Shown: one piece after another, positions 1 to 64,000 of the stretch
Numbering within the stretch: position 1 is the first letter of the stretch
Layout of the letters: every line of letters begins with the position of its first letter
From: an uncultured Ruminococcus sp.
Lineage (GTDB): Bacteria > Bacillota > Clostridia > Monoglobales > Monoglobaceae
Length of the DNA stretch: 64,000 nt
Direction: 5' to 3'
Assembly (NCBI GenBank): GCA_902766745.1
Contig: CACXES010000041.1
Span: 62,001-126,000, forward strand
Notes under the pieces: generated by a model
The model's database searches: none
What the model saw: the letters and a program-made list of their open reading frames with translations, nothing else
What the model was told of the DNA's origin: nothing
Position numbers and translations under genes: made by a program

Positions 1-449
1 AGAGCAAGACCGTCAGCCTTTATAACAATCGGAAATTTGTTTTGACGTTCAATATACGCAACTGCATCCGCACTGTTGTCAAATACCTCATAATCCGCTG
101 TCGGGATGTTATATTTCTTCATCAGGTTCTTTGAAAACGCTTTGCTTCCCTCAATTATTGCCGCTGCCTTATTAGGGCCGAAGGCACGTATTCCCTCCGC
201 CTCAAAGGCGTCAACCGCTCCCGCGGCAAGCGGATCGTCCGGCGCAACCACAACCATATCTATTTTATTTTCCTTGGCAAAGTCGACAAGCTTATCAAAT
301 TCCATAACCTTTATCGGAACACATTCCGCAAGCTGTGCTATGCCACCGTTCCCCGGAGCGCAATATATCTTTGTTACCCTTTTACTTTGATTCAGTTTCC
401 ATACTATAGTGTGCTCTCTTCCTCCGCTTCCAATAACCAATACCTTCAT
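1..449 (-). CDS. purD: Phosphoribosylamine--glycine ligase, N-terminal part (cut by window edge)
   Basis: Catalyses ATP-dependent joining of glycine to 5-phosphoribosylamine, the second step of de novo purine synthesis, in the cytoplasm. The 149 visible residues begin MKVLVIGSGGREHT, the typical PurD N-terminus with its glycine-rich loop. They continue through PGNGGIA, the VVVAPDDPLAAG segment (usually GPE in the family) and GPNKAAAIIEGSKAF, and end at the start of the ATP-grasp domain (IVIKADGLA). The ATG at 447-449 is preceded by an AAAGGATG ribosome-binding site. The gene continues left of the window, so the catalytic C-terminal half is not seen. The identification rests on ordered family motifs and is secure. 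Confidence 0.93.
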   Translation of the reverse strand, partial: MKVLVIGSGGREHTIVWKLNQSKRVTKIYCAPGNGGIAQLAECVPIKVMEFDKLVDFAKENKIDMVVVAPDDPLAAGAVDAFEAEGIRAFGPNKAAAIIEGSKAFSKNLMKKYNIPTADYEVFDNSADAVAYIERQNKFPIVIKADGLA

Positions 450-501
450 TTTCAGTCATCCTTTCGTTTGTTTCATCTTATGCATTTATCTGAATAAAGT
501 A

Positions 502-1410
502 TTAATTTTCACTTCCGGACGAGTGTTTTGTCCTTGGATGCGATTTATTATATACCTCATTCAATTTATTTTCTATTGCCTCTCTGTATACAAGTGTTGA
601 TGCAATGTCGGAATGTCCCATCATTTCCTGAACAGACTTTAAATCCGCACCATTCTCCAATAGATGCATGGCAAAAGTATGTCTCAGAGTATGAGGAGTA
701 ATGTCTCCTGACAATCCCGATACACGCTGGTACTTTTTGACCATCTTCCAAACTCCCTGCCGTGTCAAGGGCTTACCCTTAAGGTTTAAAAATAATATAT
801 CGGTCTTGTCCGAATCCGGAATTTCCGAACGCCGTTCCACATATTTCCCGATACATTCACGGGCATATGCATATATGGGTATTATTCTCTCTTTATTATT
901 GCCGGCTGAGCAATAAATATATCCAACCGACAAATTTACGTCGCTTGTTTTAAGATCAAGTAAGTCCGATACTCGCATACCCGTAGCATATAAAAGCTCA
1001 AGTATAGCCTTGTCGCGGCAGGTCTTGATTTTATTTCCGCTGGGAGCATCCAGCAAAACGTTTATCTGAAATTCGGTAAGTGATGACGGCATCCTCTTCT
1101 TCGCTTTAAATCCATGCATATTATCAGTCGGATTAGCTGTAACAACTCCTGCCTTCACCAGGTATTTAAACATAGATTTAATAGCAGACAGGGTTCTGCT
1201 TGCCGTAGCCGCCGAACTACCCATTGTTTGTATATGTAAAAGATAATCCAAGATTACAGTAGTACCGACTTCGGTCGCTGAGTTTATATTCATCTCACGG
1301 AGATAATCGGAAAATTTTGACAGATCATGTCTGTAAGACTTAATGGTATTAACCGATGCGTTTCGCTTGACCTTAATGTAATCCAAAAAATCTTCAACAG
1401 TCTTTTCCAT
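502..1410 (-). CDS. xerD: Site-specific tyrosine recombinase, XerD type
   Basis: Likely the chromosomal dimer-resolving recombinase acting at dif. At 302 residues it has the usual Xer length: an N-terminal SAM-like core-binding domain (about 1-90) and a C-terminal catalytic domain. All catalytic residues are visible: Arg146 (ATGMRVSDL), Lys173, His240 and Arg243 (HTLRH), His266 (MGHSD) and nucleophile Tyr275, close to E. coli XerD spacing. An in-frame start 21 codons upstream exists, but the ATG at 1408-1410 follows a strong GGAGGGAG site and gives the normal N-terminus (MEKTVEDFLDYI). It sits just downstream of spoIIM, as in many Bacilli and Clostridia, which argues for a housekeeping Xer rather than a phage integrase. 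XerC versus XerD cannot be settled from this gene alone. Confidence 0.88.
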   Translation of the reverse strand: MEKTVEDFLDYIKVKRNASVNTIKSYRHDLSKFSDYLREMNINSATEVGTTVILDYLLHIQTMGSSAATASRTLSAIKSMFKYLVKAGVVTANPTDNMHGFKAKKRMPSSLTEFQINVLLDAPSGNKIKTCRDKAILELLYATGMRVSDLLDLKTSDVNLSVGYIYCSAGNNKERIIPIYAYARECIGKYVERRSEIPDSDKTDILFLNLKGKPLTRQGVWKMVKKYQRVSGLSGDITPHTLRHTFAMHLLENGADLKSVQEMMGHSDIASTLVYREAIENKLNEVYNKSHPRTKHSSGSEN

Positions 1411-1438
1411 TTTTCTCCCTCCTATCATACGCATATAT

Positions 1439-1467
1439 ATTGTACATAATTCTCTGCGTTTTGACAA
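1439..1467 (-). promoter_or_regulatory. Sigma-A promoter of xerD
   Basis: On the minus strand TTGTCA (1462-1467) is followed after exactly 17 bp by TACAAT (1439-1444), about 30 bp upstream of the xerD start. It lies in the gap between spoIIM and xerD, so xerD can be transcribed on its own. Confidence 0.6.
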
Positions 1468-1493
1468 TAGCAAATTTAAAAAAATTTAAAATT

Positions 1494-2114
1494 TTATTGA
1501 AATCCGGTACACAATGGCTTGATAATTGCGGGAATTATATATGCTTCTATACAGCTGCACAAAATTATAACACCTACCGCCGCTGCTGTCAAGCCTCCGC
1601 TTCCGATAATGGCTTGTCTTTGACGCTGTTTCGAAACCGACCTTATATGTCGCGATGAAAGCGATGAATTTAATCTGTATGCGGAGTATATAACAAGCAT
1701 GGGAATAAATATAATATTCTGGAAAAAAAGCATCAGGAAGCCGAGTGCAAATCCACCGATCCCGCCCCATTCGACCATATATGCCACTGTATATCCCATA
1801 GACAGACTGCGTGAAGCAACTTCGATAAAATTGAGCGGAATCAGCCACAAAGCCCGTCCGGAAAGCCATATCAGAAAAAATATACGTCCGTAAGACAGAA
1901 GCGAACGAAGAAACACCTCTGTCACTGATATTCCGCGCATATTATAGGAATAAATAAAATCGTCGACACATTCAAAGCCATCGGAGGTATTCGTACCCGT
2001 TTCAATAACCGCACCGGCTATAACTCCGACCACGAACAAAGCTGATATACCCATTAGCTTTATACGATTTTCATAGAAATTTTCAGACAGCTTCTCTTTT
2101 AGGTTTTTCGGCAT
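1494..2114 (-). CDS. spoIIM: Stage II sporulation protein M (SpoIIM)
   Basis: An integral membrane protein of 206 residues. SpoIIM is part of the SpoIID-SpoIIM-SpoIIP peptidoglycan-remodelling machine that drives engulfment of the forespore. The sequence shows a short basic N-terminus, a first membrane segment (about 20-40), an outside loop with GTNTSDGF, and a run of hydrophobic segments containing the GRALWLIPLNFIEVASRSLSMGYT region and FFQNIIFIPMLVIYS, as usual in the family. The track start eight codons upstream lacks a good ribosome-binding site, whereas the ATG at 2112-2114 follows GAGGAG. Its position immediately before xerD matches the Firmicutes gene order. A sigma-E promoter is expected but I could not identify a convincing one. 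Confidence 0.83.
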   Translation of the reverse strand: MPKNLKEKLSENFYENRIKLMGISALFVVGVIAGAVIETGTNTSDGFECVDDFIYSYNMRGISVTEVFLRSLLSYGRIFFLIWLSGRALWLIPLNFIEVASRSLSMGYTVAYMVEWGGIGGFALGFLMLFFQNIIFIPMLVIYSAYRLNSSLSSRHIRSVSKQRQRQAIIGSGGLTAAAVGVIILCSCIEAYIIPAIIKPLCTGFQ

Positions 2115-2204
2115 TTTCTTGTCTCCTCGTATATTCATAATTAATATACTATATGAAAGCTAATGCCGAAAAAGACCGGATCAGAAAATGATTTTACAAT
2201 TTAT

Positions 2205-3062
2205 TCAGTCGCACACTATTCCTTTTTCCAGATACACTTTTATCTTTTTGAGGGATTTTTCAGCCTCCGCCCTTCCGAGGTCGTAAACCGCCTGAAGCTT
2301 GTTCGGATCCTTTTCGGTTTTTCCTATATTAATTGGAGTCGAGGGACGTATAACAAGCACCTCGCCCAGCTTTTCCTTGTTTCTCAGGCGCATCACTTTA
2401 TTATTGTAATTTTCAGCTCGAGAAATAATTCTCTTAACAAATTCCGGATACTTACGATAGTATAATTTAACAGGAAGCTTCGGTACGGACTTCTTTTTGT
2501 AGTTTATATCTCTTGTAAGTACAACTATCTGCCTGTCATAGCCCATTTCGGCAAACTTTTCAAAGGGTATGCTGTCCGAAATTCCGCCATCAAGATACAG
2601 ATTTTCGTTTATTTCCACAGGCTTTGAAACAAACGGCATCGACGCCGATGCACGCAAAACATCCATTTGCTCAAAACCGCTGTTGATTTTTATATATTCG
2701 GGCTTTCCGCTTTTAATATTTGTTATTACAGCGTAAAACGGTATACCGGAGCGGATAAAGGCTTCATCGTCGAATTTATCAAGCTCACGAGGTACCGTCC
2801 CGTACGCAAAATCCGTGTTAAATATATTCCCTGTTTTTAAAAGCAGCTTCAGACTCATATAGTTTTTATCTGAATTAAAACGTTTATTATATCTAATTAC
2901 TCTGCCTGTCTGACCCGAAAGATAGTTTACTCCGAATACGGCTCCTGCAGATACACCTATAATTCCGTCGAAAGCTATGCCGTTCTCATAAAGTACATCT
3001 GTAACGCCTGCCGTGAACATTCCGCGCATCGCTCCGCCCTCGAGTACAAGTCCGGTTTTCAT
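2205..3062 (-). CDS. Patatin-like phospholipase family protein
   Basis: A 285-residue predicted acyl hydrolase of the patatin family with a Ser-Asp catalytic dyad. The N-terminal oxyanion loop is GGAMRG (9-14), the nucleophile elbow is GVSAG with Ser38, and the catalytic Asp is in LDGG (Asp158) followed by ISDSIPF. There is no signal peptide or membrane segment, so it probably acts in the cytoplasm on lipid esters; the substrate cannot be told. It resembles the bacterial YjjU/RssA-like group by length and motif spacing. It has its own promoter (3117-3145) and ends about 90 bp before spoIIM. The start ATG is preceded by GAGGTG and AAAAGG. Confidence 0.87.
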   Translation of the reverse strand: MKTGLVLEGGAMRGMFTAGVTDVLYENGIAFDGIIGVSAGAVFGVNYLSGQTGRVIRYNKRFNSDKNYMSLKLLLKTGNIFNTDFAYGTVPRELDKFDDEAFIRSGIPFYAVITNIKSGKPEYIKINSGFEQMDVLRASASMPFVSKPVEINENLYLDGGISDSIPFEKFAEMGYDRQIVVLTRDINYKKKSVPKLPVKLYYRKYPEFVKRIISRAENYNNKVMRLRNKEKLGEVLVIRPSTPINIGKTEKDPNKLQAVYDLGRAEAEKSLKKIKVYLEKGIVCD

Positions 3063-3116
3063 ATGACCTTTTCACCTCATCAAATTTCATTCTTAAAAAG
3101 AAGTTATCCGATAAAG

Positions 3117-3145
3117 ATTATAACATTTTTTTATGCAATTTTCAA
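3117..3145 (-). promoter_or_regulatory. Sigma-A promoter of the patatin-like gene
   Basis: On the minus strand TTGAAA (3140-3145), 17-bp spacer, TATAAT (3117-3122), about 55 bp before the ATG at 3062. It fires away from the nifJ promoter in the same 334-bp gap, so the two genes are divergent. Confidence 0.65.
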
Positions 3146-3271
3146 GAGCGATTACTCACTCTGACACCATATTTACCGGATATTCGGCCGTTTTAATCTA
3201 AATTGTCGAATTTTTTGGTGTAAACGCACAAAATTTTCTAATATCTTTTTCAGATTTTTTCAAAAAACTAT

Positions 3272-3300
3272 TTGAAATTCCGACAATGTTATGGTATACT
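3272..3300 (+). promoter_or_regulatory. Sigma-A promoter of nifJ
   Basis: TTGAAA (3272-3277), 17-bp spacer, TATACT (3295-3300). Transcription should begin near 3307, giving a leader of about 90 nt before the nifJ ATG. The leader carries a small hairpin (GCTGTA/TACAGC, 3313-3329) and two copies of TTAATTAA at 3342-3349 and 3362-3369. No recognisable Rex or other known operator was seen. Confidence 0.65.
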
Positions 3301-3396
3301 TATTTATTGATGGCTGTATGCATTACAGCAGCGGCTGTCGCTTAATTAAATTCAAAAAAAATTAATTAACATTTTTATTTTACAGGAGGTAAAATC

Positions 3397-6300
3397 ATGG
3401 CTAAACATTTTAAGACCATGGACGGTAACTGCGCCGCAGCCCATTGCGCGTATGCTTTCACTGAGGTTGCAGCTATCTACCCGATCACTCCTTCGTCAAC
3501 TATGGCTGAATACGTTGATGAGTGGAGCGCTAAGGGTCAAAAAAACATTTTCGGAGAAACTGTCGAGGTTGTTGAAATGCAGTCTGAGGCCGGTGCCGCA
3601 GGTGCCGTTCACGGCTCACTTCAGGCAGGTGCTCTGACAACCACATTCACAGCTTCACAGGGTCTGCTTCTTATGATCCCCAACATGTACAAAATCGCAG
3701 GTGAGCTTCTCCCCACGGTTTTCCACGTAAGCGCCAGAGCTATTGCGGCTCACGCACTTAATATCTTCGGCGATCATCAGGATGTTATGGCTTGCCGTCA
3801 GACAGGCTTCGCAATGCTCGCATCGGGCGGCGTTCAGGAGGTTATGGACCTTGCCGGCGTTGCTCATCTTTCCGCTATCAAGGGCAGAGTTCCCTTCCTT
3901 CACTTCTTTGACGGTTTCAGAACCTCTCACGAAATTCAGAAGGTTGAGGTTATGGAGTATGATGACCTTAAGTCTCTGATAGATCAGGATGCTTTGAAGG
4001 AATTCAAAGACCGTGCTCTCAATCCCGAACACCCTGTACTCAGAGGTACCGCACAGAACGGTGATATATACTTCCAGGGAAGAGAAGCTTCAAACAAATA
4101 TTATGAAGCAATTCCCGATATCGTTGCGGATTACATGAAAGAAATATCCAAGATTACGGGTCGTACATACAAGCCCTTTAACTACTACGGTGCAGAGGAT
4201 GCAACCGAGGTTGTTGTTGCAATGGGCAGCGTATGTCAGGCTCTTGAAGAAACCGTTGACTATCTCAACGCTGCAGGCAGAAAGGTCGGCGTACTTGAGG
4301 TTCACCTTTATCGTCCTTTCTCCGCAAAGTATTTCTTCGATGTAATGCCCAAGAGCGTTAAAAAGATTGCAGTTCTCGACAGAACCAAGGAACCCGGTTC
4401 TCTCGGCGAACCTTTGTATCTCGATGTATGCAGCCTTTACAAGGATTGCAGCAACGCTCCTATGATTGTAGGCGGACGTTACGGCTTGGGTTCAAAGGAT
4501 ACAACTCCGACTCAGCTCGTTGCCGTATTTGACAATCTTAATGCAGCAGAGCCTAAGAACGGCTTTACCATCGGTATTGTCGATGATGTAACGGGTCTTT
4601 CTCTTGAACTCGGCGAGAGAGTTAACGCTGCTCCCGCAGGCACTACACGCTGTAAGTTCTGGGGCTTCGGTTCCGACGGTACTGTCGGTGCAAACAAGGA
4701 TGCCATCAAGATTATCGGTGATAACACCGATCTTTACGCACAGGCATACTTTGATTATGACTCCAAGAAATCCGGCGGTGTAACCATGTCTCACTTGAGA
4801 TTCGGTGAAACCCCGATTAAATCCACCTATCTTCTGGACGAGGCTGATTACATTGCATGTCACAAGCCTGCTTACGTATATCAGTACGATGTGCTTGAGG
4901 GTCTCAAAAAGGGCGGCACCTTCCTTTTGAACTGCGTATGGACCCCTGAGGAGCTTGACGAAAAGCTGCCTGCACACGTTAAGAAATACATTGCGGAAAA
5001 CGATATAAACTTCTATATCATAAACGCAGTAGACGTTGCAGTTAAAGTCGGACTCGGCCCAACTCGTATCAACATGGTTACACAGAGTGCGTTCTTTAAG
5101 CTTTCTGAGGTTATTCCCTTTGATAAGGCGGTAACTCTTATTAAAGAAGCAATCAAAAAGACCTACGGTAAGAAGGGTGACGAAATCGTTAAGATGAACT
5201 GTGATGCCGTTGACGGTGCAATAGATGCTTTGGTTAAGATTGACGTTCCCGATGCATGGAAGAACGCTGTTGATGAGGATACAACCGATAACTCAAGACC
5301 TGAGTTTATCAAGAAGCTCGTTGACCCCGTAAACGCTCAGAGAGGTAACAAGCTGCCTGTCAGCGTATTTGACGGCAGAGAAGACGGTACCTTCGAGACC
5401 GGAACTTCAAGATATGAGAAGAGAGGCGTTGCCGTTCTCGTTCCGGAATGGAATATTGATAACTGTATCCAGTGTAATCAGTGCTCGCTGGTATGTCCGC
5501 ACGCTGCTATTCGTCCTGTTCTCGTTAATGAAGCAGAAAAGGCTGCGGCTCCCGAGTCGTTTAAAACAAAGAAGGCTGTCGGAAAAGGCTTTGAAGGACT
5601 TGAATTCAGAGTTCAGGTATCTCCGCTTGACTGTCTCGGCTGCGGTGTTTGTGCTAATGTTTGTCCCGCACCTAAGGCAAAGGCTCTTGTTATGAAGCCC
5701 ATAGACGATGTAACTCCTACCGAGGAGCCTAACTGGGAATATGGTATAAATCAGGTAGAAAACAAGGCATATCTTGTAGACACTACTACAAATATAAAGA
5801 ATTCACAGTTTGCACAGCCGTATCTTGAATTCTCCGGCGCATGTGCGGGCTGCGGTGAAACACCGTATATTAAACTTATTACTCAGCTCTTTGGTGACAG
5901 AATGATGGTTGCGAACGCAACAGGCTGTACCTCTATCTGGGGCGGAAGCGCACCTTCAATGCCTTACTGCAAGGATAAGAACGGCAGAGGTCCTGCATGG
6001 GCTAACTCTCTGTTCGAGGATAATGCTGAATTCGGTCTCGGTATGGTAATGGCTAACAATAAAATTAAAGCTACACTCTCATCCAGAATGGACGAGGCTA
6101 TGGATGCCGTATCACCTGAGCTTGCTGATGCATTTAAGGAATGGCAGGAAGCTAAGGAAGACGCTGTCGGCTCTAAGGCTGCTGCTGACAAGATAGAAGC
6201 TTTGATAGGCAAAGAGGATATGTCCAACGCTGCGGTAAAAGAAATTGCCGACAGAACAGACTTCCTTGTTAAGCGTTCACAGTGGGTATTCGGCGGCGAC

Positions 6301-6927
6301 GGCTGGGCTTACGATATCGGTTACGGCGGTCTTGACCACGTAATTGCATCCGGTCAGGATATTAATATCTTCGTTGTAGATACCGAGGTATATTCAAATA
6401 CCGGCGGACAGTCCTCGAAGGCTACTCCTACCGCTGCTGTTGCTAAGTTCGCGGCATCCGGTAAGAAGGTTAAGAAAAAGGATTTGGGCATGATTGCTAC
6501 AACCTACGGCTATGTATATGTTGCTCAGATTGCTCTCGGTGCAAATCCCGCACAGGCTCTTAAGGCCATCAAAGAGGCTGAGGCATATCACGGTCCCTCT
6601 CTTGTTATTGCATATGCTCCTTGTATCAACCATGGTATAAAGGCTAAAGGCGGCATGGGTAACTCCATTGCAGAAGAGAAAAAGGCTGTTGAGACAGGTT
6701 ACTGGCACCTTTGGAGATTTAACCCTGAGCTTGCAGAAGAAGGCAAGAATCCGTTTATACTCGATTCTAAGGAACCGACAGGCGAGATCATTGACTTCAT
6801 GATGGGCGAAAACCGCTATCTGATGCTCAAGAAAGGTTACCCCGAAGTTGCGGATCAGCTCTTTGCTAAAGCTGAAAAGGATTTGACCGAAAGATACGAA
6901 GTATATAAGAGAATGGCTAAAGACTAA
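3397..6927 (+). CDS. nifJ: Pyruvate:ferredoxin (flavodoxin) oxidoreductase
   Basis: A single-chain 1176-residue enzyme that oxidises pyruvate with CoA to acetyl-CoA, CO2 and reduced ferredoxin or flavodoxin, the central energy step of clostridial fermentation. Domains in order: the N-terminal pyruvate/TPP-binding domain (MDGNCAAAHCAYAF, then YPITPSS), the gamma/CoA-type middle domain, a two-cluster ferredoxin domain with CxxCxxCxxxC motifs near residues 689 and 745, the third-cluster motif CAGCGE near 815, and the TPP-binding domain near 966 (GGDGWAYDIGYGGLDH, then NTGGQSSKATP). Length and motif order match the whole family. An aggaggt ribosome-binding site precedes the ATG. The codon use (many gct, ggt, aag) suggests high expression. 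A perfect hairpin follows the stop. Confidence 0.97.
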   Translation: MAKHFKTMDGNCAAAHCAYAFTEVAAIYPITPSSTMAEYVDEWSAKGQKNIFGETVEVVEMQSEAGAAGAVHGSLQAGALTTTFTASQGLLLMIPNMYKIAGELLPTVFHVSARAIAAHALNIFGDHQDVMACRQTGFAMLASGGVQEVMDLAGVAHLSAIKGRVPFLHFFDGFRTSHEIQKVEVMEYDDLKSLIDQDALKEFKDRALNPEHPVLRGTAQNGDIYFQGREASNKYYEAIPDIVADYMKEISKITGRTYKPFNYYGAEDATEVVVAMGSVCQALEETVDYLNAAGRKVGVLEVHLYRPFSAKYFFDVMPKSVKKIAVLDRTKEPGSLGEPLYLDVCSLYKDCSNAPMIVGGRYGLGSKDTTPTQLVAVFDNLNAAEPKNGFTIGIVDDVTGLSLELGERVNAAPAGTTRCKFWGFGSDGTVGANKDAIKIIGDNTDLYAQAYFDYDSKKSGGVTMSHLRFGETPIKSTYLLDEADYIACHKPAYVYQYDVLEGLKKGGTFLLNCVWTPEELDEKLPAHVKKYIAENDINFYIINAVDVAVKVGLGPTRINMVTQSAFFKLSEVIPFDKAVTLIKEAIKKTYGKKGDEIVKMNCDAVDGAIDALVKIDVPDAWKNAVDEDTTDNSRPEFIKKLVDPVNAQRGNKLPVSVFDGREDGTFETGTSRYEKRGVAVLVPEWNIDNCIQCNQCSLVCPHAAIRPVLVNEAEKAAAPESFKTKKAVGKGFEGLEFRVQVSPLDCLGCGVCANVCPAPKAKALVMKPIDDVTPTEEPNWEYGINQVENKAYLVDTTTNIKNSQFAQPYLEFSGACAGCGETPYIKLITQLFGDRMMVANATGCTSIWGGSAPSMPYCKDKNGRGPAWANSLFEDNAEFGLGMVMANNKIKATLSSRMDEAMDAVSPELADAFKEWQEAKEDAVGSKAAADKIEALIGKEDMSNAAVKEIADRTDFLVKRSQWVFGGDGWAYDIGYGGLDHVIASGQDINIFVVDTEVYSNTGGQSSKATPTAAVAKFAASGKKVKKKDLGMIATTYGYVYVAQIALGANPAQALKAIKEAEAYHGPSLVIAYAPCINHGIKAKGGMGNSIAEEKKAVETGYWHLWRFNPELAEEGKNPFILDSKEPTGEIIDFMMGENRYLMLKKGYPEVADQLFAKAEKDLTERYEVYKRMAKD

Positions 6928-6937
6928 TCCTTATAAC

Positions 6938-6966
6938 AAGAGCCTCGGCACACTGCCGAGGCTCTT
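6938..6966. terminator. Hairpin terminator between nifJ and nrdG
   Basis: A perfect 13-bp stem (AAGAGCCTCGGCA paired with its complement) with a 3-nt loop lies between the converging nifJ and nrdG genes. It has no clear T-run on either strand, but its position and strength suggest it ends transcription from both sides. Confidence 0.6.
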
Positions 6967-6980
6967 AAATGTTATAAAAA

Positions 6981-7499
6981 TTATTCCCAGAGTATAATCT
7001 TATTTTGTCTGAATGTTTCTTTTAGATCAATCAACCGTTGGTTTGAGGAGCCACGGAATCTGAGTCCTATATTTTTTAAATCATCATCGTATCTGCCATC
7101 CACCAGTACATCAGCCAAATTGAGTATTTCGCGTGTCACTTCACAATTAGAATATCCTCCCTCGGTCAGCAGCTCTTCATAAGTAAAACCGGAATACATC
7201 CAAATCGACTTTTTGGGATATTCTTCCCTAACCCGCTTCAGAAACGGATAAAGCGTCCTTTGGTTTGATGGTTCAAACGGCTCACCGCCCAAGACAGTCA
7301 GACCGCTTATATATGAAGGTTTAAGTAAACTCAAAATATAATTTTCCGTTTCCGCATAGAAAGGCTTTCCATACTCAAAATCCCATGTTTGCGGCTGAAA
7401 ACAGTTTTTACAATGATTTGTACATCCGGATACAAACAGCGAAACCCGTACGCCGACACCGTTTGCAATGTCACAATTTTTTATCTCTCCGTAATGCAA
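6981..7499 (-). CDS. nrdG: Anaerobic ribonucleotide reductase activating enzyme (radical SAM)
   Basis: NrdG uses a [4Fe-4S] cluster and S-adenosylmethionine to create the glycyl radical in NrdD. The cluster ligands are in CTNHCKNC (Cys26, 30, 33 with the start used here), followed by QPQTWDFEYG and the glycine motif LGGEPFEP. The length of about 172 residues is normal. The longest ORF begins at a GTG (7506-7508), but the AGGAG ribosome-binding site touches that codon. The TTG at 7497-7499 lies 8 nt downstream of AGGAG and gives the family N-terminus MHYGEIKNCDIANG, so I place the start there. It lies downstream of nrdD, with a hairpin in between. Confidence 0.92.
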   Translation of the reverse strand: MHYGEIKNCDIANGVGVRVSLFVSGCTNHCKNCFQPQTWDFEYGKPFYAETENYILSLLKPSYISGLTVLGGEPFEPSNQRTLYPFLKRVREEYPKKSIWMYSGFTYEELLTEGGYSNCEVTREILNLADVLVDGRYDDDLKNIGLRFRGSSNQRLIDLKETFRQNKIILWE

Positions 7500-7536
7500 G
7501 CTTCTCACTCCTGTTATATTAAATAATGAGTATAAA

Positions 7537-7563
7537 GCAGCCGAAGCTTAAAAGCTCGGCTGC
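7537..7563 (-). terminator. Hairpin between nrdD and nrdG
   Basis: An inverted repeat (GCAGCCG...CGGCTGC with an inner AGCT pair) lies 63 bp after the nrdD stop and about 37 bp before nrdG. On the minus strand it is followed only by a weak T stretch, so it may act as an attenuating or mRNA-stabilising hairpin that lowers nrdG relative to nrdD. Confidence 0.4.
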
Positions 7564-7626
7564 AATTAATTTATAACTAAATAAAGTTGAATGACGGGAC
7601 TTTGCCACTTATTGAATGTTTTCGGA

Positions 7627-9801
7627 TTACAGATGCATAACTCTCTCTTTTATCTCCTGCGTTCTGCCCTGATTCCAGTACTGTGTACCGATATAGCCGC
7701 AGGTTCTGCGAGCAACATTCATAGTATCCTGATCGGTATTTCCGCACTGCGGACACTGCCATACGAGCTTTCCATCCTTCTCTTTTATCTCAATTTCGCC
7801 GTCCCAGCCGCAAATCTGACAATAATCGCTTTTCGTATTAAGCTCAGCATACATAATGTTGTCATAAATAAATTTCATAACATCTAAAACGGCCTCGATA
7901 TTATTCTGCATATTCGGAACTTCAACATAGCTTATCGCACCGCCCGGCGACAATGCCTGAAACTTTGCTTCAAACGCCAGCTTTTCAAAGGCGTCGAGCT
8001 TCTCGGTTACATGAACGTGGTAGCTGTTTGTGATATATCCCCTATCGGTAACACCCTCTATTACTCCAAAGCGCTTCTGCAGACACTTTGCAAATTTGTA
8101 GGTTGTACTCTCGAGCGGTGTACCGTAGATAGAATAATCTATGTTTTCATCAGCCTTCCACTTCGCAGTATACTCATTCATCTTTTTCATAATCTTAAGG
8201 CCAAGATCTTCGCCCTCGGGTTCGGTCATCTTCTTGCCGATCAAGCTGTAAACACATTCCCAAAGACCGGCATATCCGAGGGAAAGAGTAGAATATCCGC
8301 CGTGCAGATATTTGTCTATTTTCTCACCCTTTTTAAGTCTGAGCAAGGCTCCGTGCTGCCAGAGAATCGGAGCAACATCCGATACAGTTCCGGTCAGACG
8401 CTCATGCCTGCACTGCAGGGCTCTGTGGCACAGCTCCATTCTTTCATCAAATATTTTCCAGAACTCATCCATGTTTTTGTGTGCCGAAAGACCAATATCA
8501 ACAAGGTTAACGGTAACAACGCCCTGGTTGAATCTGCCGTAGTACTTGGGCTTTCCGTCTTCATCGACATAAGGCGTAAGAAAGCTGCGGCATCCCATAC
8601 AGGTATAGCAATGACCTTCACCGTTTTTATCCACCTTATTCTGAAGCATAACCTTCTCGGAAATGTAGTCAGGTACCATCCTCTTTGCGGTGCACTTAGC
8701 TGCGAGCTCGGTGAGGTAGTAATACTTACTGCCTTCGTGAATATTATCCTCCTCCAAAACATAAATAAGCTTCGGGAAAGCCGGTGTAACCCATACACCC
8801 TTTTCATTTTTGACACCCTGATACCGCTGCTCGAGAACCTCCTCGATTATCATGGCAAGATCATCCTTCTCCTGCTCTGACTTTGCCTCGTTGAGATACA
8901 TAAATACGGTTACAAAAGGTGCCTGTCCGTTTGTTGTCAACAGAGTAACAACCTGGTATTGAATTGTCTGAACACCCTTTCTGACCTCGACACGCAGACG
9001 TTCCTCAACAATTTTCTTAAATGCTTCCTCCGAAAGCTCAACATTTATTTCCGAAAGCTCACGCTTCAAATCACGCGAAATCTTTTCACGGCTGACCTGT
9101 ACAAAAGGAGCGATATGAGCGAGAGAAATGGATTGTCCTCCGTACTGATTTGAAGCAACCTGAGCAATAATCTGCGTTGCTATGTTGCATGCAGTTGAAA
9201 AGCTGTGCGGACGCTCGATTAAAGTTCCGGTTATAACAGTACCGTTTTGAAGCATATCCTCAAGATTGACCAAATCACAGTTGTGCATATGCTGAGCATA
9301 ATAATCACTGTCGTGAAAGTGTATTATACCCTCGTTATGTGCGTCAACAATGTCCTTCGGCAGAAGTATACGGTTGGTAATGTCCCTCGATACTTCGCCG
9401 GCCATATAGTCTCTCTGAGTTGAATTAACAACGGGATTCTTATTCGAATTTTCCTGCTTGGCTTCCTCGTTATTGCACTCGATAAGACTCAGAATTTTAT
9501 CATCCGTAGTATTCGACTGACGCACAAGCGTTCTTGTATATCTGTATGTAATATAAGCCTTGGCAACCTCGAACGCTCCGTGTGCCATAATCTGACGCTC
9601 AACCATATCCTGAACCTCTTCAACGCTCGGCGAATGTCCAAGGGATTCACAGGAAAGTATAACTCGTTCGACAATACGCTCAATCTGGAGCGATGTCATT
9701 CTTACATCTTCGGTTACCGCATCGTTGGCCTTGCTTATTGCAACTTTTATCTTATCTGCATTAAATGTGACTTCTGAGCCGTTTCTCTTGATAATCTTCA
9801 T
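7627..9801 (-). CDS. nrdD: Anaerobic ribonucleoside-triphosphate reductase (class III)
   Basis: Reduces ribonucleoside triphosphates to deoxy forms for DNA synthesis without oxygen. The 724-residue protein has an N-terminal ATP-cone (about 1-90; KRNGSEVTFNADKI), the ten-stranded barrel with the CMGCRSFL loop, and a C-terminal zinc site made by Cys661/664 (CQIC) and Cys683/686 (CPQC). The glycyl radical is at Gly702 in RRTCGYIG. All features needed for activity are present. The ATG follows GAGGAAGG. Expression is probably controlled by NrdR, since a perfect NrdR box and a weaker second box overlap the promoter (9853-9911). Confidence 0.97.
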   Translation of the reverse strand: MKIIKRNGSEVTFNADKIKVAISKANDAVTEDVRMTSLQIERIVERVILSCESLGHSPSVEEVQDMVERQIMAHGAFEVAKAYITYRYTRTLVRQSNTTDDKILSLIECNNEEAKQENSNKNPVVNSTQRDYMAGEVSRDITNRILLPKDIVDAHNEGIIHFHDSDYYAQHMHNCDLVNLEDMLQNGTVITGTLIERPHSFSTACNIATQIIAQVASNQYGGQSISLAHIAPFVQVSREKISRDLKRELSEINVELSEEAFKKIVEERLRVEVRKGVQTIQYQVVTLLTTNGQAPFVTVFMYLNEAKSEQEKDDLAMIIEEVLEQRYQGVKNEKGVWVTPAFPKLIYVLEEDNIHEGSKYYYLTELAAKCTAKRMVPDYISEKVMLQNKVDKNGEGHCYTCMGCRSFLTPYVDEDGKPKYYGRFNQGVVTVNLVDIGLSAHKNMDEFWKIFDERMELCHRALQCRHERLTGTVSDVAPILWQHGALLRLKKGEKIDKYLHGGYSTLSLGYAGLWECVYSLIGKKMTEPEGEDLGLKIMKKMNEYTAKWKADENIDYSIYGTPLESTTYKFAKCLQKRFGVIEGVTDRGYITNSYHVHVTEKLDAFEKLAFEAKFQALSPGGAISYVEVPNMQNNIEAVLDVMKFIYDNIMYAELNTKSDYCQICGWDGEIEIKEKDGKLVWQCPQCGNTDQDTMNVARRTCGYIGTQYWNQGRTQEIKERVMHL

Positions 9802-9852
9802 AACAACCTTCCTCTCTATATATGGGTGTTTCTCTTGTAATTTTAATCAAAA

Positions 9853-9868
9853 ACACAATATATTGTGT
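9853..9868. promoter_or_regulatory. NrdR box 1 upstream of nrdD
   Basis: The 16-bp palindrome ACACAATATATTGTGT matches the NrdR consensus (acaCwAtATATwGtgt) perfectly. It lies just downstream of the nrdD -10 box, where a bound repressor would block initiation. Confidence 0.85.
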
Positions 9869-9882
9869 TTGGAACAGTATTA

Positions 9883-9911
9883 ACTATAGCATATATAGGA
9901 TATATTGTCAA
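9883..9911 (-). promoter_or_regulatory. Sigma-A promoter of nrdD
   Basis: On the minus strand a consensus TTGACA (9906-9911) is followed after 17 bp by TATAGT (9883-9888). The spacer overlaps the second NrdR box. Confidence 0.8.
9895..9910. promoter_or_regulatory. Degenerate NrdR box 2
   Basis: This 16-mer matches box 1 at 11 of 16 positions, with the core ATATATTGT intact. Its start is exactly 42 bp (four helical turns) from box 1, the sort of face-of-helix spacing expected for paired NrdR sites. It covers the -35 side of the nrdD promoter. Confidence 0.6.
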
Positions 9912-10030
9912 GGGTTTTTTTGCCTCGTAACATAATTGTTACATACATTTTATCCCAATTTTTTACCTTTTGCCGATATATCAACGTTTTGAGGCATTTA
10001 AAATTATACAATTTATATTTAAAAAAATTA

Positions 10031-10059
10031 TTGTATTTGTATCTTCTGTATGATATAAT
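10031..10059 (+). promoter_or_regulatory. Sigma-A promoter of the HAD phosphatase gene
   Basis: TTGTAT (10031-10036), 17-bp spacer, TATAAT (10054-10059). The 345-bp gap 9802-10146 is otherwise filled by the divergent nrdD promoter and its NrdR boxes. Confidence 0.55.
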
Positions 10060-10146
10060 AATAAAGAAATGCACAATAAATAAATGTCGGAGATTTTCAT
10101 AATACCGGCTTCCAATCGTCTTACCGCGTCCGCAGGATAAGACAGA

Positions 10147-10956
10147 ATGTATTCAGCGGACAGAAAGGCCACGAAGAATATGTATGAAAAAATAAGAGAG
10201 AAAAAGGGTTTTATAAGTGATATGGACGGTGTTGTGTATCACGGAAACAATATTTTGCCCGGCGTTCACGAATTTGTCAGCTGGCTTCAAAACAATGATA
10301 AAGAATTTATATTTTTAACAAACAGCTCAGAGCGTACTCCTCAGGAGCTTAGCCGAAAGCTCGCCAGAATGGGACTTGATGTTCCGCCGGAGCATTTTTA
10401 TACAAGTGCTCTCGCAACAGCAGAATTTCTTTCATCTCAGAACCCCGGCTGTACCGCTTATGTAATAGGCGAAGCCGGTCTTGTCAACGCATTGTATGAT
10501 GCCGGTATAGATATGAACGATGTTAATCCGGAATATGTTATCGTAGGTGACACGAGAACTTACAATTTTGAAAAAATTGCCAAGGCTGTTTCTCTTGTTA
10601 ATAAGGGCGCAAAGCTCATCGGTTCAAACCCGGATATAACAGGTCCGTCCGAAGCCGGAATTATTCCGTCGGTCGGCTCTCTTATCGCTCCTATAGAAAT
10701 TGCAACCAACAAAAAGGCTTACTTTGTCGGCAAGCCGAATCCTCTGATGGTTCGTCATGCAAATAAAGCACTCTCGTGTCATACCGAGGATACAGTGTTT
10801 ATCGGTGATCGTATGGATACCGATATTATATCCGGTCTTGAATCTCTTATTGATACAGTTCTCGTTTTAAGTGGTGTGACCACTATGGATATGCTTCCTA
10901 ACTTCCCTTACCGCCCGACATATATTATGGACGGTGTAGGCGATATATTAAAATAA
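10147..10956 (+). CDS. HAD-superfamily (subfamily IIA, NagD-like) phosphatase
   Basis: A 269-residue cytoplasmic phosphatase of the haloacid dehalogenase superfamily. Motif I is SDMDGVVYHG (nucleophile Asp25 and acid/base Asp27), motif II is the FLTNSSERTP stretch near 60, motif III includes the KPNPLMV lysine, and motif IV is GDRMDTDI near 220. The C2-type cap between motifs II and III is typical of NagD/AraL and 4-nitrophenylphosphatase relatives. The natural substrate is unknown; phosphoglycolate or sugar phosphates are common in the group. A second ATG at 10180 would remove 11 residues and leave all motifs intact, and the ribosome-binding sites do not decide between them. It is a single-gene unit ended by the hairpin at 10994. 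Confidence 0.85.
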   Translation: MYSADRKATKNMYEKIREKKGFISDMDGVVYHGNNILPGVHEFVSWLQNNDKEFIFLTNSSERTPQELSRKLARMGLDVPPEHFYTSALATAEFLSSQNPGCTAYVIGEAGLVNALYDAGIDMNDVNPEYVIVGDTRTYNFEKIAKAVSLVNKGAKLIGSNPDITGPSEAGIIPSVGSLIAPIEIATNKKAYFVGKPNPLMVRHANKALSCHTEDTVFIGDRMDTDIISGLESLIDTVLVLSGVTTMDMLPNFPYRPTYIMDGVGDILK

Positions 10957-10993
10957 TTTTAACTAATTTAAATTATTTAACTATAAGTATATA

Positions 10994-11022
10994 TGTGCCG
11001 CCACAGAGAATACGGCGGCACA
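10994..11022. terminator. Bidirectional terminator
   Basis: TGTGCCGCC and its complement form a 9-bp GC-rich stem with an 11-nt loop between the converging HAD and deacetylase genes. It probably ends both transcripts. Confidence 0.65.
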
Positions 11023-11026
11023 TTTG

Positions 11027-11893
11027 CTATTTAATATTCTTCAATATTCTTTCCGCACTTCTTTTGTTTGTTCTCAGATACCTGCCGAGCATATAAATTC
11101 CGTCGGTATCGCCGATTTTAAGATAATTGACCTTCTCCTCACAGGACAGCGTCATTTTAAAGCCAATTTGCTTTAAAATATCGTATGACGCCTCGCTTAC
11201 ACTTCCGAAGGGATATGCAAACAGCTGAGGCTTATAGCCGAGATTGGCGTATATTTCCTCCTGAAGCTTACCTATGTCGGAGCTTATATATTCCGCATAA
11301 GCAGCCTCTGATTCACCCTTTTTCTTTTTGGTTCCGTTTCTGCCCTTATCTGTAGTGTGTGAGTTGTAGCTGTGATTTTCGATTTCTACAAGTCCGGATT
11401 CGCACATTTCCCGAGCCTCGTCCCAGGTTATATGCGAATAAAGAGGGTTTTCCTCCACGGTTTCGCTGTAAATATCCGTGTATTTTCCGATAATTGATAT
11501 TACCGCCTTCGCATTGTACTTTTTCAAAAGCGGAAATGCGTAACAGTAGTTGTTATAGTAGCCGTCGTCAAATGTCAGTAAAATAGGTTTTTCCGGAAGC
11601 GGTGTACCATTGTAGACAAAATCAATAATCTGTGACGCACTGACGGTAGTGTAACCGTTTTCTGATATGTATTTCAAATCCTGCTCGAGTCCCGTTTCGC
11701 TTACAATAAATTTTCCCTCCTTGCCCGAGCTGCTGCAAATCGAATGATACATCAAAACGGGCAAGGAAATTCCGTCGGATTCTTCCTTGTATTCATTGCT
11801 CTCTCCTGCCGCAAAGACAAGATATACAGCAGAGATTGCAACAGAAAAAATAAGAACATATACAATCGTTGTTCTCAGTCTGATTGTGAACAT
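11027..11893 (-). CDS. Membrane-anchored polysaccharide deacetylase (NodB domain)
   Basis: A 288-residue protein with an N-terminal hydrophobic segment (about 8-29) that should anchor or export it, followed by a NodB/CE4 domain. The metal and catalytic motifs are TFDDGY (two Asp near 109-110) and HSYNSH (His near 174 and 179), preceded by PVLMYHSI. This family removes N- or O-acetyl groups from peptidoglycan or other glycans at the cell surface. The substrate is not deducible from the sequence. The first codon of the longest ORF is GTG; the ATG next to it (11891-11893) is better placed after AAGGGGTGG. It follows the YgjV-like gene by 80 bp. Confidence 0.85.
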   Translation of the reverse strand: MFTIRLRTTIVYVLIFSVAISAVYLVFAAGESNEYKEESDGISLPVLMYHSICSSSGKEGKFIVSETGLEQDLKYISENGYTTVSASQIIDFVYNGTPLPEKPILLTFDDGYYNNYCYAFPLLKKYNAKAVISIIGKYTDIYSETVEENPLYSHITWDEAREMCESGLVEIENHSYNSHTTDKGRNGTKKKKGESEAAYAEYISSDIGKLQEEIYANLGYKPQLFAYPFGSVSEASYDILKQIGFKMTLSCEEKVNYLKIGDTDGIYMLGRYLRTNKRSAERILKNIK

Positions 11894-11973
11894 CACACCA
11901 CCCCTTTATAAATAAATATGTCGGGGATAGATAAAATATCCGAAAAAATAAGATTTATGCAGGCTGAATCTAT

Positions 11974-12492
11974 TTAAACCGAGGCTCTCCTATTGATATT
12001 CCTGAATATTGCTATAACCACGGATGCAAAAGCCAATGTTTCACCTATAAGTCCCATATATGAACCGACAAAGATATCATATGTAAACATCAGAATGTTA
12101 TTTGTAACGCCTATCACCCTGGCGGTCTTTATGTTTTTCTGACGAAATGAAACGGTTGCAAGCGAGGATGCCAGGGCAGGGAATATACTGTAATAGCCTT
12201 TCCATGTTATAGCTGCCGACACAAGATTAAATGCAATAAAAATCCACAGCCATACCCTGCTTTTGAAAAATCTTTTATCACCATTTATAAATACAAGCTC
12301 TCGCACAAGGCATATTAAATTAATTGCAAAGGCAGAGCTCGCACCCAGAAGCAAATAATGCGCCGCCCACAAGACATCCATAACCATCTTTGCTTTGAGA
12401 ACGCCCTTCATATTATCAAACTGATACAGTATAATAAAAACAAGTATCCCTGCCGCGCCTAAAATTTGTGCGACAACCTCCGCTGTCGTCAT
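11974..12492 (-). CDS. YgjV-family inner membrane protein
   Basis: A 172-residue multi-pass membrane protein. It has five to six hydrophobic segments and family-like stretches such as LYQFDNMKGVLKAKMVMDVLWAAHYLLLGA and NILMFTYDIFVGSYMGLIGE, which match the Imp-YgjV family of unknown function. Its ATG overlaps the stop of the preceding glycosidase-like gene by 4 bp (ATGA type), so the two are almost certainly co-translated. That coupling suggests a role linked to the sugar substrate, perhaps transport, but this is only inferred. The ribosome-binding site is GAGGAAG. Confidence 0.7.
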   Translation of the reverse strand: MTTAEVVAQILGAAGILVFIILYQFDNMKGVLKAKMVMDVLWAAHYLLLGASSAFAINLICLVRELVFINGDKRFFKSRVWLWIFIAFNLVSAAITWKGYYSIFPALASSLATVSFRQKNIKTARVIGVTNNILMFTYDIFVGSYMGLIGETLAFASVVIAIFRNINRRASV

Positions 12493-14204
12493 TTTGATCT
12501 TCCTCTCTGTAATGTGTAGGTTTTGTTGTTATAGTCAACCGTAACAATGCTGCCGTCCGAATATTTTATCTCAAATACATTAGACTCGGTTTCCTTGTGC
12601 TCCTCCATGAATTCATACTGAAGATATTTTATTTCATTATAAGCGTCAACGGTTTCCTTTGCTTTTGACGCACTGTATTCTATCTCTTCGTTTGTGCTGC
12701 ATTTCAAGTCTCCGGTACCGATCCAGTCCGTGCCGTCGGATACAAACTTCGCATAATAATACATCTGCGGTTTTCCGCCGAATTCAACCACCTTAAGCAT
12801 ATAGTCTTTGTTATCACTCAAAGCATAATTAACAGTTCCGGCGTACGGATTGCTTGCCACAATACCATGATACACAAGCTGCCAAAACGGAATTATTTTG
12901 TCGCAAAGCTTGAATACCGAACCTTTATCCGTAAAATCCGCAAATGACACATACAAGGTGTAATCACATTTTTTTAAATAATAATCATAGGCTCCCTCGG
13001 ATCCGACCGAACCGAACATCTCGACCGATTTTTCGAACAGCTTGTCGAAATAATATCCGGACTTCTTTTTATTTATAAGGTGGTTCACGTTATTACACTC
13101 CCTCGGCGGAGTGCAAGTGATAACATCGATATAATGCATTCCTCTGAAGCCGAGTTCAGCAACCTCGGGCAAGGTGTCCATCGAAATCTCATATGCTCTC
13201 TTCGGACATATATTGTAGGTTCTTCCTCCGCCCCAGCGTACCGCCTCAACGCTCTTTTCGCCGTTTCGCATAATCGCTATATCATCCTCATTAAACCTGT
13301 TTGAAATCGAGTACATATCTGTACTGTTGGTATGGCAGGTAATTGCATATCCAAGACACTTTGCCTTGTTTATAAGCCTTTTCAGCCCTTCCTCTCCGCC
13401 GAAGCTGCTTTCAACAGGCAGGATTTGAGGCCAGCGTCCGTCATGCCCCTTCATATTCCAACCGACAAGGCAAAACTCGGCTTTCTCTATTCCGACTCTT
13501 TTATATGCCTCCATTATCTTGATTACATCATCGAAGGTACACGCAGTATAAACATCAGGCTCATTATCTTCGGTCTGCTCGGCAATCTCACACGGCACAG
13601 GCTTCCAGCCCATACGAATTCTCACGTTTACCGATTCAACCGAATACTCAAGCTCAGGCGTTAATCGCTCTTTGATGGGTTTAAATCCGTGTCTTAGCTG
13701 ATACTCACGGTATGCTCTTGCCATGTCGCTGTATTCCGCATTAACCTTGTCGATATTATAAAATTCAAGGCTGATATTCTCATATGGAACGACTCCGTCA
13801 ACCTCAAAACGAACCTTTAAGTAATATCGATTATCCTCTATTTTTATAACCTGTGAAATATCGGTTGCCATTCCCGTAACAACAGCGATATAACATTTAT
13901 CTTTATGCTTAATTCCAAATACCGGCATAAAGCAATCCTTCAGCACAAGCTCGCAATTCTCACGCTCCTTATAAAATGAAATACCGTAGTCCCTGTTTGC
14001 GCATTTTCCGTTACCTGCCTGGACAAGGAAATAGCCTTCATCACCGGCAAATATCGAATCAGAGTGCAGGGGAAATTCTATATATTCGGTTTTTTCAAAG
14101 TCGGGTATGTCGGTAAGCTCTACCGCCACCGCACTCCCGTATGTAACTTTTGCATCAACATTCGCTTCGCTTCCGTCTTTATATTTTATAAAAAATTTAT
14201 TCAC
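12489..14204 (-). CDS. Probable (beta/alpha)-barrel glycoside hydrolase, DUF5696-like
   Basis: A 571-residue cytoplasmic protein without a signal peptide. It has an N-terminal beta-rich part (about 1-160) and then a barrel-like region with motifs of clan GH-D/GH101-type enzymes: CTFDDVIKIMEAYKRVGIEKAEFCLVGW, CLGYAITCHTNSTDMY, GFRGMHYIDVITCTPPREC and VGSEGAYDYYL. These resemble proteins annotated DUF5696 and alpha-galactosidase-like enzymes, but I cannot name the substrate. The start is GTG (14202-14204) behind AAGGGAG. It is co-translated with the YgjV-like gene and divergent from an AraC regulator with which it shares an overlapping promoter region, a layout typical of a small sugar-use operon. 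Confidence 0.6.
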   Translation of the reverse strand: MNKFFIKYKDGSEANVDAKVTYGSAVAVELTDIPDFEKTEYIEFPLHSDSIFAGDEGYFLVQAGNGKCANRDYGISFYKERENCELVLKDCFMPVFGIKHKDKCYIAVVTGMATDISQVIKIEDNRYYLKVRFEVDGVVPYENISLEFYNIDKVNAEYSDMARAYREYQLRHGFKPIKERLTPELEYSVESVNVRIRMGWKPVPCEIAEQTEDNEPDVYTACTFDDVIKIMEAYKRVGIEKAEFCLVGWNMKGHDGRWPQILPVESSFGGEEGLKRLINKAKCLGYAITCHTNSTDMYSISNRFNEDDIAIMRNGEKSVEAVRWGGGRTYNICPKRAYEISMDTLPEVAELGFRGMHYIDVITCTPPRECNNVNHLINKKKSGYYFDKLFEKSVEMFGSVGSEGAYDYYLKKCDYTLYVSFADFTDKGSVFKLCDKIIPFWQLVYHGIVASNPYAGTVNYALSDNKDYMLKVVEFGGKPQMYYYAKFVSDGTDWIGTGDLKCSTNEEIEYSASKAKETVDAYNEIKYLQYEFMEEHKETESNVFEIKYSDGSIVTVDYNNKTYTLQRGRSK

Positions 14205-14251
14205 CGTATTTTCTCCCTTTTAAAATTTATTTTGATTAATTTATAATTTTA

Positions 14252-14285
14252 ATTGATTTTATCACTTATTCATGCTATAATCAAT
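14252..14285. promoter_or_regulatory. Two overlapping face-to-face promoters (araC-type gene and glycosidase operon)
   Basis: Plus strand: TTGATT (14253-14258), 17 bp, TATAAT (14276-14281), firing towards the AraC regulator. Minus strand: TTGATT (14279-14284), 17 bp, TAAAAT (14256-14261), firing towards the glycosidase gene. Each -35 box overlaps the other promoter's -10 box, and ATTGATT/AATCAAT forms an inverted repeat around the whole. RNA polymerase can occupy only one at a time. Confidence 0.65.
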
Positions 14286-14337
14286 AATGAAAACAAACAT
14301 ATATTTTGTAAAAAAGAACATTTTAAGGAGAAAGTCA

Positions 14338-15183
14338 ATGGAATTGAATGACATAAATCCGTATCTGAGATTTGCGCAAATTCTAAATTATAAACCGACA
14401 AATGAATTTCTTTGCGCAGTTGATTACCATTTTTATTTTATGCTGTCGGATTACTGCAGATTGAAAATCATCGACACAGACTATATTCTGCAAGCTGGCT
14501 CTGCCGTCGTCATTCCTCCGGGAATAAAATACCTCTTTGATACTCAAACCGAAGTCAAGCTTATAAGTATAAATTTCGATTACACTCAAAATTATTCTCA
14601 TTGCGTAAAAGAAGTTCACCCCTTAAGTGCGGACGAATTTGACCCGAATTTAATTATAGAAAAGGTGTATTTTGAAAATTATCCGTTTTTAAACAGACCT
14701 TCGGTCATCAAAAACGTGAGCTATTTATCAGAGTATGCAAACTCAGTCATAAATGAATTTATATACAAAAAACAGCTGTACAAAGCCGCCGCATCTGCAA
14801 TTTTTAAGAATATTATTATCAGCATTGCAAGAGATATAATCTTTGACGGAAAGGACTCTGATGTGATAAATAAGATACTGGACTATATCCATCGGAATTA
14901 TTCCGAAAATATAGACAACGAGGTTTTATCACACTTGGCAGGCTACCACCCGTATCATCTCAACAGACTTATGAAAAAAGCAACGGGAACAACCTTGAGG
15001 CAGTATTTGATAAACTACAGGATAGATACCGCAAAGCATTATCTCAGAGATACAAATTATCAAATATCAAAGATTTCGGAAATGTGCGGATACAATAATT
15101 TTTGCAATTTTTCGTCTGATTTTAAAAGAAAAACAGGGCTGACTCCGAGCTCTTACCGTCTCGAAACACAGCACCTGCTGTAA
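14338..15183 (+). CDS. AraC-family transcriptional regulator
   Basis: A 281-residue regulator with an N-terminal cupin-like sensing domain (about 20-110; ILQAGSAVVIPPGIKYLF) and a C-terminal double helix-turn-helix DNA-binding domain (about 180-275; LSHLAGYHPYHLNRLMKKATG and ISKISEMCGYNNFCNFSSDFKRKTGLTPSSYR). The longest ORF starts at 14287, but only the ATG at 14338 is preceded by a good site (AAGGAG). It lies divergent from the probable glycosidase operon and most likely activates it in response to a sugar. A stem-loop terminator follows at 15199. Confidence 0.88.
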   Translation: MELNDINPYLRFAQILNYKPTNEFLCAVDYHFYFMLSDYCRLKIIDTDYILQAGSAVVIPPGIKYLFDTQTEVKLISINFDYTQNYSHCVKEVHPLSADEFDPNLIIEKVYFENYPFLNRPSVIKNVSYLSEYANSVINEFIYKKQLYKAAASAIFKNIIISIARDIIFDGKDSDVINKILDYIHRNYSENIDNEVLSHLAGYHPYHLNRLMKKATGTTLRQYLINYRIDTAKHYLRDTNYQISKISEMCGYNNFCNFSSDFKRKTGLTPSSYRLETQHLL

Positions 15184-15198
15184 GATTTATGCCGAACG

Positions 15199-15246
15199 GG
15201 CTGTGTGCGAACAAGCTTTACAGCTAAACGCAGCACAGCCTTTTTT
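15199..15246. terminator. Terminator after the AraC regulator gene
   Basis: GGCTGTGTGCG pairs with CGCAGCACAGCC (one bulged base) across a 19-nt loop and is followed on the plus strand by six T. It could also serve the small minus-strand gene that ends at 15248. Confidence 0.7.
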
Positions 15247-15247
15247 A

Positions 15248-15493
15248 CTATTGCATACTTCTTTTCTTCTTGGGTACAAAAATCCAATATGTTATCATTG
15301 TACATGACAAAATCATTCCGAGATACATTATTACGTTTTCGACCTTCTGAGATAAGGGGGTGGATTGTGCGCTGTCTCCTTTACGCTGTCCCTCCTGCAT
15401 ACCCTGATCGCCGCCGTTTTCCTGCCCGTCATACAAACCTTTTTTCTGAGCTTTATCAGATTGGTTTACTCCATCATATGATTTTATCTGCAA
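15248..15493 (-). CDS. Small C-tail-anchored membrane protein, unknown
   Basis: An 81-residue ORF. Residues 1-50 are polar and rich in Gln, Gly, Asp and Lys (KKGLYDGQENGGDQGMQEGQ). Residues about 51-71 form one membrane segment (VIMYLGMILSCTMITYWIFV), and a positively charged tail (KKKR) ends the protein. The start codon would be TTG, 7 nt downstream of AAGGA. I do not recognise the family. A tail-anchored or single-pass protein with its basic end in the cytoplasm is the simplest reading. It is alone between the AraC regulator and a VanW gene; whether it is translated is uncertain. The 233 bp that follow up to 15726 show no further gene. Confidence 0.4.
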   Translation of the reverse strand: MQIKSYDGVNQSDKAQKKGLYDGQENGGDQGMQEGQRKGDSAQSTPLSQKVENVIMYLGMILSCTMITYWIFVPKKKRSMQ

Positions 15494-15726
15494 TCATAAA
15501 TCCTTAAAAATCCCGTAAATATGGACATATTAAATTTATGGTTATACTGTATATGCCTCTCGAGCAACTATATATTATCATACTTATTTTGAATTTCAAG
15601 CAGTTTTATGTTAAGTTTACAATTATTACACATAATTTTACAATTCGTTCACAAATGAATATTTAAAACAGCTTTACGGGTATGTACGATGCAAATTTCA
15701 ATCAAAATATATCGAGGATTGATTTT

Positions 15727-16551
15727 TTAGTTTACTTCTTGTATTTCAAGGTTAGAGCTGTCATACATTACCTTTGCGTGATTTTTGCGTATAAGCTTTC
15801 GAGATATTGTGTTACCTGTTTTTTTATCTACGCATGTGCGTATTACTTTTCCGTTTCGGTAGACAACACCGCTTTCGCGACTGAAAAACTCCTCCTCCGC
15901 TGATATATGATACTTAATATCAAGAGGATGTTCAGCTCGCAGCTCTCCACATAAATGTGTATCCGTAACATATATTATGAGCTGAAATGTCTGATCTGTA
16001 TTATTTTTAAATCTATAATCAAGATAATTATATACAATAGATGTTCCTGTTCCAAACGGTACTTGCCTATTGAAATCGGGGAACAAATCAAAACCGTCAT
16101 GATGGTGATGCTCTGTAATTTCAAGAGGCGTATGCAGAATCATCCAGTGAATGAGGTTGGTCATTTGACACATTCCACCGCCGATGCCTGAGGAAGGCGT
16201 TTCGTTGTCAATAGTCAATCCCGTACGATAACCTTTAGCCTTTGATGTCTTTTTCACCAACGTCCAAAACGAAAACACCTCTCCGGGTCTAATCAAAATA
16301 CCGTTTATTTTTGGAGCTGCAATAGAAAGATTTATCGCCTTATTCTCTTGAAGCTCTGTGTTTACATTTCCAAGAGTTCTGCGTATAAGCGAATTATGTT
16401 TATATATTATAACAGGAAGCTTTGCCGACGATTTGTCTGACGCAATATTCTCTTTTCCGAATATATTTTGCAGGTGACGACATATCCTGCACTTCCATGT
16501 TGAAATTTTATATGTAACCGGCGACAGTTCACAAAAAAGTTTTCTGCTCAT
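15727..16551 (-). CDS. VanW-domain protein
   Basis: A 274-residue protein with the VanW domain over about residues 75-240: INLSIAAPKINGILIRPGEVFSFW, GGGMCQMTNLIHW and HHHHDGFDLFPDF are characteristic. The domain occurs in vancomycin-resistance clusters but also in many ordinary Clostridia, where its role is unknown and probably connected with the cell envelope. No vanHAX-type ligase genes are nearby, so resistance should not be inferred. There is no obvious signal peptide. A consensus promoter (16623-16651) drives it alone; AAAGGAAA precedes the ATG. Confidence 0.8.
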   Translation of the reverse strand: MSRKLFCELSPVTYKISTWKCRICRHLQNIFGKENIASDKSSAKLPVIIYKHNSLIRRTLGNVNTELQENKAINLSIAAPKINGILIRPGEVFSFWTLVKKTSKAKGYRTGLTIDNETPSSGIGGGMCQMTNLIHWMILHTPLEITEHHHHDGFDLFPDFNRQVPFGTGTSIVYNYLDYRFKNNTDQTFQLIIYVTDTHLCGELRAEHPLDIKYHISAEEEFFSRESGVVYRNGKVIRTCVDKKTGNTISRKLIRKNHAKVMYDSSNLEIQEVN

Positions 16552-16622
16552 AATATTTTCCTTTCGGTATCTTTTTCTGCTGTATAATTGATTATATTTA
16601 TTATTGCACGATTTTTGTTGTA

Positions 16623-16651
16623 ATTATATCAAAAATATTAATTTTTGTCAA
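16623..16651 (-). promoter_or_regulatory. Consensus sigma-A promoter of the VanW gene
   Basis: On the minus strand TTGACA (16646-16651), 17-bp spacer, TATAAT (16623-16628): a perfect match to consensus, suggesting strong constitutive transcription. Confidence 0.75.
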
Positions 16652-16676
16652 CTTTATAATACGGCTCAGTGTTAAC

Positions 16677-16721
16677 AAAAAAAGACTGTATCGATGAGAG
16701 TTTTTCTCATCAATACAGTCT
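16677..16721 (-). terminator. groESL operon terminator
   Basis: A 17-bp stem with one mismatch and a short loop (16683-16721) followed on the minus strand by seven T, starting about 20 bp after the groEL stop. Confidence 0.85.
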
Positions 16722-16741
16722 GCTTCAAGCATTTAATAATA

Positions 16742-18727
<1,986 letters not shown>

Positions 18728-18737
18728 CTATTTCTTG

Positions 18738-18764
18738 TTAGCACTCTACTCTCTCGAGTGCTAA
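18738..18764. promoter_or_regulatory. CIRCE operator (HrcA binding site)
   Basis: TTAGCACTC, nine unpaired bases, GAGTGCTAA: a perfect CIRCE inverted repeat directly downstream of the groES promoter. HrcA would repress groESL here until heat shock. The hrcA gene itself is not in the window. Confidence 0.95.
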
Positions 18765-18772
18765 CATGGTAT

Positions 18773-18801
18773 ATAATACAGAAAAAACAGCGATAAATCA
18801 A
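18773..18801 (-). promoter_or_regulatory. Sigma-A promoter of groESL
   Basis: On the minus strand TTGATT (18796-18801), 17-bp spacer, TATTAT (18773-18778), ending 8 bp before CIRCE. The -35 box is part of a 14-bp palindrome (18796-18809). The rest of the gap, to 19011, shows no gene or other clear signal. Confidence 0.75.
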
Positions 18802-19011
18802 GCTTGATTATAAACGGTTATCCGGAATTATATAGAATTATAATCGATTATTCTAAGTTTTTATACTGTTTTCTCAAATTCATAAAATTTCCCCTATTGC
18901 AAAACTTTTGTATATATTATAGCAATCAATATAATTAAGTAATTTTTATATTATGCAAAACTGCAAATTACCGGTTTTAAATGAAATTGCCAAAAACACA
19001 ATCTGTTTACT

Positions 19012-19332
19012 TTATACTACGACAACCGCAGTACCGCTCGCAGTGACCATAAGCATACCGTTATCCGTGCCGAGAACTTCATAGTCTATATCTACACCGA
19101 TAATAGCGTTAGCTCCCCTTTGCGCCGCCCTATCGCACATCTCCTGCATTGCATTGTCCCGTGCCTTGGACAGCTCATCCTCATAAGATGCCGCACGTCC
19201 ACCGAAAACGTTTCTCAAGCTTGCGCCGAAATCCTTGAACACGTTCACGCCTGATATTACTTCGCCGAACACAATTCCCTTATACTCCGCAACCGATTTT
19301 CCTTCAACTGAATTTGTTGTTGTGATTACCAT
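19012..19332 (-). CDS. UPF0145 / YbjQ-family protein
   Basis: A 106-residue protein of the heavy-metal-binding-like YbjQ family (UPF0145): [65 protein letters not shown] and the [10 protein letters not shown] end are all characteristic. Family members form pentameric barrels; their cellular role is unknown. The ATG at 19330-19332, after AAAGGAG, gives the usual length. Two perfect copies of a 19-bp repeat lie in its leader (19367-19404), and its promoter lies inside the tsf terminator. Confidence 0.85.
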
Positions 19333-19366
19333 AGCTATTTCTCCTTTATTCACGGAACAATATCAA

Positions 19367-19404
19367 TTTAATATTTTGTGCATTGTTTAATATTTTGTGC
19401 ATTG
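19367..19404. repeat. Tandem duplication of a 19-bp unit
   Basis: The unit TTTAATATTTTGTGCATTG occurs twice back to back (19367-19385 and 19386-19404) without any mismatch, at the transcription start and early leader of the UPF0145 gene. Its 14-bp core, AATATTTTGTGCAT, is found again in the pgi leader at 52242-52255. Confidence 0.9.
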
Positions 19405-19406
19405 AT

Positions 19407-19435
19407 ATATAAAACCCGTAAAATATACAGGTCAA
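19407..19435 (-). promoter_or_regulatory. Probable promoter of the UPF0145 gene
   Basis: On the minus strand TTGACC (19430-19435), 17-bp spacer, TTATAT (19407-19412). It is embedded in the tsf terminator hairpin, so termination and re-initiation share the same bases. Confidence 0.5.
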
Positions 19436-19451
19436 CTGACATTTTACGGGT
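19414..19451 (-). terminator. tsf terminator
   Basis: ACCCGTAAAAT and its complement form an 11-bp stem with a 16-nt loop, 22 bp after the tsf stop codon, followed on the minus strand by TTTTAT. Confidence 0.75.
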
Positions 19452-19473
19452 AATTATATGCAAGTAAATTTAA

Positions 19474-20385
19474 TTATTTAATCATGCTTGCAACTTCGTC
19501 TGCGAAGTTTTCTTCCTTCTTCTCAAGACCTTCGCCTGTTTCAAAACGTACAAAGCTGTTTATCTTGATGTCTGCGCCAATCTTCTTGCCGACAGCTTCG
19601 ATATACTTTGCAACGCTTTCCTTGTTTTCAGCCTTTACATATTCCTGTTCAAGCAGGCAAATTTCCTTAAGCTCTTTTGCAAGACGGCCGGAGATCATCT
19701 TCTCGATGATGTTATCGGGCTTAGATGCATTCTTGGGATCATTTTTGAGCTGAGCAATAAGGATTTCCTTTTCGTGGTTCTTGTATTCCTCGGATACATC
19801 TGCGCTGGACAAATACTTAGGACTGAGAGCCGCAATCTGCATAGCTATATTTTTGAGACATTCGCGAACTTCGTCACAGTCGGGAGCATCAGCATCAACC
19901 AGAACACCGATTTTACCTGCGGCGTGAATGTAATCAACAACAACGCCAGCAGTTTCGATTCTTGCAAAACGTCTGATTTTCATATTCTCACCGATTTTAG
20001 CGATTTTCTCGGTAAGAATGTCTCCGATTGTGCTGTCTCCGCATTTTTCCGCCTTAAGCGCCTCAACATCCGCAGGATTTGTATCAGCAACCGTCTTTGC
20101 AACGTCACCTACAAATGTCTGGAATTCGGTATTCTTAGCAACAAAATCCGTTTCGGAATTTACCTCAACCAAAACGCCGACTTTACCGTCCATATACGCC
20201 TTTACTATACCCTCTGCGGCAATTCTGCCTGCCTTCTTTTCGGCGGTCGCAAGACCTTTTTCTCTCAGAAATTCAACAGCCTTATCCATATCGCCGTCGG
20301 TCTCGGTGAGAGCCTTTTTGCAGTCCATCATTCCGCAGTTTGTCATTTCTCTGAGTTTTTTAACATCCTGTGCTGTAAATGCCAT
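19474..20385 (-). CDS. tsf: Translation elongation factor Ts
   Basis: A 303-residue nucleotide exchange factor that regenerates EF-Tu-GTP. The N-terminal UBA-like domain (AFTAQDVKKLREMTNCGMMDCKKALTETDGDMDKAVEFLREKG) and the TDFVAKN motif are diagnostic. It follows rpsB by 130 bp, the standard rpsB-tsf order, and is probably cotranscribed from the rpsB promoter. AAAGGA precedes the ATG. Confidence 0.97.
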   Translation of the reverse strand: MAFTAQDVKKLREMTNCGMMDCKKALTETDGDMDKAVEFLREKGLATAEKKAGRIAAEGIVKAYMDGKVGVLVEVNSETDFVAKNTEFQTFVGDVAKTVADTNPADVEALKAEKCGDSTIGDILTEKIAKIGENMKIRRFARIETAGVVVDYIHAAGKIGVLVDADAPDCDEVRECLKNIAMQIAALSPKYLSSADVSEEYKNHEKEILIAQLKNDPKNASKPDNIIEKMISGRLAKELKEICLLEQEYVKAENKESVAKYIEAVGKKIGADIKINSFVRFETGEGLEKKEENFADEVASMIK

Positions 20386-20515
20386 TTTATATCAATCCTT
20401 TCTGAATTACTATAAATAAGGGTACAACCCATAATTCAATTCTTCGACTGTTTGATTCAGCCGAAATCTCAATATCACTGCCGATATGTTCAGCTTAAGC
20501 AGTAATTATCAATAA

Positions 20516-21274
20516 TTATTCCTCATCGAGCATATCGAGGTTAACCTCTTCGGCTGTATTCTCTTCCTGCGCTGCCTCAACATCGTTCTGCTCGCCCTGA
20601 CGGCCTTCTATAACGGCATTGCCGATTGTCTGAGCGATAAGCTTTACCGCACGGATAGCGTCATCGTTACCGGGGATGGGATATTCAGCCTCTTCCGGAT
20701 CACAGTTAGTATCAACGATGGCGATAACGGGAATACCGAGCTTGTGAGCTTCAGCAATAGCGTTCTTTTCCTTTCTGGGGTCAACAACAAACATTGCTGC
20801 GGGAAGATCCTTCATCTCTTTGATTCCGCCCAGGAACTTCTCAAGCTTCTCATGTTCAAGATTCAGTTTAATAACCTCTTTCTTGGGAAGAAGATCCATA
20901 GTTCCGTCCTCAGCCATTTTTTCAAGCTGATAAAGACGTTCGATTCTCTTTTTAATGGTCTTAAAGTTAGTAAGCATACCGCCGAGCCAACGAGCGTTTA
21001 CATAGTACATTCCGGTTCTCTCGGCTTCCTCGCGGATAGCGTCCTGCGCCTGCTTCTTTGTGCCGACAAAAAGTATGCTGCCGCCTTCTGCCGCAACGTC
21101 ACGGACAAAGTAATATGCCTCCTCAATTTTCTTTACAGTCTTCTGCAGGTCTATGATATAGATACCGTTTCTCTCCGTAAAAATGTACTCAGCCATTTTA
21201 GGATTCCAGCGGCGTGTCTGATGTCCGAAGTGAACACCTGCCTCCAAAAGCTGCTTCATCTGAATTACTCCCAT
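20516..21274 (-). CDS. rpsB: 30S ribosomal protein S2
   Basis: A 252-residue S2 protein: [57 protein letters not shown] and [23 protein letters not shown] are all family signatures. It has an acidic C-terminal tail. The ATG follows GGAGG. Transcription starts from the promoter at 21418-21446 and passes through a structured leader (21303-21365) that may be the autoregulatory site. Confidence 0.98.
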
Positions 21275-21302
21275 GATTTACACCTCCAAAGTTTTTACCT
21301 CC

Positions 21303-21365
21303 GCACGGCTCGTCTCGCACAAGTACCGTCATGGGTTTGCGGCACCGCTTGTACAATCCCCGTGC
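21303..21365 (-). ncRNA. Structured rpsB leader RNA (candidate S2 autoregulatory element)
   Basis: In the 137-nt leader of rpsB the RNA strand can form an outer helix (GCACGG with CCGUGC) and a long inner arm (GUACAAG with CUUGUGC, then UGCCG with CGGUA, closing an 11-nt loop). The arrangement is too extensive to be chance and sits about 30 nt before the start codon, as ribosomal-protein leader regulators do. I do not recognise it as a specific published motif. Confidence 0.6.
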
Positions 21366-21417
21366 GTGCGTAGTTTAATAAATTTCGCTGAAAATGTATC
21401 TTTTCAAACGCCATAAT

Positions 21418-21446
21418 ATTATATCATAATATCTTATTTAATGCAA
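21418..21446 (-). promoter_or_regulatory. Sigma-A promoter of rpsB-tsf
   Basis: On the minus strand TTGCAT (21441-21446), 17-bp spacer, TATAAT (21418-21423), about 145 bp upstream of the rpsB start. Confidence 0.7.
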
Positions 21447-21474
21447 GCACATTTTTTAAATTTGGCAGTTTCTA

Positions 21475-21508
21475 CAAAAAATGCGGAACGAAGTGTGCCG
21501 TTCCGCAT
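21475..21508 (-). terminator. Terminator of the long surface-protein/ldh operon
   Basis: ATGCGGAAC pairs with GTTCCGCAT over a 10-nt loop and is followed on the minus strand by six T, 22 bp after the ldh stop. It is the first clear terminator for the run that begins at 34114. Confidence 0.88.
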
Positions 21509-21530
21509 AAATTAACATATCAAGCTGTAA

Positions 21531-22478
21531 TCAGAAGCCGATTTCGGCGGACAGGCGTTTCATTGTTTCCGCACTGCTCCTGAGACCTTTCATCTCCTCC
21601 TCGGAGAAATCGATGGAAATTATCCTTTCAGCACCGCCCGAACCTACTACCGTCGGAACTGACAGGCATATGTCGGAAATCCCATATTCGCCTTCAAGCA
21701 AGCTTGAAACGGTCAGTATCGAATTTTCATCACCTATTATACTTTCAACGATTTTTCTAACCGCAAGGGCAATGGCGTAATAAGTTGACCCTTTCTTTTC
21801 GATAATTTCGTATGCCGCATTTTTGGTTTTGTTATAAAACTCATCACGGCAAATATTTAAGGAGCGGCAGTACCCTTCGGCAGAACAGTATTCGTCAACA
21901 CTCATTCCGGCAACACTCGTCGCCGACCATGCCGCAACCTCTGAATCGCCGTGCTCGCCGACGATATAGGTATGAACGTTTCTCGGATCGATATTCGCAT
22001 GCTCTCCGAGCAGGTACTTGAGTCTCGATGTGTCGAGCACCGTTCCGGACCCAATTACGTTATGCTTTGAAAACCCGGATATTTTATAGGTAATATACGT
22101 TAATATATCTACCGGGTTCGTAACAACCATCAATATCGTATCATCATGGCAATACTTCAATATATTATCGATAATATTTCGGAAGATATCTGCATTCCGT
22201 CGAAGCAAATCCGTTCTCTTTTCGCCCTCGCATTGACTTGCTCCTGCGGTTATAATTACCATATCGCTGCCTTTTATGTCACTGTAGCTGCCTGCGGTAA
22301 TTTTAACGGGACTGACAAAGCTGACGCCGTGGTTCATATCCATGGCATCGCCCTCCGCCTTATCGCGGTTTATATCTATCAGAACGATTTCCGAAACCAA
22401 AGAACTCAGCATAATGGTATATGCTACGGTTGCGCCGACGTTTCCGGCACCCACAACAGTTATTTTTCCTTTGAACAT
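21531..22478 (-). CDS. ldh: L-lactate dehydrogenase
   Basis: A 315-residue NAD-dependent enzyme reducing pyruvate to L-lactate, used to dispose of electrons in fermentation. It has a Rossmann N-terminus (VVGAGNVGAT, 8-17), the substrate-specificity loop ASQCEGEKRTDLL in which Gln82 marks lactate rather than malate dehydrogenase, Arg88, and the catalytic EHGDSE with His176. LDTSRLKYLLGEH is also typical. It is the last gene of the operon containing the surface proteins, 54 bp after the SLH gene, and has a weak AGAGGTG ribosome-binding site. Confidence 0.93.
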   Translation of the reverse strand: MFKGKITVVGAGNVGATVAYTIMLSSLVSEIVLIDINRDKAEGDAMDMNHGVSFVSPVKITAGSYSDIKGSDMVIITAGASQCEGEKRTDLLRRNADIFRNIIDNILKYCHDDTILMVVTNPVDILTYITYKISGFSKHNVIGSGTVLDTSRLKYLLGEHANIDPRNVHTYIVGEHGDSEVAAWSATSVAGMSVDEYCSAEGYCRSLNICRDEFYNKTKNAAYEIIEKKGSTYYAIALAVRKIVESIIGDENSILTVSSLLEGEYGISDICLSVPTVVGSGGAERIISIDFSEEEMKGLRSSAETMKRLSAEIGF

Positions 22479-22532
22479 ACAACAATCACCTCTGTTTGTG
22501 TTTGCTGTATATTATGCCTCAAAACCGTTTAT

Positions 22533-25500
22533 TTATACGTTCTGAACGACAATTATATCGGTAGTTTCACCGTATGACATACTGACAAATACAAGATCCC
22601 CCGTGCGTATATCCGATGCATCCCCGACTTCTATCGTTTTTAATCTTTTATTCAGCACATATACTCTTGCCGTATCAAGTACAGCAGTTCGAAGCCTCTT
22701 GTTCCCGGCCTCCGCAGAAAATAAAATTTTATTGTTATATCTGCCGTATACCTTTGCAAAAGCAGTGTACAACTCACTGAAATAATTATTGTCGCTCAGT
22801 GCGCCGTAATCGCCCGTATTGCTTTCGTAAAGAATTTGATCTTCGATCATTTTCGAGGTGAGCAGCATTCTAAAGCTTTTGCAGTGGCTCTCATCATCGG
22901 AATACTGCTGTATTACCTCGCCGCCGTTAAATACGCAATTCCCGTTCGAGGTATCCCTCGGGGTATAACCGGGCAGCCATCCGTTTGTATCGTCAGTTCC
23001 GCCCTCGTTGTCAAAGTACACCGCTTCGTCTGTGCCTCCGGAGTAGACAGAAAGCTTAAGGCAGGCTTCGCCGTCTGCATTGTTGATCTGTGAACAGTCG
23101 CGGATAAAGGCTATGTTGTCGTAAGGCTTAACCTCTCTTCTGCGGCTTCCGTTAATATATATTACCGCCGCTCCGACCGTATACTCCTCCGATACGTTGT
23201 AAAGCTTGATGTTGTATTCAAAATCCGTATTCAGCCAGTTGCGGCTTTTTACTTTATATTCATTAATTTGCGTTTCATTCTCGGGTATAACAAAAACAGG
23301 AGTTTCAGGCCCAAGCCGGTATATTGACGCAAATACGCAAAGCTGTCCTCCGTAATACTTGCACGAGGAGGACGAGAAGCCTAATTCAAGCTCCGAAGCT
23401 TCGTCAGATGTCAATATCTCGGATATTCTGCCCTTGTTTATTTTCAAACGTATAAGCTGCGGCGGCAGCGAGGCTATATCCGCTGTTCTGTGCGCTGTGC
23501 CGTTAAGACGTGTACTTTCATCTGCGATATATATATCTGCAGCTCCGTCCTCTGAAATCAGGCGCAGAGCAACGCTCCTGCCGAAAGCGTCCGCAGTGTC
23601 CGGACTTTGTAAATACGCATATGTATATACCCCCTCTGCCTCAGCGGAAAAGGCTCGCCCATTTATATCCGTAAATAAGCAGACCTTCGCACCTATTTTC
23701 GGCTTATCTCCCATGTATCTGAAATCCTTTGCCAATTTAACGGAATAATCTTCGATCTTTATCTCATCATCATTGACGGACGAAAAAATTCCGTCTACAT
23801 ATGTATTTGTTATTGCGATACGCATCACTGTGCCATCCTCGCTTAGTGCGGCGGAAATTACATCGTTTCGTCTGACATACGCATCCTCAATTTCGCAATT
23901 TTCCCCGTACACGGATATATCAATCCTGTCCGCCGACTCCGGAATACTGAAAACACCTCCGTCAAGTCTGTTTGTCACACCCTTGCTCAATGGAGCTGAA
24001 TTTGCTGCTATATAATTTTTATAATCCCAAATAATAATGGTATCTGCGGAATTTCCTCCGTTTTTGATAAAACAGATGCTGCCCGAATTAATTTTCAATC
24101 CGTTGGTTGTGCCTATTCTATCCTTATATCTGCCATTGTACACAATGCGAGTGTTTGCAGTCACGTTCACGCTGCGAGGCTTATCATCGCCGCCGTCATA
24201 GTATATCCTTCCATCCTTTATATAAAGATATCGGTCTGCCGAAACTTCAAGGATTGTGCTGTGTTTAGGTTCGGCATATAAAAGCTTATCATCTTTTACA
24301 TACGCCTCGACATTTCTGCCGAGTAGTATGTCATAGTTATCCTTGCACTCGTAACGTATGCCATCGATTACGATTTCGGATTTATCGGCTATGATCTCGC
24401 TGACAATACTCATTCCGCCGACCGATGTTACAACACCGTCAACCGTATCAATTTCGTGATATGCGGCCAAAAGCGTTTCTCCGCGATTAAACTCGGAATT
24501 ATCACCGAACAGCGTTTGCCGAAACGGCTCCGCCTTCAAGGCACGGCATATCATCAAAGCGGCATCTCCCCTTGTGATAGGCACGTCACCGTCTTCGTTC
24601 CCGTTTAATAATCCGATTCTTGCTGCCACTGTGCGAACTCCGTTAGGATAGCCGCCAAGCTTTTCAATCTCCGAGGAATAGCCGAGTGCACAAACAAGCA
24701 TTTTCGCCGCTTCTGTATATGTCACGGGAGCATCGGGCTTGAATTGTCCTGTTTCGTCACCTTGTATTATTCCTTGCCCGTAAAGTGCGGCCACCGCCGC
24801 AGATGCCCAATGCCTCTGCGAAACATCCGAAAAGACCATTTCACCTCTACCGCTGTCGGTGAGACAGATAATTTTTGCAATAAGCTGTGCCAAAGCCGCA
24901 CGATTCAGCGTTTCCTCCGGCATAAATTCATATTCGTTTACGCCATCCGCAAATCCTAAAGCCTTAAGCATCGCCGCCGCACTCTCATAAGGTGTTCCGA
25001 TACAGTCGGCAAAGCCTATATCCGTTTTGTAAAACTCATAATCCACCGAAGCGAGCATAGGCGTCCAGGCTTCATCGAACTTATCGCTGTATATGATTTT
25101 AACATATTTATCTGACGGTAAAATGCTGCGCAGCGAATAAGTGACCGGAATCCACTTCCAGCTTTCGACCGAGCCGATTTTCATGTTGGGACGTATTTTG
25201 TGCCAATTTTCTCCATCCTCGGATGCCTCGAAATCAAAATGCGGAATGTCGGCTGTGTATCTGAAATATGTGTTAAATACCGGATACCGATCGGCTTCGA
25301 TTTTATATATAAGCCATTCTCGGGTATTTTCGCTGCGTCTTAGCATGGTGTGATCCTCGTCAAAAGCGTAGTAGTCCTCCTCCGGAACAGTGTAAGCATA
25401 TAAGCCGTCACTGTGGTCGATACAACGAGAAAAATCTGTACAGTCATCATAAACCTCAGGGATTAATCCGTTTTCTGCCGAAACACCTTCGTTCGCATAT

Positions 25501-25562
25501 ATACAAAAAGGCATCATAAGCATAATCGCAAGAATTGCCGCATATATTCGTTTTTTAGTCAT
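22533..25562 (-). CDS. Secreted SLH-domain surface protein, 1009 residues
   Basis: A signal peptide (1-23, ending near IYANEG) is followed by a discoidin-like or similar beta domain (about 38-178) that resembles a domain in the adjacent dockerin protein. Three SLH repeats follow near 183-233, 242-296 and 300-347 (for example VFSDVSQRHWASAAVAALYGQGIIQGD). SLH repeats bind secondary cell-wall polymers, so the protein should sit on the cell surface. The remaining 650 residues are beta-rich, contain no catalytic motif I know, and include DGVVTSVGGMSI- and RIVYNGRY-type stretches seen in other clostridial SLH proteins. It starts 11 bp after the dockerin gene, with AAGGGAG before the ATG, and is probably translated from the same mRNA. 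Confidence 0.8.
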   Translation of the reverse strand: MTKKRIYAAILAIMLMMPFCIYANEGVSAENGLIPEVYDDCTDFSRCIDHSDGLYAYTVPEEDYYAFDEDHTMLRRSENTREWLIYKIEADRYPVFNTYFRYTADIPHFDFEASEDGENWHKIRPNMKIGSVESWKWIPVTYSLRSILPSDKYVKIIYSDKFDEAWTPMLASVDYEFYKTDIGFADCIGTPYESAAAMLKALGFADGVNEYEFMPEETLNRAALAQLIAKIICLTDSGRGEMVFSDVSQRHWASAAVAALYGQGIIQGDETGQFKPDAPVTYTEAAKMLVCALGYSSEIEKLGGYPNGVRTVAARIGLLNGNEDGDVPITRGDAALMICRALKAEPFRQTLFGDNSEFNRGETLLAAYHEIDTVDGVVTSVGGMSIVSEIIADKSEIVIDGIRYECKDNYDILLGRNVEAYVKDDKLLYAEPKHSTILEVSADRYLYIKDGRIYYDGGDDKPRSVNVTANTRIVYNGRYKDRIGTTNGLKINSGSICFIKNGGNSADTIIIWDYKNYIAANSAPLSKGVTNRLDGGVFSIPESADRIDISVYGENCEIEDAYVRRNDVISAALSEDGTVMRIAITNTYVDGIFSSVNDDEIKIEDYSVKLAKDFRYMGDKPKIGAKVCLFTDINGRAFSAEAEGVYTYAYLQSPDTADAFGRSVALRLISEDGAADIYIADESTRLNGTAHRTADIASLPPQLIRLKINKGRISEILTSDEASELELGFSSSSCKYYGGQLCVFASIYRLGPETPVFVIPENETQINEYKVKSRNWLNTDFEYNIKLYNVSEEYTVGAAVIYINGSRRREVKPYDNIAFIRDCSQINNADGEACLKLSVYSGGTDEAVYFDNEGGTDDTNGWLPGYTPRDTSNGNCVFNGGEVIQQYSDDESHCKSFRMLLTSKMIEDQILYESNTGDYGALSDNNYFSELYTAFAKVYGRYNNKILFSAEAGNKRLRTAVLDTARVYVLNKRLKTIEVGDASDIRTGDLVFVSMSYGETTDIIVVQNV

Positions 25563-25573
25563 AGCATACTCCC

Positions 25574-26692
25574 TTAATCCTCGGCAGATGTCATGTATCT
25601 CGCAGCATACGCAAGGTCTATGATATCTATTACACCGTTTTTATCCGCATCACAAAGACGGTTGTTGTCGTCAGACGTCCTTCCGTAGTTTTCGATAATA
25701 AAGTCTATATCCCTTTGCGTAATTATGTTGTCTCCGTCCGTGTCGGCAGGCATAGACGCACAAAGTGTAAAAGTCTTTTCGGCAAATAAGTCACCGCTCT
25801 CCGCTCGGACGGTGACGGTGTCTCCGACAATCATATCCGGCGAAATAATCACCTTGCCGTCAGAGGATACTTCAACGCTTTCGGATTCACACACCCAGGT
25901 AACGGCCGCATCGATGTCATTTCCTATCTGATCTAAAATTCTGCCGCAAAGCGTGTATTCGTAAGGCTCATATATAGGTATGTACAGCTCATCTTTGCCA
26001 TCGATAATGATCTCAGATTCCCGAGGTGCTTCTGTATTTGCATACAGCCCAAGAAAATACGGATTCCACCAGTTCTGTAAATTGGCTTCTTCTCCCCAAA
26101 TGACCTTAACATATTTTATGCCGCTTATATTTTCCGCAGAGTAATCTATTCTCGTCCAACGATTTTCGTTCTCGGTAATGTTTATCGTAATATCGGCATC
26201 AATCCATGTTGCGCCGTCCTTTGAAAGCTCAATGCTCATAGGTGCCACGTCTGACGGCAGGTGACAGCTTGATGCGAAAATCTCTGAAACGTAGGGGATT
26301 TCAAATATTGCCCAAGCCTCTCCTATTGCTCCGTCACGGCGCATAATACACTCTGCGCCGTACATATTATATTTTTCTTCTTCCAGAACAGTATAGCTTT
26401 GAACATTGAATGCATCTGATGCCAATTCTGCCTTGTCCGCAAAAAAATCATATTTCTTTGCATCGACATTCGATTCAACATTGTCCTGTCCTTCATCCTT
26501 CGGCGGTTCTTTATCGTTATCGTTTTTATCCGATTCATACGCATCCGAAGGTGTTGAGGTATTCGCCTCACTCTCGGAAAAATCCGCATTAATATCCACA
26601 GTATTGATTTCCGTTTCCCCATCGGCAAATGCCGAAAGTGAAAGAAGTGCGACAAGTGTCACCATTATCAATACATTAATTTTCAACTTCAT
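25574..26692 (-). CDS. Secreted dockerin-domain protein
   Basis: A 372-residue exported protein: signal peptide (1-23), a Ser/Asp/Glu/Lys-rich linker (24-80), a beta domain (about 80-218) resembling that of the neighbouring SLH protein, an Ig-like domain (about 225-312), and a C-terminal dockerin (315-370). The dockerin has two EF-hand-like loops, DTDGDNIITQRD and DADKNGVIDIID, each with Asp at the calcium-binding positions 1, 3 and 12. No catalytic domain is visible. Its start overlaps the end of the cohesin gene by 17 bp; the ATG at 26690-26692 follows GGAGG, whereas the upstream GTG is poorly placed. The context strongly suggests that it docks onto the cohesin protein. Confidence 0.82.
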   Translation of the reverse strand: MKLKINVLIMVTLVALLSLSAFADGETEINTVDINADFSESEANTSTPSDAYESDKNDNDKEPPKDEGQDNVESNVDAKKYDFFADKAELASDAFNVQSYTVLEEEKYNMYGAECIMRRDGAIGEAWAIFEIPYVSEIFASSCHLPSDVAPMSIELSKDGATWIDADITINITENENRWTRIDYSAENISGIKYVKVIWGEEANLQNWWNPYFLGLYANTEAPRESEIIIDGKDELYIPIYEPYEYTLCGRILDQIGNDIDAAVTWVCESESVEVSSDGKVIISPDMIVGDTVTVRAESGDLFAEKTFTLCASMPADTDGDNIITQRDIDFIIENYGRTSDDNNRLCDADKNGVIDIIDLAYAARYMTSAED

Positions 26693-27908
26693 CTTCCGCA
26701 CCTCCGAAAAATCTGTTAAGCCTTGCCGTCATTGCCGCAGCCTCCGCACGGGTAAGCCCGTAACGGGGATTGAAGCACTTCATATCGTCTCCGCTTATCA
26801 GTCCGGCAGTGTATAGCACATCTATCGGCCATACGGCATAGTCAGAAATATCCGCTTCATCCTTGAAATTAATATTCTCTCTTACCGCCGAGAGAGTTGC
26901 TCCGCATGAGTCAAGACTTCTTTTAATTATTACTGCGGCATCCTCGCGCGATATTATGTCATCGGGGCGAAATAGACCATCGCTTCCGTTTACAATGTCG
27001 TGCGATGCCATAATTCTAACAGGGTCAAAGTACCAATCTCCATGCTTAACATCCGAAAAATCATATAATTCCGCACTGTTTTCCCGAAAATTACAAACTG
27101 CGCAGATAAGCTTGGTAAATTCAGCACGGGTGACATTTCTGTCAGGCATAAAGCTTCCGTCCTCATATCCGCAAATAACTCCGAGACGGACAAGCTCCTT
27201 TATATCGGAAAAAGCCCAGTGTTCGCTATCCACATCAAAAAAATCTGCCGCAGATATATTTGAATCGGTATCCTGTGCATCATTTTCCTGCGGTAGCACC
27301 GGCTTTTCTGCAGAAGGTGCTGCCGAAGATGTTACAGCTCCTCCGGCAAAAATTCCTCCGCTCGGTCTGCCTCCGCCTCCCGAACCCCCGCCTTTATTTG
27401 AGGAGGGCCTCTTTATATTTACTTCAAGCGTCGCCTTCGGCTCGCTGTGCATATACGTCATATCATCAAAAACAGCCGTGACGGATTTAACGGTCAATTT
27501 TGTTTTGCCGTCGCACTTTGCGGCAAATGTAACGGTACAAAGCTTTTTCGATTTATCCAAAGCATATTCACCCTGCGCCGAAGCTGCTATGCGCAGGCTT
27601 CCGCCGTCATTCATTTCGATTTTCAGCGAATTATCATCCGAAAAATCCGACTCAAAGCCCTTGTAGGATAATACGTCCTCGTTATATTCAACCAATGCTT
27701 CAAAAGCATAGACAGATGCCGCTTTGCTCAAAGCGATATCCGCATATACAATATCTCCGGTCATTATATCGTCAACAGGCAATTCTGCCGATGCCTGTAC
27801 ATCAAGCTGTGTTTCAACCGGCAGCGAAGGTATATCCTGCGCCGCCGCAGAACAGGAGATGAACATAAAACTCAGTAATCCGCAGAAAAACATCTTCATG
27901 CTCAACAT
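26676..27908 (-). CDS. Cell-surface anchor with cohesin domain and three SLH repeats
   Basis: A 410-residue exported protein. Signal peptide (1-24), cohesin domain (about 34-165; YADIALSKAASVYAFEALVEY, LCTVTFAAKCDGKTKLTV), a linker with a Gly-rich stretch and Pro/Ala/Ser (166-222), and three SLH repeats near 223-268, 283-332 and 347-398 (FSDIKELVRLGVICGYEDGSF, then FDPVRIMASHDIVNGSDGLF). This is the layout of the anchoring scaffoldins of cellulosomes: SLH holds the wall, cohesin holds a dockerin. The next gene encodes a dockerin. The ATG at 27906-27908 follows GGAGG; the longer ORF has no suitable site. It begins 20 bp after the aminopeptidase gene. Confidence 0.83.
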   Translation of the reverse strand: MLSMKMFFCGLLSFMFISCSAAAQDIPSLPVETQLDVQASAELPVDDIMTGDIVYADIALSKAASVYAFEALVEYNEDVLSYKGFESDFSDDNSLKIEMNDGGSLRIAASAQGEYALDKSKKLCTVTFAAKCDGKTKLTVKSVTAVFDDMTYMHSEPKATLEVNIKRPSSNKGGGSGGGGRPSGGIFAGGAVTSSAAPSAEKPVLPQENDAQDTDSNISAADFFDVDSEHWAFSDIKELVRLGVICGYEDGSFMPDRNVTRAEFTKLICAVCNFRENSAELYDFSDVKHGDWYFDPVRIMASHDIVNGSDGLFRPDDIISREDAAVIIKRSLDSCGATLSAVRENINFKDEADISDYAVWPIDVLYTAGLISGDDMKCFNPRYGLTRAEAAAMTARLNRFFGGAEDEVEN

Positions 27909-27928
27909 AAAACCCTCCGACATATATT

Positions 27929-29335
27929 TCAGCAATTATGCTTGTAAAATTCTCTGTAGCCCTTGTAGGTCATAAAGATATCCAGCTTGCTTGCAAGCTC
28001 GTACGGCGAATGCATGGATAAAAGCGCAACGCCGGCATCAATTACATCCACATCAAGGTTTGCAACAAATTGCGCAATTGTTCCGCCGCCGCCCACATCA
28101 ACCTTTCCAAGCTCACCAATCTGCCACTTGACATCATTTTCGTTGAAAATTGCGCGGATTTTCGCTACAAGCTCCGCACTTGCATCACTTGCTCCGCCCT
28201 TACCGCGCGAGCCGGTGTATTTAGTCAAAGAAATACCGCCGCCGAAAATAGGACAATTACGTTTTTCACTGACATCGGGATAATTGGGGTCAAATGCCGC
28301 ACTGACATCCGCCGACAGACAGGTCGAATGGCTGAGTGCATCACGGAGAATTATATCATTATAATCCTTATGTGTCATGGCACAAAGCTTAGCCATCACA
28401 TTTTCAAAATGCCTCGACTGCATTCCGGTCGAACCCATTGAACCTACTTCTTCCTTATCAACAAGGAGACACACTGCCGTTTTTTGAGGCTTGTTAATGT
28501 CAGTTATGGCTCTAAGCGCAGTGTAAGCACACACTCTGTCATCCTGTCCGTAGCCGCCGATCATGCTTCTGTCAAAGCCGATATCACGCGCCGGGTAAGC
28601 CGGAACAACCTCTATCTCGCTGCTTAAAAGATCCTCCTCGCATATATCATACTTCTCATTCAAAAGCTTTAAGATATTGTACTTTACGCCGTCTTTTATA
28701 TCCTCGTCATCACAGCCTATATTACCGAGAATGATGTTCAGGCTCTCCCCCGAAATTGCCTCGTTCATCTTCTTTCCCATTTGTGCTGCCGCAAGATGCG
28801 GAAGAAGATCCGAGACACAGAATACGGGATCATCCTCTCCCTCGCCGATGACGATTTTTATTTGCGTTCCGTCAGCAAGAGCCGCAACTCCGTGAATCGC
28901 CAAAGGCATTGTTGTCCACTGATACTTCTTTATTCCGCCATAGTAATGGGTTTTAAAATATGCAATTCCCCCGTCTTCATAAAGCGGGTTAGGCTTTAGG
29001 TCAAGCCTGGGCGAGTCAATGTGTGCGCCGATAATGTTTACGCCGTCAGAGATATCGTCCGTTCCGATCACTGCAGCAATTACACCCTTGCCGCGGTTCA
29101 CGGTGAAAACCTTATCCCCGGCATTTAATACCGTCTTACTTTCAAGCGGAGAGAATCCGGCTTTAGTAAGCTCTCTGCAGGTACATTCGCAGAATTCGCG
29201 TTCGGTTTTTGCCTTGGTTATAAATTTTCTGTAATCCTCACAAAATGCAAATATTTCTTTCTTCTGCGCATCGGTCTGCTTTGCGAATGCATTTTCGTTA
29301 TTGTAGCTGAGTTCATTAATTTCCTTTTTTGACAT
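27929..29335 (-). CDS. apeA: M18-family zinc aminopeptidase
   Basis: A cytoplasmic aminopeptidase of about 468 residues that trims N-terminal residues from peptides. M18 signatures include NIIGAHIDSPRLDLKPNPLYEDGG (metal-binding His and Asp), CLLVDKEEVGSMGSTGMQS (catalytic Glu and metal Glu) and the C-terminal ALLSMHSPYELASKLD with the metal-binding His. Three in-frame starts exist. The ATG at 29335 gives the best distance from AAAGGA, while that at 29344 is too close, but the choice is not firm. It lies 27 bp after the transglycosylase gene in the long operon. Confidence 0.9.
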   Translation of the reverse strand: MSKKEINELSYNNENAFAKQTDAQKKEIFAFCEDYRKFITKAKTEREFCECTCRELTKAGFSPLESKTVLNAGDKVFTVNRGKGVIAAVIGTDDISDGVNIIGAHIDSPRLDLKPNPLYEDGGIAYFKTHYYGGIKKYQWTTMPLAIHGVAALADGTQIKIVIGEGEDDPVFCVSDLLPHLAAAQMGKKMNEAISGESLNIILGNIGCDDEDIKDGVKYNILKLLNEKYDICEEDLLSSEIEVVPAYPARDIGFDRSMIGGYGQDDRVCAYTALRAITDINKPQKTAVCLLVDKEEVGSMGSTGMQSRHFENVMAKLCAMTHKDYNDIILRDALSHSTCLSADVSAAFDPNYPDVSEKRNCPIFGGGISLTKYTGSRGKGGASDASAELVAKIRAIFNENDVKWQIGELGKVDVGGGGTIAQFVANLDVDVIDAGVALLSMHSPYELASKLDIFMTYKGYREFYKHNC

Positions 29336-29362
29336 TTCAATCATCCGTCCTTTCAATTATAA

Positions 29363-29986
29363 TTATTTTAATCCGTAAAGAGATTTATACATATCTCTTG
29401 CTTCAAGCACTCTTTCAACGTAATTCCGAGTTTCTTCAAACGGAATATTCACAAGCTTGCCGCTTGAATCCGTGATACCGGGATCCTTAAGCCAGCCGTC
29501 GGCATTGCCCGGCCCTCCGTTATACGCAGCAAGCGCATTTTCTATATGTTCGTATTTTTTGATTAAACTGCTTAAATAGTAACAGCCAAGCATTATATTT
29601 GTCTCCGGATCAAAAAGCATATCATCGGAATATTTGGTAAGCTTAAGCTTTTTTGCACAATCCATGCCGGTCTCATCCGTTATCTGCATTAACCCCTTCG
29701 CCTGAGCTGTGGATACGGCATAAACATCGAAATCGCTCTCTGTTCGGATCACACCGTAAACAAGGCTCGGTTCAATTCCGAATTTGGCTGCATATGTTTC
29801 AACAAAATGCTCGTATTTTATGGGATACTGGGTTTTCCTGATTTTTTCCATTACCCCGCCGGTATTCCGAACTACCCACCATACAACAAAAATGATAGCG
29901 ACTAAAAATAAAACAAATACAAAAAAGCCCGCACCGCATCCGCTGTTACGTTTTCTCCGCCGCGCTCCGCTCTGCACACTTCTCAT
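29363..29986 (-). CDS. Membrane-anchored lytic transglycosylase (SLT domain)
   Basis: A 207-residue protein with a basic N-terminus, one membrane segment (about 20-40) and an extracytoplasmic Slt70-type domain (about 60-200). The catalytic Glu is in VIRTESDFD, followed by the usual SxAxGLMQI motif (STAQAKGLMQITDET) and AAYNGGPGN. It cleaves peptidoglycan glycan strands, producing 1,6-anhydro ends. It lies 21 bp after coaE in the long operon. Confidence 0.9.
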   Translation of the reverse strand: MRSVQSGARRRKRNSGCGAGFFVFVLFLVAIIFVVWWVVRNTGGVMEKIRKTQYPIKYEHFVETYAAKFGIEPSLVYGVIRTESDFDVYAVSTAQAKGLMQITDETGMDCAKKLKLTKYSDDMLFDPETNIMLGCYYLSSLIKKYEHIENALAAYNGGPGNADGWLKDPGITDSSGKLVNIPFEETRNYVERVLEARDMYKSLYGLK

Positions 29987-30007
29987 ATATTAATATCTCC
30001 GTTCCAT

Positions 30008-30595
30008 CTATTTAAGTCCGAGACTTTGCCAAATCTCTGCCGTTTTAATTTTTAAAGCTTCTATGTCACCGTTATTTTCTATTACAAAATCCGCATGAGC
30101 CGCAAGGTATTCGTCAGGCAGCTGCTTCGCCATTCTGACCAACGCTTGCTCTGCCGTGCATCCGTCACGCACAATAACACGCGCAAGCCGTATTTCTTTG
30201 TCTGCCGTAACGGCTATACTTGCATCGATCGAAATCGGGCACTTAGCACTGAATAAAAGCGGTATTTCAAGGCAAACGGTACTCGCCTCCGAAGAATCGA
30301 TTCTCCTCTGTATTTCCTCATATATAAGACGGTGCGTGACACTGTTTAAGGAATTTAGCTTTTCCGCATCTGAAAACACAATGTCTGCAAGCCGCACTCT
30401 GTCTATCTCGTCGTTTGAATCCAAAATTTCGCGGCCGAACAGCTTGACAACCGCCTCATATGCGTTTTTGCCGGGCAGCATAATCTCATGCGATACCGCA
30501 TCAGCACTGATCACCTCTGCGCCGAGAGCAGCGAACTCTGCCGAAACCGTGCTTTTGCCCGAGCCGATTCCTCCTGTTACAGCAATGATTTTCAT
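30008..30595 (-). CDS. coaE: Dephospho-CoA kinase
   Basis: A 195-residue kinase catalysing the last step of coenzyme A synthesis, phosphorylation of the ribose 3'-hydroxyl. The P-loop is GGIGSGKST near the N-terminus, followed by ISADAVSHEI and VCLEIPLLFSAK, all typical. The ORF extends three codons further to a TTG, but the ATG at 30593-30595 gives the normal MKIIAVTGG start. It follows proC by 15 bp. Confidence 0.94.
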   Translation of the reverse strand: MKIIAVTGGIGSGKSTVSAEFAALGAEVISADAVSHEIMLPGKNAYEAVVKLFGREILDSNDEIDRVRLADIVFSDAEKLNSLNSVTHRLIYEEIQRRIDSSEASTVCLEIPLLFSAKCPISIDASIAVTADKEIRLARVIVRDGCTAEQALVRMAKQLPDEYLAAHADFVIENNGDIEALKIKTAEIWQSLGLK

Positions 30596-30610
30596 AATAA
30601 TCAATCTTTC

Positions 30611-31399
30611 TTATTTGCTCATTTCTTCCGCACGCTCAACACATGCGCATACTGCGCTCTGAACAACGCTGCGAAAGCCATTTTTCTCAAGGTCGCATAC
30701 TGCCGCAATTGTAGTCCCACCGGGCGAACACACGTTGTCTTTAAGCTGCTCGGGATGGATGCCGCTTGCCAAAACCATTTCAGCACTGCCGGCAACCGCC
30801 TGTGCTGCAAGACACAAAGCCTGCTCCTTTGAAAGTCCGTACTTTACCCCGGCATCTGCCATTGCATCAATCATCATATAAACATATGCAGGACTGCTTC
30901 CGTGAAGCGCGGTCGCAACGCTCATAAACTTTTCATCGATTTCACGAACCATTCCGACAGCGGAAAGTATCATTTTCACTGTTTTAACATCTTCCTCGCT
31001 CATATTGGCATTGGGTGAAATAACAGTCATTCCGCAGCTTATCTGAGCAGGTGTGTTCGGCATTGCACGAACAATTTTCTTATCTGTGCCGAGCATTTTT
31101 TCAAGGTGCGAAACCGTAATTCCTGCCGCAATGGACAGGTATATTTTGTTGTTACTGCCATTCATCTGCTGCAGAACGCAGTCAATTACATTCGGCTTGA
31201 CCGAAAATACAATGACATCACTCGCATCCTCAACCTCTGCCGCCGATTCGGCAATGCGGATGCCGAGCTCCTTATACTTCTGTGCCTTTTCGACATTTAT
31301 TTCAAATAAGGTAACATCCTCGGGGGCGCAGCATTTCGACGTCAAGCCGCCAATCAATGCACCGCCCATATTTCCGCCGCCTATAAATCCAATTTTCAT
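30611..31399 (-). CDS. proC: Pyrroline-5-carboxylate reductase
   Basis: A 262-residue NAD(P)H-dependent enzyme forming L-proline in its final biosynthetic step. The N-terminal dinucleotide-binding motif is GFIGGGNMGGALIGG, and the C-terminal signature contains QAVAGSAEMVLASGIHPEQLKDNVCSPGGTTIAAV, nearly the PROSITE pattern. It lies between purB and coaE with 15-17 bp gaps. GAGGTG precedes the ATG. Confidence 0.95.
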   Translation of the reverse strand: MKIGFIGGGNMGGALIGGLTSKCCAPEDVTLFEINVEKAQKYKELGIRIAESAAEVEDASDVIVFSVKPNVIDCVLQQMNGSNNKIYLSIAAGITVSHLEKMLGTDKKIVRAMPNTPAQISCGMTVISPNANMSEEDVKTVKMILSAVGMVREIDEKFMSVATALHGSSPAYVYMMIDAMADAGVKYGLSKEQALCLAAQAVAGSAEMVLASGIHPEQLKDNVCSPGGTTIAAVCDLEKNGFRSVVQSAVCACVERAEEMSK

Positions 31400-31416
31400 T
31401 AAAATTCACCTCGTAT

Positions 31417-32859
31417 TTAAACAGTAAGCTCAACCTCGTCCGCAACAGAGTTATTCTCAGCAAGCAAAGGATCAACATAATCGGCAATAAGCTCCTCAAC
31501 CTGGTTTGACGCTCTGCCCGTAAAGTTCTCGGGCTTTAATATCTGATGTGCCTCCTCCAAGGTAAGTCCAAAAGAGGAATCTGCCACAATTCTGTCTATA
31601 AGGTCGTTCTTTCCGCCCTCTTCCTTAACCACTCTGGCTGCCGCCATGGAATGTACACGAATTTTCTCATGAAGTTCCTGTCGGTCGCCGCCGCGCTTAA
31701 CTGCATCCATTAAAATATTCTCGGTTGCCATAAAAGGCAGCTCAGACATAACTCTTGAATGTATTACCTTAGGATATACTACAAGTCCCGATGCAACATT
31801 CATATAAATATTCAATATTGCGTCAACGGTCAAAAATGCCTCTGCAACGCTGATTCGCTTGTTTGCGGAATCGTCGAGGGTTCTTTCAAACCACTGTGTT
31901 GATGAGGTTATCGCCGGGTTCAGCGCATCTGTGATTACATATCTTGCAAGAGAGCATATTCTCTCGGAACGCATCGGATTTCTCTTATACGCCATAGCCG
32001 AAGAACCGATCTGTGACTTTTCAAAGGGTTCTTCGATCTCCTTCAGATGCTGAAGCAGACGTATGTCATTGGCGAATTTATAAGCACTCTGTGCGATTCC
32101 GCTTAGTACGGACAGCATTTGATAATCAAGCTTTCTCGAATAAGTCTGTCCCGATACGGGATAAACCTTGTCAAAACCCATTTTTTCGCATATCTTTTTA
32201 TCCAAGGCCTTTACCTTTTCCGTGTCGCCGTCAAAAAGCTCCATGAAGCTTGCCTGAGTGCCTGTTGTTCCCTTAGAGCCGAGAAGTGCCGCTCTCGACA
32301 ACTGAAAGTTGACATCCTCCAAATCCATAAGCAATTCCCAAAGCCAGAGAGATGCCCTCTTTCCCACGGTAGTAAGCTGTGCCGGCTGGAAATGCGTGAA
32401 TCCGAGAGTCGGCATATCCTTATACTCCAGCGCAAAGTCACGCAGCAGTGAAATGACCTTCAAAAGCTTTGACTTAATCAGCTCAAGACCCTCATACATT
32501 ATAATAATATCCGTGTTATCGCCGACATAGCAGGAGGTCGCTCCGAGGTGAATAATGCCTTTCGCTTTGGGGCACTGCACCCCGTAGGCATACACATGAG
32601 ACATTACATCGTGACGAACCTCTTTTTCCCTCGCCTCCGCAACATCGTAATTTATATCATCTATATGTTCCTTAAGTTCAGCAACCTGTTCCGGTGTAAT
32701 ATCCAAACCTAGCTCCATTTCCGCCTCTGCCAAAGCGACCCAAAGCCTGCGCCAGGTTTTAAATTTCTTATCCGGTGAGAATATATATTTCATCTCACGG
32801 CTTGCGTATCTGGAGTTTAACGGACTTTCATAGGTATCTTTTATCATATTTGTACTCAT
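31417..32859 (-). CDS. purB: Adenylosuccinate lyase
   Basis: A 480-residue lyase of the fumarase/aspartase superfamily acting twice in purine synthesis: SAICAR to AICAR, and adenylosuccinate to AMP. The signature SSAMAYKRNPMRSE and the early DTYESPLNSRYAS are characteristic. It may instead begin at the fourth-codon-downstream ATG (32847), since the first ATG almost touches AAGG. It is 25 bp after the aminotransferase gene. Confidence 0.95.
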   Translation of the reverse strand: MSTNMIKDTYESPLNSRYASREMKYIFSPDKKFKTWRRLWVALAEAEMELGLDITPEQVAELKEHIDDINYDVAEAREKEVRHDVMSHVYAYGVQCPKAKGIIHLGATSCYVGDNTDIIIMYEGLELIKSKLLKVISLLRDFALEYKDMPTLGFTHFQPAQLTTVGKRASLWLWELLMDLEDVNFQLSRAALLGSKGTTGTQASFMELFDGDTEKVKALDKKICEKMGFDKVYPVSGQTYSRKLDYQMLSVLSGIAQSAYKFANDIRLLQHLKEIEEPFEKSQIGSSAMAYKRNPMRSERICSLARYVITDALNPAITSSTQWFERTLDDSANKRISVAEAFLTVDAILNIYMNVASGLVVYPKVIHSRVMSELPFMATENILMDAVKRGGDRQELHEKIRVHSMAAARVVKEEGGKNDLIDRIVADSSFGLTLEEAHQILKPENFTGRASNQVEELIADYVDPLLAENNSVADEVELTV

Positions 32860-32884
32860 CCTTATCTTTTATTTTAAATAAATA

Positions 32885-34114
32885 TTAGTCAAGCTCGTTG
32901 TCTGTATAAACAAGCTCGTCATAGCCGCCCTGCAAATATTTTTCGATTCTGTCAAGACCGGTTTTAATGGTATCCATCGAGGTTGCATATGACAATCTTA
33001 CATAACCGTCAACACCGAAGCCTTCGCTCGGCACCAGTGCCACAAGCGCACGGTCGAGTATATCCTCGCAAAGTTCATGCGCCGTGTTAATCATTCGGCC
33101 GTAATGCTCCTTATTTAAAACCTCTTTCACATTCATAAATACATAAAATGCACCGTGTGGCATTCTGCAGCTCAGTCCGTCTATGCTGTTTATACGCTCC
33201 ACCATGTAATCTCTGCGCTCTATATAAGTCTTTTTCATATCATCAATAAAGCTCTGTTCGCCGTTTAATGCCTCTACTGCCGCATATTGTGCGATTGAAT
33301 TGGGATTTGATGTGGCGTGGCTTTGAATATTCCCCATTGCCTTGGCAAGCTTTTTGTTTGCAGCGGCATATCCGATTCTCCACCCCGTCATTGCATAGGT
33401 TTTTGCAAGACCGTTCACAATTATCGTAAGATCGCGTATATCGTCACCGAGGGTCGCAATATTTGTATGCTGTCCTTCGTATATAAGCTTTTCGTATATC
33501 TCATCGAAAACAACATATATATTATTGGCAACAGCAATTTCGGCAATTTCGGATAATTCTTCTTTGGTGTATACCATGCCGGTAGGATTGCTGGGCGTGT
33601 TCAGAACAAGAGCGCGGGTCTTCGGAGTAATCGCCTCCTTAAGCTGCTCGGCTGTGAACTTGAAATTGTTATCCTCAGAGCCTTCTATTATAACGGGAAC
33701 CGCATCTGCCATTTTAATCATTTCAGGATAGCTGACCCAGTACGGTGCAGGGAGAATAACCTCGTCACCGGGGTCGCATATACACATAAATGTATTTGTC
33801 AGAGAGTGCTTGCCTCCGTTGCTTATAACAATATTGGCAGGTGTATATTCAAGACCGGTATCCCGTTTAAGCTTGCTGCAGACCGCCGCCTTAAGCTCCT
33901 GCGTACCGGATGCCGGTGTATATTTTGTAATATTATTATTAATGGCGTCAACCGCGGCGCGCTTAATATTTTCCGGCGTATTAAAGTCGGGCTCTCCGGC
34001 GCCGAAGCCGACAACAGGTATGCCCTGCTGTTTCATCTGCTTAAACTTCGAATCTATCGCCAGAGTGGGGGACGGACTGACTGCGCTTGCTTTTTTTGAA
34101 ATTTTCAATTCCAT
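32885..34114 (-). CDS. Class I aspartate aminotransferase
   Basis: A 409-residue PLP-dependent aminotransferase (fold type I), probably aspartate:2-oxoglutarate. Visible are VVGFGAGEPDFNTPENIK, the PLP-contact region NTPSNPTGMVY, YVVFDEIYEKLIY and the Schiff-base lysine in NGLAKTYAMTGWRIGY. The C-terminal VRLSYATSMDTIKTGLDRI is typical of subgroup I-beta bacterial enzymes. The real start is the ATG at 34112-34114 behind GGAGG. It is the first gene of a ten-gene run, with its own promoter at 34160-34188. Confidence 0.9.
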   Translation of the reverse strand: MELKISKKASAVSPSPTLAIDSKFKQMKQQGIPVVGFGAGEPDFNTPENIKRAAVDAINNNITKYTPASGTQELKAAVCSKLKRDTGLEYTPANIVISNGGKHSLTNTFMCICDPGDEVILPAPYWVSYPEMIKMADAVPVIIEGSEDNNFKFTAEQLKEAITPKTRALVLNTPSNPTGMVYTKEELSEIAEIAVANNIYVVFDEIYEKLIYEGQHTNIATLGDDIRDLTIIVNGLAKTYAMTGWRIGYAAANKKLAKAMGNIQSHATSNPNSIAQYAAVEALNGEQSFIDDMKKTYIERRDYMVERINSIDGLSCRMPHGAFYVFMNVKEVLNKEHYGRMINTAHELCEDILDRALVALVPSEGFGVDGYVRLSYATSMDTIKTGLDRIEKYLQGGYDELVYTDNELD

Positions 34115-34159
34115 GAATATAACCTCCAAAACCTATTTATCTGAATACTTAACAATACT

Positions 34160-34188
34160 ATTTTAATACAAGTTAATGAAAAATGCAA
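34160..34188 (-). promoter_or_regulatory. Promoter of the aminotransferase-to-ldh operon
   Basis: On the minus strand TTGCAT (34183-34188), 17-bp spacer, TAAAAT (34160-34165), about 46 bp upstream of the aminotransferase start. It is the only good promoter I found for the run of genes that follows. Confidence 0.6.
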
Positions 34189-34276
34189 TAATTACACAAA
34201 TATTTTTTTATTTTCCGTAATTTGCTACAAAATTTTTATACCATAAATCCCTGTCTCGGTGCATAATATCTCGGTT

Positions 34277-35221
34277 TTATCCGTTTCTCCCGAGGGTGTC
34301 GGAGAACACACGGTAAAAGTTGCCGTAAAAAACCTTTTCAATACAGCTGTCAGTCATACCTCTCCCCGACAGTACATCCGCAAGGCGATTCATACTCTCG
34401 ACGCCGTATATGCCCTCGGGCAGACGGTCTACTCCGTCAAAGTCGGAGCCGAGCCCTACTGCGTCCTCACCCCCGATGTTGATCATATATTCTATATGCT
34501 CTGCAAGTCTTTCGATATCACAGATACCGTCATTCGACAAAAATTCCGGATAAAAATTTACGCCTATGCAACCGCCTTTTTCCGAGACCGCACGAATCTG
34601 TTCATCTGTAAGGTTTCGCGGATGAGAGCAAAGCGCCTTCGCACACGAATGTGACGCAACGAACGGATATTTTGTGCATCTCTCTACATCCCAAAATCCC
34701 GCCTCGGACAAATGAGAAACATCGATTAATATTCCAAGTCTTTCCATCTCGGATACAGCAGCCCTCCCGAAATCGGTAAGTCCTGCTCCTCTGCCCTCGG
34801 TAATTCCGTCGGCAAGCTCATTTGCATGATTCCATGTCAAGGTTATAAGCCGTACGCCAAGCCTGTGAAACATTCGAAGTGACGAAATACTTCCTTCAAG
34901 TGCTTCTCCGCCCTCTATTGACAAAATAGAATGTACTCCGGCGGATAAGTGAGCATTTTTCAAATCCTCAGCCGTCTCTATTATCGAAATTTTTCCCACA
35001 TTTTTCTCTGTTTCAGACTTATATGTATCAATAAGCTTCAAGACGTGCTTCATCGGAGATGTTTTAATATCAGTCTTATCAACAAAGGCGGCAAAGACCT
35101 GTATATATCCGTCATATTCGGACATTCTTTCAAGATCGAGCTGAAGCGGATTTTTGCAAAGTTCAAGTCCGCGGCAGTCAAGCTCATATATTGTGTCACA
35201 GTGTGCATCAAATATCCTCAT
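34277..35221 (-). CDS. Membrane dipeptidase (M19, renal-dipeptidase family)
   Basis: A 314-residue zinc dipeptidase. Metal-binding residues begin with DAHCDT (His7, Asp9), with further ligands in SIEGGEAL, the VSHLSEAGFWDV region and VASHSCAKALCSHPRNLTDEQ. EDAVGLGSDFDGVD is also a family hallmark. Family members cleave dipeptides, often with a D-residue at the C-terminus. There is no signal peptide, so a cytoplasmic role in peptide use is likely. The ATG at 35219-35221 is served by GGAGG, which overlaps the stop codon region of yraN, indicating translational coupling. Confidence 0.9.
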   Translation of the reverse strand: MRIFDAHCDTIYELDCRGLELCKNPLQLDLERMSEYDGYIQVFAAFVDKTDIKTSPMKHVLKLIDTYKSETEKNVGKISIIETAEDLKNAHLSAGVHSILSIEGGEALEGSISSLRMFHRLGVRLITLTWNHANELADGITEGRGAGLTDFGRAAVSEMERLGILIDVSHLSEAGFWDVERCTKYPFVASHSCAKALCSHPRNLTDEQIRAVSEKGGCIGVNFYPEFLSNDGICDIERLAEHIEYMINIGGEDAVGLGSDFDGVDRLPEGIYGVESMNRLADVLSGRGMTDSCIEKVFYGNFYRVFSDTLGRNG

Positions 35222-35228
35222 TTTTGAA

Positions 35229-35609
35229 TCAACCTCCATCTATCAATACATCTTGAATATGGTTTATTCCGAACAGCGTAGGAACACCGTCCGCAATCGC
35301 TGCGCTGACCTCCAGAACATCGAACTCGACTTCACATTCACAATTGTTTTCACGAAAATACTCCTCCGCCGCAAGCCGCATATGCTTCTGCTTCCGACGG
35401 TCAACGGCCTCGGACGGCAGACCGTACATCTCTGAGCTGCGCGTCTTTACCTCTGTAAATATCAGCTTTTGTCCGAGCCTTGCAATAATATCTATTTCAC
35501 CAAACCTTGTGCGAAAATTTCGCTCCACTATGTCGTAGCCGTGATTTAAAAGATATTCCGCAGCCGCAGCCTCGCCGAAATCACCCAAATTCTTGTTGTA
35601 TCTGCTCAT
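35229..35609 (-). CDS. yraN: YraN / UPF0102 family endonuclease-like protein
   Basis: A 126-residue protein with the Holliday-junction-resolvase-like fold: GDFGEAAAAEYLLNHGYDIVERNFRTRFGEIDIIARLGQKLIFTEVKTR carries the conserved E, D and ExK residues. Its cellular role is unknown. It overlaps rnhB by 4 bp and follows the common rnhB-yraN order of Firmicutes. Confidence 0.9.
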   Translation of the reverse strand: MSRYNKNLGDFGEAAAAEYLLNHGYDIVERNFRTRFGEIDIIARLGQKLIFTEVKTRSSEMYGLPSEAVDRRKQKHMRLAAEEYFRENNCECEVEFDVLEVSAAIADGVPTLFGINHIQDVLIDGG

Positions 35610-36208
35610 CTTCCGAGCACCTTATCCGTAATAAAGCTGCGCCTGTGGAGCGGTGTAAGACCAAGACTCCTTATTGCCTGCATATGTGCCGCAGTGCCGT
35701 AGCCCTTATTCTTGGCAAACCCATAGCCGGGATATACCTCCTCCATTTTGCGCATATACCGGTCTCTTGTGACCTTTGCAACAATAGATGCCGCAGCTAT
35801 ACATTCGTAGGCAGAATCACCCTTAATGATATATTCGCACGGAACGCTGTCAAAAGGAATCCTGTCATTTCCATCAACAAGCAGAAAATCCGGACTAATA
35901 TTAAGAGCACCCACCGCCTCCTGCATGGCACGGTGTGTCGCCTGTCTTATATTAATTTCGTCTATCACCTCAGGGTCAACAAACGCTGTACTATACGCCA
36001 GTGCAGCCTCCGTAATTTTATCAAATAAATATTCACGCTTTTTTTCGCTGATTTTTTTCGAATCGTCTACACCATCTATTATTAAGCCCTCCGGAAGAAT
36101 AACTGTGGCAGCGCACACCGGCCCGGCAAGAGGCCCTCTCCCTACTTCATCCACTCCGGCAACAAGCTTGTATCCGGCATTGTAATACTTTTCGCCTGAA
36201 TCCGGCAT
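35606..36208 (-). CDS. rnhB: Ribonuclease HII
   Basis: A 200-residue enzyme that cuts the RNA strand of RNA-DNA hybrids and removes single ribonucleotides from DNA. The active-site motif is VAGVDEVGRGPLAGPV (Asp20, Glu21); further acidic residues are in FLLVDGND and the ASIVAKVTRDR region. The ATG follows AAAGGA. It is separated from rbgA by a terminator whose stem includes the rbgA stop codon. Confidence 0.96.
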   Translation of the reverse strand: MPDSGEKYYNAGYKLVAGVDEVGRGPLAGPVCAATVILPEGLIIDGVDDSKKISEKKREYLFDKITEAALAYSTAFVDPEVIDEINIRQATHRAMQEAVGALNISPDFLLVDGNDRIPFDSVPCEYIIKGDSAYECIAAASIVAKVTRDRYMRKMEEVYPGYGFAKNKGYGTAAHMQAIRSLGLTPLHRRSFITDKVLGR

Positions 36209-36240
36209 TAAATCACATCCTTTAAATATTTATATTATAT

Positions 36241-36276
36241 TTTAAATCGGCGAGAGAAAACTCCCACCGATTTAAA
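36241..36276 (-). terminator. Terminator overlapping the rbgA stop codon
   Basis: TTTAAATCGG pairs with CCGATTTAAA over an imperfect inner stem. On the minus strand the second arm is followed by an A/T-rich tract. The rbgA stop codon (36272-36274) is inside the first arm. Confidence 0.55.
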
Positions 36277-37126
36277 GCTGCGGCGTTTCAAGTGATATTC
36301 TGCCCAGCTTTGCCGAACGAAACTCGTCAAGTATAAGTGCCGAGGCTCTGAATGTATCTACCTCGCCGCCCGATACAATGCACCCGCGCTTTTTTCCTAT
36401 ATTCAAAACAATATCCCATGGCTCTGCTTTTATATCGCTGTCGGTCAGCTTGTATCTGTCCATAAGATTATTCGGATAGTTTTCCTTTAAAAACCCTATA
36501 AGATAGAATGCAAGCTCCTCTATGTCCATTATCTCATCTTTTATGCCGCCTGTAAATGCAATTTTCCTGCCGACCTCAGGGCTTTCAAACTTCGGCCACA
36601 GTATTCCCGGCGTATCAAGAAGCTCATACTTCCCGGAAATGCGAATCCACTGCTTTGCGGTTGTTATTCCCGGACGATCTCCGGTCTTTGCAGCACTGCG
36701 TGATGAAAGTCGGTTTATGAATGATGATTTTCCGACGTTCGGGATACCTACAATCATCATCTTTACAGCCGAACGGGAAATACCGCGCTGTCTGTCTCTT
36801 TCGAACTTTGCTCTCAATACCTCGTCAACAGCAGGTCCGAGAGCCGAAAATCCCTTGCCCGAGCGACAATCTGCCGGGAAAGCGGTTAATCCCTTAGAAC
36901 GAAAGTATTCCAGCCATTTTTCGTTCACCTCAGCATCTGCCATATCACACTTGTTCAGCACAAGTATACGAGGCCTGTTTCCAACTATGGAATCAATCTC
37001 AGGGTTACGCGAGGATAAAGGCAGTCTTGAGTCAAGCAGCTCAATCACCACATCAACAAGCTTAAGGTTTTCGGAAATGAGACGTCTGGTTTTTGCCATA
37101 TGCCCCGGGAACCATTGCAACTCCAT
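36272..37126 (-). CDS. rbgA: Ribosome biogenesis GTPase RbgA (YlqF)
   Basis: A circularly permuted GTPase of about 284 residues needed for late assembly of the 50S subunit. The motif order is G4 first (LNKCDMAD), then G1 (GIPNVGKSSFINRL) and G3 (DTPG), which defines the YlqF/YawG class, preceded by QWFPGHMAKTRR. Several start codons are possible between 37126 and 37138; the family N-terminus favours the ATG at 37126. It lies 29 bp after lepB in the conserved rplS-lepB-rbgA-rnhB order. Confidence 0.93.
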   Translation of the reverse strand: MELQWFPGHMAKTRRLISENLKLVDVVIELLDSRLPLSSRNPEIDSIVGNRPRILVLNKCDMADAEVNEKWLEYFRSKGLTAFPADCRSGKGFSALGPAVDEVLRAKFERDRQRGISRSAVKMMIVGIPNVGKSSFINRLSSRSAAKTGDRPGITTAKQWIRISGKYELLDTPGILWPKFESPEVGRKIAFTGGIKDEIMDIEELAFYLIGFLKENYPNNLMDRYKLTDSDIKAEPWDIVLNIGKKRGCIVSGGEVDTFRASALILDEFRSAKLGRISLETPQL

Positions 37127-37155
37127 CTCTACCAACACAATCCCTTCATACTTTT

Positions 37156-37830
37156 CTATCCGCAGACAAGATACGCATCGTTCATCAACGATACCTTCTC
37201 CGCATCATCGTGAACTGTTCCTATACTGTCAAGCGGCCAAAAACGGAATACCGCTCCGCCCATAATTTCCTCAACGGGTACAGGGCCTATCTCACGGCTG
37301 TCCTTACTGTGATTTCGGTTATCACCCATAGCAAATATATGTCCTGCCGGAACCACAATAGGCGAGTCCTTGCCATATTTGCCGGCAAGCATAAGATTTC
37401 TGATATACGACCCGACCGTATGCGTTTTTTCATTAATATACGGTTCATCCAAAAGCTCACCGTTAACGTATACTTTGCCCTCTTTTTCGTCTATGTATAC
37501 CGTATCGCCCTCTGTGGCAATAACTCTTTTTACATAAGGACGCTTAGGATCGCTTGCAGGTGTAAAGATAACTATGTCACCCTTTTCGGGAGTATAAAAC
37601 AGTCGATTTACAAAAAGCCTGTCATTCTCGTGCAGGCTCGGTTCCATCGAGGCACCCTGCACCTTGACAAGTGTGAATACAAAGTTTCTGACAACCAACG
37701 CAACCGCAACAGCAAGCACAATAGCCACGATCCAGTCGAACAATTCTTTTTTCCAGTTTGTTTTTTCTTTATCTTCTTTATCGTCAATTATATTTATCTC
37801 TTGATTTAAATCATTTTTATCAAGCTCCAT
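37156..37830 (-). CDS. lepB: Signal peptidase I
   Basis: A 224-residue membrane-bound serine protease that removes signal peptides from exported proteins. A single N-terminal membrane segment (about 30-55) is followed by the catalytic Ser in VQGASMEPSL (Ser61), the general-base Lys in YVKRVIA (Lys101) and the MGDNRNHSKDSR box. These match the Gram-positive Sip type. The longest ORF extends seven codons upstream without a better ribosome site. Confidence 0.95.
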   Translation of the reverse strand: MELDKNDLNQEINIIDDKEDKEKTNWKKELFDWIVAIVLAVAVALVVRNFVFTLVKVQGASMEPSLHENDRLFVNRLFYTPEKGDIVIFTPASDPKRPYVKRVIATEGDTVYIDEKEGKVYVNGELLDEPYINEKTHTVGSYIRNLMLAGKYGKDSPIVVPAGHIFAMGDNRNHSKDSREIGPVPVEEIMGGAVFRFWPLDSIGTVHDDAEKVSLMNDAYLVCG

Positions 37831-37867
37831 AATGCAACACAGCCCTTTCAAATTTTAAAAATTTTAA

Positions 37868-37899
37868 GAAAAAGTGGTGATTACGCAAATAACCACCAC
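37868..37899 (-). terminator. rplS terminator
   Basis: A GTGGTG-type stem (GTGGTGATT with AATAACCACCAC, imperfect) is followed on the minus strand by TTTTTCTT, about 16 bp past the rplS stop. Confidence 0.7.
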
Positions 37900-37914
37900 C
37901 GCATTTCCTTAATT

Positions 37915-38256
37915 TTAAAGTCTTTCCTTAACCTTAGCAGCCTTACCGACTCTGTCACGGAGATAGTAAAGCTTAGCACGGCGAACACGTCCGTGTCTTA
38001 CAACCTCGATGTGGTCAAGCTTCGGCGAATTTACAGGGAATGTTCTTTCAACGCCGACACCGTACGATACACGTCTTACGGTGAAGGTCTCCTGAATACC
38101 GCCGTGGTTCTTCTTGATAACCGTACCCTCAAACATCTGAACTCTTTCTCTGTTTCCTTCCTTTACCTTAACGTAGACACGAACCGTATCACCGATTTCA
38201 AGCTTGGGAAGATCTGTTCTGATTTGTTCCTGTGTAATCTGCTGTAAAATATCCAT
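37915..38256 (-). CDS. rplS: 50S ribosomal protein L19
   Basis: A 113-residue L19 with the expected pattern: [53 protein letters not shown] and [21 protein letters not shown]. It is located at the subunit interface of the ribosome. It has its own promoter (38332-38360) and a short leader that may be an L19 leader RNA. Confidence 0.97.
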
Positions 38257-38330
38257 CTTTACATTTTCCTTTCTTTTCTTAGATATTCATGCCGAACATT
38301 CGACAGAGGACTATCCGTATTCAACCTACA
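38257..38330 (-). ncRNA. Candidate L19 leader RNA
   Basis: The 5' leader of rplS contains CGGATAGTCCTCTGTCG and GAATGTTCGGCATG followed by AATATCTAAGAAAAG, which I recall as the conserved core of the Firmicutes L19 leader (Rfam L19_leader). The short stem around UUCGG is visible. The assignment is from memory of the motif and not from a covariance search. Confidence 0.45.
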
Positions 38331-38478
38331 TATTGTAACATAAATACTTTATAATTGCAAGTATTTTTTTAAATTTTTTTGGAAATTTTTTAAAAAAATT
38401 TTTATTGAGGTGAGTAACGCCGTCAAGCTCTGACAACTGCTCTGAAATAAAGGCTAAGTATTCACGGCTTGCAGCCAT
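38326..38478 (-). pseudogene. Truncated TfoX-like N-terminal remnant
   Basis: A 50-residue ORF beginning MAASREYLAFISEQLSELDG, close to the start of TfoX/Sxy-family proteins, with a good ribosome-binding site (GAGGGTGA). After about 23 residues the similarity stops and the reading becomes a low-complexity Phe/Lys stretch (FFKKFPKKFKK) encoded by A/T runs. Normal TfoX proteins are around 100 residues, so the rest has been lost. Its tail overlaps the rplS promoter. Confidence 0.6.
38332..38360 (-). promoter_or_regulatory. Sigma-A promoter of rplS
   Basis: On the minus strand TTGCAA (38355-38360), 17-bp spacer, TACAAT (38332-38337). It lies inside the 3' end of the TfoX-like remnant. Confidence 0.65.
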
Positions 38479-38547
38479 GGAAATCACCCTCTAACCGGCA
38501 CTTTTGCGATAATATAAAAGTCTGAAAGAGTCGATGAAAAAATATTA

Positions 38548-39381
38548 TTAACCACATTCGCCTTTACCGTTTTCCGCTTGTGTTGCCTTTAACATTCTTC
38601 TGCGTCTTATGATGATGACGCCAATTCCCACCGCAAAAGTTAAAACTGCAAGCATCTGTGATACGCGTACTGTTCCAAATAAATACAAGGAATCCGACCT
38701 CAATCCCTCGATGAACATTCTCCCCAATCCATACCACGCCATATATCCGCAGAACAGCTCGCCGTTAAATAAAGTATGCCGCTTATATACCAACAATACT
38801 ATTATCCCCAAAGCATTCCATATGGATTCATATAAAAATGTGGGGTGAACATTTTCGGCTGTTATTCGTCCGTCCGACTCTATCGTCATTGCCCACGGCA
38901 GATCTGTCACGGTTCCGAAAGCCTCGCCGTTGACAAAGTTCCCCCATCTGCCGATAGCCTGACCTATAAGCAGACCTACCGCAAGCATATCCAGGACAAC
39001 CCCGATATTTATCTTTTTCTTTCTGCAATAGATTATAACTACCGCCGCCGCTCCGATCACACCTCCGTATATGGCGAGACCTCCGCTTCTTATATCAAAA
39101 ATGCTGAGAATATCGTTTCTGTATTGATTCCAGCTGAAAATCACATAATACGCCCTTGCACATATTATCGAAACAGGAATTGCCAATATCAGCATATTAA
39201 AAAAATCATCTGTGTCAAGGCTATTTACTTTACACTGCTTGTATCCGTATATAACGGCAATTATAAGTCCCAGCGTAATCAGAAGGCCGTATGTGAAAAT
39301 AGGAAAATCTCCTATTTCAAAGGCCGCTCTGCTAACTTTAAACTCAAGCCCGAGCTTTGGGAAGGTTATTATGTTCTGCAT
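38548..39381 (-). CDS. lgt: Prolipoprotein diacylglyceryl transferase
   Basis: A 277-residue multi-pass membrane enzyme that attaches diacylglycerol to the lipobox cysteine of lipoproteins. The signature GRWGNFVNGEAFG is present, with the HPTFLYES motif and an RSGGLAIYGG loop. Its substrate class is represented in this window by the solute-binding lipoprotein at 60640. GGAGC precedes the ATG. It is 16 bp after the YfmH-like gene. Confidence 0.95.
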   Translation of the reverse strand: MQNIITFPKLGLEFKVSRAAFEIGDFPIFTYGLLITLGLIIAVIYGYKQCKVNSLDTDDFFNMLILAIPVSIICARAYYVIFSWNQYRNDILSIFDIRSGGLAIYGGVIGAAAVVIIYCRKKKINIGVVLDMLAVGLLIGQAIGRWGNFVNGEAFGTVTDLPWAMTIESDGRITAENVHPTFLYESIWNALGIIVLLVYKRHTLFNGELFCGYMAWYGLGRMFIEGLRSDSLYLFGTVRVSQMLAVLTFAVGIGVIIIRRRRMLKATQAENGKGECG

Positions 39382-39397
39382 ATTAACACAGCTCCAA

Positions 39398-40684
39398 TCA
39401 AAGAGGCTTTACAACAGAGAGAACACAGTTATCGGGGTTGAAGTGTTCACACAATCTTTTGTAAACATCATCATATGTTACGCTTTTTGCAACCTCTCTG
39501 TATTCAAGCGGATTCTGATTATTAAGCAAACGGCGAAGGAAGAGATTCCCCATTTCAACCACGTTGTTAAACACTCGTACGTCTTGCGAAATCAACACCT
39601 TTTTTGCACGTTCAACCGCTTTTGTATCTATTCCGTCGGAAATCAGCCGCGAAAGCTCACCTTTAATTATTTCATAAACCTTTTCGGGCTCCGCCGACTC
39701 ACCGCCTATCAGTGAAAATCCGTATTCCGAGGATAACTCCGTCTCCGTCCCGAAAGAGGAATCGATTAAACCCTTCTCGTACAGATCAAGATATAAGTCA
39801 GAGCTTGTGCTGAATACCGATTCAAGAATTATTTCGGTAACGATCTCCTTCTTTAAAAGCTCTTTTCCGCTCATGTTCGGATGGTTATCCTTGAAGCCTA
39901 TTCTGAACATCGGCTGTGATACCGAAAGACGCTGTTCTATATATTCCTTTACTCTATCCTCAGGCTCGTCGGGACTGTATCTCTTGATTTCACCGCCGGG
40001 TTGTTTTGCGGACAAATGCTTATCAACATATTTCATAGCTTCATCCATATCTATATCTCCGACCAAAATCAAAATCATATTTGACGGATTATAAAACGTA
40101 TTGTAGCATTTATAAAGAATTTCGGGTGTAATATACGAAATACTCTCCACCGTCCCGGCAATGTCGATTTTTACAGGATTATTGTGAAACATAGCGATAA
40201 GCGTGTTAAAAAATACACGCCAGTCCGGCTCATCATCATACATCTTTATCTCCTGACCTATTATCCCCTGCTCTTTTGCGACGTTTTCTTCAGTGAAATG
40301 CGGATGATTTACAAAATCAAGCAGAATATCAAGATTTTCATAAAATCTATCTGTACACGAAAACAGGTATGCGGTCACATCGAATGAAGTAAAGGCGTTT
40401 GCGGAAGCACCCGTTTCCGCAAATCTTTCAAAGGCATCGATTCCGTTTTCGTCCTCGAACATTTTATGCTCAAGATAGTGAGCAATTCCGTCGGGAACCG
40501 TTGTCATTTCGCTCTCACCCGGTACGGTAAAGGTTCTGTTCAATGAACCGTATGCCGTTCCGTATATAGCGTAATATTTTGAAAAGCCTTTTTTAGGAAA
40601 GAGATATACGCGAAGTCCGCTTTCGTGTATCGCTGACTGCATCTCTTCATTGAGCTCTGCGTTTAAATATTTTTCTGTAATCAT
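39398..40684 (-). CDS. yfmH: M16-family peptidase, YfmH type
   Basis: A 428-residue zinc peptidase-like protein of the pitrilysin (M16) family. The inverted zinc motif HYLEH is intact (His69, Glu72, His73 after GIA), and a downstream Glu ligand is in the EQGIIGQEIKMYDDEP region. In B. subtilis, YfmH and its partner YfmF are needed for 5-aminopentanol modification of elongation factor P. The same adjacent pair here supports that assignment. The ATG at 40682-40684 follows GGGAGG and begins one base after the yfmF stop. Confidence 0.85.
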   Translation of the reverse strand: MITEKYLNAELNEEMQSAIHESGLRVYLFPKKGFSKYYAIYGTAYGSLNRTFTVPGESEMTTVPDGIAHYLEHKMFEDENGIDAFERFAETGASANAFTSFDVTAYLFSCTDRFYENLDILLDFVNHPHFTEENVAKEQGIIGQEIKMYDDEPDWRVFFNTLIAMFHNNPVKIDIAGTVESISYITPEILYKCYNTFYNPSNMILILVGDIDMDEAMKYVDKHLSAKQPGGEIKRYSPDEPEDRVKEYIEQRLSVSQPMFRIGFKDNHPNMSGKELLKKEIVTEIILESVFSTSSDLYLDLYEKGLIDSSFGTETELSSEYGFSLIGGESAEPEKVYEIIKGELSRLISDGIDTKAVERAKKVLISQDVRVFNNVVEMGNLFLRRLLNNQNPLEYREVAKSVTYDDVYKRLCEHFNPDNCVLSVVKPL

Positions 40685-40685
40685 T

Positions 40686-41963
40686 TTATTCCGCCTCCCC
40701 GTCCGCACGCTTCCCTTTTAAAAAGTATACCGTATCGAGTTTTATATTCTTCATAACAGAGCAAATCTGCTCCGATGTAACAGCATTGATTTTCTCAATG
40801 AATTTATCTATAGTTCCGCAGTTTCCGAGTATTGCCTGACTCAAATAATAATCCTCCATACTGCGCAAACTGTCTTTCAGCGAATTATAGCTGTTGGACA
40901 AATATTTCTTTGCGGATTCAATCTCAAACTCATCGATAACTCCGTCCTGCATCTTTTTAAACTGTGCCATTATCTCATCGTATGCTACCTGATAATTTTC
41001 CGTCTGTATTCCGGAGCTTATAAGCATAACGCTTTTAAACATAGCAACCCTTGCAACTGCATAATATGCAAGACTCAGTTTTTCCCTGACATTCATAAAA
41101 AGCTTCGAGAACGGGCTTCCGCCAAAAATACAGCTTCCGAGCACCAATGCGGGATATTCGTTTCCGGACGGCTCAACTCCGCATCTCAATCCCATACACA
41201 GCTTGCTTTGCACAACATCAGCTTCTTCGACAACATTTTTCACGGGCTTTTCTATATTCTCTGCAATTTGTGTCTTCTCATATACTCCCTCTCTCGGCTG
41301 AAATACGGAAGCGAGAATTTTCTTGACTGTTTCGGCAAGTTTGTCATTGGTCGAGCCGCTCAAAAATATATCCACCTTCGCCGAATTAAGCACATCTTTA
41401 TAAAACGAATACAGCTTTGAAGGTGTAATCTCGTCCAAATCTTCTGTATAGCCCGCCTCAAACATTCCGAAGCCATCCTGTCCGAACATTGCTTCGCGGC
41501 ACTTAAATTCGGCATACTCCTTTTTATCGTTGATAAGTCCGGTAATCGCATTTTTCAAGTTGACCTTTTCACTGTTGACATACTCTTCCGAGAACGAACC
41601 GTTTACGGTCAGCGGCGAAAAAATAAATTCCTTTAAAAACTCCGCTACCTCTGCGCTGATACTTTCGCCGATAAATCTGTCAGACACATACTCGGCCGTG
41701 AAATATATTACTTCGCCGTCGCCCTTAGTCCGCACGCCTGTGTTCACGGTTGTACTGTATAAGTCATCCAATCTCCGTGATATATCCTTCAATGTGGGAT
41801 ATTTTACGCAGCCGCGCTTAAGTACGGCAGGCAAAAGAGCCGCATATGTCACAGTACTGCGCTTTAGCGGAATATTAAAGTATACACTCATTAAATTTGT
41901 TTTGAACTTAGGCTCGTTTACGATACGCAAATCGACCCCGTCGCATATTCTTATTGTTTCCAA
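40686..41963 (-). CDS. yfmF: M16-family protein lacking the zinc site, YfmF type
   Basis: A 425-residue M16-fold protein in which the HxxEH motif is absent, as expected for YfmF, the inactive partner of YfmH. Recognisable segments are LLPAVLKRGCVKYPTLKDISRRLDDLYS and GGSPFSKLFMNVREKLSLAYYAVAR. The longest ORF starts at a TTG (41978), but GGAGG lies 8 nt before another TTG at 41961-41963, giving a start METIRICDG, which I prefer. Both candidates are non-ATG starts. Confidence 0.85.
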   Translation of the reverse strand: METIRICDGVDLRIVNEPKFKTNLMSVYFNIPLKRSTVTYAALLPAVLKRGCVKYPTLKDISRRLDDLYSTTVNTGVRTKGDGEVIYFTAEYVSDRFIGESISAEVAEFLKEFIFSPLTVNGSFSEEYVNSEKVNLKNAITGLINDKKEYAEFKCREAMFGQDGFGMFEAGYTEDLDEITPSKLYSFYKDVLNSAKVDIFLSGSTNDKLAETVKKILASVFQPREGVYEKTQIAENIEKPVKNVVEEADVVQSKLCMGLRCGVEPSGNEYPALVLGSCIFGGSPFSKLFMNVREKLSLAYYAVARVAMFKSVMLISSGIQTENYQVAYDEIMAQFKKMQDGVIDEFEIESAKKYLSNSYNSLKDSLRSMEDYYLSQAILGNCGTIDKFIEKINAVTSEQICSVMKNIKLDTVYFLKGKRADGEAE

Positions 41964-42039
41964 AATATAATCCTCCAATCAAATCCAAAATTTATCGAAA
42001 TACAGGATAATGTTGTTATTCTTACCCGGTCCCTGCAAC

Positions 42040-43182
42040 TTATTCCGATGCCCGAGCTTGCTTTTCCGCATTTTTTTTGCTAATCAGGTCGCTGATAATA
42101 CTGTTGAAGAGAGCGACAATCGGCACACCGAGGAACATTCCGAATATTCCGAACAGTCCGCCGCCTATCACAACTCCGAATATAACAAGCAACGGTTTAA
42201 TCGCAAGAGAGTTCGCCACAAGTCGAGGCTGTACAAGATTTGCATCAAGCTGCTGAATAACAATAAGCACAACAACCAGAATAATGGCATCCATGAATCC
42301 CCCTGTGACAAGGGTAATCAATGAGGAAATAAACACGGCAATGATAGCACCGAAATACGGAATAAGATTAAAGCTTCCGACCATAAGTGCTATTACCGAG
42401 GCGTATTCCGTATTCATAATTGACAGAACAATCAGGCACAGCATAAACACAATACATGAATCGAGAATCTGACATCCGATGTATTTTTTTATAAAGTTAG
42501 ATATTTTCTTCACATAAAACGTAACCACTTCCGTTTGCTTATTGGGAATGAAGGCTCGGCAAAAGCGTGCAGCTGCATGTCTGATGTTTTTTCTTCCGCT
42601 CAGCATATATATCGAAACAATAATTCCGATGAAGAAATCAAACACCGAGCTTCCGAAGCTTGCTACACCCTTGGCATACTTATCAAGATTATTAAGGTCA
42701 AGGAGCGTCGCAAACTTATCAAGAGAAAGAAGGTTTTCACTCAGAAATTTTCCAACGTCAAAGGATGTATCTTCCAAAAACGAAAACGAACCTACCCAGC
42801 TTCCGAGACTTTGTATCATCTGCGGCAACTGATCCACAAATTTTTTGATGCTGTCTACAAGCTGCGGAATTATTATTACCATTATAAATGTTATAATAAG
42901 CACAACCGCTGCGTATATGAGTAAAATCGCAAGCCCCCTCCTATGCTTTTTCAGGAAGGAAATTTTCGTGCGTTTAAGCAGCAATTCAAGCTTCTGACAC
43001 GGAGTTGAAAGCACAAATGCAATTACACCGCCTATTATAAAAGGTGTCAAAAGACCGATAGCCGTTCCGATTCCGCTGAATATAACACCTATATTATCAA
43101 ATGTTTTGTAAACGATAATAACCGCTGCAGCGAGAATGAATATACCGAAATATTTTTTAAGCTCAGAAAACTTCAATTCCAA
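42040..43182 (-). CDS. AI-2E family transporter (PF01594)
   Basis: A 380-residue membrane protein with about eight hydrophobic segments: two near the N-terminus (FGIFILAAAVIIVY, LLTPFIIGGVIAFVLS), a pair around AILLIYAAVVLIITFIMVIIIPQLVDS, and the C-terminal set with VGSFNLIPYFGAIIAVFISSLITL and VIGGGLFGIFGMFLGVPIVALF. These match the AI-2E/PerM family, whose members include autoinducer-2 exporters and Na+/H+ antiporters. The substrate is unknown. The start is probably TTG, either at 43182 or 43176; the latter has better spacing from GGTGGGTGA. Confidence 0.82.
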   Translation of the reverse strand: MELKFSELKKYFGIFILAAAVIIVYKTFDNIGVIFSGIGTAIGLLTPFIIGGVIAFVLSTPCQKLELLLKRTKISFLKKHRRGLAILLIYAAVVLIITFIMVIIIPQLVDSIKKFVDQLPQMIQSLGSWVGSFSFLEDTSFDVGKFLSENLLSLDKFATLLDLNNLDKYAKGVASFGSSVFDFFIGIIVSIYMLSGRKNIRHAAARFCRAFIPNKQTEVVTFYVKKISNFIKKYIGCQILDSCIVFMLCLIVLSIMNTEYASVIALMVGSFNLIPYFGAIIAVFISSLITLVTGGFMDAIILVVVLIVIQQLDANLVQPRLVANSLAIKPLLVIFGVVIGGGLFGIFGMFLGVPIVALFNSIISDLISKKNAEKQARASE

Positions 43183-43213
43183 TCACCCACCGTATCATAA
43201 ATCTACTTTAAAG

Positions 43214-43242
43214 AGTATAGCACAAAACAAAAAAATAGTAAA
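43214..43242 (-). promoter_or_regulatory. Promoter of the AI-2E-family gene
   Basis: On the minus strand TTTACT (43237-43242), 17-bp spacer, TATACT (43214-43219). It is divergent from the DeoR-type promoter 120 bp away. Confidence 0.55.
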
Positions 43243-43363
43243 CACTTTTGCAAAAATTTTTTTATTTCTTTGTTTTAATAGTAATGTAACTGTGTGTTTG
43301 AGAACAAAAGCTGTCATTTCCCTATAAATCTCAGGTATGGCTTTATTAGGAAAAACAAAAATA

Positions 43364-43392
43364 TTGACAAAGTTGCATATGTGTGTTATAAT
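43364..43392 (+). promoter_or_regulatory. Consensus promoter of the DeoR-type regulator operon
   Basis: TTGACA (43364-43369), 17-bp spacer, TATAAT (43387-43392): a perfect consensus promoter 27 bp before the start codon. DeoR-type repressors usually bind such strong promoters to control their own operon. Confidence 0.75.
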
Positions 43393-43418
43393 GAGTGCAT
43401 TTATGGAGGTGTGTGGAT

Positions 43419-44180
43419 ATGCTTGCGAAAGAAAGACAGCACAAAATTTATAATATAATCAAGAATGACGGGGCGGTTACCACGTCAAAACTTGTGGAAA
43501 TTTTCAACGTTTCCTTGGAAACTGTTCGCAGGGATTTGCTTTATATGGAGCAGTGCGGACAGCTTTTAAGGGTTCATGGCGGAGCTGTCGCAAAAAAAGG
43601 CATGAAGACTTTTTTGGATTTAAAAGAGCGCAACAAGGAATACAGTAAGCAAAAGCAGAGTCTTGCCGCAAAAGCTGTCGAATTTGTATCTGACGGGGAT
43701 ATTATTGCCGTTGACTCCGGAAGCACTGCTATTTCTTTTGCCGAAGCATTGAGAGGAAGATTTTCAGATTTGACAGTGATAACTCATTCCCTTGATGTAT
43801 TCAATATTTTATGTTATGAATTTAATGTAATATTGTGCGGCGGACGCTATATACAAAGCGAAAAAACCTTTTATGGCTCAGTGACACTGAAAACACTGGA
43901 GAGCCTTCATGCTCAAAAGGCGTTCATTTTTCCGAGTGCCGTTTCTCTGGAGTTCGGCATCTGTGATTTTCAGGATGACTTATTTATGGTTCAAAAGCAG
44001 ATGATGAAATCCTCGGATAAGATTTTTATCCTTGCGGACAGCAGTAAATTCGAAAAGAAGGCGTTGCTGAATATAGATGATATGAACCCCCGTTATACTT
44101 ATATAACGGACAGTGACCTGCCGGAAGAATTGGTTCAGCTTTACAGCGAAAACAAACTCAATATATATTTAGGAAAGTAA
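43419..44180 (+). CDS. DeoR/GlpR-family transcriptional repressor
   Basis: A 253-residue regulator. The N-terminal winged helix-turn-helix carries the DeoR pattern (RQHKIYNIIKNDGAVTTSKLVEIFNVSLETVRRDL, then LLRVHGGAV), and the C-terminal part is the sugar-phosphate-sensing isomerase-like domain (DIIAVDSGSTAISFAEAL, LADSSKFEKKAL). Such proteins bind phosphorylated sugars. The ATG at 43419-43421 follows GGAGGT; the longer ORF does not have a better site. It precedes an MFS transporter by 45 bp and likely regulates it. Confidence 0.88.
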   Translation: MLAKERQHKIYNIIKNDGAVTTSKLVEIFNVSLETVRRDLLYMEQCGQLLRVHGGAVAKKGMKTFLDLKERNKEYSKQKQSLAAKAVEFVSDGDIIAVDSGSTAISFAEALRGRFSDLTVITHSLDVFNILCYEFNVILCGGRYIQSEKTFYGSVTLKTLESLHAQKAFIFPSAVSLEFGICDFQDDLFMVQKQMMKSSDKIFILADSSKFEKKALLNIDDMNPRYTYITDSDLPEELVQLYSENKLNIYLGK

Positions 44181-44225
44181 AATATATCAGACACTCAAAA
44201 CTAAATCGAAGGGGAATTCGATCCT

Positions 44226-45440
44226 ATGAACAAACTTACAGAAAGAAAAGAAGTCAACAAGCTGGCGCTGCTGTTTGCCTTCACTTATATGATAAGCTAC
44301 ATAACGCGTATAAATTACGGCGCAATCATATCCGAAATGGAAAGTGCAACAAGTTTTTCGCGAAGTATGCTGTCCATGGCACTGACAGGGAGCTTTATCA
44401 CATACGGAGTCGGTCAGATTATCAGCGGCATATGCGGAGATAAGTTTTCGCCGAAGAAGCTGGTCTCCTGCGGCCTTGTCGCAACAATAATGATGAATCT
44501 TATCATTCCTATATGTCAAAATCCGTATCAGATGCTTGCGGTTTGGTGTGTAAACGGGTTTGCACAGAGCTTTATGTGGCCGCCGCTTGTCAAATTGATG
44601 ACCGCTCTTTTATCCGAAGACGATTATAAAATAACAACAACAAAGGTCTCATGGGGAAGCAGCTTCGGAACAATAGCGGTTTATCTGATTTCGCCGTTGA
44701 TTATATCGGTTTTCAGTTGGAGAGCCGTATTTGTATTTTCCGCTGTAATCGGAATAATTATGCTGTTTATATGGAACAGATGCAGCTATGAAACAGAGCC
44801 TGTTCCCCAAAAAACGAATGTACACACAGGTAAATCCGAAAAAAGCACCTCATCGCTGTTTACTCCTCTGCTGTTTGGAATAATGATACCTATTATCCTT
44901 CAGGGTATGCTGCGCGATGGAATAACCACATGGATGCCCACATACATTTCCGATACATACAATCTGAAAAATGTAATATCGATTTTAACGGGAGTAATCC
45001 TTCCATTGTTCAGCATAGTATGTTTTCAGACCGCCACAAAGCTGTATATGAAAAAGTTTACAAACCCTCTTACCTGTGCCGGAGTGTTCTTTGCAGCAGG
45101 AACCATATCGGCGCTGGCGCTTCTTTTGTTTACGGGAAAAAATGCTGCCATGTCGGTAATTTTTTCGGCTATGCTTACAGGATGTATGCACGGTGTAAAT
45201 TTAATACTGATATGTATGATACCACCGTATTTCAACAAACGCGGAAATGTTTCGACTGTCTCGGGAATTTTAAATTCCTGTACATATATAGGCAGCGCCG
45301 TTTCAACCTACGGGATAGCCGTGTTATCTGAAAAGGCGGGATGGAATTATACGCTTATGGTATGGCTATTGATCGCCGTTGCCGGAACAGCGGTATGCTT
45401 TATCTGCGCCAAGCCTTGGCGCAGCAAAATGATGGATTAA
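44226..45440 (+). CDS. MFS transporter, probably organophosphate:phosphate antiporter type
   Basis: A 404-residue permease with twelve predicted membrane segments. The N-terminal YMISYITRINYGAIISEM, the SYGVGQIISG-like loop (ITYGVGQIISGICGDKFSPKKLV) and FAQSFMWPPLVKLM resemble the GlpT/UhpT family, which exchanges sugar phosphates or glycerol 3-phosphate for phosphate. Pairing with a DeoR-type regulator fits, since that class senses sugar phosphates. No kinase, aldolase or other sugar enzyme is in the operon, so the substrate cannot be narrowed. A terminator follows at 45457. Confidence 0.78.
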   Translation: MNKLTERKEVNKLALLFAFTYMISYITRINYGAIISEMESATSFSRSMLSMALTGSFITYGVGQIISGICGDKFSPKKLVSCGLVATIMMNLIIPICQNPYQMLAVWCVNGFAQSFMWPPLVKLMTALLSEDDYKITTTKVSWGSSFGTIAVYLISPLIISVFSWRAVFVFSAVIGIIMLFIWNRCSYETEPVPQKTNVHTGKSEKSTSSLFTPLLFGIMIPIILQGMLRDGITTWMPTYISDTYNLKNVISILTGVILPLFSIVCFQTATKLYMKKFTNPLTCAGVFFAAGTISALALLLFTGKNAAMSVIFSAMLTGCMHGVNLILICMIPPYFNKRGNVSTVSGILNSCTYIGSAVSTYGIAVLSEKAGWNYTLMVWLLIAVAGTAVCFICAKPWRSKMMD

Positions 45441-45456
45441 CGAGTTAATCAGATTG

Positions 45457-45496
45457 ACCTGTGTATTTGAATCTGCTTTAAATACACAGGTTTTTT
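45457..45496 (+). terminator. Terminator of the DeoR-MFS operon
   Basis: ACCTGTGTATTT pairs perfectly with AAATACACAGGT (12 bp, 11-nt loop) and runs into six T. Confidence 0.9.
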
Positions 45497-45572
45497 ATTC
45501 GCAGATACACACCAATTTAATGTACCGGCATATATTAAAATATATCAAAACCAAAAAAAGGGGGGCAGCGCC

Positions 45573-46250
45573 ATGAACAGGCTGCATCCTGTCCGCAGGT
45601 TTAAATATATGTTCGGTATCTACGGAAAAAACCGTCGTGCGAGCTGCTTCTTCAAAGCTTTATTTATAATAATCATTGCGGCGCTTATATTTTCGGCTGC
45701 GGAATCACGACTCGGCTCAGCTGCTCTGCGTATCAGCGAGGCTCAGCTTAAAAACGAACTGACCTATGAATGCAACCGAATCGTAAGAGAGCTTACCGAT
45801 AACCGACAAACAAATGTTATCCGCCCCCCGGAATTATCACGTACCGACAGCGGAAGCGTTACCTCAGCCAGCACGGATCTCACTTCGATAAATACTTTAA
45901 AGACAGATGTTTCACTTCGTCTGTCCGAATATCTTATGTCAAAGAATAAAATTAATTGTTCTGTCCCGATAGGCAGTGTCTTTTCGGACGAAATGTTCGC
46001 AGCATACGGATTTCAGATTCCGACTCGGGTAATATGCTCCACATCGTCTGCGATAGATTTCGATGATGACTTCATCTCCGCCGGAATAAATCAAACACGT
46101 TATCGAATTATGCTTAAAATCACTATTGATGCGAATCTTCATACTGTTTTCAGAAGCCATAATTCAAAAATAACCGTTGATGTACCGATTTCGGAGACAA
46201 TCATAGTGGGTGACGTTCCGACGGTTTTGCCCGATATTTTTGAAAAATAA
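45573..46250 (+). CDS. yunB: Sporulation protein YunB
   Basis: A 225-residue protein with one N-terminal membrane segment (about 25-43) and the YunB domain. Visible hallmarks are ISEAQLKNELTYECNRIVRE, IPIGS-like VPIGSVF, GINQTRYRIMLKI and VDVPISETIIVGDVPTVLPDI. In B. subtilis YunB is made in the mother cell under sigma E and is needed for proper spore formation. The ribosome-binding site is AAGGGGGG. I could not identify a clear sigma-E promoter in the 76 bp before it. Confidence 0.88.
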   Translation: MNRLHPVRRFKYMFGIYGKNRRASCFFKALFIIIIAALIFSAAESRLGSAALRISEAQLKNELTYECNRIVRELTDNRQTNVIRPPELSRTDSGSVTSASTDLTSINTLKTDVSLRLSEYLMSKNKINCSVPIGSVFSDEMFAAYGFQIPTRVICSTSSAIDFDDDFISAGINQTRYRIMLKITIDANLHTVFRSHNSKITVDVPISETIIVGDVPTVLPDIFEK

Positions 46251-46268
46251 ATTTGTGGCAAATAATCC

Positions 46269-48331
<2,063 letters not shown>

Positions 48332-48430
48332 TTTTAAAAATTTTATATTATGCATAAAATCCGTTTTTTGAGAGATTATAATACTGTAACCTATATGGAT
48401 ACTAATATAACTTTTACGGAGGCTATTAAT

Positions 48431-48589
48431 ATGGATAACACAGTAAATCCCGGAATTTTTTGCAGCGTTCAGCAGTGCACCTACAACGAAAACGGTCAGA
48501 AGTGTACAGCAAACAAAATCGAGGTAGGTTCATCAAAAGATTGCTGCAGCGCTTGCGACACCGAATGTGTAACATTTAAGTCTCGCTGA
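48431..48589 (+). CDS. Cysteine-rich DUF1540 peptide
   Basis: A 52-residue protein with seven cysteines (11, 16, 25, 38, 39, 42 and 46). The pattern CSVQQCTYNENGQKCTANKIEV followed by CxACDTECVTF fits the DUF1540 family common in Clostridia, a possible small metal-binding fold of unknown role. The ATG at 48431-48433 is preceded by ACGGAGG, 8 nt away; a longer ORF to 48350 has no such site. It ends before a strong bidirectional terminator. Confidence 0.8.
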   Translation: MDNTVNPGIFCSVQQCTYNENGQKCTANKIEVGSSKDCCSACDTECVTFKSR

Positions 48590-48610
48590 CGAATGATGAT
48601 TTATTAAAAA

Positions 48611-48647
48611 ACGGAGCCGCCGAATGAATTCGGCGACTCCGTTTTTT
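48611..48647. terminator. Bidirectional terminator
   Basis: ACGGAG-CGCCGAA pairs with TTCGGCG-CTCCGT (one mismatch) over a 4-nt loop and is flanked by A-runs before and T-runs after. It separates the converging DUF1540 and thrC genes and should work in both directions. Confidence 0.9.
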
Positions 48648-48687
48648 AATTTAAGCCTTATTTGCTTTTTGCTTTCAAATAACTCTT

Positions 48688-50199
48688 CTATGATTTTGAA
48701 CTACACTTTTTTACATTTAAGGTTTCGCAAACAAGCTCCGGCATCATTGATTTGTCGATTACTTTTTCAAAACGCTTTTCCTTATTTTTAAGCTCGGCAA
48801 GCGATGCAGGAGGCGTTGTCTTGCTCTTTTCCGCAAGCATATCAATCAGTTCAAAATCGCTCTTACCGTCAACATTCTCGCCGAGAGCGGAGAGCACGGA
48901 TTCATTGAACTTATACGGACTTGCAGTAGACGCAATAACCGTTTTGGTTTTATCTCCTGTTTCAGCCACATACTGCTCATACACATCTACTGCGACGGCG
49001 GTATGAGTATCCAAAGTGTATCCGGTCTGAGTGAAGGTTTTCCATATTTGAACCTTTGTGTAATAATCATCACAATATGCACCCCAGAAACGGCTTTCGA
49101 TTTTCTTGTGCAAAGCCTTCGTAAGCTTATACTTTCCATCCTTCGCCAGCTTACCCATCATAGATGTGACCTTTTTGTCATCCTCGCCGCAAATATCGAA
49201 AAGAAGGCGTTCGAGGTTGCTGGATATAAGAATATCCATGGACGGAGATACACTCTGATAAAAAGGACGATTTTTGTCATACTCGCCGGTCTTAATAAAG
49301 TCCGTAAGAACATTGTTTCTGTTAGATGCGCATATGAGCTTTGCGATAGGCAAGCCCATCTTTTTAGCGTAATATGCGGCAAGGATATTACCGAAGTTCC
49401 CTGTCGGAACGCATACATTTATCTTTTCGCCGATATTAATTTCGTTGTCTGCAAGCAGGTCGCAGTAAGCCGAGATATAATACACAATCTGCGGAACAAG
49501 ACGTCCCCAGTTTATAGAATTAGCCGACGAGAGAGCAAAACCGGACTTAGCAAGCTTCTCTCCAAATTTTTCGTCGGTAAAAATGGCTTTAACTCCGTTT
49601 TGAGCATCGTCAAAATTGCCGTCTATTCCGGCAACATAAACGTTTGCCCCCTCCTGTGTAATCATCTGAAGCTTCTGAATATCACTGACACCGTCACCCG
49701 GATAGAAAACGATTATCTCTGTGCCTTCTACGTCCTTGAAGCCCTCGAGAGCAGCCTTGCCGGTATCACCCGATGTCGCAACCAGAATAACGATTTTCTT
49801 ATCTTCATCGGTCTTTTTCATCGCACATGTCATGAATCTCGGCAGTATTTGAAGTGCCATATCCTTGAAAGCACAGGTTGGTCCGTGCCACAGTTCAAGG
49901 ATATACTTACCGTCGGACAATTTTACCACAGGAGCAACCTTTTCACAGTCAAAGCCTGTGCCGTATGCGCCTTCAACACAATCGGAAATCTCAGCCGCCG
50001 TAAAGTCTGTCAGAAATTTCTTCAGAATAAGCTTAGCCCTGTCGATATAGCTCATTCTAATCATCTTAGTAATTTCAGCTTTGGAAAGAGAAGGAATTTC
50101 GGTAGGAACAAATAGGCCGCCGTCCTCCGAAAGACCTTTTTTTATAGCTTCAGCCGATTTAAGCTTCAATTCACTGTTTCTTGTACTCATATAATACAT
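48688..50199 (-). CDS. thrC: Threonine synthase
   Basis: A 503-residue PLP enzyme (fold type II) making L-threonine from O-phosphohomoserine. The PLP-binding lysine is in HGPTCAFKDMALQ, and VATSGDTGKAALEGF, the phosphate-binding region, follows. The N-terminus YYMSTRNSELKLKSAEAIKKGLSEDGGLFVP is typical of the longer YigO-type class. The ATG at 50197-50199 follows ACAGGTG. No homoserine kinase or dehydrogenase is adjacent. No T-box is visible: only 104 bp separate it from the next gene and most of that is a palindrome. Confidence 0.95.
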   Translation of the reverse strand: MYYMSTRNSELKLKSAEAIKKGLSEDGGLFVPTEIPSLSKAEITKMIRMSYIDRAKLILKKFLTDFTAAEISDCVEGAYGTGFDCEKVAPVVKLSDGKYILELWHGPTCAFKDMALQILPRFMTCAMKKTDEDKKIVILVATSGDTGKAALEGFKDVEGTEIIVFYPGDGVSDIQKLQMITQEGANVYVAGIDGNFDDAQNGVKAIFTDEKFGEKLAKSGFALSSANSINWGRLVPQIVYYISAYCDLLADNEINIGEKINVCVPTGNFGNILAAYYAKKMGLPIAKLICASNRNNVLTDFIKTGEYDKNRPFYQSVSPSMDILISSNLERLLFDICGEDDKKVTSMMGKLAKDGKYKLTKALHKKIESRFWGAYCDDYYTKVQIWKTFTQTGYTLDTHTAVAVDVYEQYVAETGDKTKTVIASTASPYKFNESVLSALGENVDGKSDFELIDMLAEKSKTTPPASLAELKNKEKRFEKVIDKSMMPELVCETLNVKKCSSKS

Positions 50200-50253
50200 T
50201 ATAATCACCTGTCTTTATTTAGTCTGTCGGGGAAGCCCCCCGTTTATGCAAAA

Positions 50254-50284
50254 TGTCATTTCGGGTAATTTACCCGAAATGACA
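50254..50284 (-). terminator. Perfect 31-bp palindrome after the P-loop gene
   Basis: Two 15-bp arms (TGTCATTTCGGGTAA and its complement) surround a single base. It lies 20 bp past the stop of the P-loop gene. On the minus strand only a short TTTT follows, so it is either a terminator with a weak tail or an operator ahead of thrC. Confidence 0.5.
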
Positions 50285-50303
50285 CATACACCACTTTTAA
50301 AGC

Positions 50304-50717
50304 TTATGCAATGTACTTCTTTACATTAGGGCCCGCAGCAGATTCCTCTGCACTGACCATCATTGTGAACGATACATCAAACTTCTTTTCAAGGTTTTCG
50401 AGAACTTTAACAAAGTCCTCAAGATCCTCGACCGAAGCCGAAGGAACACTCTTGAAAATACTGTCAATAAAAATGTGGGTTACATCATAATCCTGGGCTA
50501 TGATACCGCACAACAGGCCCGCAAAAACATCAAGATTTCTGATGTCAAAGCTGTCTGTTGCAACAAGCCTTGCCTTACGGCTAATATCATGGATAAGACG
50601 ATCTCCCTCCGTGATGCACACAACGTTTCCCATTTCTTCATCAACTGCAGAATTTACAGCCGCAATCATCTTTGGGGTTTTGCCGCTACCCTTTAAGCCG
50701 ATATGTATTTTTATCAT
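50304..50717 (-). CDS. Small P-loop ATP-binding protein, unknown
   Basis: A 137-residue protein beginning MIKIHIGLKGSGKTPKM, in which GLKGSGKT (7-14) is a Walker A motif. A hydrophobic strand ending in acidic residues (VTHIFIDSIFKS, near 80-91) could be the Walker B. The layout suggests a minimal NTPase of RecA-like or kinase-like fold, but I do not recognise the family and no partner gene is adjacent. The ATG at 50715-50717 follows AAGGTGG. It has its own promoter and a strong palindrome after it, so it is probably a single-gene unit. Confidence 0.6.
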   Translation of the reverse strand: MIKIHIGLKGSGKTPKMIAAVNSAVDEEMGNVVCITEGDRLIHDISRKARLVATDSFDIRNLDVFAGLLCGIIAQDYDVTHIFIDSIFKSVPSASVEDLEDFVKVLENLEKKFDVSFTMMVSAEESAAGPNVKKYIA

Positions 50718-50759
50718 AATGAATACCACCTTTCGGAATGTTTATTCTTAGGTATATCT

Positions 50760-50788
50760 ATTTTACCACAAAAATTGAATTTAAACAA
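50760..50788 (-). promoter_or_regulatory. Promoter of the P-loop gene
   Basis: On the minus strand TTGTTT (50783-50788), 17-bp spacer, TAAAAT (50760-50765). Confidence 0.5.
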
Positions 50789-50872
50789 TACCTTTTTGAA
50801 AATTTTTTATAAAATTTTAGATTTATTCAGCAAATCAACACATTTTCGCAAATTCTGTCCAAATTCAGCCGT

Positions 50873-52213
50873 TTATTTAGCGAGTCTTGCCTCAAGCGCA
50901 GCCTTCTCGCTCTCGTATCCCGGTTTTCCGAGAAGCGCAAACATATTTTTCTTATAGCTCTCGACTCCGGGTTGGTTGAACGGATTTACACCGAGCATAT
51001 ATCCGCTTAAGCCACAAGCTTTTTCGAAGAAATAAACAAGCTGACCAAAGGTATATTCATCCAGTTTTTTAATTTTAAGGATAAGATTAGGAACTCCTCC
51101 GTCATTGTGTGCAAGATAAGTGCCTTCAAATGCCTTTTTGTTTACAAAATCCATGCCGCGCCCCGCAAGAAAATTGAGGCCGTCAACATTATCCGCATCC
51201 TCCTCAACAATCAAATCGGTTTTGGACTCCTCTACATACAAAACAGTTTCAAACATCAGTCGTCTGCCGTCCTGAATATACTGTCCCATGGAGTGAAGGT
51301 CAGTCGAAAAGCTTGCGCCTGCCGGGAAAATTCCCTTGCCGTCCTTGCCTTCGCTTTCACCGTAGAGCTGCTTCCACCACTCAATGAAGTACTGAAGCTC
51401 CGGCTCATAATTAACAAGCATTTCTATATCTTTGCCGCGTCTGTGAAGAATGTTTCTTGCCGCAGCATATTGATAACACTCATTCGATTCAATATCATCG
51501 CCGGAATACAGCTCGCGTGCATCTGCCGCCCCCTGCATTATCGAATCAATGTCTGCACCGCATACGGCAATGGGCAAAAGCCCTACCGCAGTCAAAACAG
51601 AAAATCTTCCGCCGACATCGTCCGGAACAACGAATGTTTCATATCCCTCGCAGTCAGCAAGATTTTTGAGTGCCCCCTTCGCCTTATCCGTCGTGGCGTA
51701 AATTCTGCCCTTTGCACCTTCCTTACCGTATTTATCCTCTAAATATTTCTTAAGTACACGGAAAGCTATTGCAGGCTCTGTCGTAGTTCCCGACTTGGAA
51801 ATAACATTTACGGAAACATCCTTACCGTCTATACATTCAAGCACTGAGTTTAAATAGTTAGGACTGATATTATTTCCGGCAAATATAATCTGAGTCTTCT
51901 CTGTATAGTTATAGAAAGGACCTGTCAGAAAATCAATTGCGGCCTTTGCTCCGAGATATGACCCGCCTATTCCGATCACAACAAGTACATCGGAATCACT
52001 GCGTATTTTCTCTGCGGCTTTTTTTATTCGTGCAAACTCATCCTTATCATAGTTGACAGGCAAATCAATCCATCCGAGGAAATCGCTGCCTGCTCCTGTC
52101 TTTTCCTCAAGCATTTTATGTGCAGCCTTCACCTGCGGAGCTATATTTTTAAGCTCGTCCGCACCGATAAAGTCAGATGCCTTATCATATTGAAAGGTAA
52201 TATTCTTTTGCAT
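50873..52213 (-). CDS. pgi: Glucose-6-phosphate isomerase
   Basis: A 446-residue enzyme interconverting glucose 6-phosphate and fructose 6-phosphate in glycolysis. Signature regions are [51 protein letters not shown] and the C-terminal [16 protein letters not shown]. The open frame runs 68 codons further upstream, but only the ATG at 52211-52213 has a proper site (TTAGGAG) and the normal N-terminus. The leader carries a 14-bp motif shared with the UPF0145 gene. Confidence 0.96.
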
Positions 52214-52271
52214 TGCAATCACTCCTAAAATTATCAATATAAATATTTTGTGCATATGATTATACTCTTTT

Positions 52272-52300
52272 ATTTTAACATAATAAAATTTTACTTTCAA
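52272..52300 (-). promoter_or_regulatory. Promoter of pgi
   Basis: On the minus strand TTGAAA (52295-52300), 17-bp spacer, TAAAAT (52272-52277). An alternative TATAAT closer to the gene has no good -35 box. Confidence 0.5.
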
Positions 52301-52497
52301 CCCATAAATATATAAATTTTTCGACACATGAATAATAATATTTTGTTCAAAACGGGGCAATATATTAATCAGAAACATCGTTTCTTTAAAAACTGACAGA
52401 AAAAATGTATATTCCACAAAATAACAGTATAAAATTCAATGCGGTGTTTCAAAATAATAACGCAACAAACCACTAATTATTTTAAGGAGTGAAAAAA

Positions 52498-52710
52498 ATG
52501 GCTAGTAACAAAAGCAATAATAATTATGTAGTTCCTCAGGCAAAGGCTGCTATGGAGCAGTTTAAAATGGAGGCTGCAAACGAAGTTGGCGTAACTCTTA
52601 ACAAGGGCTACAACGGTGACCTCACATCAAGACAGGCTGGTTCTATCGGCGGTCAGATGGTTAAAAAGATGATCGAAAAGTACGAGCAGGATCTTCAGAA
52701 CAGAGGCTAA
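52498..52710 (+). CDS. Alpha/beta-type small acid-soluble spore protein
   Basis: A 70-residue spore DNA-binding protein that coats the chromosome in the forespore and protects it from damage. MEQFKMEAANEVGV contains the cleavage site of the germination protease GPR (Glu25), and YNGDLTSRQAGSIGGQMVKKMIE is the conserved DNA-binding part. The ATG at 52498-52500 follows AAGGAG. A sigma-G promoter is expected but no convincing match was found in the 280-bp gap upstream. A GC-rich terminator follows. Confidence 0.93.
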   Translation: MASNKSNNNYVVPQAKAAMEQFKMEAANEVGVTLNKGYNGDLTSRQAGSIGGQMVKKMIEKYEQDLQNRG

Positions 52711-52722
52711 GCACAAGCTATT

Positions 52723-52764
52723 ACTCCCCGGACTTGATATCTCAGGCCCGGGGAGTATTTTTTT
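52723..52764 (+). terminator. Terminator of the spore protein gene
   Basis: ACTCCCCGG pairs with CCGGGGAGT (9 bp) and is followed by a run of seven T. Confidence 0.9.
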
Positions 52765-52786
52765 CGCTGCACGGCTGCACATAAAA

Positions 52787-52808
52787 CCCACCGCCTTAGA
52801 GGCGAGGG
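52787..52808 (-). other. Short GC-rich hairpin
   Basis: CCC-CGCCT and AGGCG-GGG flank a TAG loop; on the minus strand TTTTAT follows, so it could be the old terminator of the decayed gene next to it. No gene is visible between 52765 and 52941. Confidence 0.4.
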
Positions 52809-52941
52809 GCATCTGTGCTCGAAAAATACGATATTGGAAATTTAGTGTATTTAATGACTATACACATATTGACAATTCCAAATCAAAATTGACGGATGCC
52901 GTTGTGTATTATCTCACAGTTCGCACGTAAAACTGAATCCT

Positions 52942-53205
52942 TATAGCAAAGCAGGTTCTTTCTTTTCCTCAGTGCGCAGTTTTATATCCTTTGCAAATAT
53001 AAATTTAAATATTGTTCTTACACAAGGCTGAATAAAGAAAAGCTGTGTAAAGAACGCAAAGGGGAAGTTCAGACACATCAGCTTAAGCCATTGAGTAAGA
53101 AGCGACCACATATTAAAGCTTACCTGATAATTATAGTACAGGAATGCGGCTAAAAAAGCTCATCGCAGGGCACTCCTTGTCATCCTGATTCAAATTTATT
53201 GTTTG
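52942..53205 (-). pseudogene. Decayed DUF2798-like membrane protein, C-terminal part
   Basis: Read with two one-base corrections, the minus strand encodes a C-terminal piece of a small membrane protein. LNQDDKECPAMS and FLAAFLYYNYQVSF are joined across a six-A run (53152-53157). MWSLLTQWLKLMCLNFPFAF and FTQLFFIQPCVRTIFKFIF follow, then a charged tail ending KKEPALL after a shift near 52981. This resembles the DUF2798 family (two to four membrane segments). The N-terminal half is missing where the transposase fragment begins. The frameshifts and truncation mean it is not functional. Confidence 0.5.
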
Positions 53206-53690
53206 AAGTAAAATCCCATGACTTTACCGCAGACGGATATTGACTCTGCCATTTTTCCTTGAATTCAAGAAGCTTATCAAGGGCAGACTCTTCATTCAGT
53301 GCACCGTAAAAAAGCTTTAAATCTGCTGTAAATTCTTTAATATGCTTGTATGAAACATATTTGAAGGATGAGCGGATTTTATGAATAATACATCTCTGTA
53401 TACCCGCAAACGGATATACAGCATTTATAGCCTCCCTAAAGCCGCAAATCCTGTCAACACAGAACAAATCTACGTTTTTAACTCCTCTGCTTTTGAGTTC
53501 ATTTAACACTCCAAGCCGGAATTTACTGCTTTCGTTGCCGCCTACCCATATACCCAAAATATTCTTGTAACCATCTGAATTCACGCCAAGTACCACATAT
53601 GCTGCCTTGCTGATAATCTGATGATTCTTGCGAAGCTTGTAGTGAATAGCGTCCATGAAGCTGTTACCGCTCTTTCTATATATAATTATT
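53180..53690 (-). pseudogene. IS256-family transposase fragment
   Basis: About 158 residues from the middle of a mutator-type (IS256) transposase: MDAIHYKLRKNHQIISKAAYVVLG with the first catalytic Asp, then the second catalytic region CVDRICGF (canonically DGLxGF), CIIHKIRSSFKYVSYKHIKEFTADLK and the YPSAVKSW end. The N-terminal third and the C-terminal part with the catalytic Glu are absent, and the last dozen codons appear to read into the neighbouring gene in the wrong frame. No terminal inverted repeats were identified. The fragment touches the stop codon of the aldo/keto reductase gene. Confidence 0.8.
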
Positions 53691-54688
53691 TACACCTCCA
53701 AATCGAGCCATTTTATCTCATCTTCAGTAAGCTTTATTTCGAGTGCTTGTATATTTTCCTTAAGCTGTTCCGCTGTCCCAGGACTCGAGAGGGCGAAAAC
53801 CTTAAACCGCTGATTATATATCCACGCCATAGCGGCTTGCGCAACCGTAATATCCTTCTTTTCGGCAATCTTCTCACAGCGGGCAAGTCTTTTTATATTA
53901 TTTTCGCAAAAATATCCGATATATCCGGGCTTATCAAGTATCTCCTTCGCTTTTTCAGGCTCATCACTCCTGAACGCACCGGAGAAAAACCCTCTTGCCA
54001 AACTTGAATATGCAAAGACAGCTATATTGTTTTCTGCATACCACTCTCTTGCCGCTTTATTATCAGGGCCCGCAATCGTTACGCAGCCGCCGCCGAACTT
54101 CGCATCGCTCACCCATGGATCGACAACCTGCTCCGCAAGTCCGAAATTCGGACTTGAAACAGTAAACGGTATCAAATTATGTTCCCTTGCATATTTATTG
54201 GCTTCGCCTATTCTCTCATGTTTCCAATTGGAGCCGCCAAAAAGCTTAACCTTTCCTTCGTTGTACAGTCTGTTCATAACCTCGACAATCGGTCCGACAG
54301 GCATCTGCGGATTATCACGGTGCAGCATATACACATCGATATAATCTGTATTTAGCTTACTCAGCGAATCGTGAACATCTGACAAGATATCAAAATCCGT
54401 CACGCGGTCACGCCACTTATTGGGATGTGCGCATTTGGTAATAATCACGCACTCATCTCTGTTTCCTCTCTCCCGCATCCACTCGCCCATTATCTCTTCG
54501 CCGTAATGAGCCGCACAGTCAAACGTGTTTATCCCCGCTTTGAATACACTATCCAATAGCTTGAACGCCTTTTCCTTGTCCTCTGCTACCGCGCCATCGG
54601 CTACGGCTGCAAAAAGCTGCGGCGTAGCTGTTCCGAAAACCATTTTTGAAATCCTTTTATTAAGTCCGTCTATTTTTGTATATACCAT
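53690..54688 (-). CDS. Aldo/keto reductase
   Basis: A 332-residue NAD(P)H-dependent oxidoreductase with the (beta/alpha)8 fold. Catalytic residues fit: Asp in GINTFDCAAHYG (with Tyr of HYGEE), Lys in ITKCAHP, and His in YMLHRDNP. The C-terminal VFALSSPGTAEQLKENIQAL is the cofactor-binding region. It acts on sugars or aldehydes; the substrate is unknown. It is the last gene of the carbohydrate locus, 23 bp after the GH28-like gene. The ATG follows AAAGGA at a rather long spacing. Confidence 0.87.
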   Translation of the reverse strand: MVYTKIDGLNKRISKMVFGTATPQLFAAVADGAVAEDKEKAFKLLDSVFKAGINTFDCAAHYGEEIMGEWMRERGNRDECVIITKCAHPNKWRDRVTDFDILSDVHDSLSKLNTDYIDVYMLHRDNPQMPVGPIVEVMNRLYNEGKVKLFGGSNWKHERIGEANKYAREHNLIPFTVSSPNFGLAEQVVDPWVSDAKFGGGCVTIAGPDNKAAREWYAENNIAVFAYSSLARGFFSGAFRSDEPEKAKEILDKPGYIGYFCENNIKRLARCEKIAEKKDITVAQAAMAWIYNQRFKVFALSSPGTAEQLKENIQALEIKLTEDEIKWLDLEV

Positions 54689-54711
54689 TTATAACTATTC
54701 CTTTCCTGTCT

Positions 54712-56058
54712 TTATATGGATTGTGCAAAGAATTCATATGACGCGGTCTCGATATAATTGCATTCGCCCGAATCAACATTTTTTAACGAAATCTCACCGT
54801 CTGTCCACTTCCTGATAAGTGGTGCTGCAGATATATTGCTTATCATTATATTTTCAAGCTTAATTTTCTCGTAATATGCCGCCTGCATAAACGGCACGCC
54901 TAACGTTCCTTCCTCGAATGCAATATCGCAGTTCTTTATTGAAAGTAAAGCCCGGGTATTCCTATCGCCGTATACAGCGAGCGGCATCTTGATGCCCGAT
55001 GCCTTTATGTTCTCAAAGTTGATATCCCGCATAGGTTTGTTCGCCTGCCACGGTTCGTTGCCCGAAAAGTTATAATGCAGAAATCTGTCTGCGTTCTCCA
55101 CCGTGCTGTTCTTCACAATGATATTTCCCGGTATCTCACGTATCTCTCTTGAAAAATCGGCATAATACGTAAACACACTGAGCATATTAAAGCGATGATT
55201 TGTATTCTCGCACCTCACCCTTCCGCTTCGCTTTTCCTCATCACTGAGACTTCCCCGAAAAAGGTATCTTGCGGGTCCGTATATTCTGCAGTCTGTAATC
55301 AATACATTCGTTCCGCCGAATCTGAATGCACTGCAGGCTGTATTCAGTTCACAGTTTTCGACTGTCACGTTTATGTTGTCAATCCCGGCGACACAATCAT
55401 CACCCGTATAAAAACGGCAGTTTTTTATCTCGGTATTATCACACGTTGTTATATGTACGCCATCGTGTCCCGCAATAACCTCAATATTATCCATTTCTGT
55501 GTTTTTACACCCAAACAAGGCATGCGCCCAATTTGCGCTGTTGCGCACCATATAACCTGAAAGCCTTATGTTTTTGCAGTAATGCATACTTATTGCATGC
55601 GGACCTCTGTAATGCTCTTCGCCAAGCTCATCAAAGCAATCCATTCCGTCAATCTCTGAATTTTTCTCACCGATAATCGCTATATTCTCGGCATCAATAG
55701 CCCTGATTATTGCGTTACCCCAGCGCCCGGCCGGGCAATTCATAAAATCATAGCTTTTCCTCTCCTCAACAGACTTCCATACATCAGTAGTTTTATATTC
55801 TTCCTTTATCGGCTCTGTTGAATCATTTATGAATTCCATATAATCCCCAGGTCTTCGACTTCCCTCAAGACACGCATTTTCCTTGAGATACAGCGTTACA
55901 TTACTGCGAAGTCTCACCGAGCCCGTCAGATACCTGCCGTTCGGTACGACAACTGTTCCTCCGCCGTTTAAAAAGCAATCGTCTATCGCCCTCTGAATAC
56001 ACTCTGTACAGATTCCTCCGTTACTTTCTGCGCCGTACTCCGTAATCGTTACCGTCAT
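54712..56058 (-). CDS. GH28-like right-handed beta-helix protein
   Basis: A 448-residue protein opening with TVTITEYGAESNGGICTECIQRAIDDCFLNGGGTVVVPNGRYLTGS, the pectate-lyase/polygalacturonase-type N-terminus, followed by repeated beta-helix coils (IRLSGYMVRNSANWAHALF, MDNIEVIAGHDGVHITTCDNTEIKNCRFYTGDDCVAGI). The GDD acid pair is retained, but the usual NTD motif of GH28 reads GHDGVH here, so its specificity may differ. No signal peptide is present, so it should act inside the cell on imported oligosaccharides. The ATG at 56058 is preferred (GATGAGG upstream) over the first ATG five codons earlier. It follows the Ldh-type gene by 23 bp. Confidence 0.75.
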   Translation of the reverse strand: MTVTITEYGAESNGGICTECIQRAIDDCFLNGGGTVVVPNGRYLTGSVRLRSNVTLYLKENACLEGSRRPGDYMEFINDSTEPIKEEYKTTDVWKSVEERKSYDFMNCPAGRWGNAIIRAIDAENIAIIGEKNSEIDGMDCFDELGEEHYRGPHAISMHYCKNIRLSGYMVRNSANWAHALFGCKNTEMDNIEVIAGHDGVHITTCDNTEIKNCRFYTGDDCVAGIDNINVTVENCELNTACSAFRFGGTNVLITDCRIYGPARYLFRGSLSDEEKRSGRVRCENTNHRFNMLSVFTYYADFSREIREIPGNIIVKNSTVENADRFLHYNFSGNEPWQANKPMRDINFENIKASGIKMPLAVYGDRNTRALLSIKNCDIAFEEGTLGVPFMQAAYYEKIKLENIMISNISAAPLIRKWTDGEISLKNVDSGECNYIETASYEFFAQSI

Positions 56059-56081
56059 TAACAACTGCCTCATCTCCGATT

Positions 56082-57119
56082 CTATTTTAACCCGTATTCC
56101 TTTTCGACTTTCTCGACAGCTTCCATTGTGTCATCGGAAATTTCCACATAACCACACTCTAAGCATCTCGCCATCTTACCCATTTCTATCTCGCCCGGAT
56201 AGTAGATTTTGTCAGTGCCGTCCGCTTTTTTTGAATTCTTAATCTCGTCTATCATAGCATCAACACGCTTTTTGTAACCCTCGGGATTTCCGAGTTTTTC
56301 TATATCAAGCGCCATAAAGAAGTGACCCACGTTTCCGCCGCGGTTTTTGTCTGTATTCCACGCATGAACGTTCTTGGTCATTGCCGCACCCGAAAGTGTC
56401 GCCGCAAGAGTTTCCACCATCAATGCAAGTCCGTAGCCCTTGTATCCGCCGAAAGGCAGAAGCGTTCCTCCTTTTTCATACTCACCCGGGTCGACCGTCG
56501 CCTTGCCGTCCTTGTCAATTATCCAGCCCTCCGGAAGCTTCTTTCCCTCCTTATCCATCTGTACAACCTTACGGTCCGATACATAGCTCATTGCTATGTC
56601 ATACACAATTTTGCCGTATTTGTCTGCAGGGAAAGCATAGGAAAACGGATTGTTACCGATTGTCTTTTCACCGCTTCCCGTTGCAGCAATTAAAATATCG
56701 CCGTTGCTCATTGACATACCAACCATATTGCTGTCCGCACACATTGATGTGTAATATCCTGCCGCACCGAAGTGATGGCTTCCTCTTACGTTTACTATAC
56801 CTACACCTGTTTCCCTTGCCTTTGCCATCGCCAGCTTCATGGCCTTATAGGATATTACTATGCCGAGATTGTCATTTCCGTCAATTGACGCCCACGACGG
56901 ACTGTCATATATAACCGTATACTCACCGTCTGTCTTTATGCCGCCGCTCTTTATACAACTTATGTATCTTTCAAGTCTCATAAATCCGTGTGTAAACACA
57001 CCCCTCATCTCGGTTTGAAGCAGCACATCAGTTATTACGTCTGCATCCCAGGAGCTCAAGCCCGCTTTTTCAAATATTGCTGTTGATCTATTTTTTATAT
57101 CGTCTATTGCAACTCTCAT
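56082..57119 (-). CDS. Malate/L-lactate/ureidoglycolate-type dehydrogenase (Ldh family 2)
   Basis: A 345-residue NAD(P)-dependent dehydrogenase of the non-Rossmann MDH/LDH2 family. Diagnostic stretches are ADVITDVLLQTEMRGVFTHGFMRL, VNVRGSHHFGAAGYY, KTIGNNPFSYAFPA and LLPFGGYKGYGLALMVE. Members oxidise 2-hydroxy acids such as malate, sulfolactate, ureidoglycolate or 2,3-diketogulonate. In this locus a sugar-acid substrate is likely. It is 102 bp after the aldolase gene. AAAGGG precedes the ATG. Confidence 0.88.
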   Translation of the reverse strand: MRVAIDDIKNRSTAIFEKAGLSSWDADVITDVLLQTEMRGVFTHGFMRLERYISCIKSGGIKTDGEYTVIYDSPSWASIDGNDNLGIVISYKAMKLAMAKARETGVGIVNVRGSHHFGAAGYYTSMCADSNMVGMSMSNGDILIAATGSGEKTIGNNPFSYAFPADKYGKIVYDIAMSYVSDRKVVQMDKEGKKLPEGWIIDKDGKATVDPGEYEKGGTLLPFGGYKGYGLALMVETLAATLSGAAMTKNVHAWNTDKNRGGNVGHFFMALDIEKLGNPEGYKKRVDAMIDEIKNSKKADGTDKIYYPGEIEMGKMARCLECGYVEISDDTMEAVEKVEKEYGLK

Positions 57120-57221
57120 TTTTAAAATCCCTTTCTTATATAATTGCTGTCAATTCGATTGTATAATTCCACACACTCCATCACATCTGACGCAAGTGAC
57201 AATAATGCATAATCAAAAACC

Positions 57222-57986
57222 TCACTTAATTTCCTTCAAAACTTCCATTTCTTGATTATATCCCTTCATATAGAAGTCCTTGTCACTGGCTGTCCATAAT
57301 ACATTGCATCCCATATTGCGGTATTTCTGCGCCAAAATCTCGTCATCGCAGAAGATGCCGCATGACTTTCTGTAGGAATTGCTTATGTCAAATATCTTCT
57401 GTATCGCCTCTAACATCTCGGGACTCTTGATCTCCTTTGGCGTTCCTACCATTATTGATAAATCATAAGGTCCTATCATCACTGCGTTTATGTATTCTCC
57501 GTATTCCTCAAGCATCTTTGGCAGCATCTCTATGCCCTTGGGTGATTCTATTTGCGGCAGCAGGAATCTCGTCTTTTTGAAATCCGAATAGGTCTCGCCC
57601 GGCCTGAACTGTCCGTGTCCGCCGCTGCCCTTTCTTCCCTCGGGATAGAAAAGAAGTGCGTCAACAGCCGTCCTGAGTTGTTCCAAGCTCTCGGTTCTCG
57701 GAAGCATCACACCGTCTGCGCCCATATCTATCGCCTTTGCGATAAGATGATACTCGCTGTCTTGTGCACGCACGAATGCAGGAAGTCCCATAAGCCTACA
57801 CACCTGCAGAAGTTCAACTACATTCTGTGTGTCAAACACACCATGCTCCGCATCGAACAGTACATAGTCAAGCTCATCACAATTCATAGCCTCTAAAATC
57901 ATAGGGCATTTGAACATTATCATTGTTGTTCCGATTATCTTTTCTCTGTTTTTAAACTTTTCCGCTAATCTTGTATACTTATCCAT
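57222..57986 (-). CDS. HpcH/HpaI-family aldolase
   Basis: A 254-residue class II (metal-dependent) aldolase of the HpcH/HpaI family. Visible are LDYVLFDAEHGVFDTQNVVELLQ, AIDMGADGVMLPRTESLEQL, FLLPQIESPKGIEMLPKM and AVMIGPYDLSIMVGTP. Relatives cleave 2-keto-3-deoxy sugar acids (rhamnonate, glucarate) to pyruvate and an aldehyde. With the adjacent dehydrogenase it suggests a sugar-acid breakdown pathway. AAAGGAG precedes the ATG. Confidence 0.88.
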   Translation of the reverse strand: MDKYTRLAEKFKNREKIIGTTMIMFKCPMILEAMNCDELDYVLFDAEHGVFDTQNVVELLQVCRLMGLPAFVRAQDSEYHLIAKAIDMGADGVMLPRTESLEQLRTAVDALLFYPEGRKGSGGHGQFRPGETYSDFKKTRFLLPQIESPKGIEMLPKMLEEYGEYINAVMIGPYDLSIMVGTPKEIKSPEMLEAIQKIFDISNSYRKSCGIFCDDEILAQKYRNMGCNVLWTASDKDFYMKGYNQEMEVLKEIK

Positions 57987-58025
57987 TTGCTCTCCTTTAT
58001 CATTTTTAATTCGTCTTAAAATAAT

Positions 58026-58820
58026 TTATATTTGCTCACGCACTAGCATCTGTTCAAGATTTTCGACACACCACTTTGCGTAGGGCTTCCATTCCGTTGG
58101 GTCAATAAAGGCATCTGTGTCACCGTTTCTCAATCGCTCTGCCTTGCCGACCGTATCATTATGCTCTGCGTGATTACCGAGGAATATATCCACGTTTTCC
58201 GTCTGCAGTCTGTTCATTGAATTTACAAACTCATCACGGTAGCTGTACGGCAAATTGTACCTATCGAGAAATTCTCTTGACAGGGTATTGATACCCATTC
58301 CTCCGTGAAGTCCCGCTCTGTAAGTTCGCCTGCCGTCTGTCACGTCGAAGAAATATGACATCGCCCCCGGTGTGTGTCCCGGTGTTGCCACCGCTCTGAC
58401 CGATGTATTTCCCAGTGTAATAACATCACCGTCTTTTATGAGCACATCAGGTTCAAACGGAATGTATGTCATTCCAAGCTCCGCAGCATACGACAAATCA
58501 AGTGTGCCGTTTGCATATTCCTTATCACGTTCACCCATAAACAGCTTGCAGCCGCATAGCTCTTTAAGCGCTCTTCCGGCACCGCAATGGTCAATATGCC
58601 CGTGAGTATGTAACACATATCTGATATCCTTTGGGTCGAAGCCGAGCTTTCTGATGCTCTCCAGAACCAGATAGAGTGATTCCTGATAACCGGAATCCAG
58701 CAGTATAAGTCCGTCACCTGTATCTATTAAGTGGGAAGATGCCGGAACGGTACCGACAAAGTACAGATTTCCGAATATTCTGAAGGGTTCTATGTATCCC
58801 TTCCACGGTTCATTAATCAT
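58026..58820 (-). CDS. MBL-fold metallohydrolase
   Basis: A 264-residue zinc hydrolase with the metallo-beta-lactamase fold. The metal motif is THGHIDHCG, with further ligands in TPGHTPG and near LGNHAEHN. IFGNLYFVGTVPASSHLIDTGDGLILLDSGY resembles subclass B3-like proteins, but the locus concerns sugar metabolism, so an ester or lactone substrate is more likely than a beta-lactam. The ATG at 58818-58820 follows GAGGAGG. A probable AraC-controlled promoter lies in front of it. Confidence 0.83.
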   Translation of the reverse strand: MINEPWKGYIEPFRIFGNLYFVGTVPASSHLIDTGDGLILLDSGYQESLYLVLESIRKLGFDPKDIRYVLHTHGHIDHCGAGRALKELCGCKLFMGERDKEYANGTLDLSYAAELGMTYIPFEPDVLIKDGDVITLGNTSVRAVATPGHTPGAMSYFFDVTDGRRTYRAGLHGGMGINTLSREFLDRYNLPYSYRDEFVNSMNRLQTENVDIFLGNHAEHNDTVGKAERLRNGDTDAFIDPTEWKPYAKWCVENLEQMLVREQI

Positions 58821-58891
58821 ATTTAACCTCCTCATAAATTATCGGTATAAAGCCCCGTTCTATTACTCATTTTTATAAATCCGGATATTTC

Positions 58892-58926
58892 CCGATTTAC
58901 TCGATATATTTTCCGATTTACTCGAT
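58892..58926 (-). promoter_or_regulatory. Paired direct repeats upstream of the MBL gene (AraC-type operator candidate)
   Basis: The 14-mer CCGATTTACTCGAT occurs at 58892-58905 and 58913-58926, exactly 21 bp apart, as in AraC half-site pairs. Read on the minus strand the nearer copy overlaps the position of a -35 box for a possible TATAAA -10 at 58872-58877. This is the layout of an activator touching RNA polymerase. Confidence 0.6.
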
Positions 58927-58943
58927 GATAAAGGAAAGGGTAT

Positions 58944-58965
58944 TGACATTCCGGCAAGAATGTCA
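58944..58965. promoter_or_regulatory. Inverted repeat downstream of the second GH28-like gene
   Basis: TGACATTC and GAATGTCA form an exact inverted repeat with a 6-bp centre, 18 bp past the GH28-like stop. No T-run follows it on the minus strand, so it may be an operator or an mRNA hairpin. Confidence 0.4.
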
Positions 58966-58983
58966 TGTACCGACCTACTTACT

Positions 58984-60492
58984 TTACACGAATTTCAATT
59001 CACAAAATTCATTGAATGTAATATTGGCATCTGATATACTTTCGAGTCTTTTGCCGTTGAAATACACATTTTTTACTGCTATTCCGTCAAGGCGGTGCGC
59101 CTCGTCTACTCCTATGAACTCGGATATCGGCATCTTAACCTCGCTGTCCGCAATAACGTATATATCATTAAATGTGATGCTCGAAACAGAACCCTTTTCG
59201 ATATCGCCGCCGAAGCGATCGCCGTCATAACTGTTTGAAATAAACATCAGCTTCGGCTGCTGAGTGTTGGTCTTATCCATATTCGGATAATTAAGGTTTA
59301 AATCATGCTGATACAATGACGGGAGCTGATTTTTGTTGTATTCACAGCGGATATTCTCAAAGGTGACATTTTTTATACAAGCACGGCCGGTATTCTGGAT
59401 ATCAAGCATAACGTGTGTACCGTGAATCAAATCACAGTCAGAGAACACTATATTTTCGTATAAATCCGCATTTGTTTCCGCACCCAGTTCAAGGCTTCTG
59501 CCCCAGTCACACCATACAACACAGTTCTTTACGAAAACGTTCTCCATATTGCGCGAATCCCAGCCCTTTATCCCTTTTAACACAATGCTGTCATCAAACG
59601 TGCGAATAAAGCAATTCTTGATTACAACATTCCTGCTGTTGAATATATCTATTCCGTCAGTGTTATACTTCCACATTCCGACAAGCTTTAGGTTGTTGAC
59701 ACAAACATTTGTGCAGGCTGCGGCAATCATTCCGTAAGTGCAGGTATCGCGGATAACAGGACCGCAAACCTCCACATTTCTGCAATTGTAAAACCTCAAC
59801 GCGCCGCTGAGCATCTTTTCGTCATACAGAGTTTTCTCAAGAACACTCATATCCTCTGTCACATCCATATCAAAGCAGCTCTTGGCGTAATGCATATTCG
59901 GATTTGTGCGTGTATCGCTGCAACGGCTCTCATAGCTTCCGTCGATAATTCCCCCTCCGTATATGCATATATTTTCTTTATCAATAGCTGTAAATCCGCC
60001 GTAGATAACTGCACCGTCCTCAATAAACACCTTCTGATTGCTCTCAAGCTGCATAACACCGATATGATGCACGCCGTTTTTAAATACAAGAGTTTTGCCG
60101 TCCGGCTGATTCATCGGAGAATTTACAAAAATGTGCAATGCATTGTGAAAGTCATCCGTCTCCAGGACATAATGACCTGCACCGGGGATAGTGAATTTTA
60201 TAACCTTTCCCGATGCTTCAGCGATTATGCCCTTAGAGAGCGGCCTCACAACCGCTGTTTCAAAAACTTTGCTGAACTTCACCTCTATTTCGGCGGGCTC
60301 ATCTGCAGTATAGCTGAAAAAGTATGCCTCTTCAGTCTGGTCATCGCATCTTTGCATTCCCGGCCATACGCGGTTATACGGCACAGCAGAAACCCTTGTC
60401 CTGCATGGATTTATGTTATACTTTCCGCCGATTGAAACCTCAATATCCTCACATCGGTACTCGCTTTTTGGCAATTCAGTATAGCTTAGCAA
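58984..60492 (-). CDS. GH28-family (polygalacturonase-like) glycoside hydrolase
   Basis: A 502-residue protein with an N-terminal beta domain (about 1-110) and a right-handed beta-helix. The GH28 motifs are clearer here than in the protein at 54712: NTDGIDIFNSRNVVIKNC (NTD) and RTFDDSIVLKG (DD), while the usual GHG region reads GRSLELGAE. No signal peptide is present. Such enzymes cleave galacturonic-acid or rhamnogalacturonan linkages. The start codon is TTG (60490-60492), 8-9 nt after AAGGAG; no upstream ATG fits. It is followed by the regulatory gap 58836-58983. Confidence 0.8.
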   Translation of the reverse strand: MLSYTELPKSEYRCEDIEVSIGGKYNINPCRTRVSAVPYNRVWPGMQRCDDQTEEAYFFSYTADEPAEIEVKFSKVFETAVVRPLSKGIIAEASGKVIKFTIPGAGHYVLETDDFHNALHIFVNSPMNQPDGKTLVFKNGVHHIGVMQLESNQKVFIEDGAVIYGGFTAIDKENICIYGGGIIDGSYESRCSDTRTNPNMHYAKSCFDMDVTEDMSVLEKTLYDEKMLSGALRFYNCRNVEVCGPVIRDTCTYGMIAAACTNVCVNNLKLVGMWKYNTDGIDIFNSRNVVIKNCFIRTFDDSIVLKGIKGWDSRNMENVFVKNCVVWCDWGRSLELGAETNADLYENIVFSDCDLIHGTHVMLDIQNTGRACIKNVTFENIRCEYNKNQLPSLYQHDLNLNYPNMDKTNTQQPKLMFISNSYDGDRFGGDIEKGSVSSITFNDIYVIADSEVKMPISEFIGVDEAHRLDGIAVKNVYFNGKRLESISDANITFNEFCELKFV

Positions 60493-60639
60493 TGTTATCG
60501 CTCCTTAAGTTTATTTTAGGTCAATATGATTACAGTAAAATTTCTATCGTGCCGCGTGCCGCAAAGATGTATATATACCACTGCAGCAGAAATTACTGCT
60601 TTATCAAATAACTCCGGCATCACGGCTCGGCATTATAAA

Positions 60640-62052
60640 CTAATATGACAAATTATCAAGATAGTTCATCTGAAAATCCGAATTTGCTTTTTCAAGAAGC
60701 TTAGCACAGTCTGCGTCCTTATTTGTCAAAACCTCCTGAATGCATCCGTCAAGAATTCCGTAAAGCTCCTGTGCACATATAGGTTCCTCGGGCTGAATCT
60801 CAACATCTCCGCTCTCAACAAATTCGTTATACAGTCGTACATGATTGGGATTTCCGTTTGTGTTCTTGTCAATCAACTCATACTCATACTTAACGCTTTC
60901 CGCATTACCGCTCCACGGCTTCATGCTCTTAATACCCACAAGCTGATTTGCCTCCAGCGCCACTTCAATTTCCCTCTGCTTGTTAAGCTTAAAATCCTCC
61001 GTGGCATTATAGTTATAGCTTGCCTCTATCCAGCGTATTCCGGCGTCAAGCTGATCCGATGTTGAATTATTCGAAGCCGAGTACAAGGTTCCGCCGAGCA
61101 AGGTAACATGACGCTTTGGCCCGGCGGGAATTGCAAACATTCCTACCTGTTCGGGCTGCATTCCGTACTGTACAACAGACGATGGCATACTTCCCGCTGC
61201 GATAAGCATGCCTGCATTTCCCGTTGCATAGAGCTTATAATACTCGGTATTGTCAATCAGCGAAACGGAAGGAAGTACGTCATACTTCCATTTTAAGTCC
61301 TTGATGTATTGGAGAGCAGCTGTCGCCTCGGGAGTATTGAAGGTCGCCTTCCACTTTCCGTCAGCATCCTGCTTCATAAACTCCGTTCCGAACGACCATG
61401 CAAGGCAGGTAAACAGCCAGCCGCCGTTATTTTGCGCACTTGGAAATACAAATCCAGGCTTGCCCGTAGCCTCTTTTATTTTAACGGCAAACTCTGCAAG
61501 CTCATCCCATGTCTGCGGCTGCTTGGGGGTCCCGTCCTCTTCCATAAGACCGGCCGCCTCAAACATATCAGTATTATAGCCGATGCCTAAAATATATGTA
61601 GATATAGGGAATGCATATATATCGCCGTTATCATCGGAAATTATATCTAATACTCTTTTGTTAAATTTACCTTCATACCCGCGCTTTTCAAGCACTTCCG
61701 TAAGATTTGCCACATATCCTGCCTCAATGCACTGGTCAATCTCGGTAAAGTGTGTCATAAACAGATTCGGAAGCTGTCCGCCTGCCGCCTTTGCATAAAA
61801 GGTTTTTAAGTCAAACGTCCATTGATTCGGTTCGATCTTAACATCAGGATTATCTGTTTCAAATTTCTGCCACTTAGCGTCCCATGTTTCCTTGCTCTTG
61901 CCCTCATTTGTCGGATAATTCCCGATTGAGATAATTGTTCTTCCCTGTTCATCCTTATCCGAGGCTTCCCGCCCGCAGCCTGTCAACGCACATACCGCCA
62001 AAGCAGCAGCGGTTATCACAGATACTGTTTTAATAGAAATATATTTTTTCAA
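60640..62052 (-). CDS. Extracellular sugar-binding lipoprotein of an ABC importer
   Basis: A 470-residue family-1 solute-binding protein. The signal sequence ends in a lipobox, ALTGC, with lipidated Cys26 (start as chosen here). GYVANLTEVLEKRGY, DIYAFPISTYILGIGYNTDMFEAAGL and PQTWDELAEFAVKIKEATGKPGFVF are typical of the oligosaccharide-binding group. The permease and ATPase genes are not in the window and may lie beyond its right end. The start is most likely TTG at 62050-62052, six nt after AAAGAGGTG. The 147-bp gap before the GH28 gene shows no clear promoter. Confidence 0.88.
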   Translation of the reverse strand: MKKYISIKTVSVITAAALAVCALTGCGREASDKDEQGRTIISIGNYPTNEGKSKETWDAKWQKFETDNPDVKIEPNQWTFDLKTFYAKAAGGQLPNLFMTHFTEIDQCIEAGYVANLTEVLEKRGYEGKFNKRVLDIISDDNGDIYAFPISTYILGIGYNTDMFEAAGLMEEDGTPKQPQTWDELAEFAVKIKEATGKPGFVFPSAQNNGGWLFTCLAWSFGTEFMKQDADGKWKATFNTPEATAALQYIKDLKWKYDVLPSVSLIDNTEYYKLYATGNAGMLIAAGSMPSSVVQYGMQPEQVGMFAIPAGPKRHVTLLGGTLYSASNNSTSDQLDAGIRWIEASYNYNATEDFKLNKQREIEVALEANQLVGIKSMKPWSGNAESVKYEYELIDKNTNGNPNHVRLYNEFVESGDVEIQPEEPICAQELYGILDGCIQEVLTNKDADCAKLLEKANSDFQMNYLDNLSY

Positions 62053-62102
62053 AATAAACACCTCTTTAATATTATATTTTCTCGGTCAATCATAATTGCT
62101 TT

Positions 62103-64000
62103 TTATTTGTTATACTTAATAAAGGTCGGCGTGTACGGTTCGAGAGAAAATATTTCACCGACAGCCTCCCCTGACAGCAGATCTTCGCCCGTTAAAGCCT
62201 TGCCGTCTGCCACAAGCTTCACTCTCTTTGCCGAGTTCCATTCATAGTTCAGCATATTCACTATTACACCGTTGCCGCTTTCAACGGCAAGCCACTCTGT
62301 ACTTTTCACTTTCTCGCCCGTATCAGCATCAACAAGACTGTAACTCGGCTTAAGAGTCTCATCATACCTGCCATCGAGTATATCAAACAACTGTGATGCT
62401 ATAGCAATTTTTTTCTCTCCCGGCTGAGTGCCTGTTGGGATTACCTCCGCCACGGAGTACAGCTCATCTATAAGCTCCTGCGGATGTTTAACGTTGTTTA
62501 AATCATACTTAAACGTATTCTCACCAAGCAGGATTACACGTCCGCCGTTCCGAGCATAATTAATAACCGTCTCCACCGTTTCACGGCTTGTATGCAATGC
62601 CTCGGGAACAACAAACACCTTATAATTTTTCAAATCATCCGCATGAGTCTCAGTTATGATACATGGCTTGTAACCGTTATAAAGTGTATTGCAGTAGCTC
62701 TCATAGAATGCGCTTGCATGACTTACATCAAGCGTGCGTGATGCGTGAGAGTAAAACAATCCAATATCAGCGGGTTCGTTTTTAAATGCGTCAACCTCGT
62801 ACGACAGCCTGTTAATATCACTCATCGTCTTACCTATACCCGACATACAATCCGCTCTGTATTGCATTGTTGTATTTCTGAAATCACCGTTTGAAGTAGC
62901 ATCATTAATACCCCACAGCCATATGTTATCTGTGCTGATATAGTGTATTGCACCCTGCCATATACTTGTGATCAGCCAATTATATTGTCTTGGGTCTAAG
63001 TTGATGGTTTTATGATCAATGATGATATGATCCTCCCAGTCGGCAACAGCCGTTCCTTTGAGCGAATGTTGAATATCATACCATGCGAGCTTTGTCTGAA
63101 TGGTTCCGTTGCCGAGGTATGCAAAAGCGTCATTCCCTGCCATTGTAACATATGGTTCAATCTTCTCAAAGTCTATTCCCCATTTGAGCGTGTTGTCCGA
63201 AATAGTCGGCGAGGTCTCCGCCATATACTTTGCCGAATAGGGCAAATCGGGTGCAAGAACAGCCATTTCCTCCGCAACGATTTTGAAGTAATCGGTCAGT
63301 ATGGATTCGTTAAACATCTGCCAATCGTAGAAATACATATTCGTCTCTTTTGTCTGCGGCATTTCTATCTCTTCGAAGGTTTTATACTCCGAAGCATAAA
63401 CCTCGTTCAGACTTTCGACAGTTCCGTACTTATCAACGAGAAATTGTGTATAAAACGGCTTATAATATGTAGAATCCGATGTGTTAAAAGTCGGTTCATT
63501 ATGAGTCTGCAGCGCCGCAAGCGAATCATACTCGGTTATTTTGGGGATTACCGAGCGGTAGAATATGCGCAAGGCCTCCTCCATTGCCGGAGCTGTGGGG
63601 TTTGCCTTCATAAATCCGCCGTAGGTTTTTCCCGCGTCCTTTACATTTTCAAGTGTAAGCAGGTATACATTGGGATCATGCACCGTCATTGAAAAAATAA
63701 TTTTCAGGTTATAGAAATCCGCCCTGCGCAACGTATCGCACACTTCGTCAATCTTAGAATAGTTTACGCCGAAGTCTGTATTCTCCCATCTCTTGTAGAA
63801 CTTTTCAAACTCACCATTTGCTATCATGTTGGCGTCCGAGCCTTCTTTACAAAGGCTGATATCATCAATGTATGCACCGTCGGTAACATCACCCGTCAGA
63901 ATAACAACATTAGTTGAGGCAGGATTATCACCCGCTGTCCAATTTATCGTATAATCCTTCCACTCCTCAGTCGTACCCGAAAGAGCAGTTGTACTGCCGA
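62103..64000 (-). CDS. GH42-like glycoside hydrolase with carbohydrate-binding-type module (partial)
   Basis: The frame is open from the window edge to 62103, about 632 codons. The first visible part, residues before the internal ATG at 63827, is the end of a beta-sandwich binding module (YIDDISLCKEG). Then follows a (beta/alpha)8 barrel with THNEP (likely acid/base Glu) and FLVDKYGTVESLNEVYASEY, which resembles the NEY...KYGTLEALN pattern of GH42 beta-galactosidases. A GATase-like trimerisation domain (FKNEPADIGLFYSHASRTLD, then NYARNGGRVILLGENTF) and a C-terminal beta domain come last. The N-terminus is outside the window, so export cannot be judged. The exact substrate is unknown. Confidence 0.7.
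   Translation of the reverse strand, partial: GSTTALSGTTEEWKDYTINWTAGDNPASTNVVILTGDVTDGAYIDDISLCKEGSDANMIANGEFEKFYKRWENTDFGVNYSKIDEVCDTLRRADFYNLKIIFSMTVHDPNVYLLTLENVKDAGKTYGGFMKANPTAPAMEEALRIFYRSVIPKITEYDSLAALQTHNEPTFNTSDSTYYKPFYTQFLVDKYGTVESLNEVYASEYKTFEEIEMPQTKETNMYFYDWQMFNESILTDYFKIVAEEMAVLAPDLPYSAKYMAETSPTISDNTLKWGIDFEKIEPYVTMAGNDAFAYLGNGTIQTKLAWYDIQHSLKGTAVADWEDHIIIDHKTINLDPRQYNWLITSIWQGAIHYISTDNIWLWGINDATSNGDFRNTTMQYRADCMSGIGKTMSDINRLSYEVDAFKNEPADIGLFYSHASRTLDVSHASAFYESYCNTLYNGYKPCIITETHADDLKNYKVFVVPEALHTSRETVETVINYARNGGRVILLGENTFKYDLNNVKHPQELIDELYSVAEVIPTGTQPGEKKIAIASQLFDILDGRYDETLKPSYSLVDADTGEKVKSTEWLAVESGNGVIVNMLNYEWNSAKRVKLVADGKALTGEDLLSGEAVGEIFSLEPYTPTFIKYNK

Follow-up and report, generated by a model that had tools for sequence, protein, structure and literature searches.

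Most studied instances of polymerase competition at overlapping promoters are single loci, and it is an open issue whether such competition has been selected or is incidental. In the araC/araBAD system of Escherichia coli, an autoregulated protein of the AraC family has direct half-sites 21 bp apart by the −35 element of its divergent target, features that the site described here appears to share; the araC and araBAD promoters, however, lie well apart from each other, and looping involves a distant O2 site. A 21-bp direct repeat is the form of site used by AraC proteins, a family to which SoxS also belongs, and class II activators, which contact polymerase at the promoter, are our model for how the regulator would act at the present site. 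We describe a predicted circuit in a 64-kb stretch of DNA (the window) which, unlike that of araC/araBAD, fits in ∼70 bp.

The promoter layout is closest to that of the Pr/Pc pair of pLS20, where mapped starts led to the proposal of a reciprocal −35/−10 overlap (Ramachandran et al. 2014, PMC4207663). There each promoter has its −35 box on the −10 box of its divergent partner and its −10 box on the partner's −35 box, a weak promoter is paired with a strong one, the regulator gene stands on one side and the logic is that of a switch, as we propose for the window. The pLS20 system has a plasmid conjugation regulator (RcoLS20), looping and poor Pr boxes, whereas in the window both promoters are near consensus with extended −10 elements, the DNA is a near-palindrome and the regulator is of the AraC type; the layout, too, is shared by many loci.

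At the E. coli PacrA/acrR promoters, activation by SoxS in one direction represses the RNA made in the other via polymerase competition (Warman et al. 2026, PMC12825309). In the same study, basal activity was too low for competition at all five E. coli bidirectional promoters that were tested, and competition may be negligible without strong activation. Bidirectional promoters are defined by start sites 7–25 bp apart (PMC10268837). Like the circuit that we propose for the window, PacrA/acrR is a single DNA site with two polymerase orientations and an activator on one side that represses the other RNA; it differs in that the −10 elements overlap and the starts are 7–25 bp apart, while the window site interleaves −35 and −10 elements and its predicted starts are ∼39 bp apart. 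pLS20 Pr/Pc and E. coli acrA/acrR are precedents for the switch logic. In a literature search by title and start of abstract, with most subscription papers outside its scope, no paper on a conserved, palindromic promoter with interleaved elements and AraC half-sites came up. The family-wide near-palindromic version, present also beside LysR-type genes and between proA and tatD, appears to be new.

Two interleaved promoters between divergent genes

The original prediction placed two opposed sigma-A promoters with 17-bp spacers on the same DNA, next to the gene of an AraC regulator. Both promoters are found at 14253–14284, and both are also of the extended −10 type. The + strand promoter of the AraC gene (14253..14281) consists of a −35 element TTGATT at 14253–14258, a 17-bp spacer and the extended −10 TGcTATAAT at 14273–14281 (TG at 14273–14274, TATAAT at 14276–14281); it is conserved in homologues. 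The − strand promoter of the DUF5696 gene (14256..14284) has TTGATT at 14284–14279, again a 17-bp spacer, and the extended −10 TGaTAAAAT at 14264–14256 (TG at 14264–14263, TAAAAT at 14261–14256), and its reciprocal offset is conserved. Each −35 element does lie on the opposing −10, with overlaps of 3 bp at 14256–14258 and 14279–14281, which is the reciprocal overlap of the overlapping divergent promoters of pLS20 Pr/Pc type.

The segment 14253–14284 is a 32-base near-palindrome bearing both extended −10 promoters. The near-symmetric inverted repeat that had been claimed is evident in its arms, TTGATT/AATCAA, which are perfectly inverted, and the pseudo-symmetry that would let polymerase bind in two orientations is present at the sequence level. 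Such arms would also suit another interpretation, that the inverted repeat is the operator of a dimeric regulator (AraC or other) and the opposing promoter a by-product of symmetry; palindromic operators are common.

By the usual 7-bp rule, which places the start site relative to the −10 element, the + start would be near 14288 and the − start near 14249, giving leaders of ∼50 nt for the regulator and ∼45 nt for the target. Starts so placed are ∼39 bp apart and diverge, with RNAs that would not overlap, so that 'face-to-face', the term of the original prediction, is a misnomer and 'overlapping divergent' seems to fit better. This predicted spacing lies outside the 7–25 bp, with a shared −10 element, of strictly bidirectional promoters. 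Two more promoter-like sites flank or overlap the pair: TTTAAA-17-TATAAT on the + strand (14219–14247) and TTTACA-17-CATTAT on the − strand (14312–14284).

In AT-rich DNA single promoter matches are cheap: a 3-kb segment had 17 promoter-like sites, where the expectation from shuffles was 10.9. The pair could then be a chance likeness, with one or both starts elsewhere, for example at the two flanking sites just given. Against this, in the 64-kb window TTGAYTNTA-N14-TANARTCAA has one site, against none in 100 dinucleotide shuffles, and with up to two mismatches still one, against a shuffle mean of 0.07.

The adjoining + strand gene (14338..15183) encodes a protein of 281 aa which is an AraC-family regulator, as had been supposed: its C-terminal domain matches HTH_18 (E 8.7e-21) and HTH_AraC (E 1.6e-14) above cut-off, as expected of the double helix-turn-helix of AraC/XylS proteins, and the MarA and SoxS structures match residues 173–276. 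We take ATG 14338, with the ribosome-binding site AAGGAG at 14325..14330, as the start codon. ATG 14287 was rejected; it lies upstream of the predicted start site and is without the good ribosome-binding site that precedes 14338.

On the − strand, the probable first gene of the target operon (12489..14204) encodes a DUF5696 protein with weak Glyco_hydro_101 similarity, starting at GTG 14204 behind the ribosome-binding site AAGGGAG (14213..14219). An Imp-YgjV membrane protein gene (11974..12492) overlaps its end, and 77 bp beyond that comes a polysaccharide deacetylase gene (11027..11896), possibly the third of the operon. A carbohydrate function of these three genes is plausible. In three close relatives (L212–L214), whose regulators have ∼70% identity, the promoters and half-sites are kept and the directly divergent gene is ygjV, not the DUF5696 gene, which suggests ygjV as a core target.

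Conservation of the layout in homologous loci

When the window's own genome was scanned with a loose extended-promoter pattern, near-copies came up on other contigs; two lie upstream of AraC paralogues. Upstream of protein matches, TTGAYTNTA followed by the TANNNTNAA arm was found at 16 loci, with 14 bases between in 15 and 13 in one. This first alignment (A1) was picked by a pattern that fixes the core, so that its invariant columns, and the sequence model R1 built from the 16 loci, are partly so by construction. Searched against 391 genomes from 222 genera of the class, R1 has matches at E≤1e-4 in 43 genomes and 29 genera, with six matches in the own genome.

The further tests, with promoter weights set by hand, do not use the A1 core pattern. 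The first set comprised all 73 loci with protein E≤1e-25 in the 391 genomes; upstream sequence was available for 72. We took the best + promoter by its + score alone and then scored the − strand at the reciprocal offset (offset 0) and at 40 others. Among the 54 loci with + score >8, the − score exceeded 8 in 22 at offset 0 and in none at the other offsets.

The set was enlarged with 80 named genome loci and those collected earlier to 161 loci, of which the partial L290 was dropped and 160 had a start; after removal of duplicates, loci with <120 nt upstream and short proteins, 133 non-redundant homologues remained, all chosen by protein. A good regulator promoter (+ score >8) is present in 111 of the 133. 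The opposing promoter stands at the exact reciprocal offset with a score >4 in 63 of these 111 loci and >8 in 40, while any of the 40 other offsets gives at most 7 and 1, respectively; in 20 rounds of shuffling the mean was 0.35 and the highest count 2. When sites were instead chosen by the sum of the scores of both strands, 56 of 133 loci were found at the natural geometry, against 0–8 at 12 shifted geometries. The comparison therefore backs both promoters and their mutual placement, and conservation at 63 of 111 loci argues against a chance likeness.

The interleaved layout is not obligatory, since in 48 of the 111 loci with a good + promoter the reciprocal − strand scores 4 or less. A quick protein tree implies at least 28 changes of the layout, so either its gains and losses are frequent or the calls are noisy. 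The recurrence of the layout next to dozens of genes for related regulators in Clostridia of the gut suggests that selection for an either/or switch, not accident in AT-rich DNA, lies behind it.

Anatomy of the module and its neighbours

The 63 interleaved loci were selected by both-strand promoter score, so their core columns lean to the motif, while the half-site columns do not. With this qualification, the spacer is 17 bp in 57 loci, 16 bp in five and 18 bp in one. The + strand −10 element is TATAAT in 42/63; on the − strand TAAAAT is the commoner form (31/63, with TATAAT in 14/63). A TG precedes the −10 in 49 loci (+) and 43 loci (−), the CA/TG of both extended −10 elements being conserved within the spacer. 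On both strands conservation falls on the columns of the −35, TG and −10, and this, with the near-constant spacer, speaks against a dimeric operator as the origin of the inverted repeat.

The two promoters differ in strength in a consistent direction. In the 56 loci taken by both-strand selection, the + promoter scores higher in 45 and the − promoter in nine, a count whose rows are related, so that P values are inexact. An earlier count of 49 to 6 was biased, the + sites having been maximized, and is superseded.

A divergent gene was called in 59 of the 63 interleaved loci, with intergenic lengths of 91–233 bp. Leaders predicted for the interleaved loci are mostly 13–61 nt long (range 6–149). 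The divergent targets vary: DUF5696, isomerase-like, Gfo/Idh, WbsX, rhamnosidase-like and copper amine oxidase N-domain proteins and unassigned families, as judged from 10 scanned representatives, four of them without a Pfam match; YgjV-like targets were also seen by inspection of the sequences. Sorted by neighbour, the layout is found in 59 of 101 divergent and 1 of 23 co-directional loci, and in three of nine without a called divergent gene; with + score >8 required, the fractions are 59/97, 1/10 and 3/4 (no called neighbour). The association with a divergent neighbour is suggestive only, being confounded by the many co-directional regulators without a promoter of their own. A tree-based paired comparison yielded 13 pairs, in ∼3 of which the layout differs.

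Putative operator half-sites

Past the + promoter, two putative AraC half-sites stand in direct orientation on the + strand: AAAACAAAC at 14290..14298 and, 21 bp further on, AAAAAGAAC at 14311..14319. The first would occupy approximately −41 to −49 of the − promoter and +3 to +11 of the + transcript; the pair begins at about −41/−62 of the target promoter and +3/+24 of the regulator transcript. At the sequence level the arrangement is thus araBAD-like, with a direct repeat of half-sites at 21-bp spacing next to the −35 of the target. The positions −41/−62 correspond to those of araI2/araI1 at araBAD.

Both position and spacing are conserved. Half-sites resembling AAAACAAAC begin 9 and 30 bases past the + strand −10 in 32/63 and 45/63 interleaved loci, and a pair exactly 21 bp apart is present in 32 of the 63. 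The same spacing is also the commonest in the 70 loci not called interleaved (17/70), where the positions of the repeat vary; the repeat thus behaves like an operator whose presence does not depend on how the promoters are arranged. In the interleaved loci it is placed where the AraC regulator could tip the balance of the two promoters. The presence of this separate direct repeat again counts against the palindrome itself being the operator.

In the nearest homologues (L001, L212–L214, L216 and L258), the segment TTTTGTAAAAA..AACATTT around half-site 2 seems better conserved than it is across the family as a whole, which may reflect subfamily-specific recognition.

A proposed autoregulated switch

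We propose, with a probability of about 0.68, that the locus is a compact autoregulated switch made up of the interleaved promoters and the half-sites, in which the regulator activates the opposing promoter while shutting its own. Polymerase would sit on the 32-bp near-palindrome in one orientation at a time. By default it would take the stronger + orientation (TATAAT), and the AraC-type regulator would be made; from the weaker − orientation (TAAAAT), the DUF5696/YgjV operon would be transcribed. With a carbohydrate as its probable ligand, the regulator would bind the two direct half-sites 21 bp apart, directly upstream of the weaker −35, and recruit polymerase to the − promoter, so that the opposing polymerase is excluded. 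Its own promoter would then be turned off by this competition and by the regulator sitting on its own leader.

The main competitor of the switch is that two real promoters are packed together for compactness, with negligible competition between them, and that AraC controls its target by ordinary recruitment. The short intergenic regions would agree with this, as would the basal activity, too low for competition, of all five E. coli bidirectional promoters tested (PMC12825309), and the proA/tatD pairs described below, which bear the layout without an adjacent called regulator. However, the exact reciprocal offset is not needed for compactness, yet hardly any sites are seen at shifted offsets; a switch also fits with the conserved asymmetry in strength and with where the operator lies, and the same paper shows that SoxS activation does produce competition. 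We regard packing for compactness as unlikely, if still a serious contender.

The rigid, near-palindromic layout repeated beside dozens of AraC homologues, with varied arm strength and divergent partner, provides a natural series for testing whether competition of polymerases has been selected or is incidental. It also supplies a sequence rule by which the targets and operators of many uncharacterized regulators in gut and rumen Clostridia could be found.

The palindrome at loci of other types

The doubly perfect palindrome, TTGAYTATANCA-N8-TGNTATARTCAA, has 19 sites in 18 of the 391 genomes, against none for the reversed-pattern control. Sixteen of these loci were inspected. In 7/7 loci from the family of the window it lies, by inspection of the sequences, between TatD-like and ProA-like genes (one ProA confirmed by NCBIfam, one TatD by Pfam). 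Of the other nine, five are beside a gene that looks LysR-type (one confirmed), two beside an AraC-type gene, and at two neither was called. A looser palindrome with a 14-base centre has 31 sites in the 38 genomes of the family (summed by hand) and none for the reversed-pattern control. When the centre was varied from 4 to 24 bases in the family genomes, 31 of 54 sites had the 32-bp length and 23 were spread over the others (hand count).

These counts bear on two of the explanations above. The reversed-pattern control, together with the shuffles, the offset test and the both-strand selection, leads us to reject chance likeness in AT-rich DNA, the least probable of the explanations considered. 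The occurrence of the same palindrome between proA and tatD and beside LysR-type genes, with no AraC gene adjacent, adds to the case against a dimeric operator with an incidental opposing promoter, which we consider very unlikely.

We suggest tentatively, at somewhat less than even odds, that TTGATTATAnCA-N8-TGnTATAATCAA represents a distinct, reused class of Clostridia promoter, a sigma-A site with interleaved −35 and −10 elements selected for reading in two directions; polymerase itself would be the toggle between regulator and target, or between enzymes such as ProA and TatD.

Several individual loci deserve mention. Between proA and tatD-like genes, L137 (2071–2102) and comparable sites in genomes of the family have an interleaved promoter of perfect symmetry; no regulator gene was called adjacent to the proA/tatD sites. 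The perfect palindromes near base 1500 of L188, L189, L191, L210 and L186 are beside LysR-type genes, with a divergent partner called in four of the five. Orphan copies of the module, with palindrome and half-site-like repeats, were seen at L043 (contig C87 of the window's own genome, ∼3331) and at L044/L045 (contigs C1 and C33), where tblastn found no AraC gene. They adjoin a gene whose start (MIQRKN/MITRKK) resembles that of the isomerase-like targets. At the C49 paralogue (L042), which may act in trans, the repeats are almost the same as on C87.

Follow-up and report, generated by a model that had tools for sequence, protein, structure and literature searches.

Three consecutive genes lie on the minus strand of the 64,000-nucleotide stretch of DNA analysed here (the window), which comes from a gut bacterium of the Monoglobus family, Monoglobaceae. 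Their products are predicted to be secreted, and comprise a cohesin module joined through a Gly-rich linker to three SLH repeats (gene 1), a dockerin protein (gene 2) and a large SLH protein (gene 3; Table 1). Read from ATG 26692, gene 2 overlaps the end of gene 1, with its stop codon, by 17 bases, and a gap of 11 bases separates gene 2 from gene 3. This ATG is more probably the start of gene 2 than GTG 26701, judging from the GGAGG at 26705-26701. A Pfam search of all three proteins found no catalytic domain in any of them, and no RNA families or tRNAs were found in the window. Only genomes G000 and G037, and G019 with a short stretch in between, have the lactate/malate dehydrogenase gene beside gene 3.

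Table 1. Features of the locus, with positions counted from the first letter of the window.
Feature	Position	Strand	Basis or remark
M18 aminopeptidase gene	27929..29356	-	Directly upstream of gene 1, 20-base gap; conserved neighbour
Gene 1, cohesin–Gly-rich linker–3×SLH protein, predicted secreted, 410 aa	26676..27908	-	ATG start, GGAGG Shine-Dalgarno
Cohesin module of gene 1, residues 49-151 (Pfam span)	27456..27764	-	Pfam PF00963, 37.2 bits
Three SLH repeats of gene 1, about residues 225-400	26709..27236	-	107.9 bits, 3 stretches; Sap SLH domain match
Gene 2, dockerin protein, predicted secreted	25574..26692	-	Likely start ATG 26692; longest reading from GTG 26701, 375 aa
CBM-like beta-sandwich domain of gene 2, about residues 85-227	26021..26449	-	Homologous to gene 3 N-terminal domain; orthologous domain modelled
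Ig-like (BIG-type) domain of gene 2, about residues 230-315	25757..26014	-	Directly precedes dockerin; AF2 of orthologue
Dockerin of gene 2, two EF-type calcium loops	25595..25747	-	15.3 bits and loop alignment
Gene 3, SLH protein, predicted secreted, 1009 aa	22533..25562	-	Single-copy orthologue with CBM-like N-terminus; large SLH paralogue family
CBM-like N-terminal domain of gene 3, about residues 35-178	25029..25460	-	CBM35/CBM6/CBM22 folds
SLH region of gene 3, about residues 183-345	24528..25016	-	Pfam, profile and fold matches
C-terminal region of gene 3, tandem small beta-barrels	22536..24485	-	Weak OB-fold-like matches
Lactate/malate dehydrogenase gene	21531..22478	-	Downstream of gene 3
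Terminator-like hairpin after dehydrogenase gene	21481..21508	-	11 pairs and a T-run, by pattern matching alone

The cohesin of gene 1 exceeded the PF00963 cut-off of 24.1 bits, and a model of its orthologue had the cohesin jelly-roll fold, matching the solved cohesin 2vo8 with a TM-score of 0.80 by target. By profile it was closest to the non-cellulosomal cohesins of Clostridium perfringens. With its three SLH repeats, and one CsaB-type pyruvyl-transferase gene (for SLH anchoring) in the genome, the gene 1 product has the features of an SLH-anchored protein and is predicted to bind a pyruvylated cell-wall polymer. The SLH region of gene 3 scored 53 bits, with a single stretch passing the Pfam cut-off alone. 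The dockerin of gene 2 scored 15.3 bits, under the cut-off of 22.9 for dockerin type I (PF00404), while most of its orthologues reach or approach that cut-off (e.g. 26.4 bits). Both calcium loops of the window copy are intact (DTDGDNIITQRD and DADKNGVIDIID); the acidic aspartate (D) positions of the loops are invariant in an alignment of 12 orthologues, and the AF2 model of an orthologous chain in which genes 1 and 2 are fused shows the helices after the loops, in the dockerin helical hairpin. Given the intact loops, the orthologue scores and the modelled hairpin, we consider the dockerin genuine rather than a chance match.

A reading made earlier from the letters of the window and their translations (the sequence-only reading) had described three consecutive secreted proteins, a cohesin fixed to three SLH repeats, a C-terminal dockerin with two calcium loops, and the absence of enzymes from the trio; re-reading the open reading frames bore out the genes and their coordinates, and the domain analysis agreed with the rest. 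In the Pfam searches it had proposed, the cohesin and SLH domains scored above the cut-off and the window copy of the dockerin below it.

The Ig-like domain of gene 2 gave structure matches to a phi29 head protein, which we infer to reflect the BIG domain of that protein. A profile of the CBM-like domain of gene 2 matched the gene 3 orthologues in 18/18 genomes, which indicates that the N-terminal domains of genes 2 and 3 are homologous, a relationship missing from the sequence-only reading. Fold matches of the gene 3 domain included CBM35 (2w1w, TM-score 0.62 by target, probability 1.00) and CBM6 (2cdp, 0.55); the TM-scores are modest, at 0.50-0.62 by target length, and the domain has the beta-sandwich fold. 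It matched no Pfam CBM family, and profile comparison gave no more than a marginal hit to YeCBM32 (E = 0.09). As Monoglobus, within the gut family Monoglobaceae, is a pectin degrader, and given the YeCBM32 match, pectin was considered as the ligand of the CBM-like domains. The genome is without a PF00544 pectate lyase, and we therefore claim no ligand for them.

Genes 1-3 were found together in 18 of the 38 family genomes, including 14 of the 15 good ones, which rules out the oddity of one assembly. In all 18 the order and the site are the same, with coaE, SLT and M18 aminopeptidase genes preceding the trio wherever the flank was retrieved. Among 13 sister-family genomes, none yielded the dockerin protein. 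Throughout the genus Monoglobus (12/12 genomes), the cohesin–SLH and dockerin proteins form a single chain of ~800 aa. In the tree this fusion has one origin, nested among the split forms with a support of 100/100. Within the fused clade dN/dS was 0.14-0.22 for the cohesin and 0.08-0.29 for the dockerin, and both modules are thus under purifying selection after fusion. Fused chains that occur in 12 genomes of one clade, in continuous frames and under purifying selection, are not sequencing or assembly artefacts. The AF2 model of an orthologous fused chain was confident for the cohesin, SLH, Ig-like and dockerin regions (overall pTM 0.50), its cohesin and SLH domains matched solved structures, and long flexible linkers accompany the SLH, cohesin and dockerin modules. 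Across the family, 45 of 103 dockerin genes lie within 6 kb of a cohesin gene, versus about 2 expected by chance.

Co-occurrence, adjacency, overlap and fusion all link gene 1 to gene 2, and from the conservation in 18 genomes and the fusion their products very probably act together on the cell surface. The best-supported model is that of the sequence-only reading, in which a cohesin anchor holds the dockerin protein and a binding domain is presented; the CBM-like fold in genes 2 and 3 suits the latter role. In full, it would be a small surface complex without an enzyme of its own, with gene 3 alongside, and to this we would give an even chance. The three SLH repeats of gene 1 would grip a cell-wall polymer and hold the single cohesin outward on its flexible Gly-rich linker. 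Gene 2 would be a non-catalytic adaptor in which an Ig-like spacer separates the CBM-like domain from the dockerin. Calcium-dependent insertion of this dockerin into the gene 1 cohesin, across a putative interface, would display the CBM-like domain on the surface. Gene 3 would be anchored separately through its own SLH region. It would display the homologous domain together with its extended beta-rich stretch, and would probably act as a co-receptor or as part of a layer that may contact the complex. One element of the earlier model needs amending, for being held by the cohesin anchor cannot be the whole role of the dockerin: since the fused dockerin of Monoglobus is already covalently on an SLH anchor, yet has been kept, it does not serve merely to reach the surface. 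Besides anchoring, it may take part in lateral cross-linking or bind further partners.

The locus pair is not alone in its genome, where the proposed search for other dockerin proteins gave 8 dockerin matches in total, together with 6 cohesin matches. Elsewhere a cohesin-SLH gene adjoins an S8 protease bearing a dockerin, the only scanned dockerin protein with a catalytic domain by Pfam (two on cut contig ends left out); the genome also has an enzyme-free scaffoldin cluster, 13.5 kb beyond the window, as well as a scaffoldin with two cohesins at C41:43.4-46 kb. A cellulosome in the strict sense, with dockerin-bearing plant-wall enzymes assembled on a multi-cohesin scaffoldin, was rejected, because the locus has no enzyme and the dockerin proteins found genome-wide include few with a catalytic domain. 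These other cohesins and dockerins could be the true partners, with the gene 1 cohesin recruiting other dockerins and the gene 2 dockerin using another cohesin, such as that of the C41:43.4-46 kb scaffoldin, so that no closed pair exists. Family genome G002, with one cohesin versus three dockerins, fits such a hub, as do the match numbers, the scaffoldin cluster and the dockerin protease, and one published study warns that the partner is not predictable from cohesin type (PMC3413522). Yet genes 1-3 are strictly kept together while the remaining cohesin and dockerin genes differ from genome to genome, and the fusion unites exactly the gene 1–gene 2 pair; we regard the hub as rather unlikely.

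The fused chain bears on a different proposal, that surface molecules are joined head to tail into a polymer or lattice (a matrix), each binding through its cohesin the dockerin of the next. The chain carries SLH, cohesin, dockerin and long flexible linkers on one molecule, and plain anchoring does not require both modules to be conserved after fusion. An intramolecular clasp would fit the fused form equally well, however, and the split gene 2 protein, with one dockerin and no cohesin, could not chain alone; the fused genus would need one protein, whereas split genera may have only a one-to-one complex. We think such lateral cross-linking improbable. Its boldest version, a core Monoglobaceae system in which the fused anchor-adaptor self-assembles into a calcium-dependent, lectin-displaying lattice with cohesins and dockerins as S-layer cross-links, is likewise doubtful. 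That the two folds are ordinary structural domains of surface adhesins which have lost pair binding would agree with the several members scoring near or under the Pfam cut-offs, but the invariant loop aspartates and the purifying selection on both modules make this very improbable.

Cohesins and dockerins, the socket and plug of the cellulosome, are normally taken for parts of enzyme assemblies, and evidence on their partners usually comes from binding screens alone. In this gut family they make up a surface module that is conserved and non-catalytic, and a single natural fusion offers direct evolutionary evidence for which cohesin and dockerin proteins cooperate. Comparison of the split and fused versions would allow an anchoring role of cohesin–dockerin contacts to be distinguished from cross-linking of a bacterial surface layer.

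The claim that this set is not a described system holds only in part. Anchors joining a cohesin to SLH repeats are known, as are anchors that carry a dockerin as well as a cohesin, and non-cellulosomal cohesin–dockerin pairs; with precedents for each architecture (SdbA/ScaF, ScaK) the locus is no new system. According to PMC3413522, SdbA of Clostridium thermocellum and ScaF of Acetivibrio cellulolyticus have a single cohesin followed by SLH repeats, like gene 1; unlike it, they carry type II cohesins and belong to cellulosomes with many enzymes. ScaK of A. cellulolyticus, an SLH-anchored chain with both kinds of module, resembles the fused Monoglobus chain, but has two cohesins and two dockerins within a full cellulosome system, and the text consulted reports no split/fused series for it. 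The same source describes OlpC/ScaG, a single cohesin with a copper-amine-oxidase-like domain; this architecture recurs in a protein of 328 aa that the genome encodes in its second cluster, outside the window locus. The nearest solved cohesins by profile and fold, from C. perfringens NagJ/NanJ (PDB 2jh2, 2ozn, 2vo8), likewise represent a use beyond plant-fibre degradation; there the cohesin sits in a secreted glycoside hydrolase, whereas neither partner at the locus is catalytic, and one of them has an SLH anchor. In ANME archaea, a role in fixing non-cellulolytic proteins to the cell surface has been suggested for cohesin–dockerin sets, some carrying S-layer domains (PMC9012536). Those sets are archaeal and vary by species, whereas in Monoglobaceae, a single bacterial family, the three genes form one conserved locus.

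Three open reading frames lie side by side on the minus strand of the window, as the sequence-only reading had placed them, in an arrangement that suggests an operon. Gene 1 begins at ATG 27908, preceded by GGAGG. The most likely start of gene 2 is ATG 26692, within the end of gene 1 and with GGAGG at 26705-26701. Gene 3 follows after 11 bases, and a terminator-like hairpin lies downstream of the dehydrogenase gene that comes after it. The cohesin of gene 1 was confirmed by Pfam (37.2 bits, cut-off 24.1). The dockerin that ends gene 2 scores under the Pfam cut-off (15.3 against 22.9 bits), but both of its calcium loops are present. A Pfam scan found no catalytic domain in genes 1-3, in agreement with the enzyme-free set originally described.

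Features of the window locus and of two other cohesin–dockerin loci of the same genome (G000)
Feature	Positions	Strand	Length	Content
Gene 1	26676-27908	-		one cohesin, three SLH repeats
Gene 2	25574 to 26692 or 26701	-		C-terminal dockerin
Gene 3	22533-25562	-		SLH repeats, 53 bits (Pfam)
L015 cluster	G000:C41:38000-54000			second enzyme-free cluster
L015 protein			906 aa	two cohesins, C-terminal dockerin
L015 protein			328 aa	cohesin, copper-amine-oxidase-like domain
L015 protein			562 aa	SLH protein; cohesin-like N-terminus possible
L020 (G000:C154)	911-7863			cohesin–3×SLH gene, then S8 protease (1799 aa) with C-terminal dockerin

The host genome, G000 (2.85 Mb, 166 contigs, 93% complete), clusters with Monoglobus spp., Candidatus Monoglobus merdigallinarum, Ructibacterium gallinarum, Candidatus Roslinia caecavium and uncultured gut Clostridia, names taken from their matching contigs. 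We infer the family name Monoglobaceae partly from these relatives; Ructibacterium is placed elsewhere by NCBI. Orthologues of gene 2 were found in 18 of 38 family genomes, including 14 of the 15 of good quality, and a profile search found none in 13 sister-family genomes. The same 18 genomes hold gene 1, gene 2 and a CBM-bearing gene 3, with coaE–SLT–M18 upstream wherever the contig was long enough and the frame resolved; the downstream dehydrogenase is kept only in G000, G037 and G019. A 169-aa radical-SAM activase-like gene often separates genes 2 and 3; in Monoglobus genomes (L079-L085, L087, L089, L090, L092) this gene, which resembles NrdG, usually forms an insert separating gene 3 from the fused gene. 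The gene 3 orthologue of G006 (L085 3349-6468) lies in two frames with one in-frame TGA, and is possibly a pseudogene or an assembly error.

In genus g4, to which Monoglobus belongs, genes 1 and 2 encode one chain of roughly 780-840 aa in each of the 12 genomes (one copy ends at a contig edge). Its order is cohesin, Gly-rich linker, three SLH, Pro/Thr/Glu-rich linker, CBM-like, Ig-like and dockerin. In the remaining six genomes, from four other genera, the two genes are separate and adjacent. In a maximum-likelihood tree of gene 3 with distant paralogues as outgroup, the fused genomes (11 included) form one clade with 100/100 support, nested among split genomes; this is most simply explained by one derived fusion. 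Within this clade the cohesin had a dN/dS of 0.14-0.22 and the dockerin one of 0.08-0.29, versus 0.23-0.51 for the Pro/Thr/Glu linker, so both modules are still constrained after fusion.

A model of the fused orthologue L115, built on a 20-row alignment, had a mean pLDDT of 78.6; its cohesin, SLH, CBM-like, Ig-like and dockerin regions were modelled with confidence, whereas its two linkers are disordered. Fold searches matched the SLH domains of Sap and SpaA; the top cohesin was C. perfringens 2vo8 (TM 0.80 by target), and a cohesin-only profile search first matched the C. perfringens NagJ cohesin. Matches to a phage phi29 head protein presumably reflect its BIG domain. For gene 3 the model (pLDDT 74) shows a beta-sandwich at the N-terminus that resembles CBM35/CBM6/CBM22, and a long stretch made up of small beta-barrels whose matches to OB-folds are weak. 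The gene 2 profile matched this N-terminal domain in 18 of 18 genomes; in the window the two domains share 25% identity over 144 positions.

The observed domain content, conservation, fusion and selection best support gene 1 as SLH anchor, gene 2 as an adaptor and gene 3 as a second SLH-anchored protein bearing a related domain. Gene 2 would dock onto the gene 1 cohesin, displaying its CBM-like domain to a ligand at the cell surface, where it may also contact gene 3. By Rosetta-stone type reasoning, the fusion, with both modules still constrained, argues that the gene 1 and gene 2 proteins act together; it also shows that surface delivery of gene 2 cannot be the dockerin's sole purpose. Rival explanations are lateral cross-linking, in which cohesin–dockerin contacts form between molecules, and a hub whose cohesin and dockerin modules both use other partners; the partner of a cohesin is not predictable from its type (PMC3413522).

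In G000 there are 8 matches to dockerin, 6 to cohesin and at least 150 SLH repeats. The L015 cluster lies on the window's contig, 13.5 kb beyond the window, and L020 is a predicted anchor/client pair whose client is an enzyme. A cohesin lies no more than 6 kb from 45 of the family's 103 dockerins, where a rough estimate predicts about 2. Cohesin and dockerin genes are thus neighbours as a general rule in Monoglobaceae, and the window locus is the most conserved such neighbourhood found here. Large secreted proteins at L018, L019, L017 and L130-L132 carry a second dockerin class (LAGDIVKDNNINIYDLSAVVSYFG...); one has a weak beta-helix match, and some neighbours are SLH proteins (L131, L136). 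G000 also holds about 18 paralogous two-gene cassettes (L093-L112). In each, the first gene encodes a protein with C-terminal 3×SLH, in many cases of about 550 aa, and the second a gene-3-like SLH protein of roughly 850-930 aa. Most cassettes adjoin large secreted proteins, and one a GH123 enzyme; they resemble pairs of surface proteins from loci for polysaccharide use. Proteins like gene 3 are common throughout the order.

A literature search, which did not cover the main genome paper, found no paper linking Monoglobus or Monoglobaceae to such proteins. Non-cellulosomal use has a precedent in C. perfringens, and cohesins and dockerins are likewise used outside cellulosomes in ANME archaea (PMC9012536). 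Precedents for the locus parts are SdbA and ScaF, with a single cohesin plus SLH, and ScaK, an anchor with both cohesin and dockerin (PMC3413522). The one uncommon feature of the locus is the split-to-fused series.
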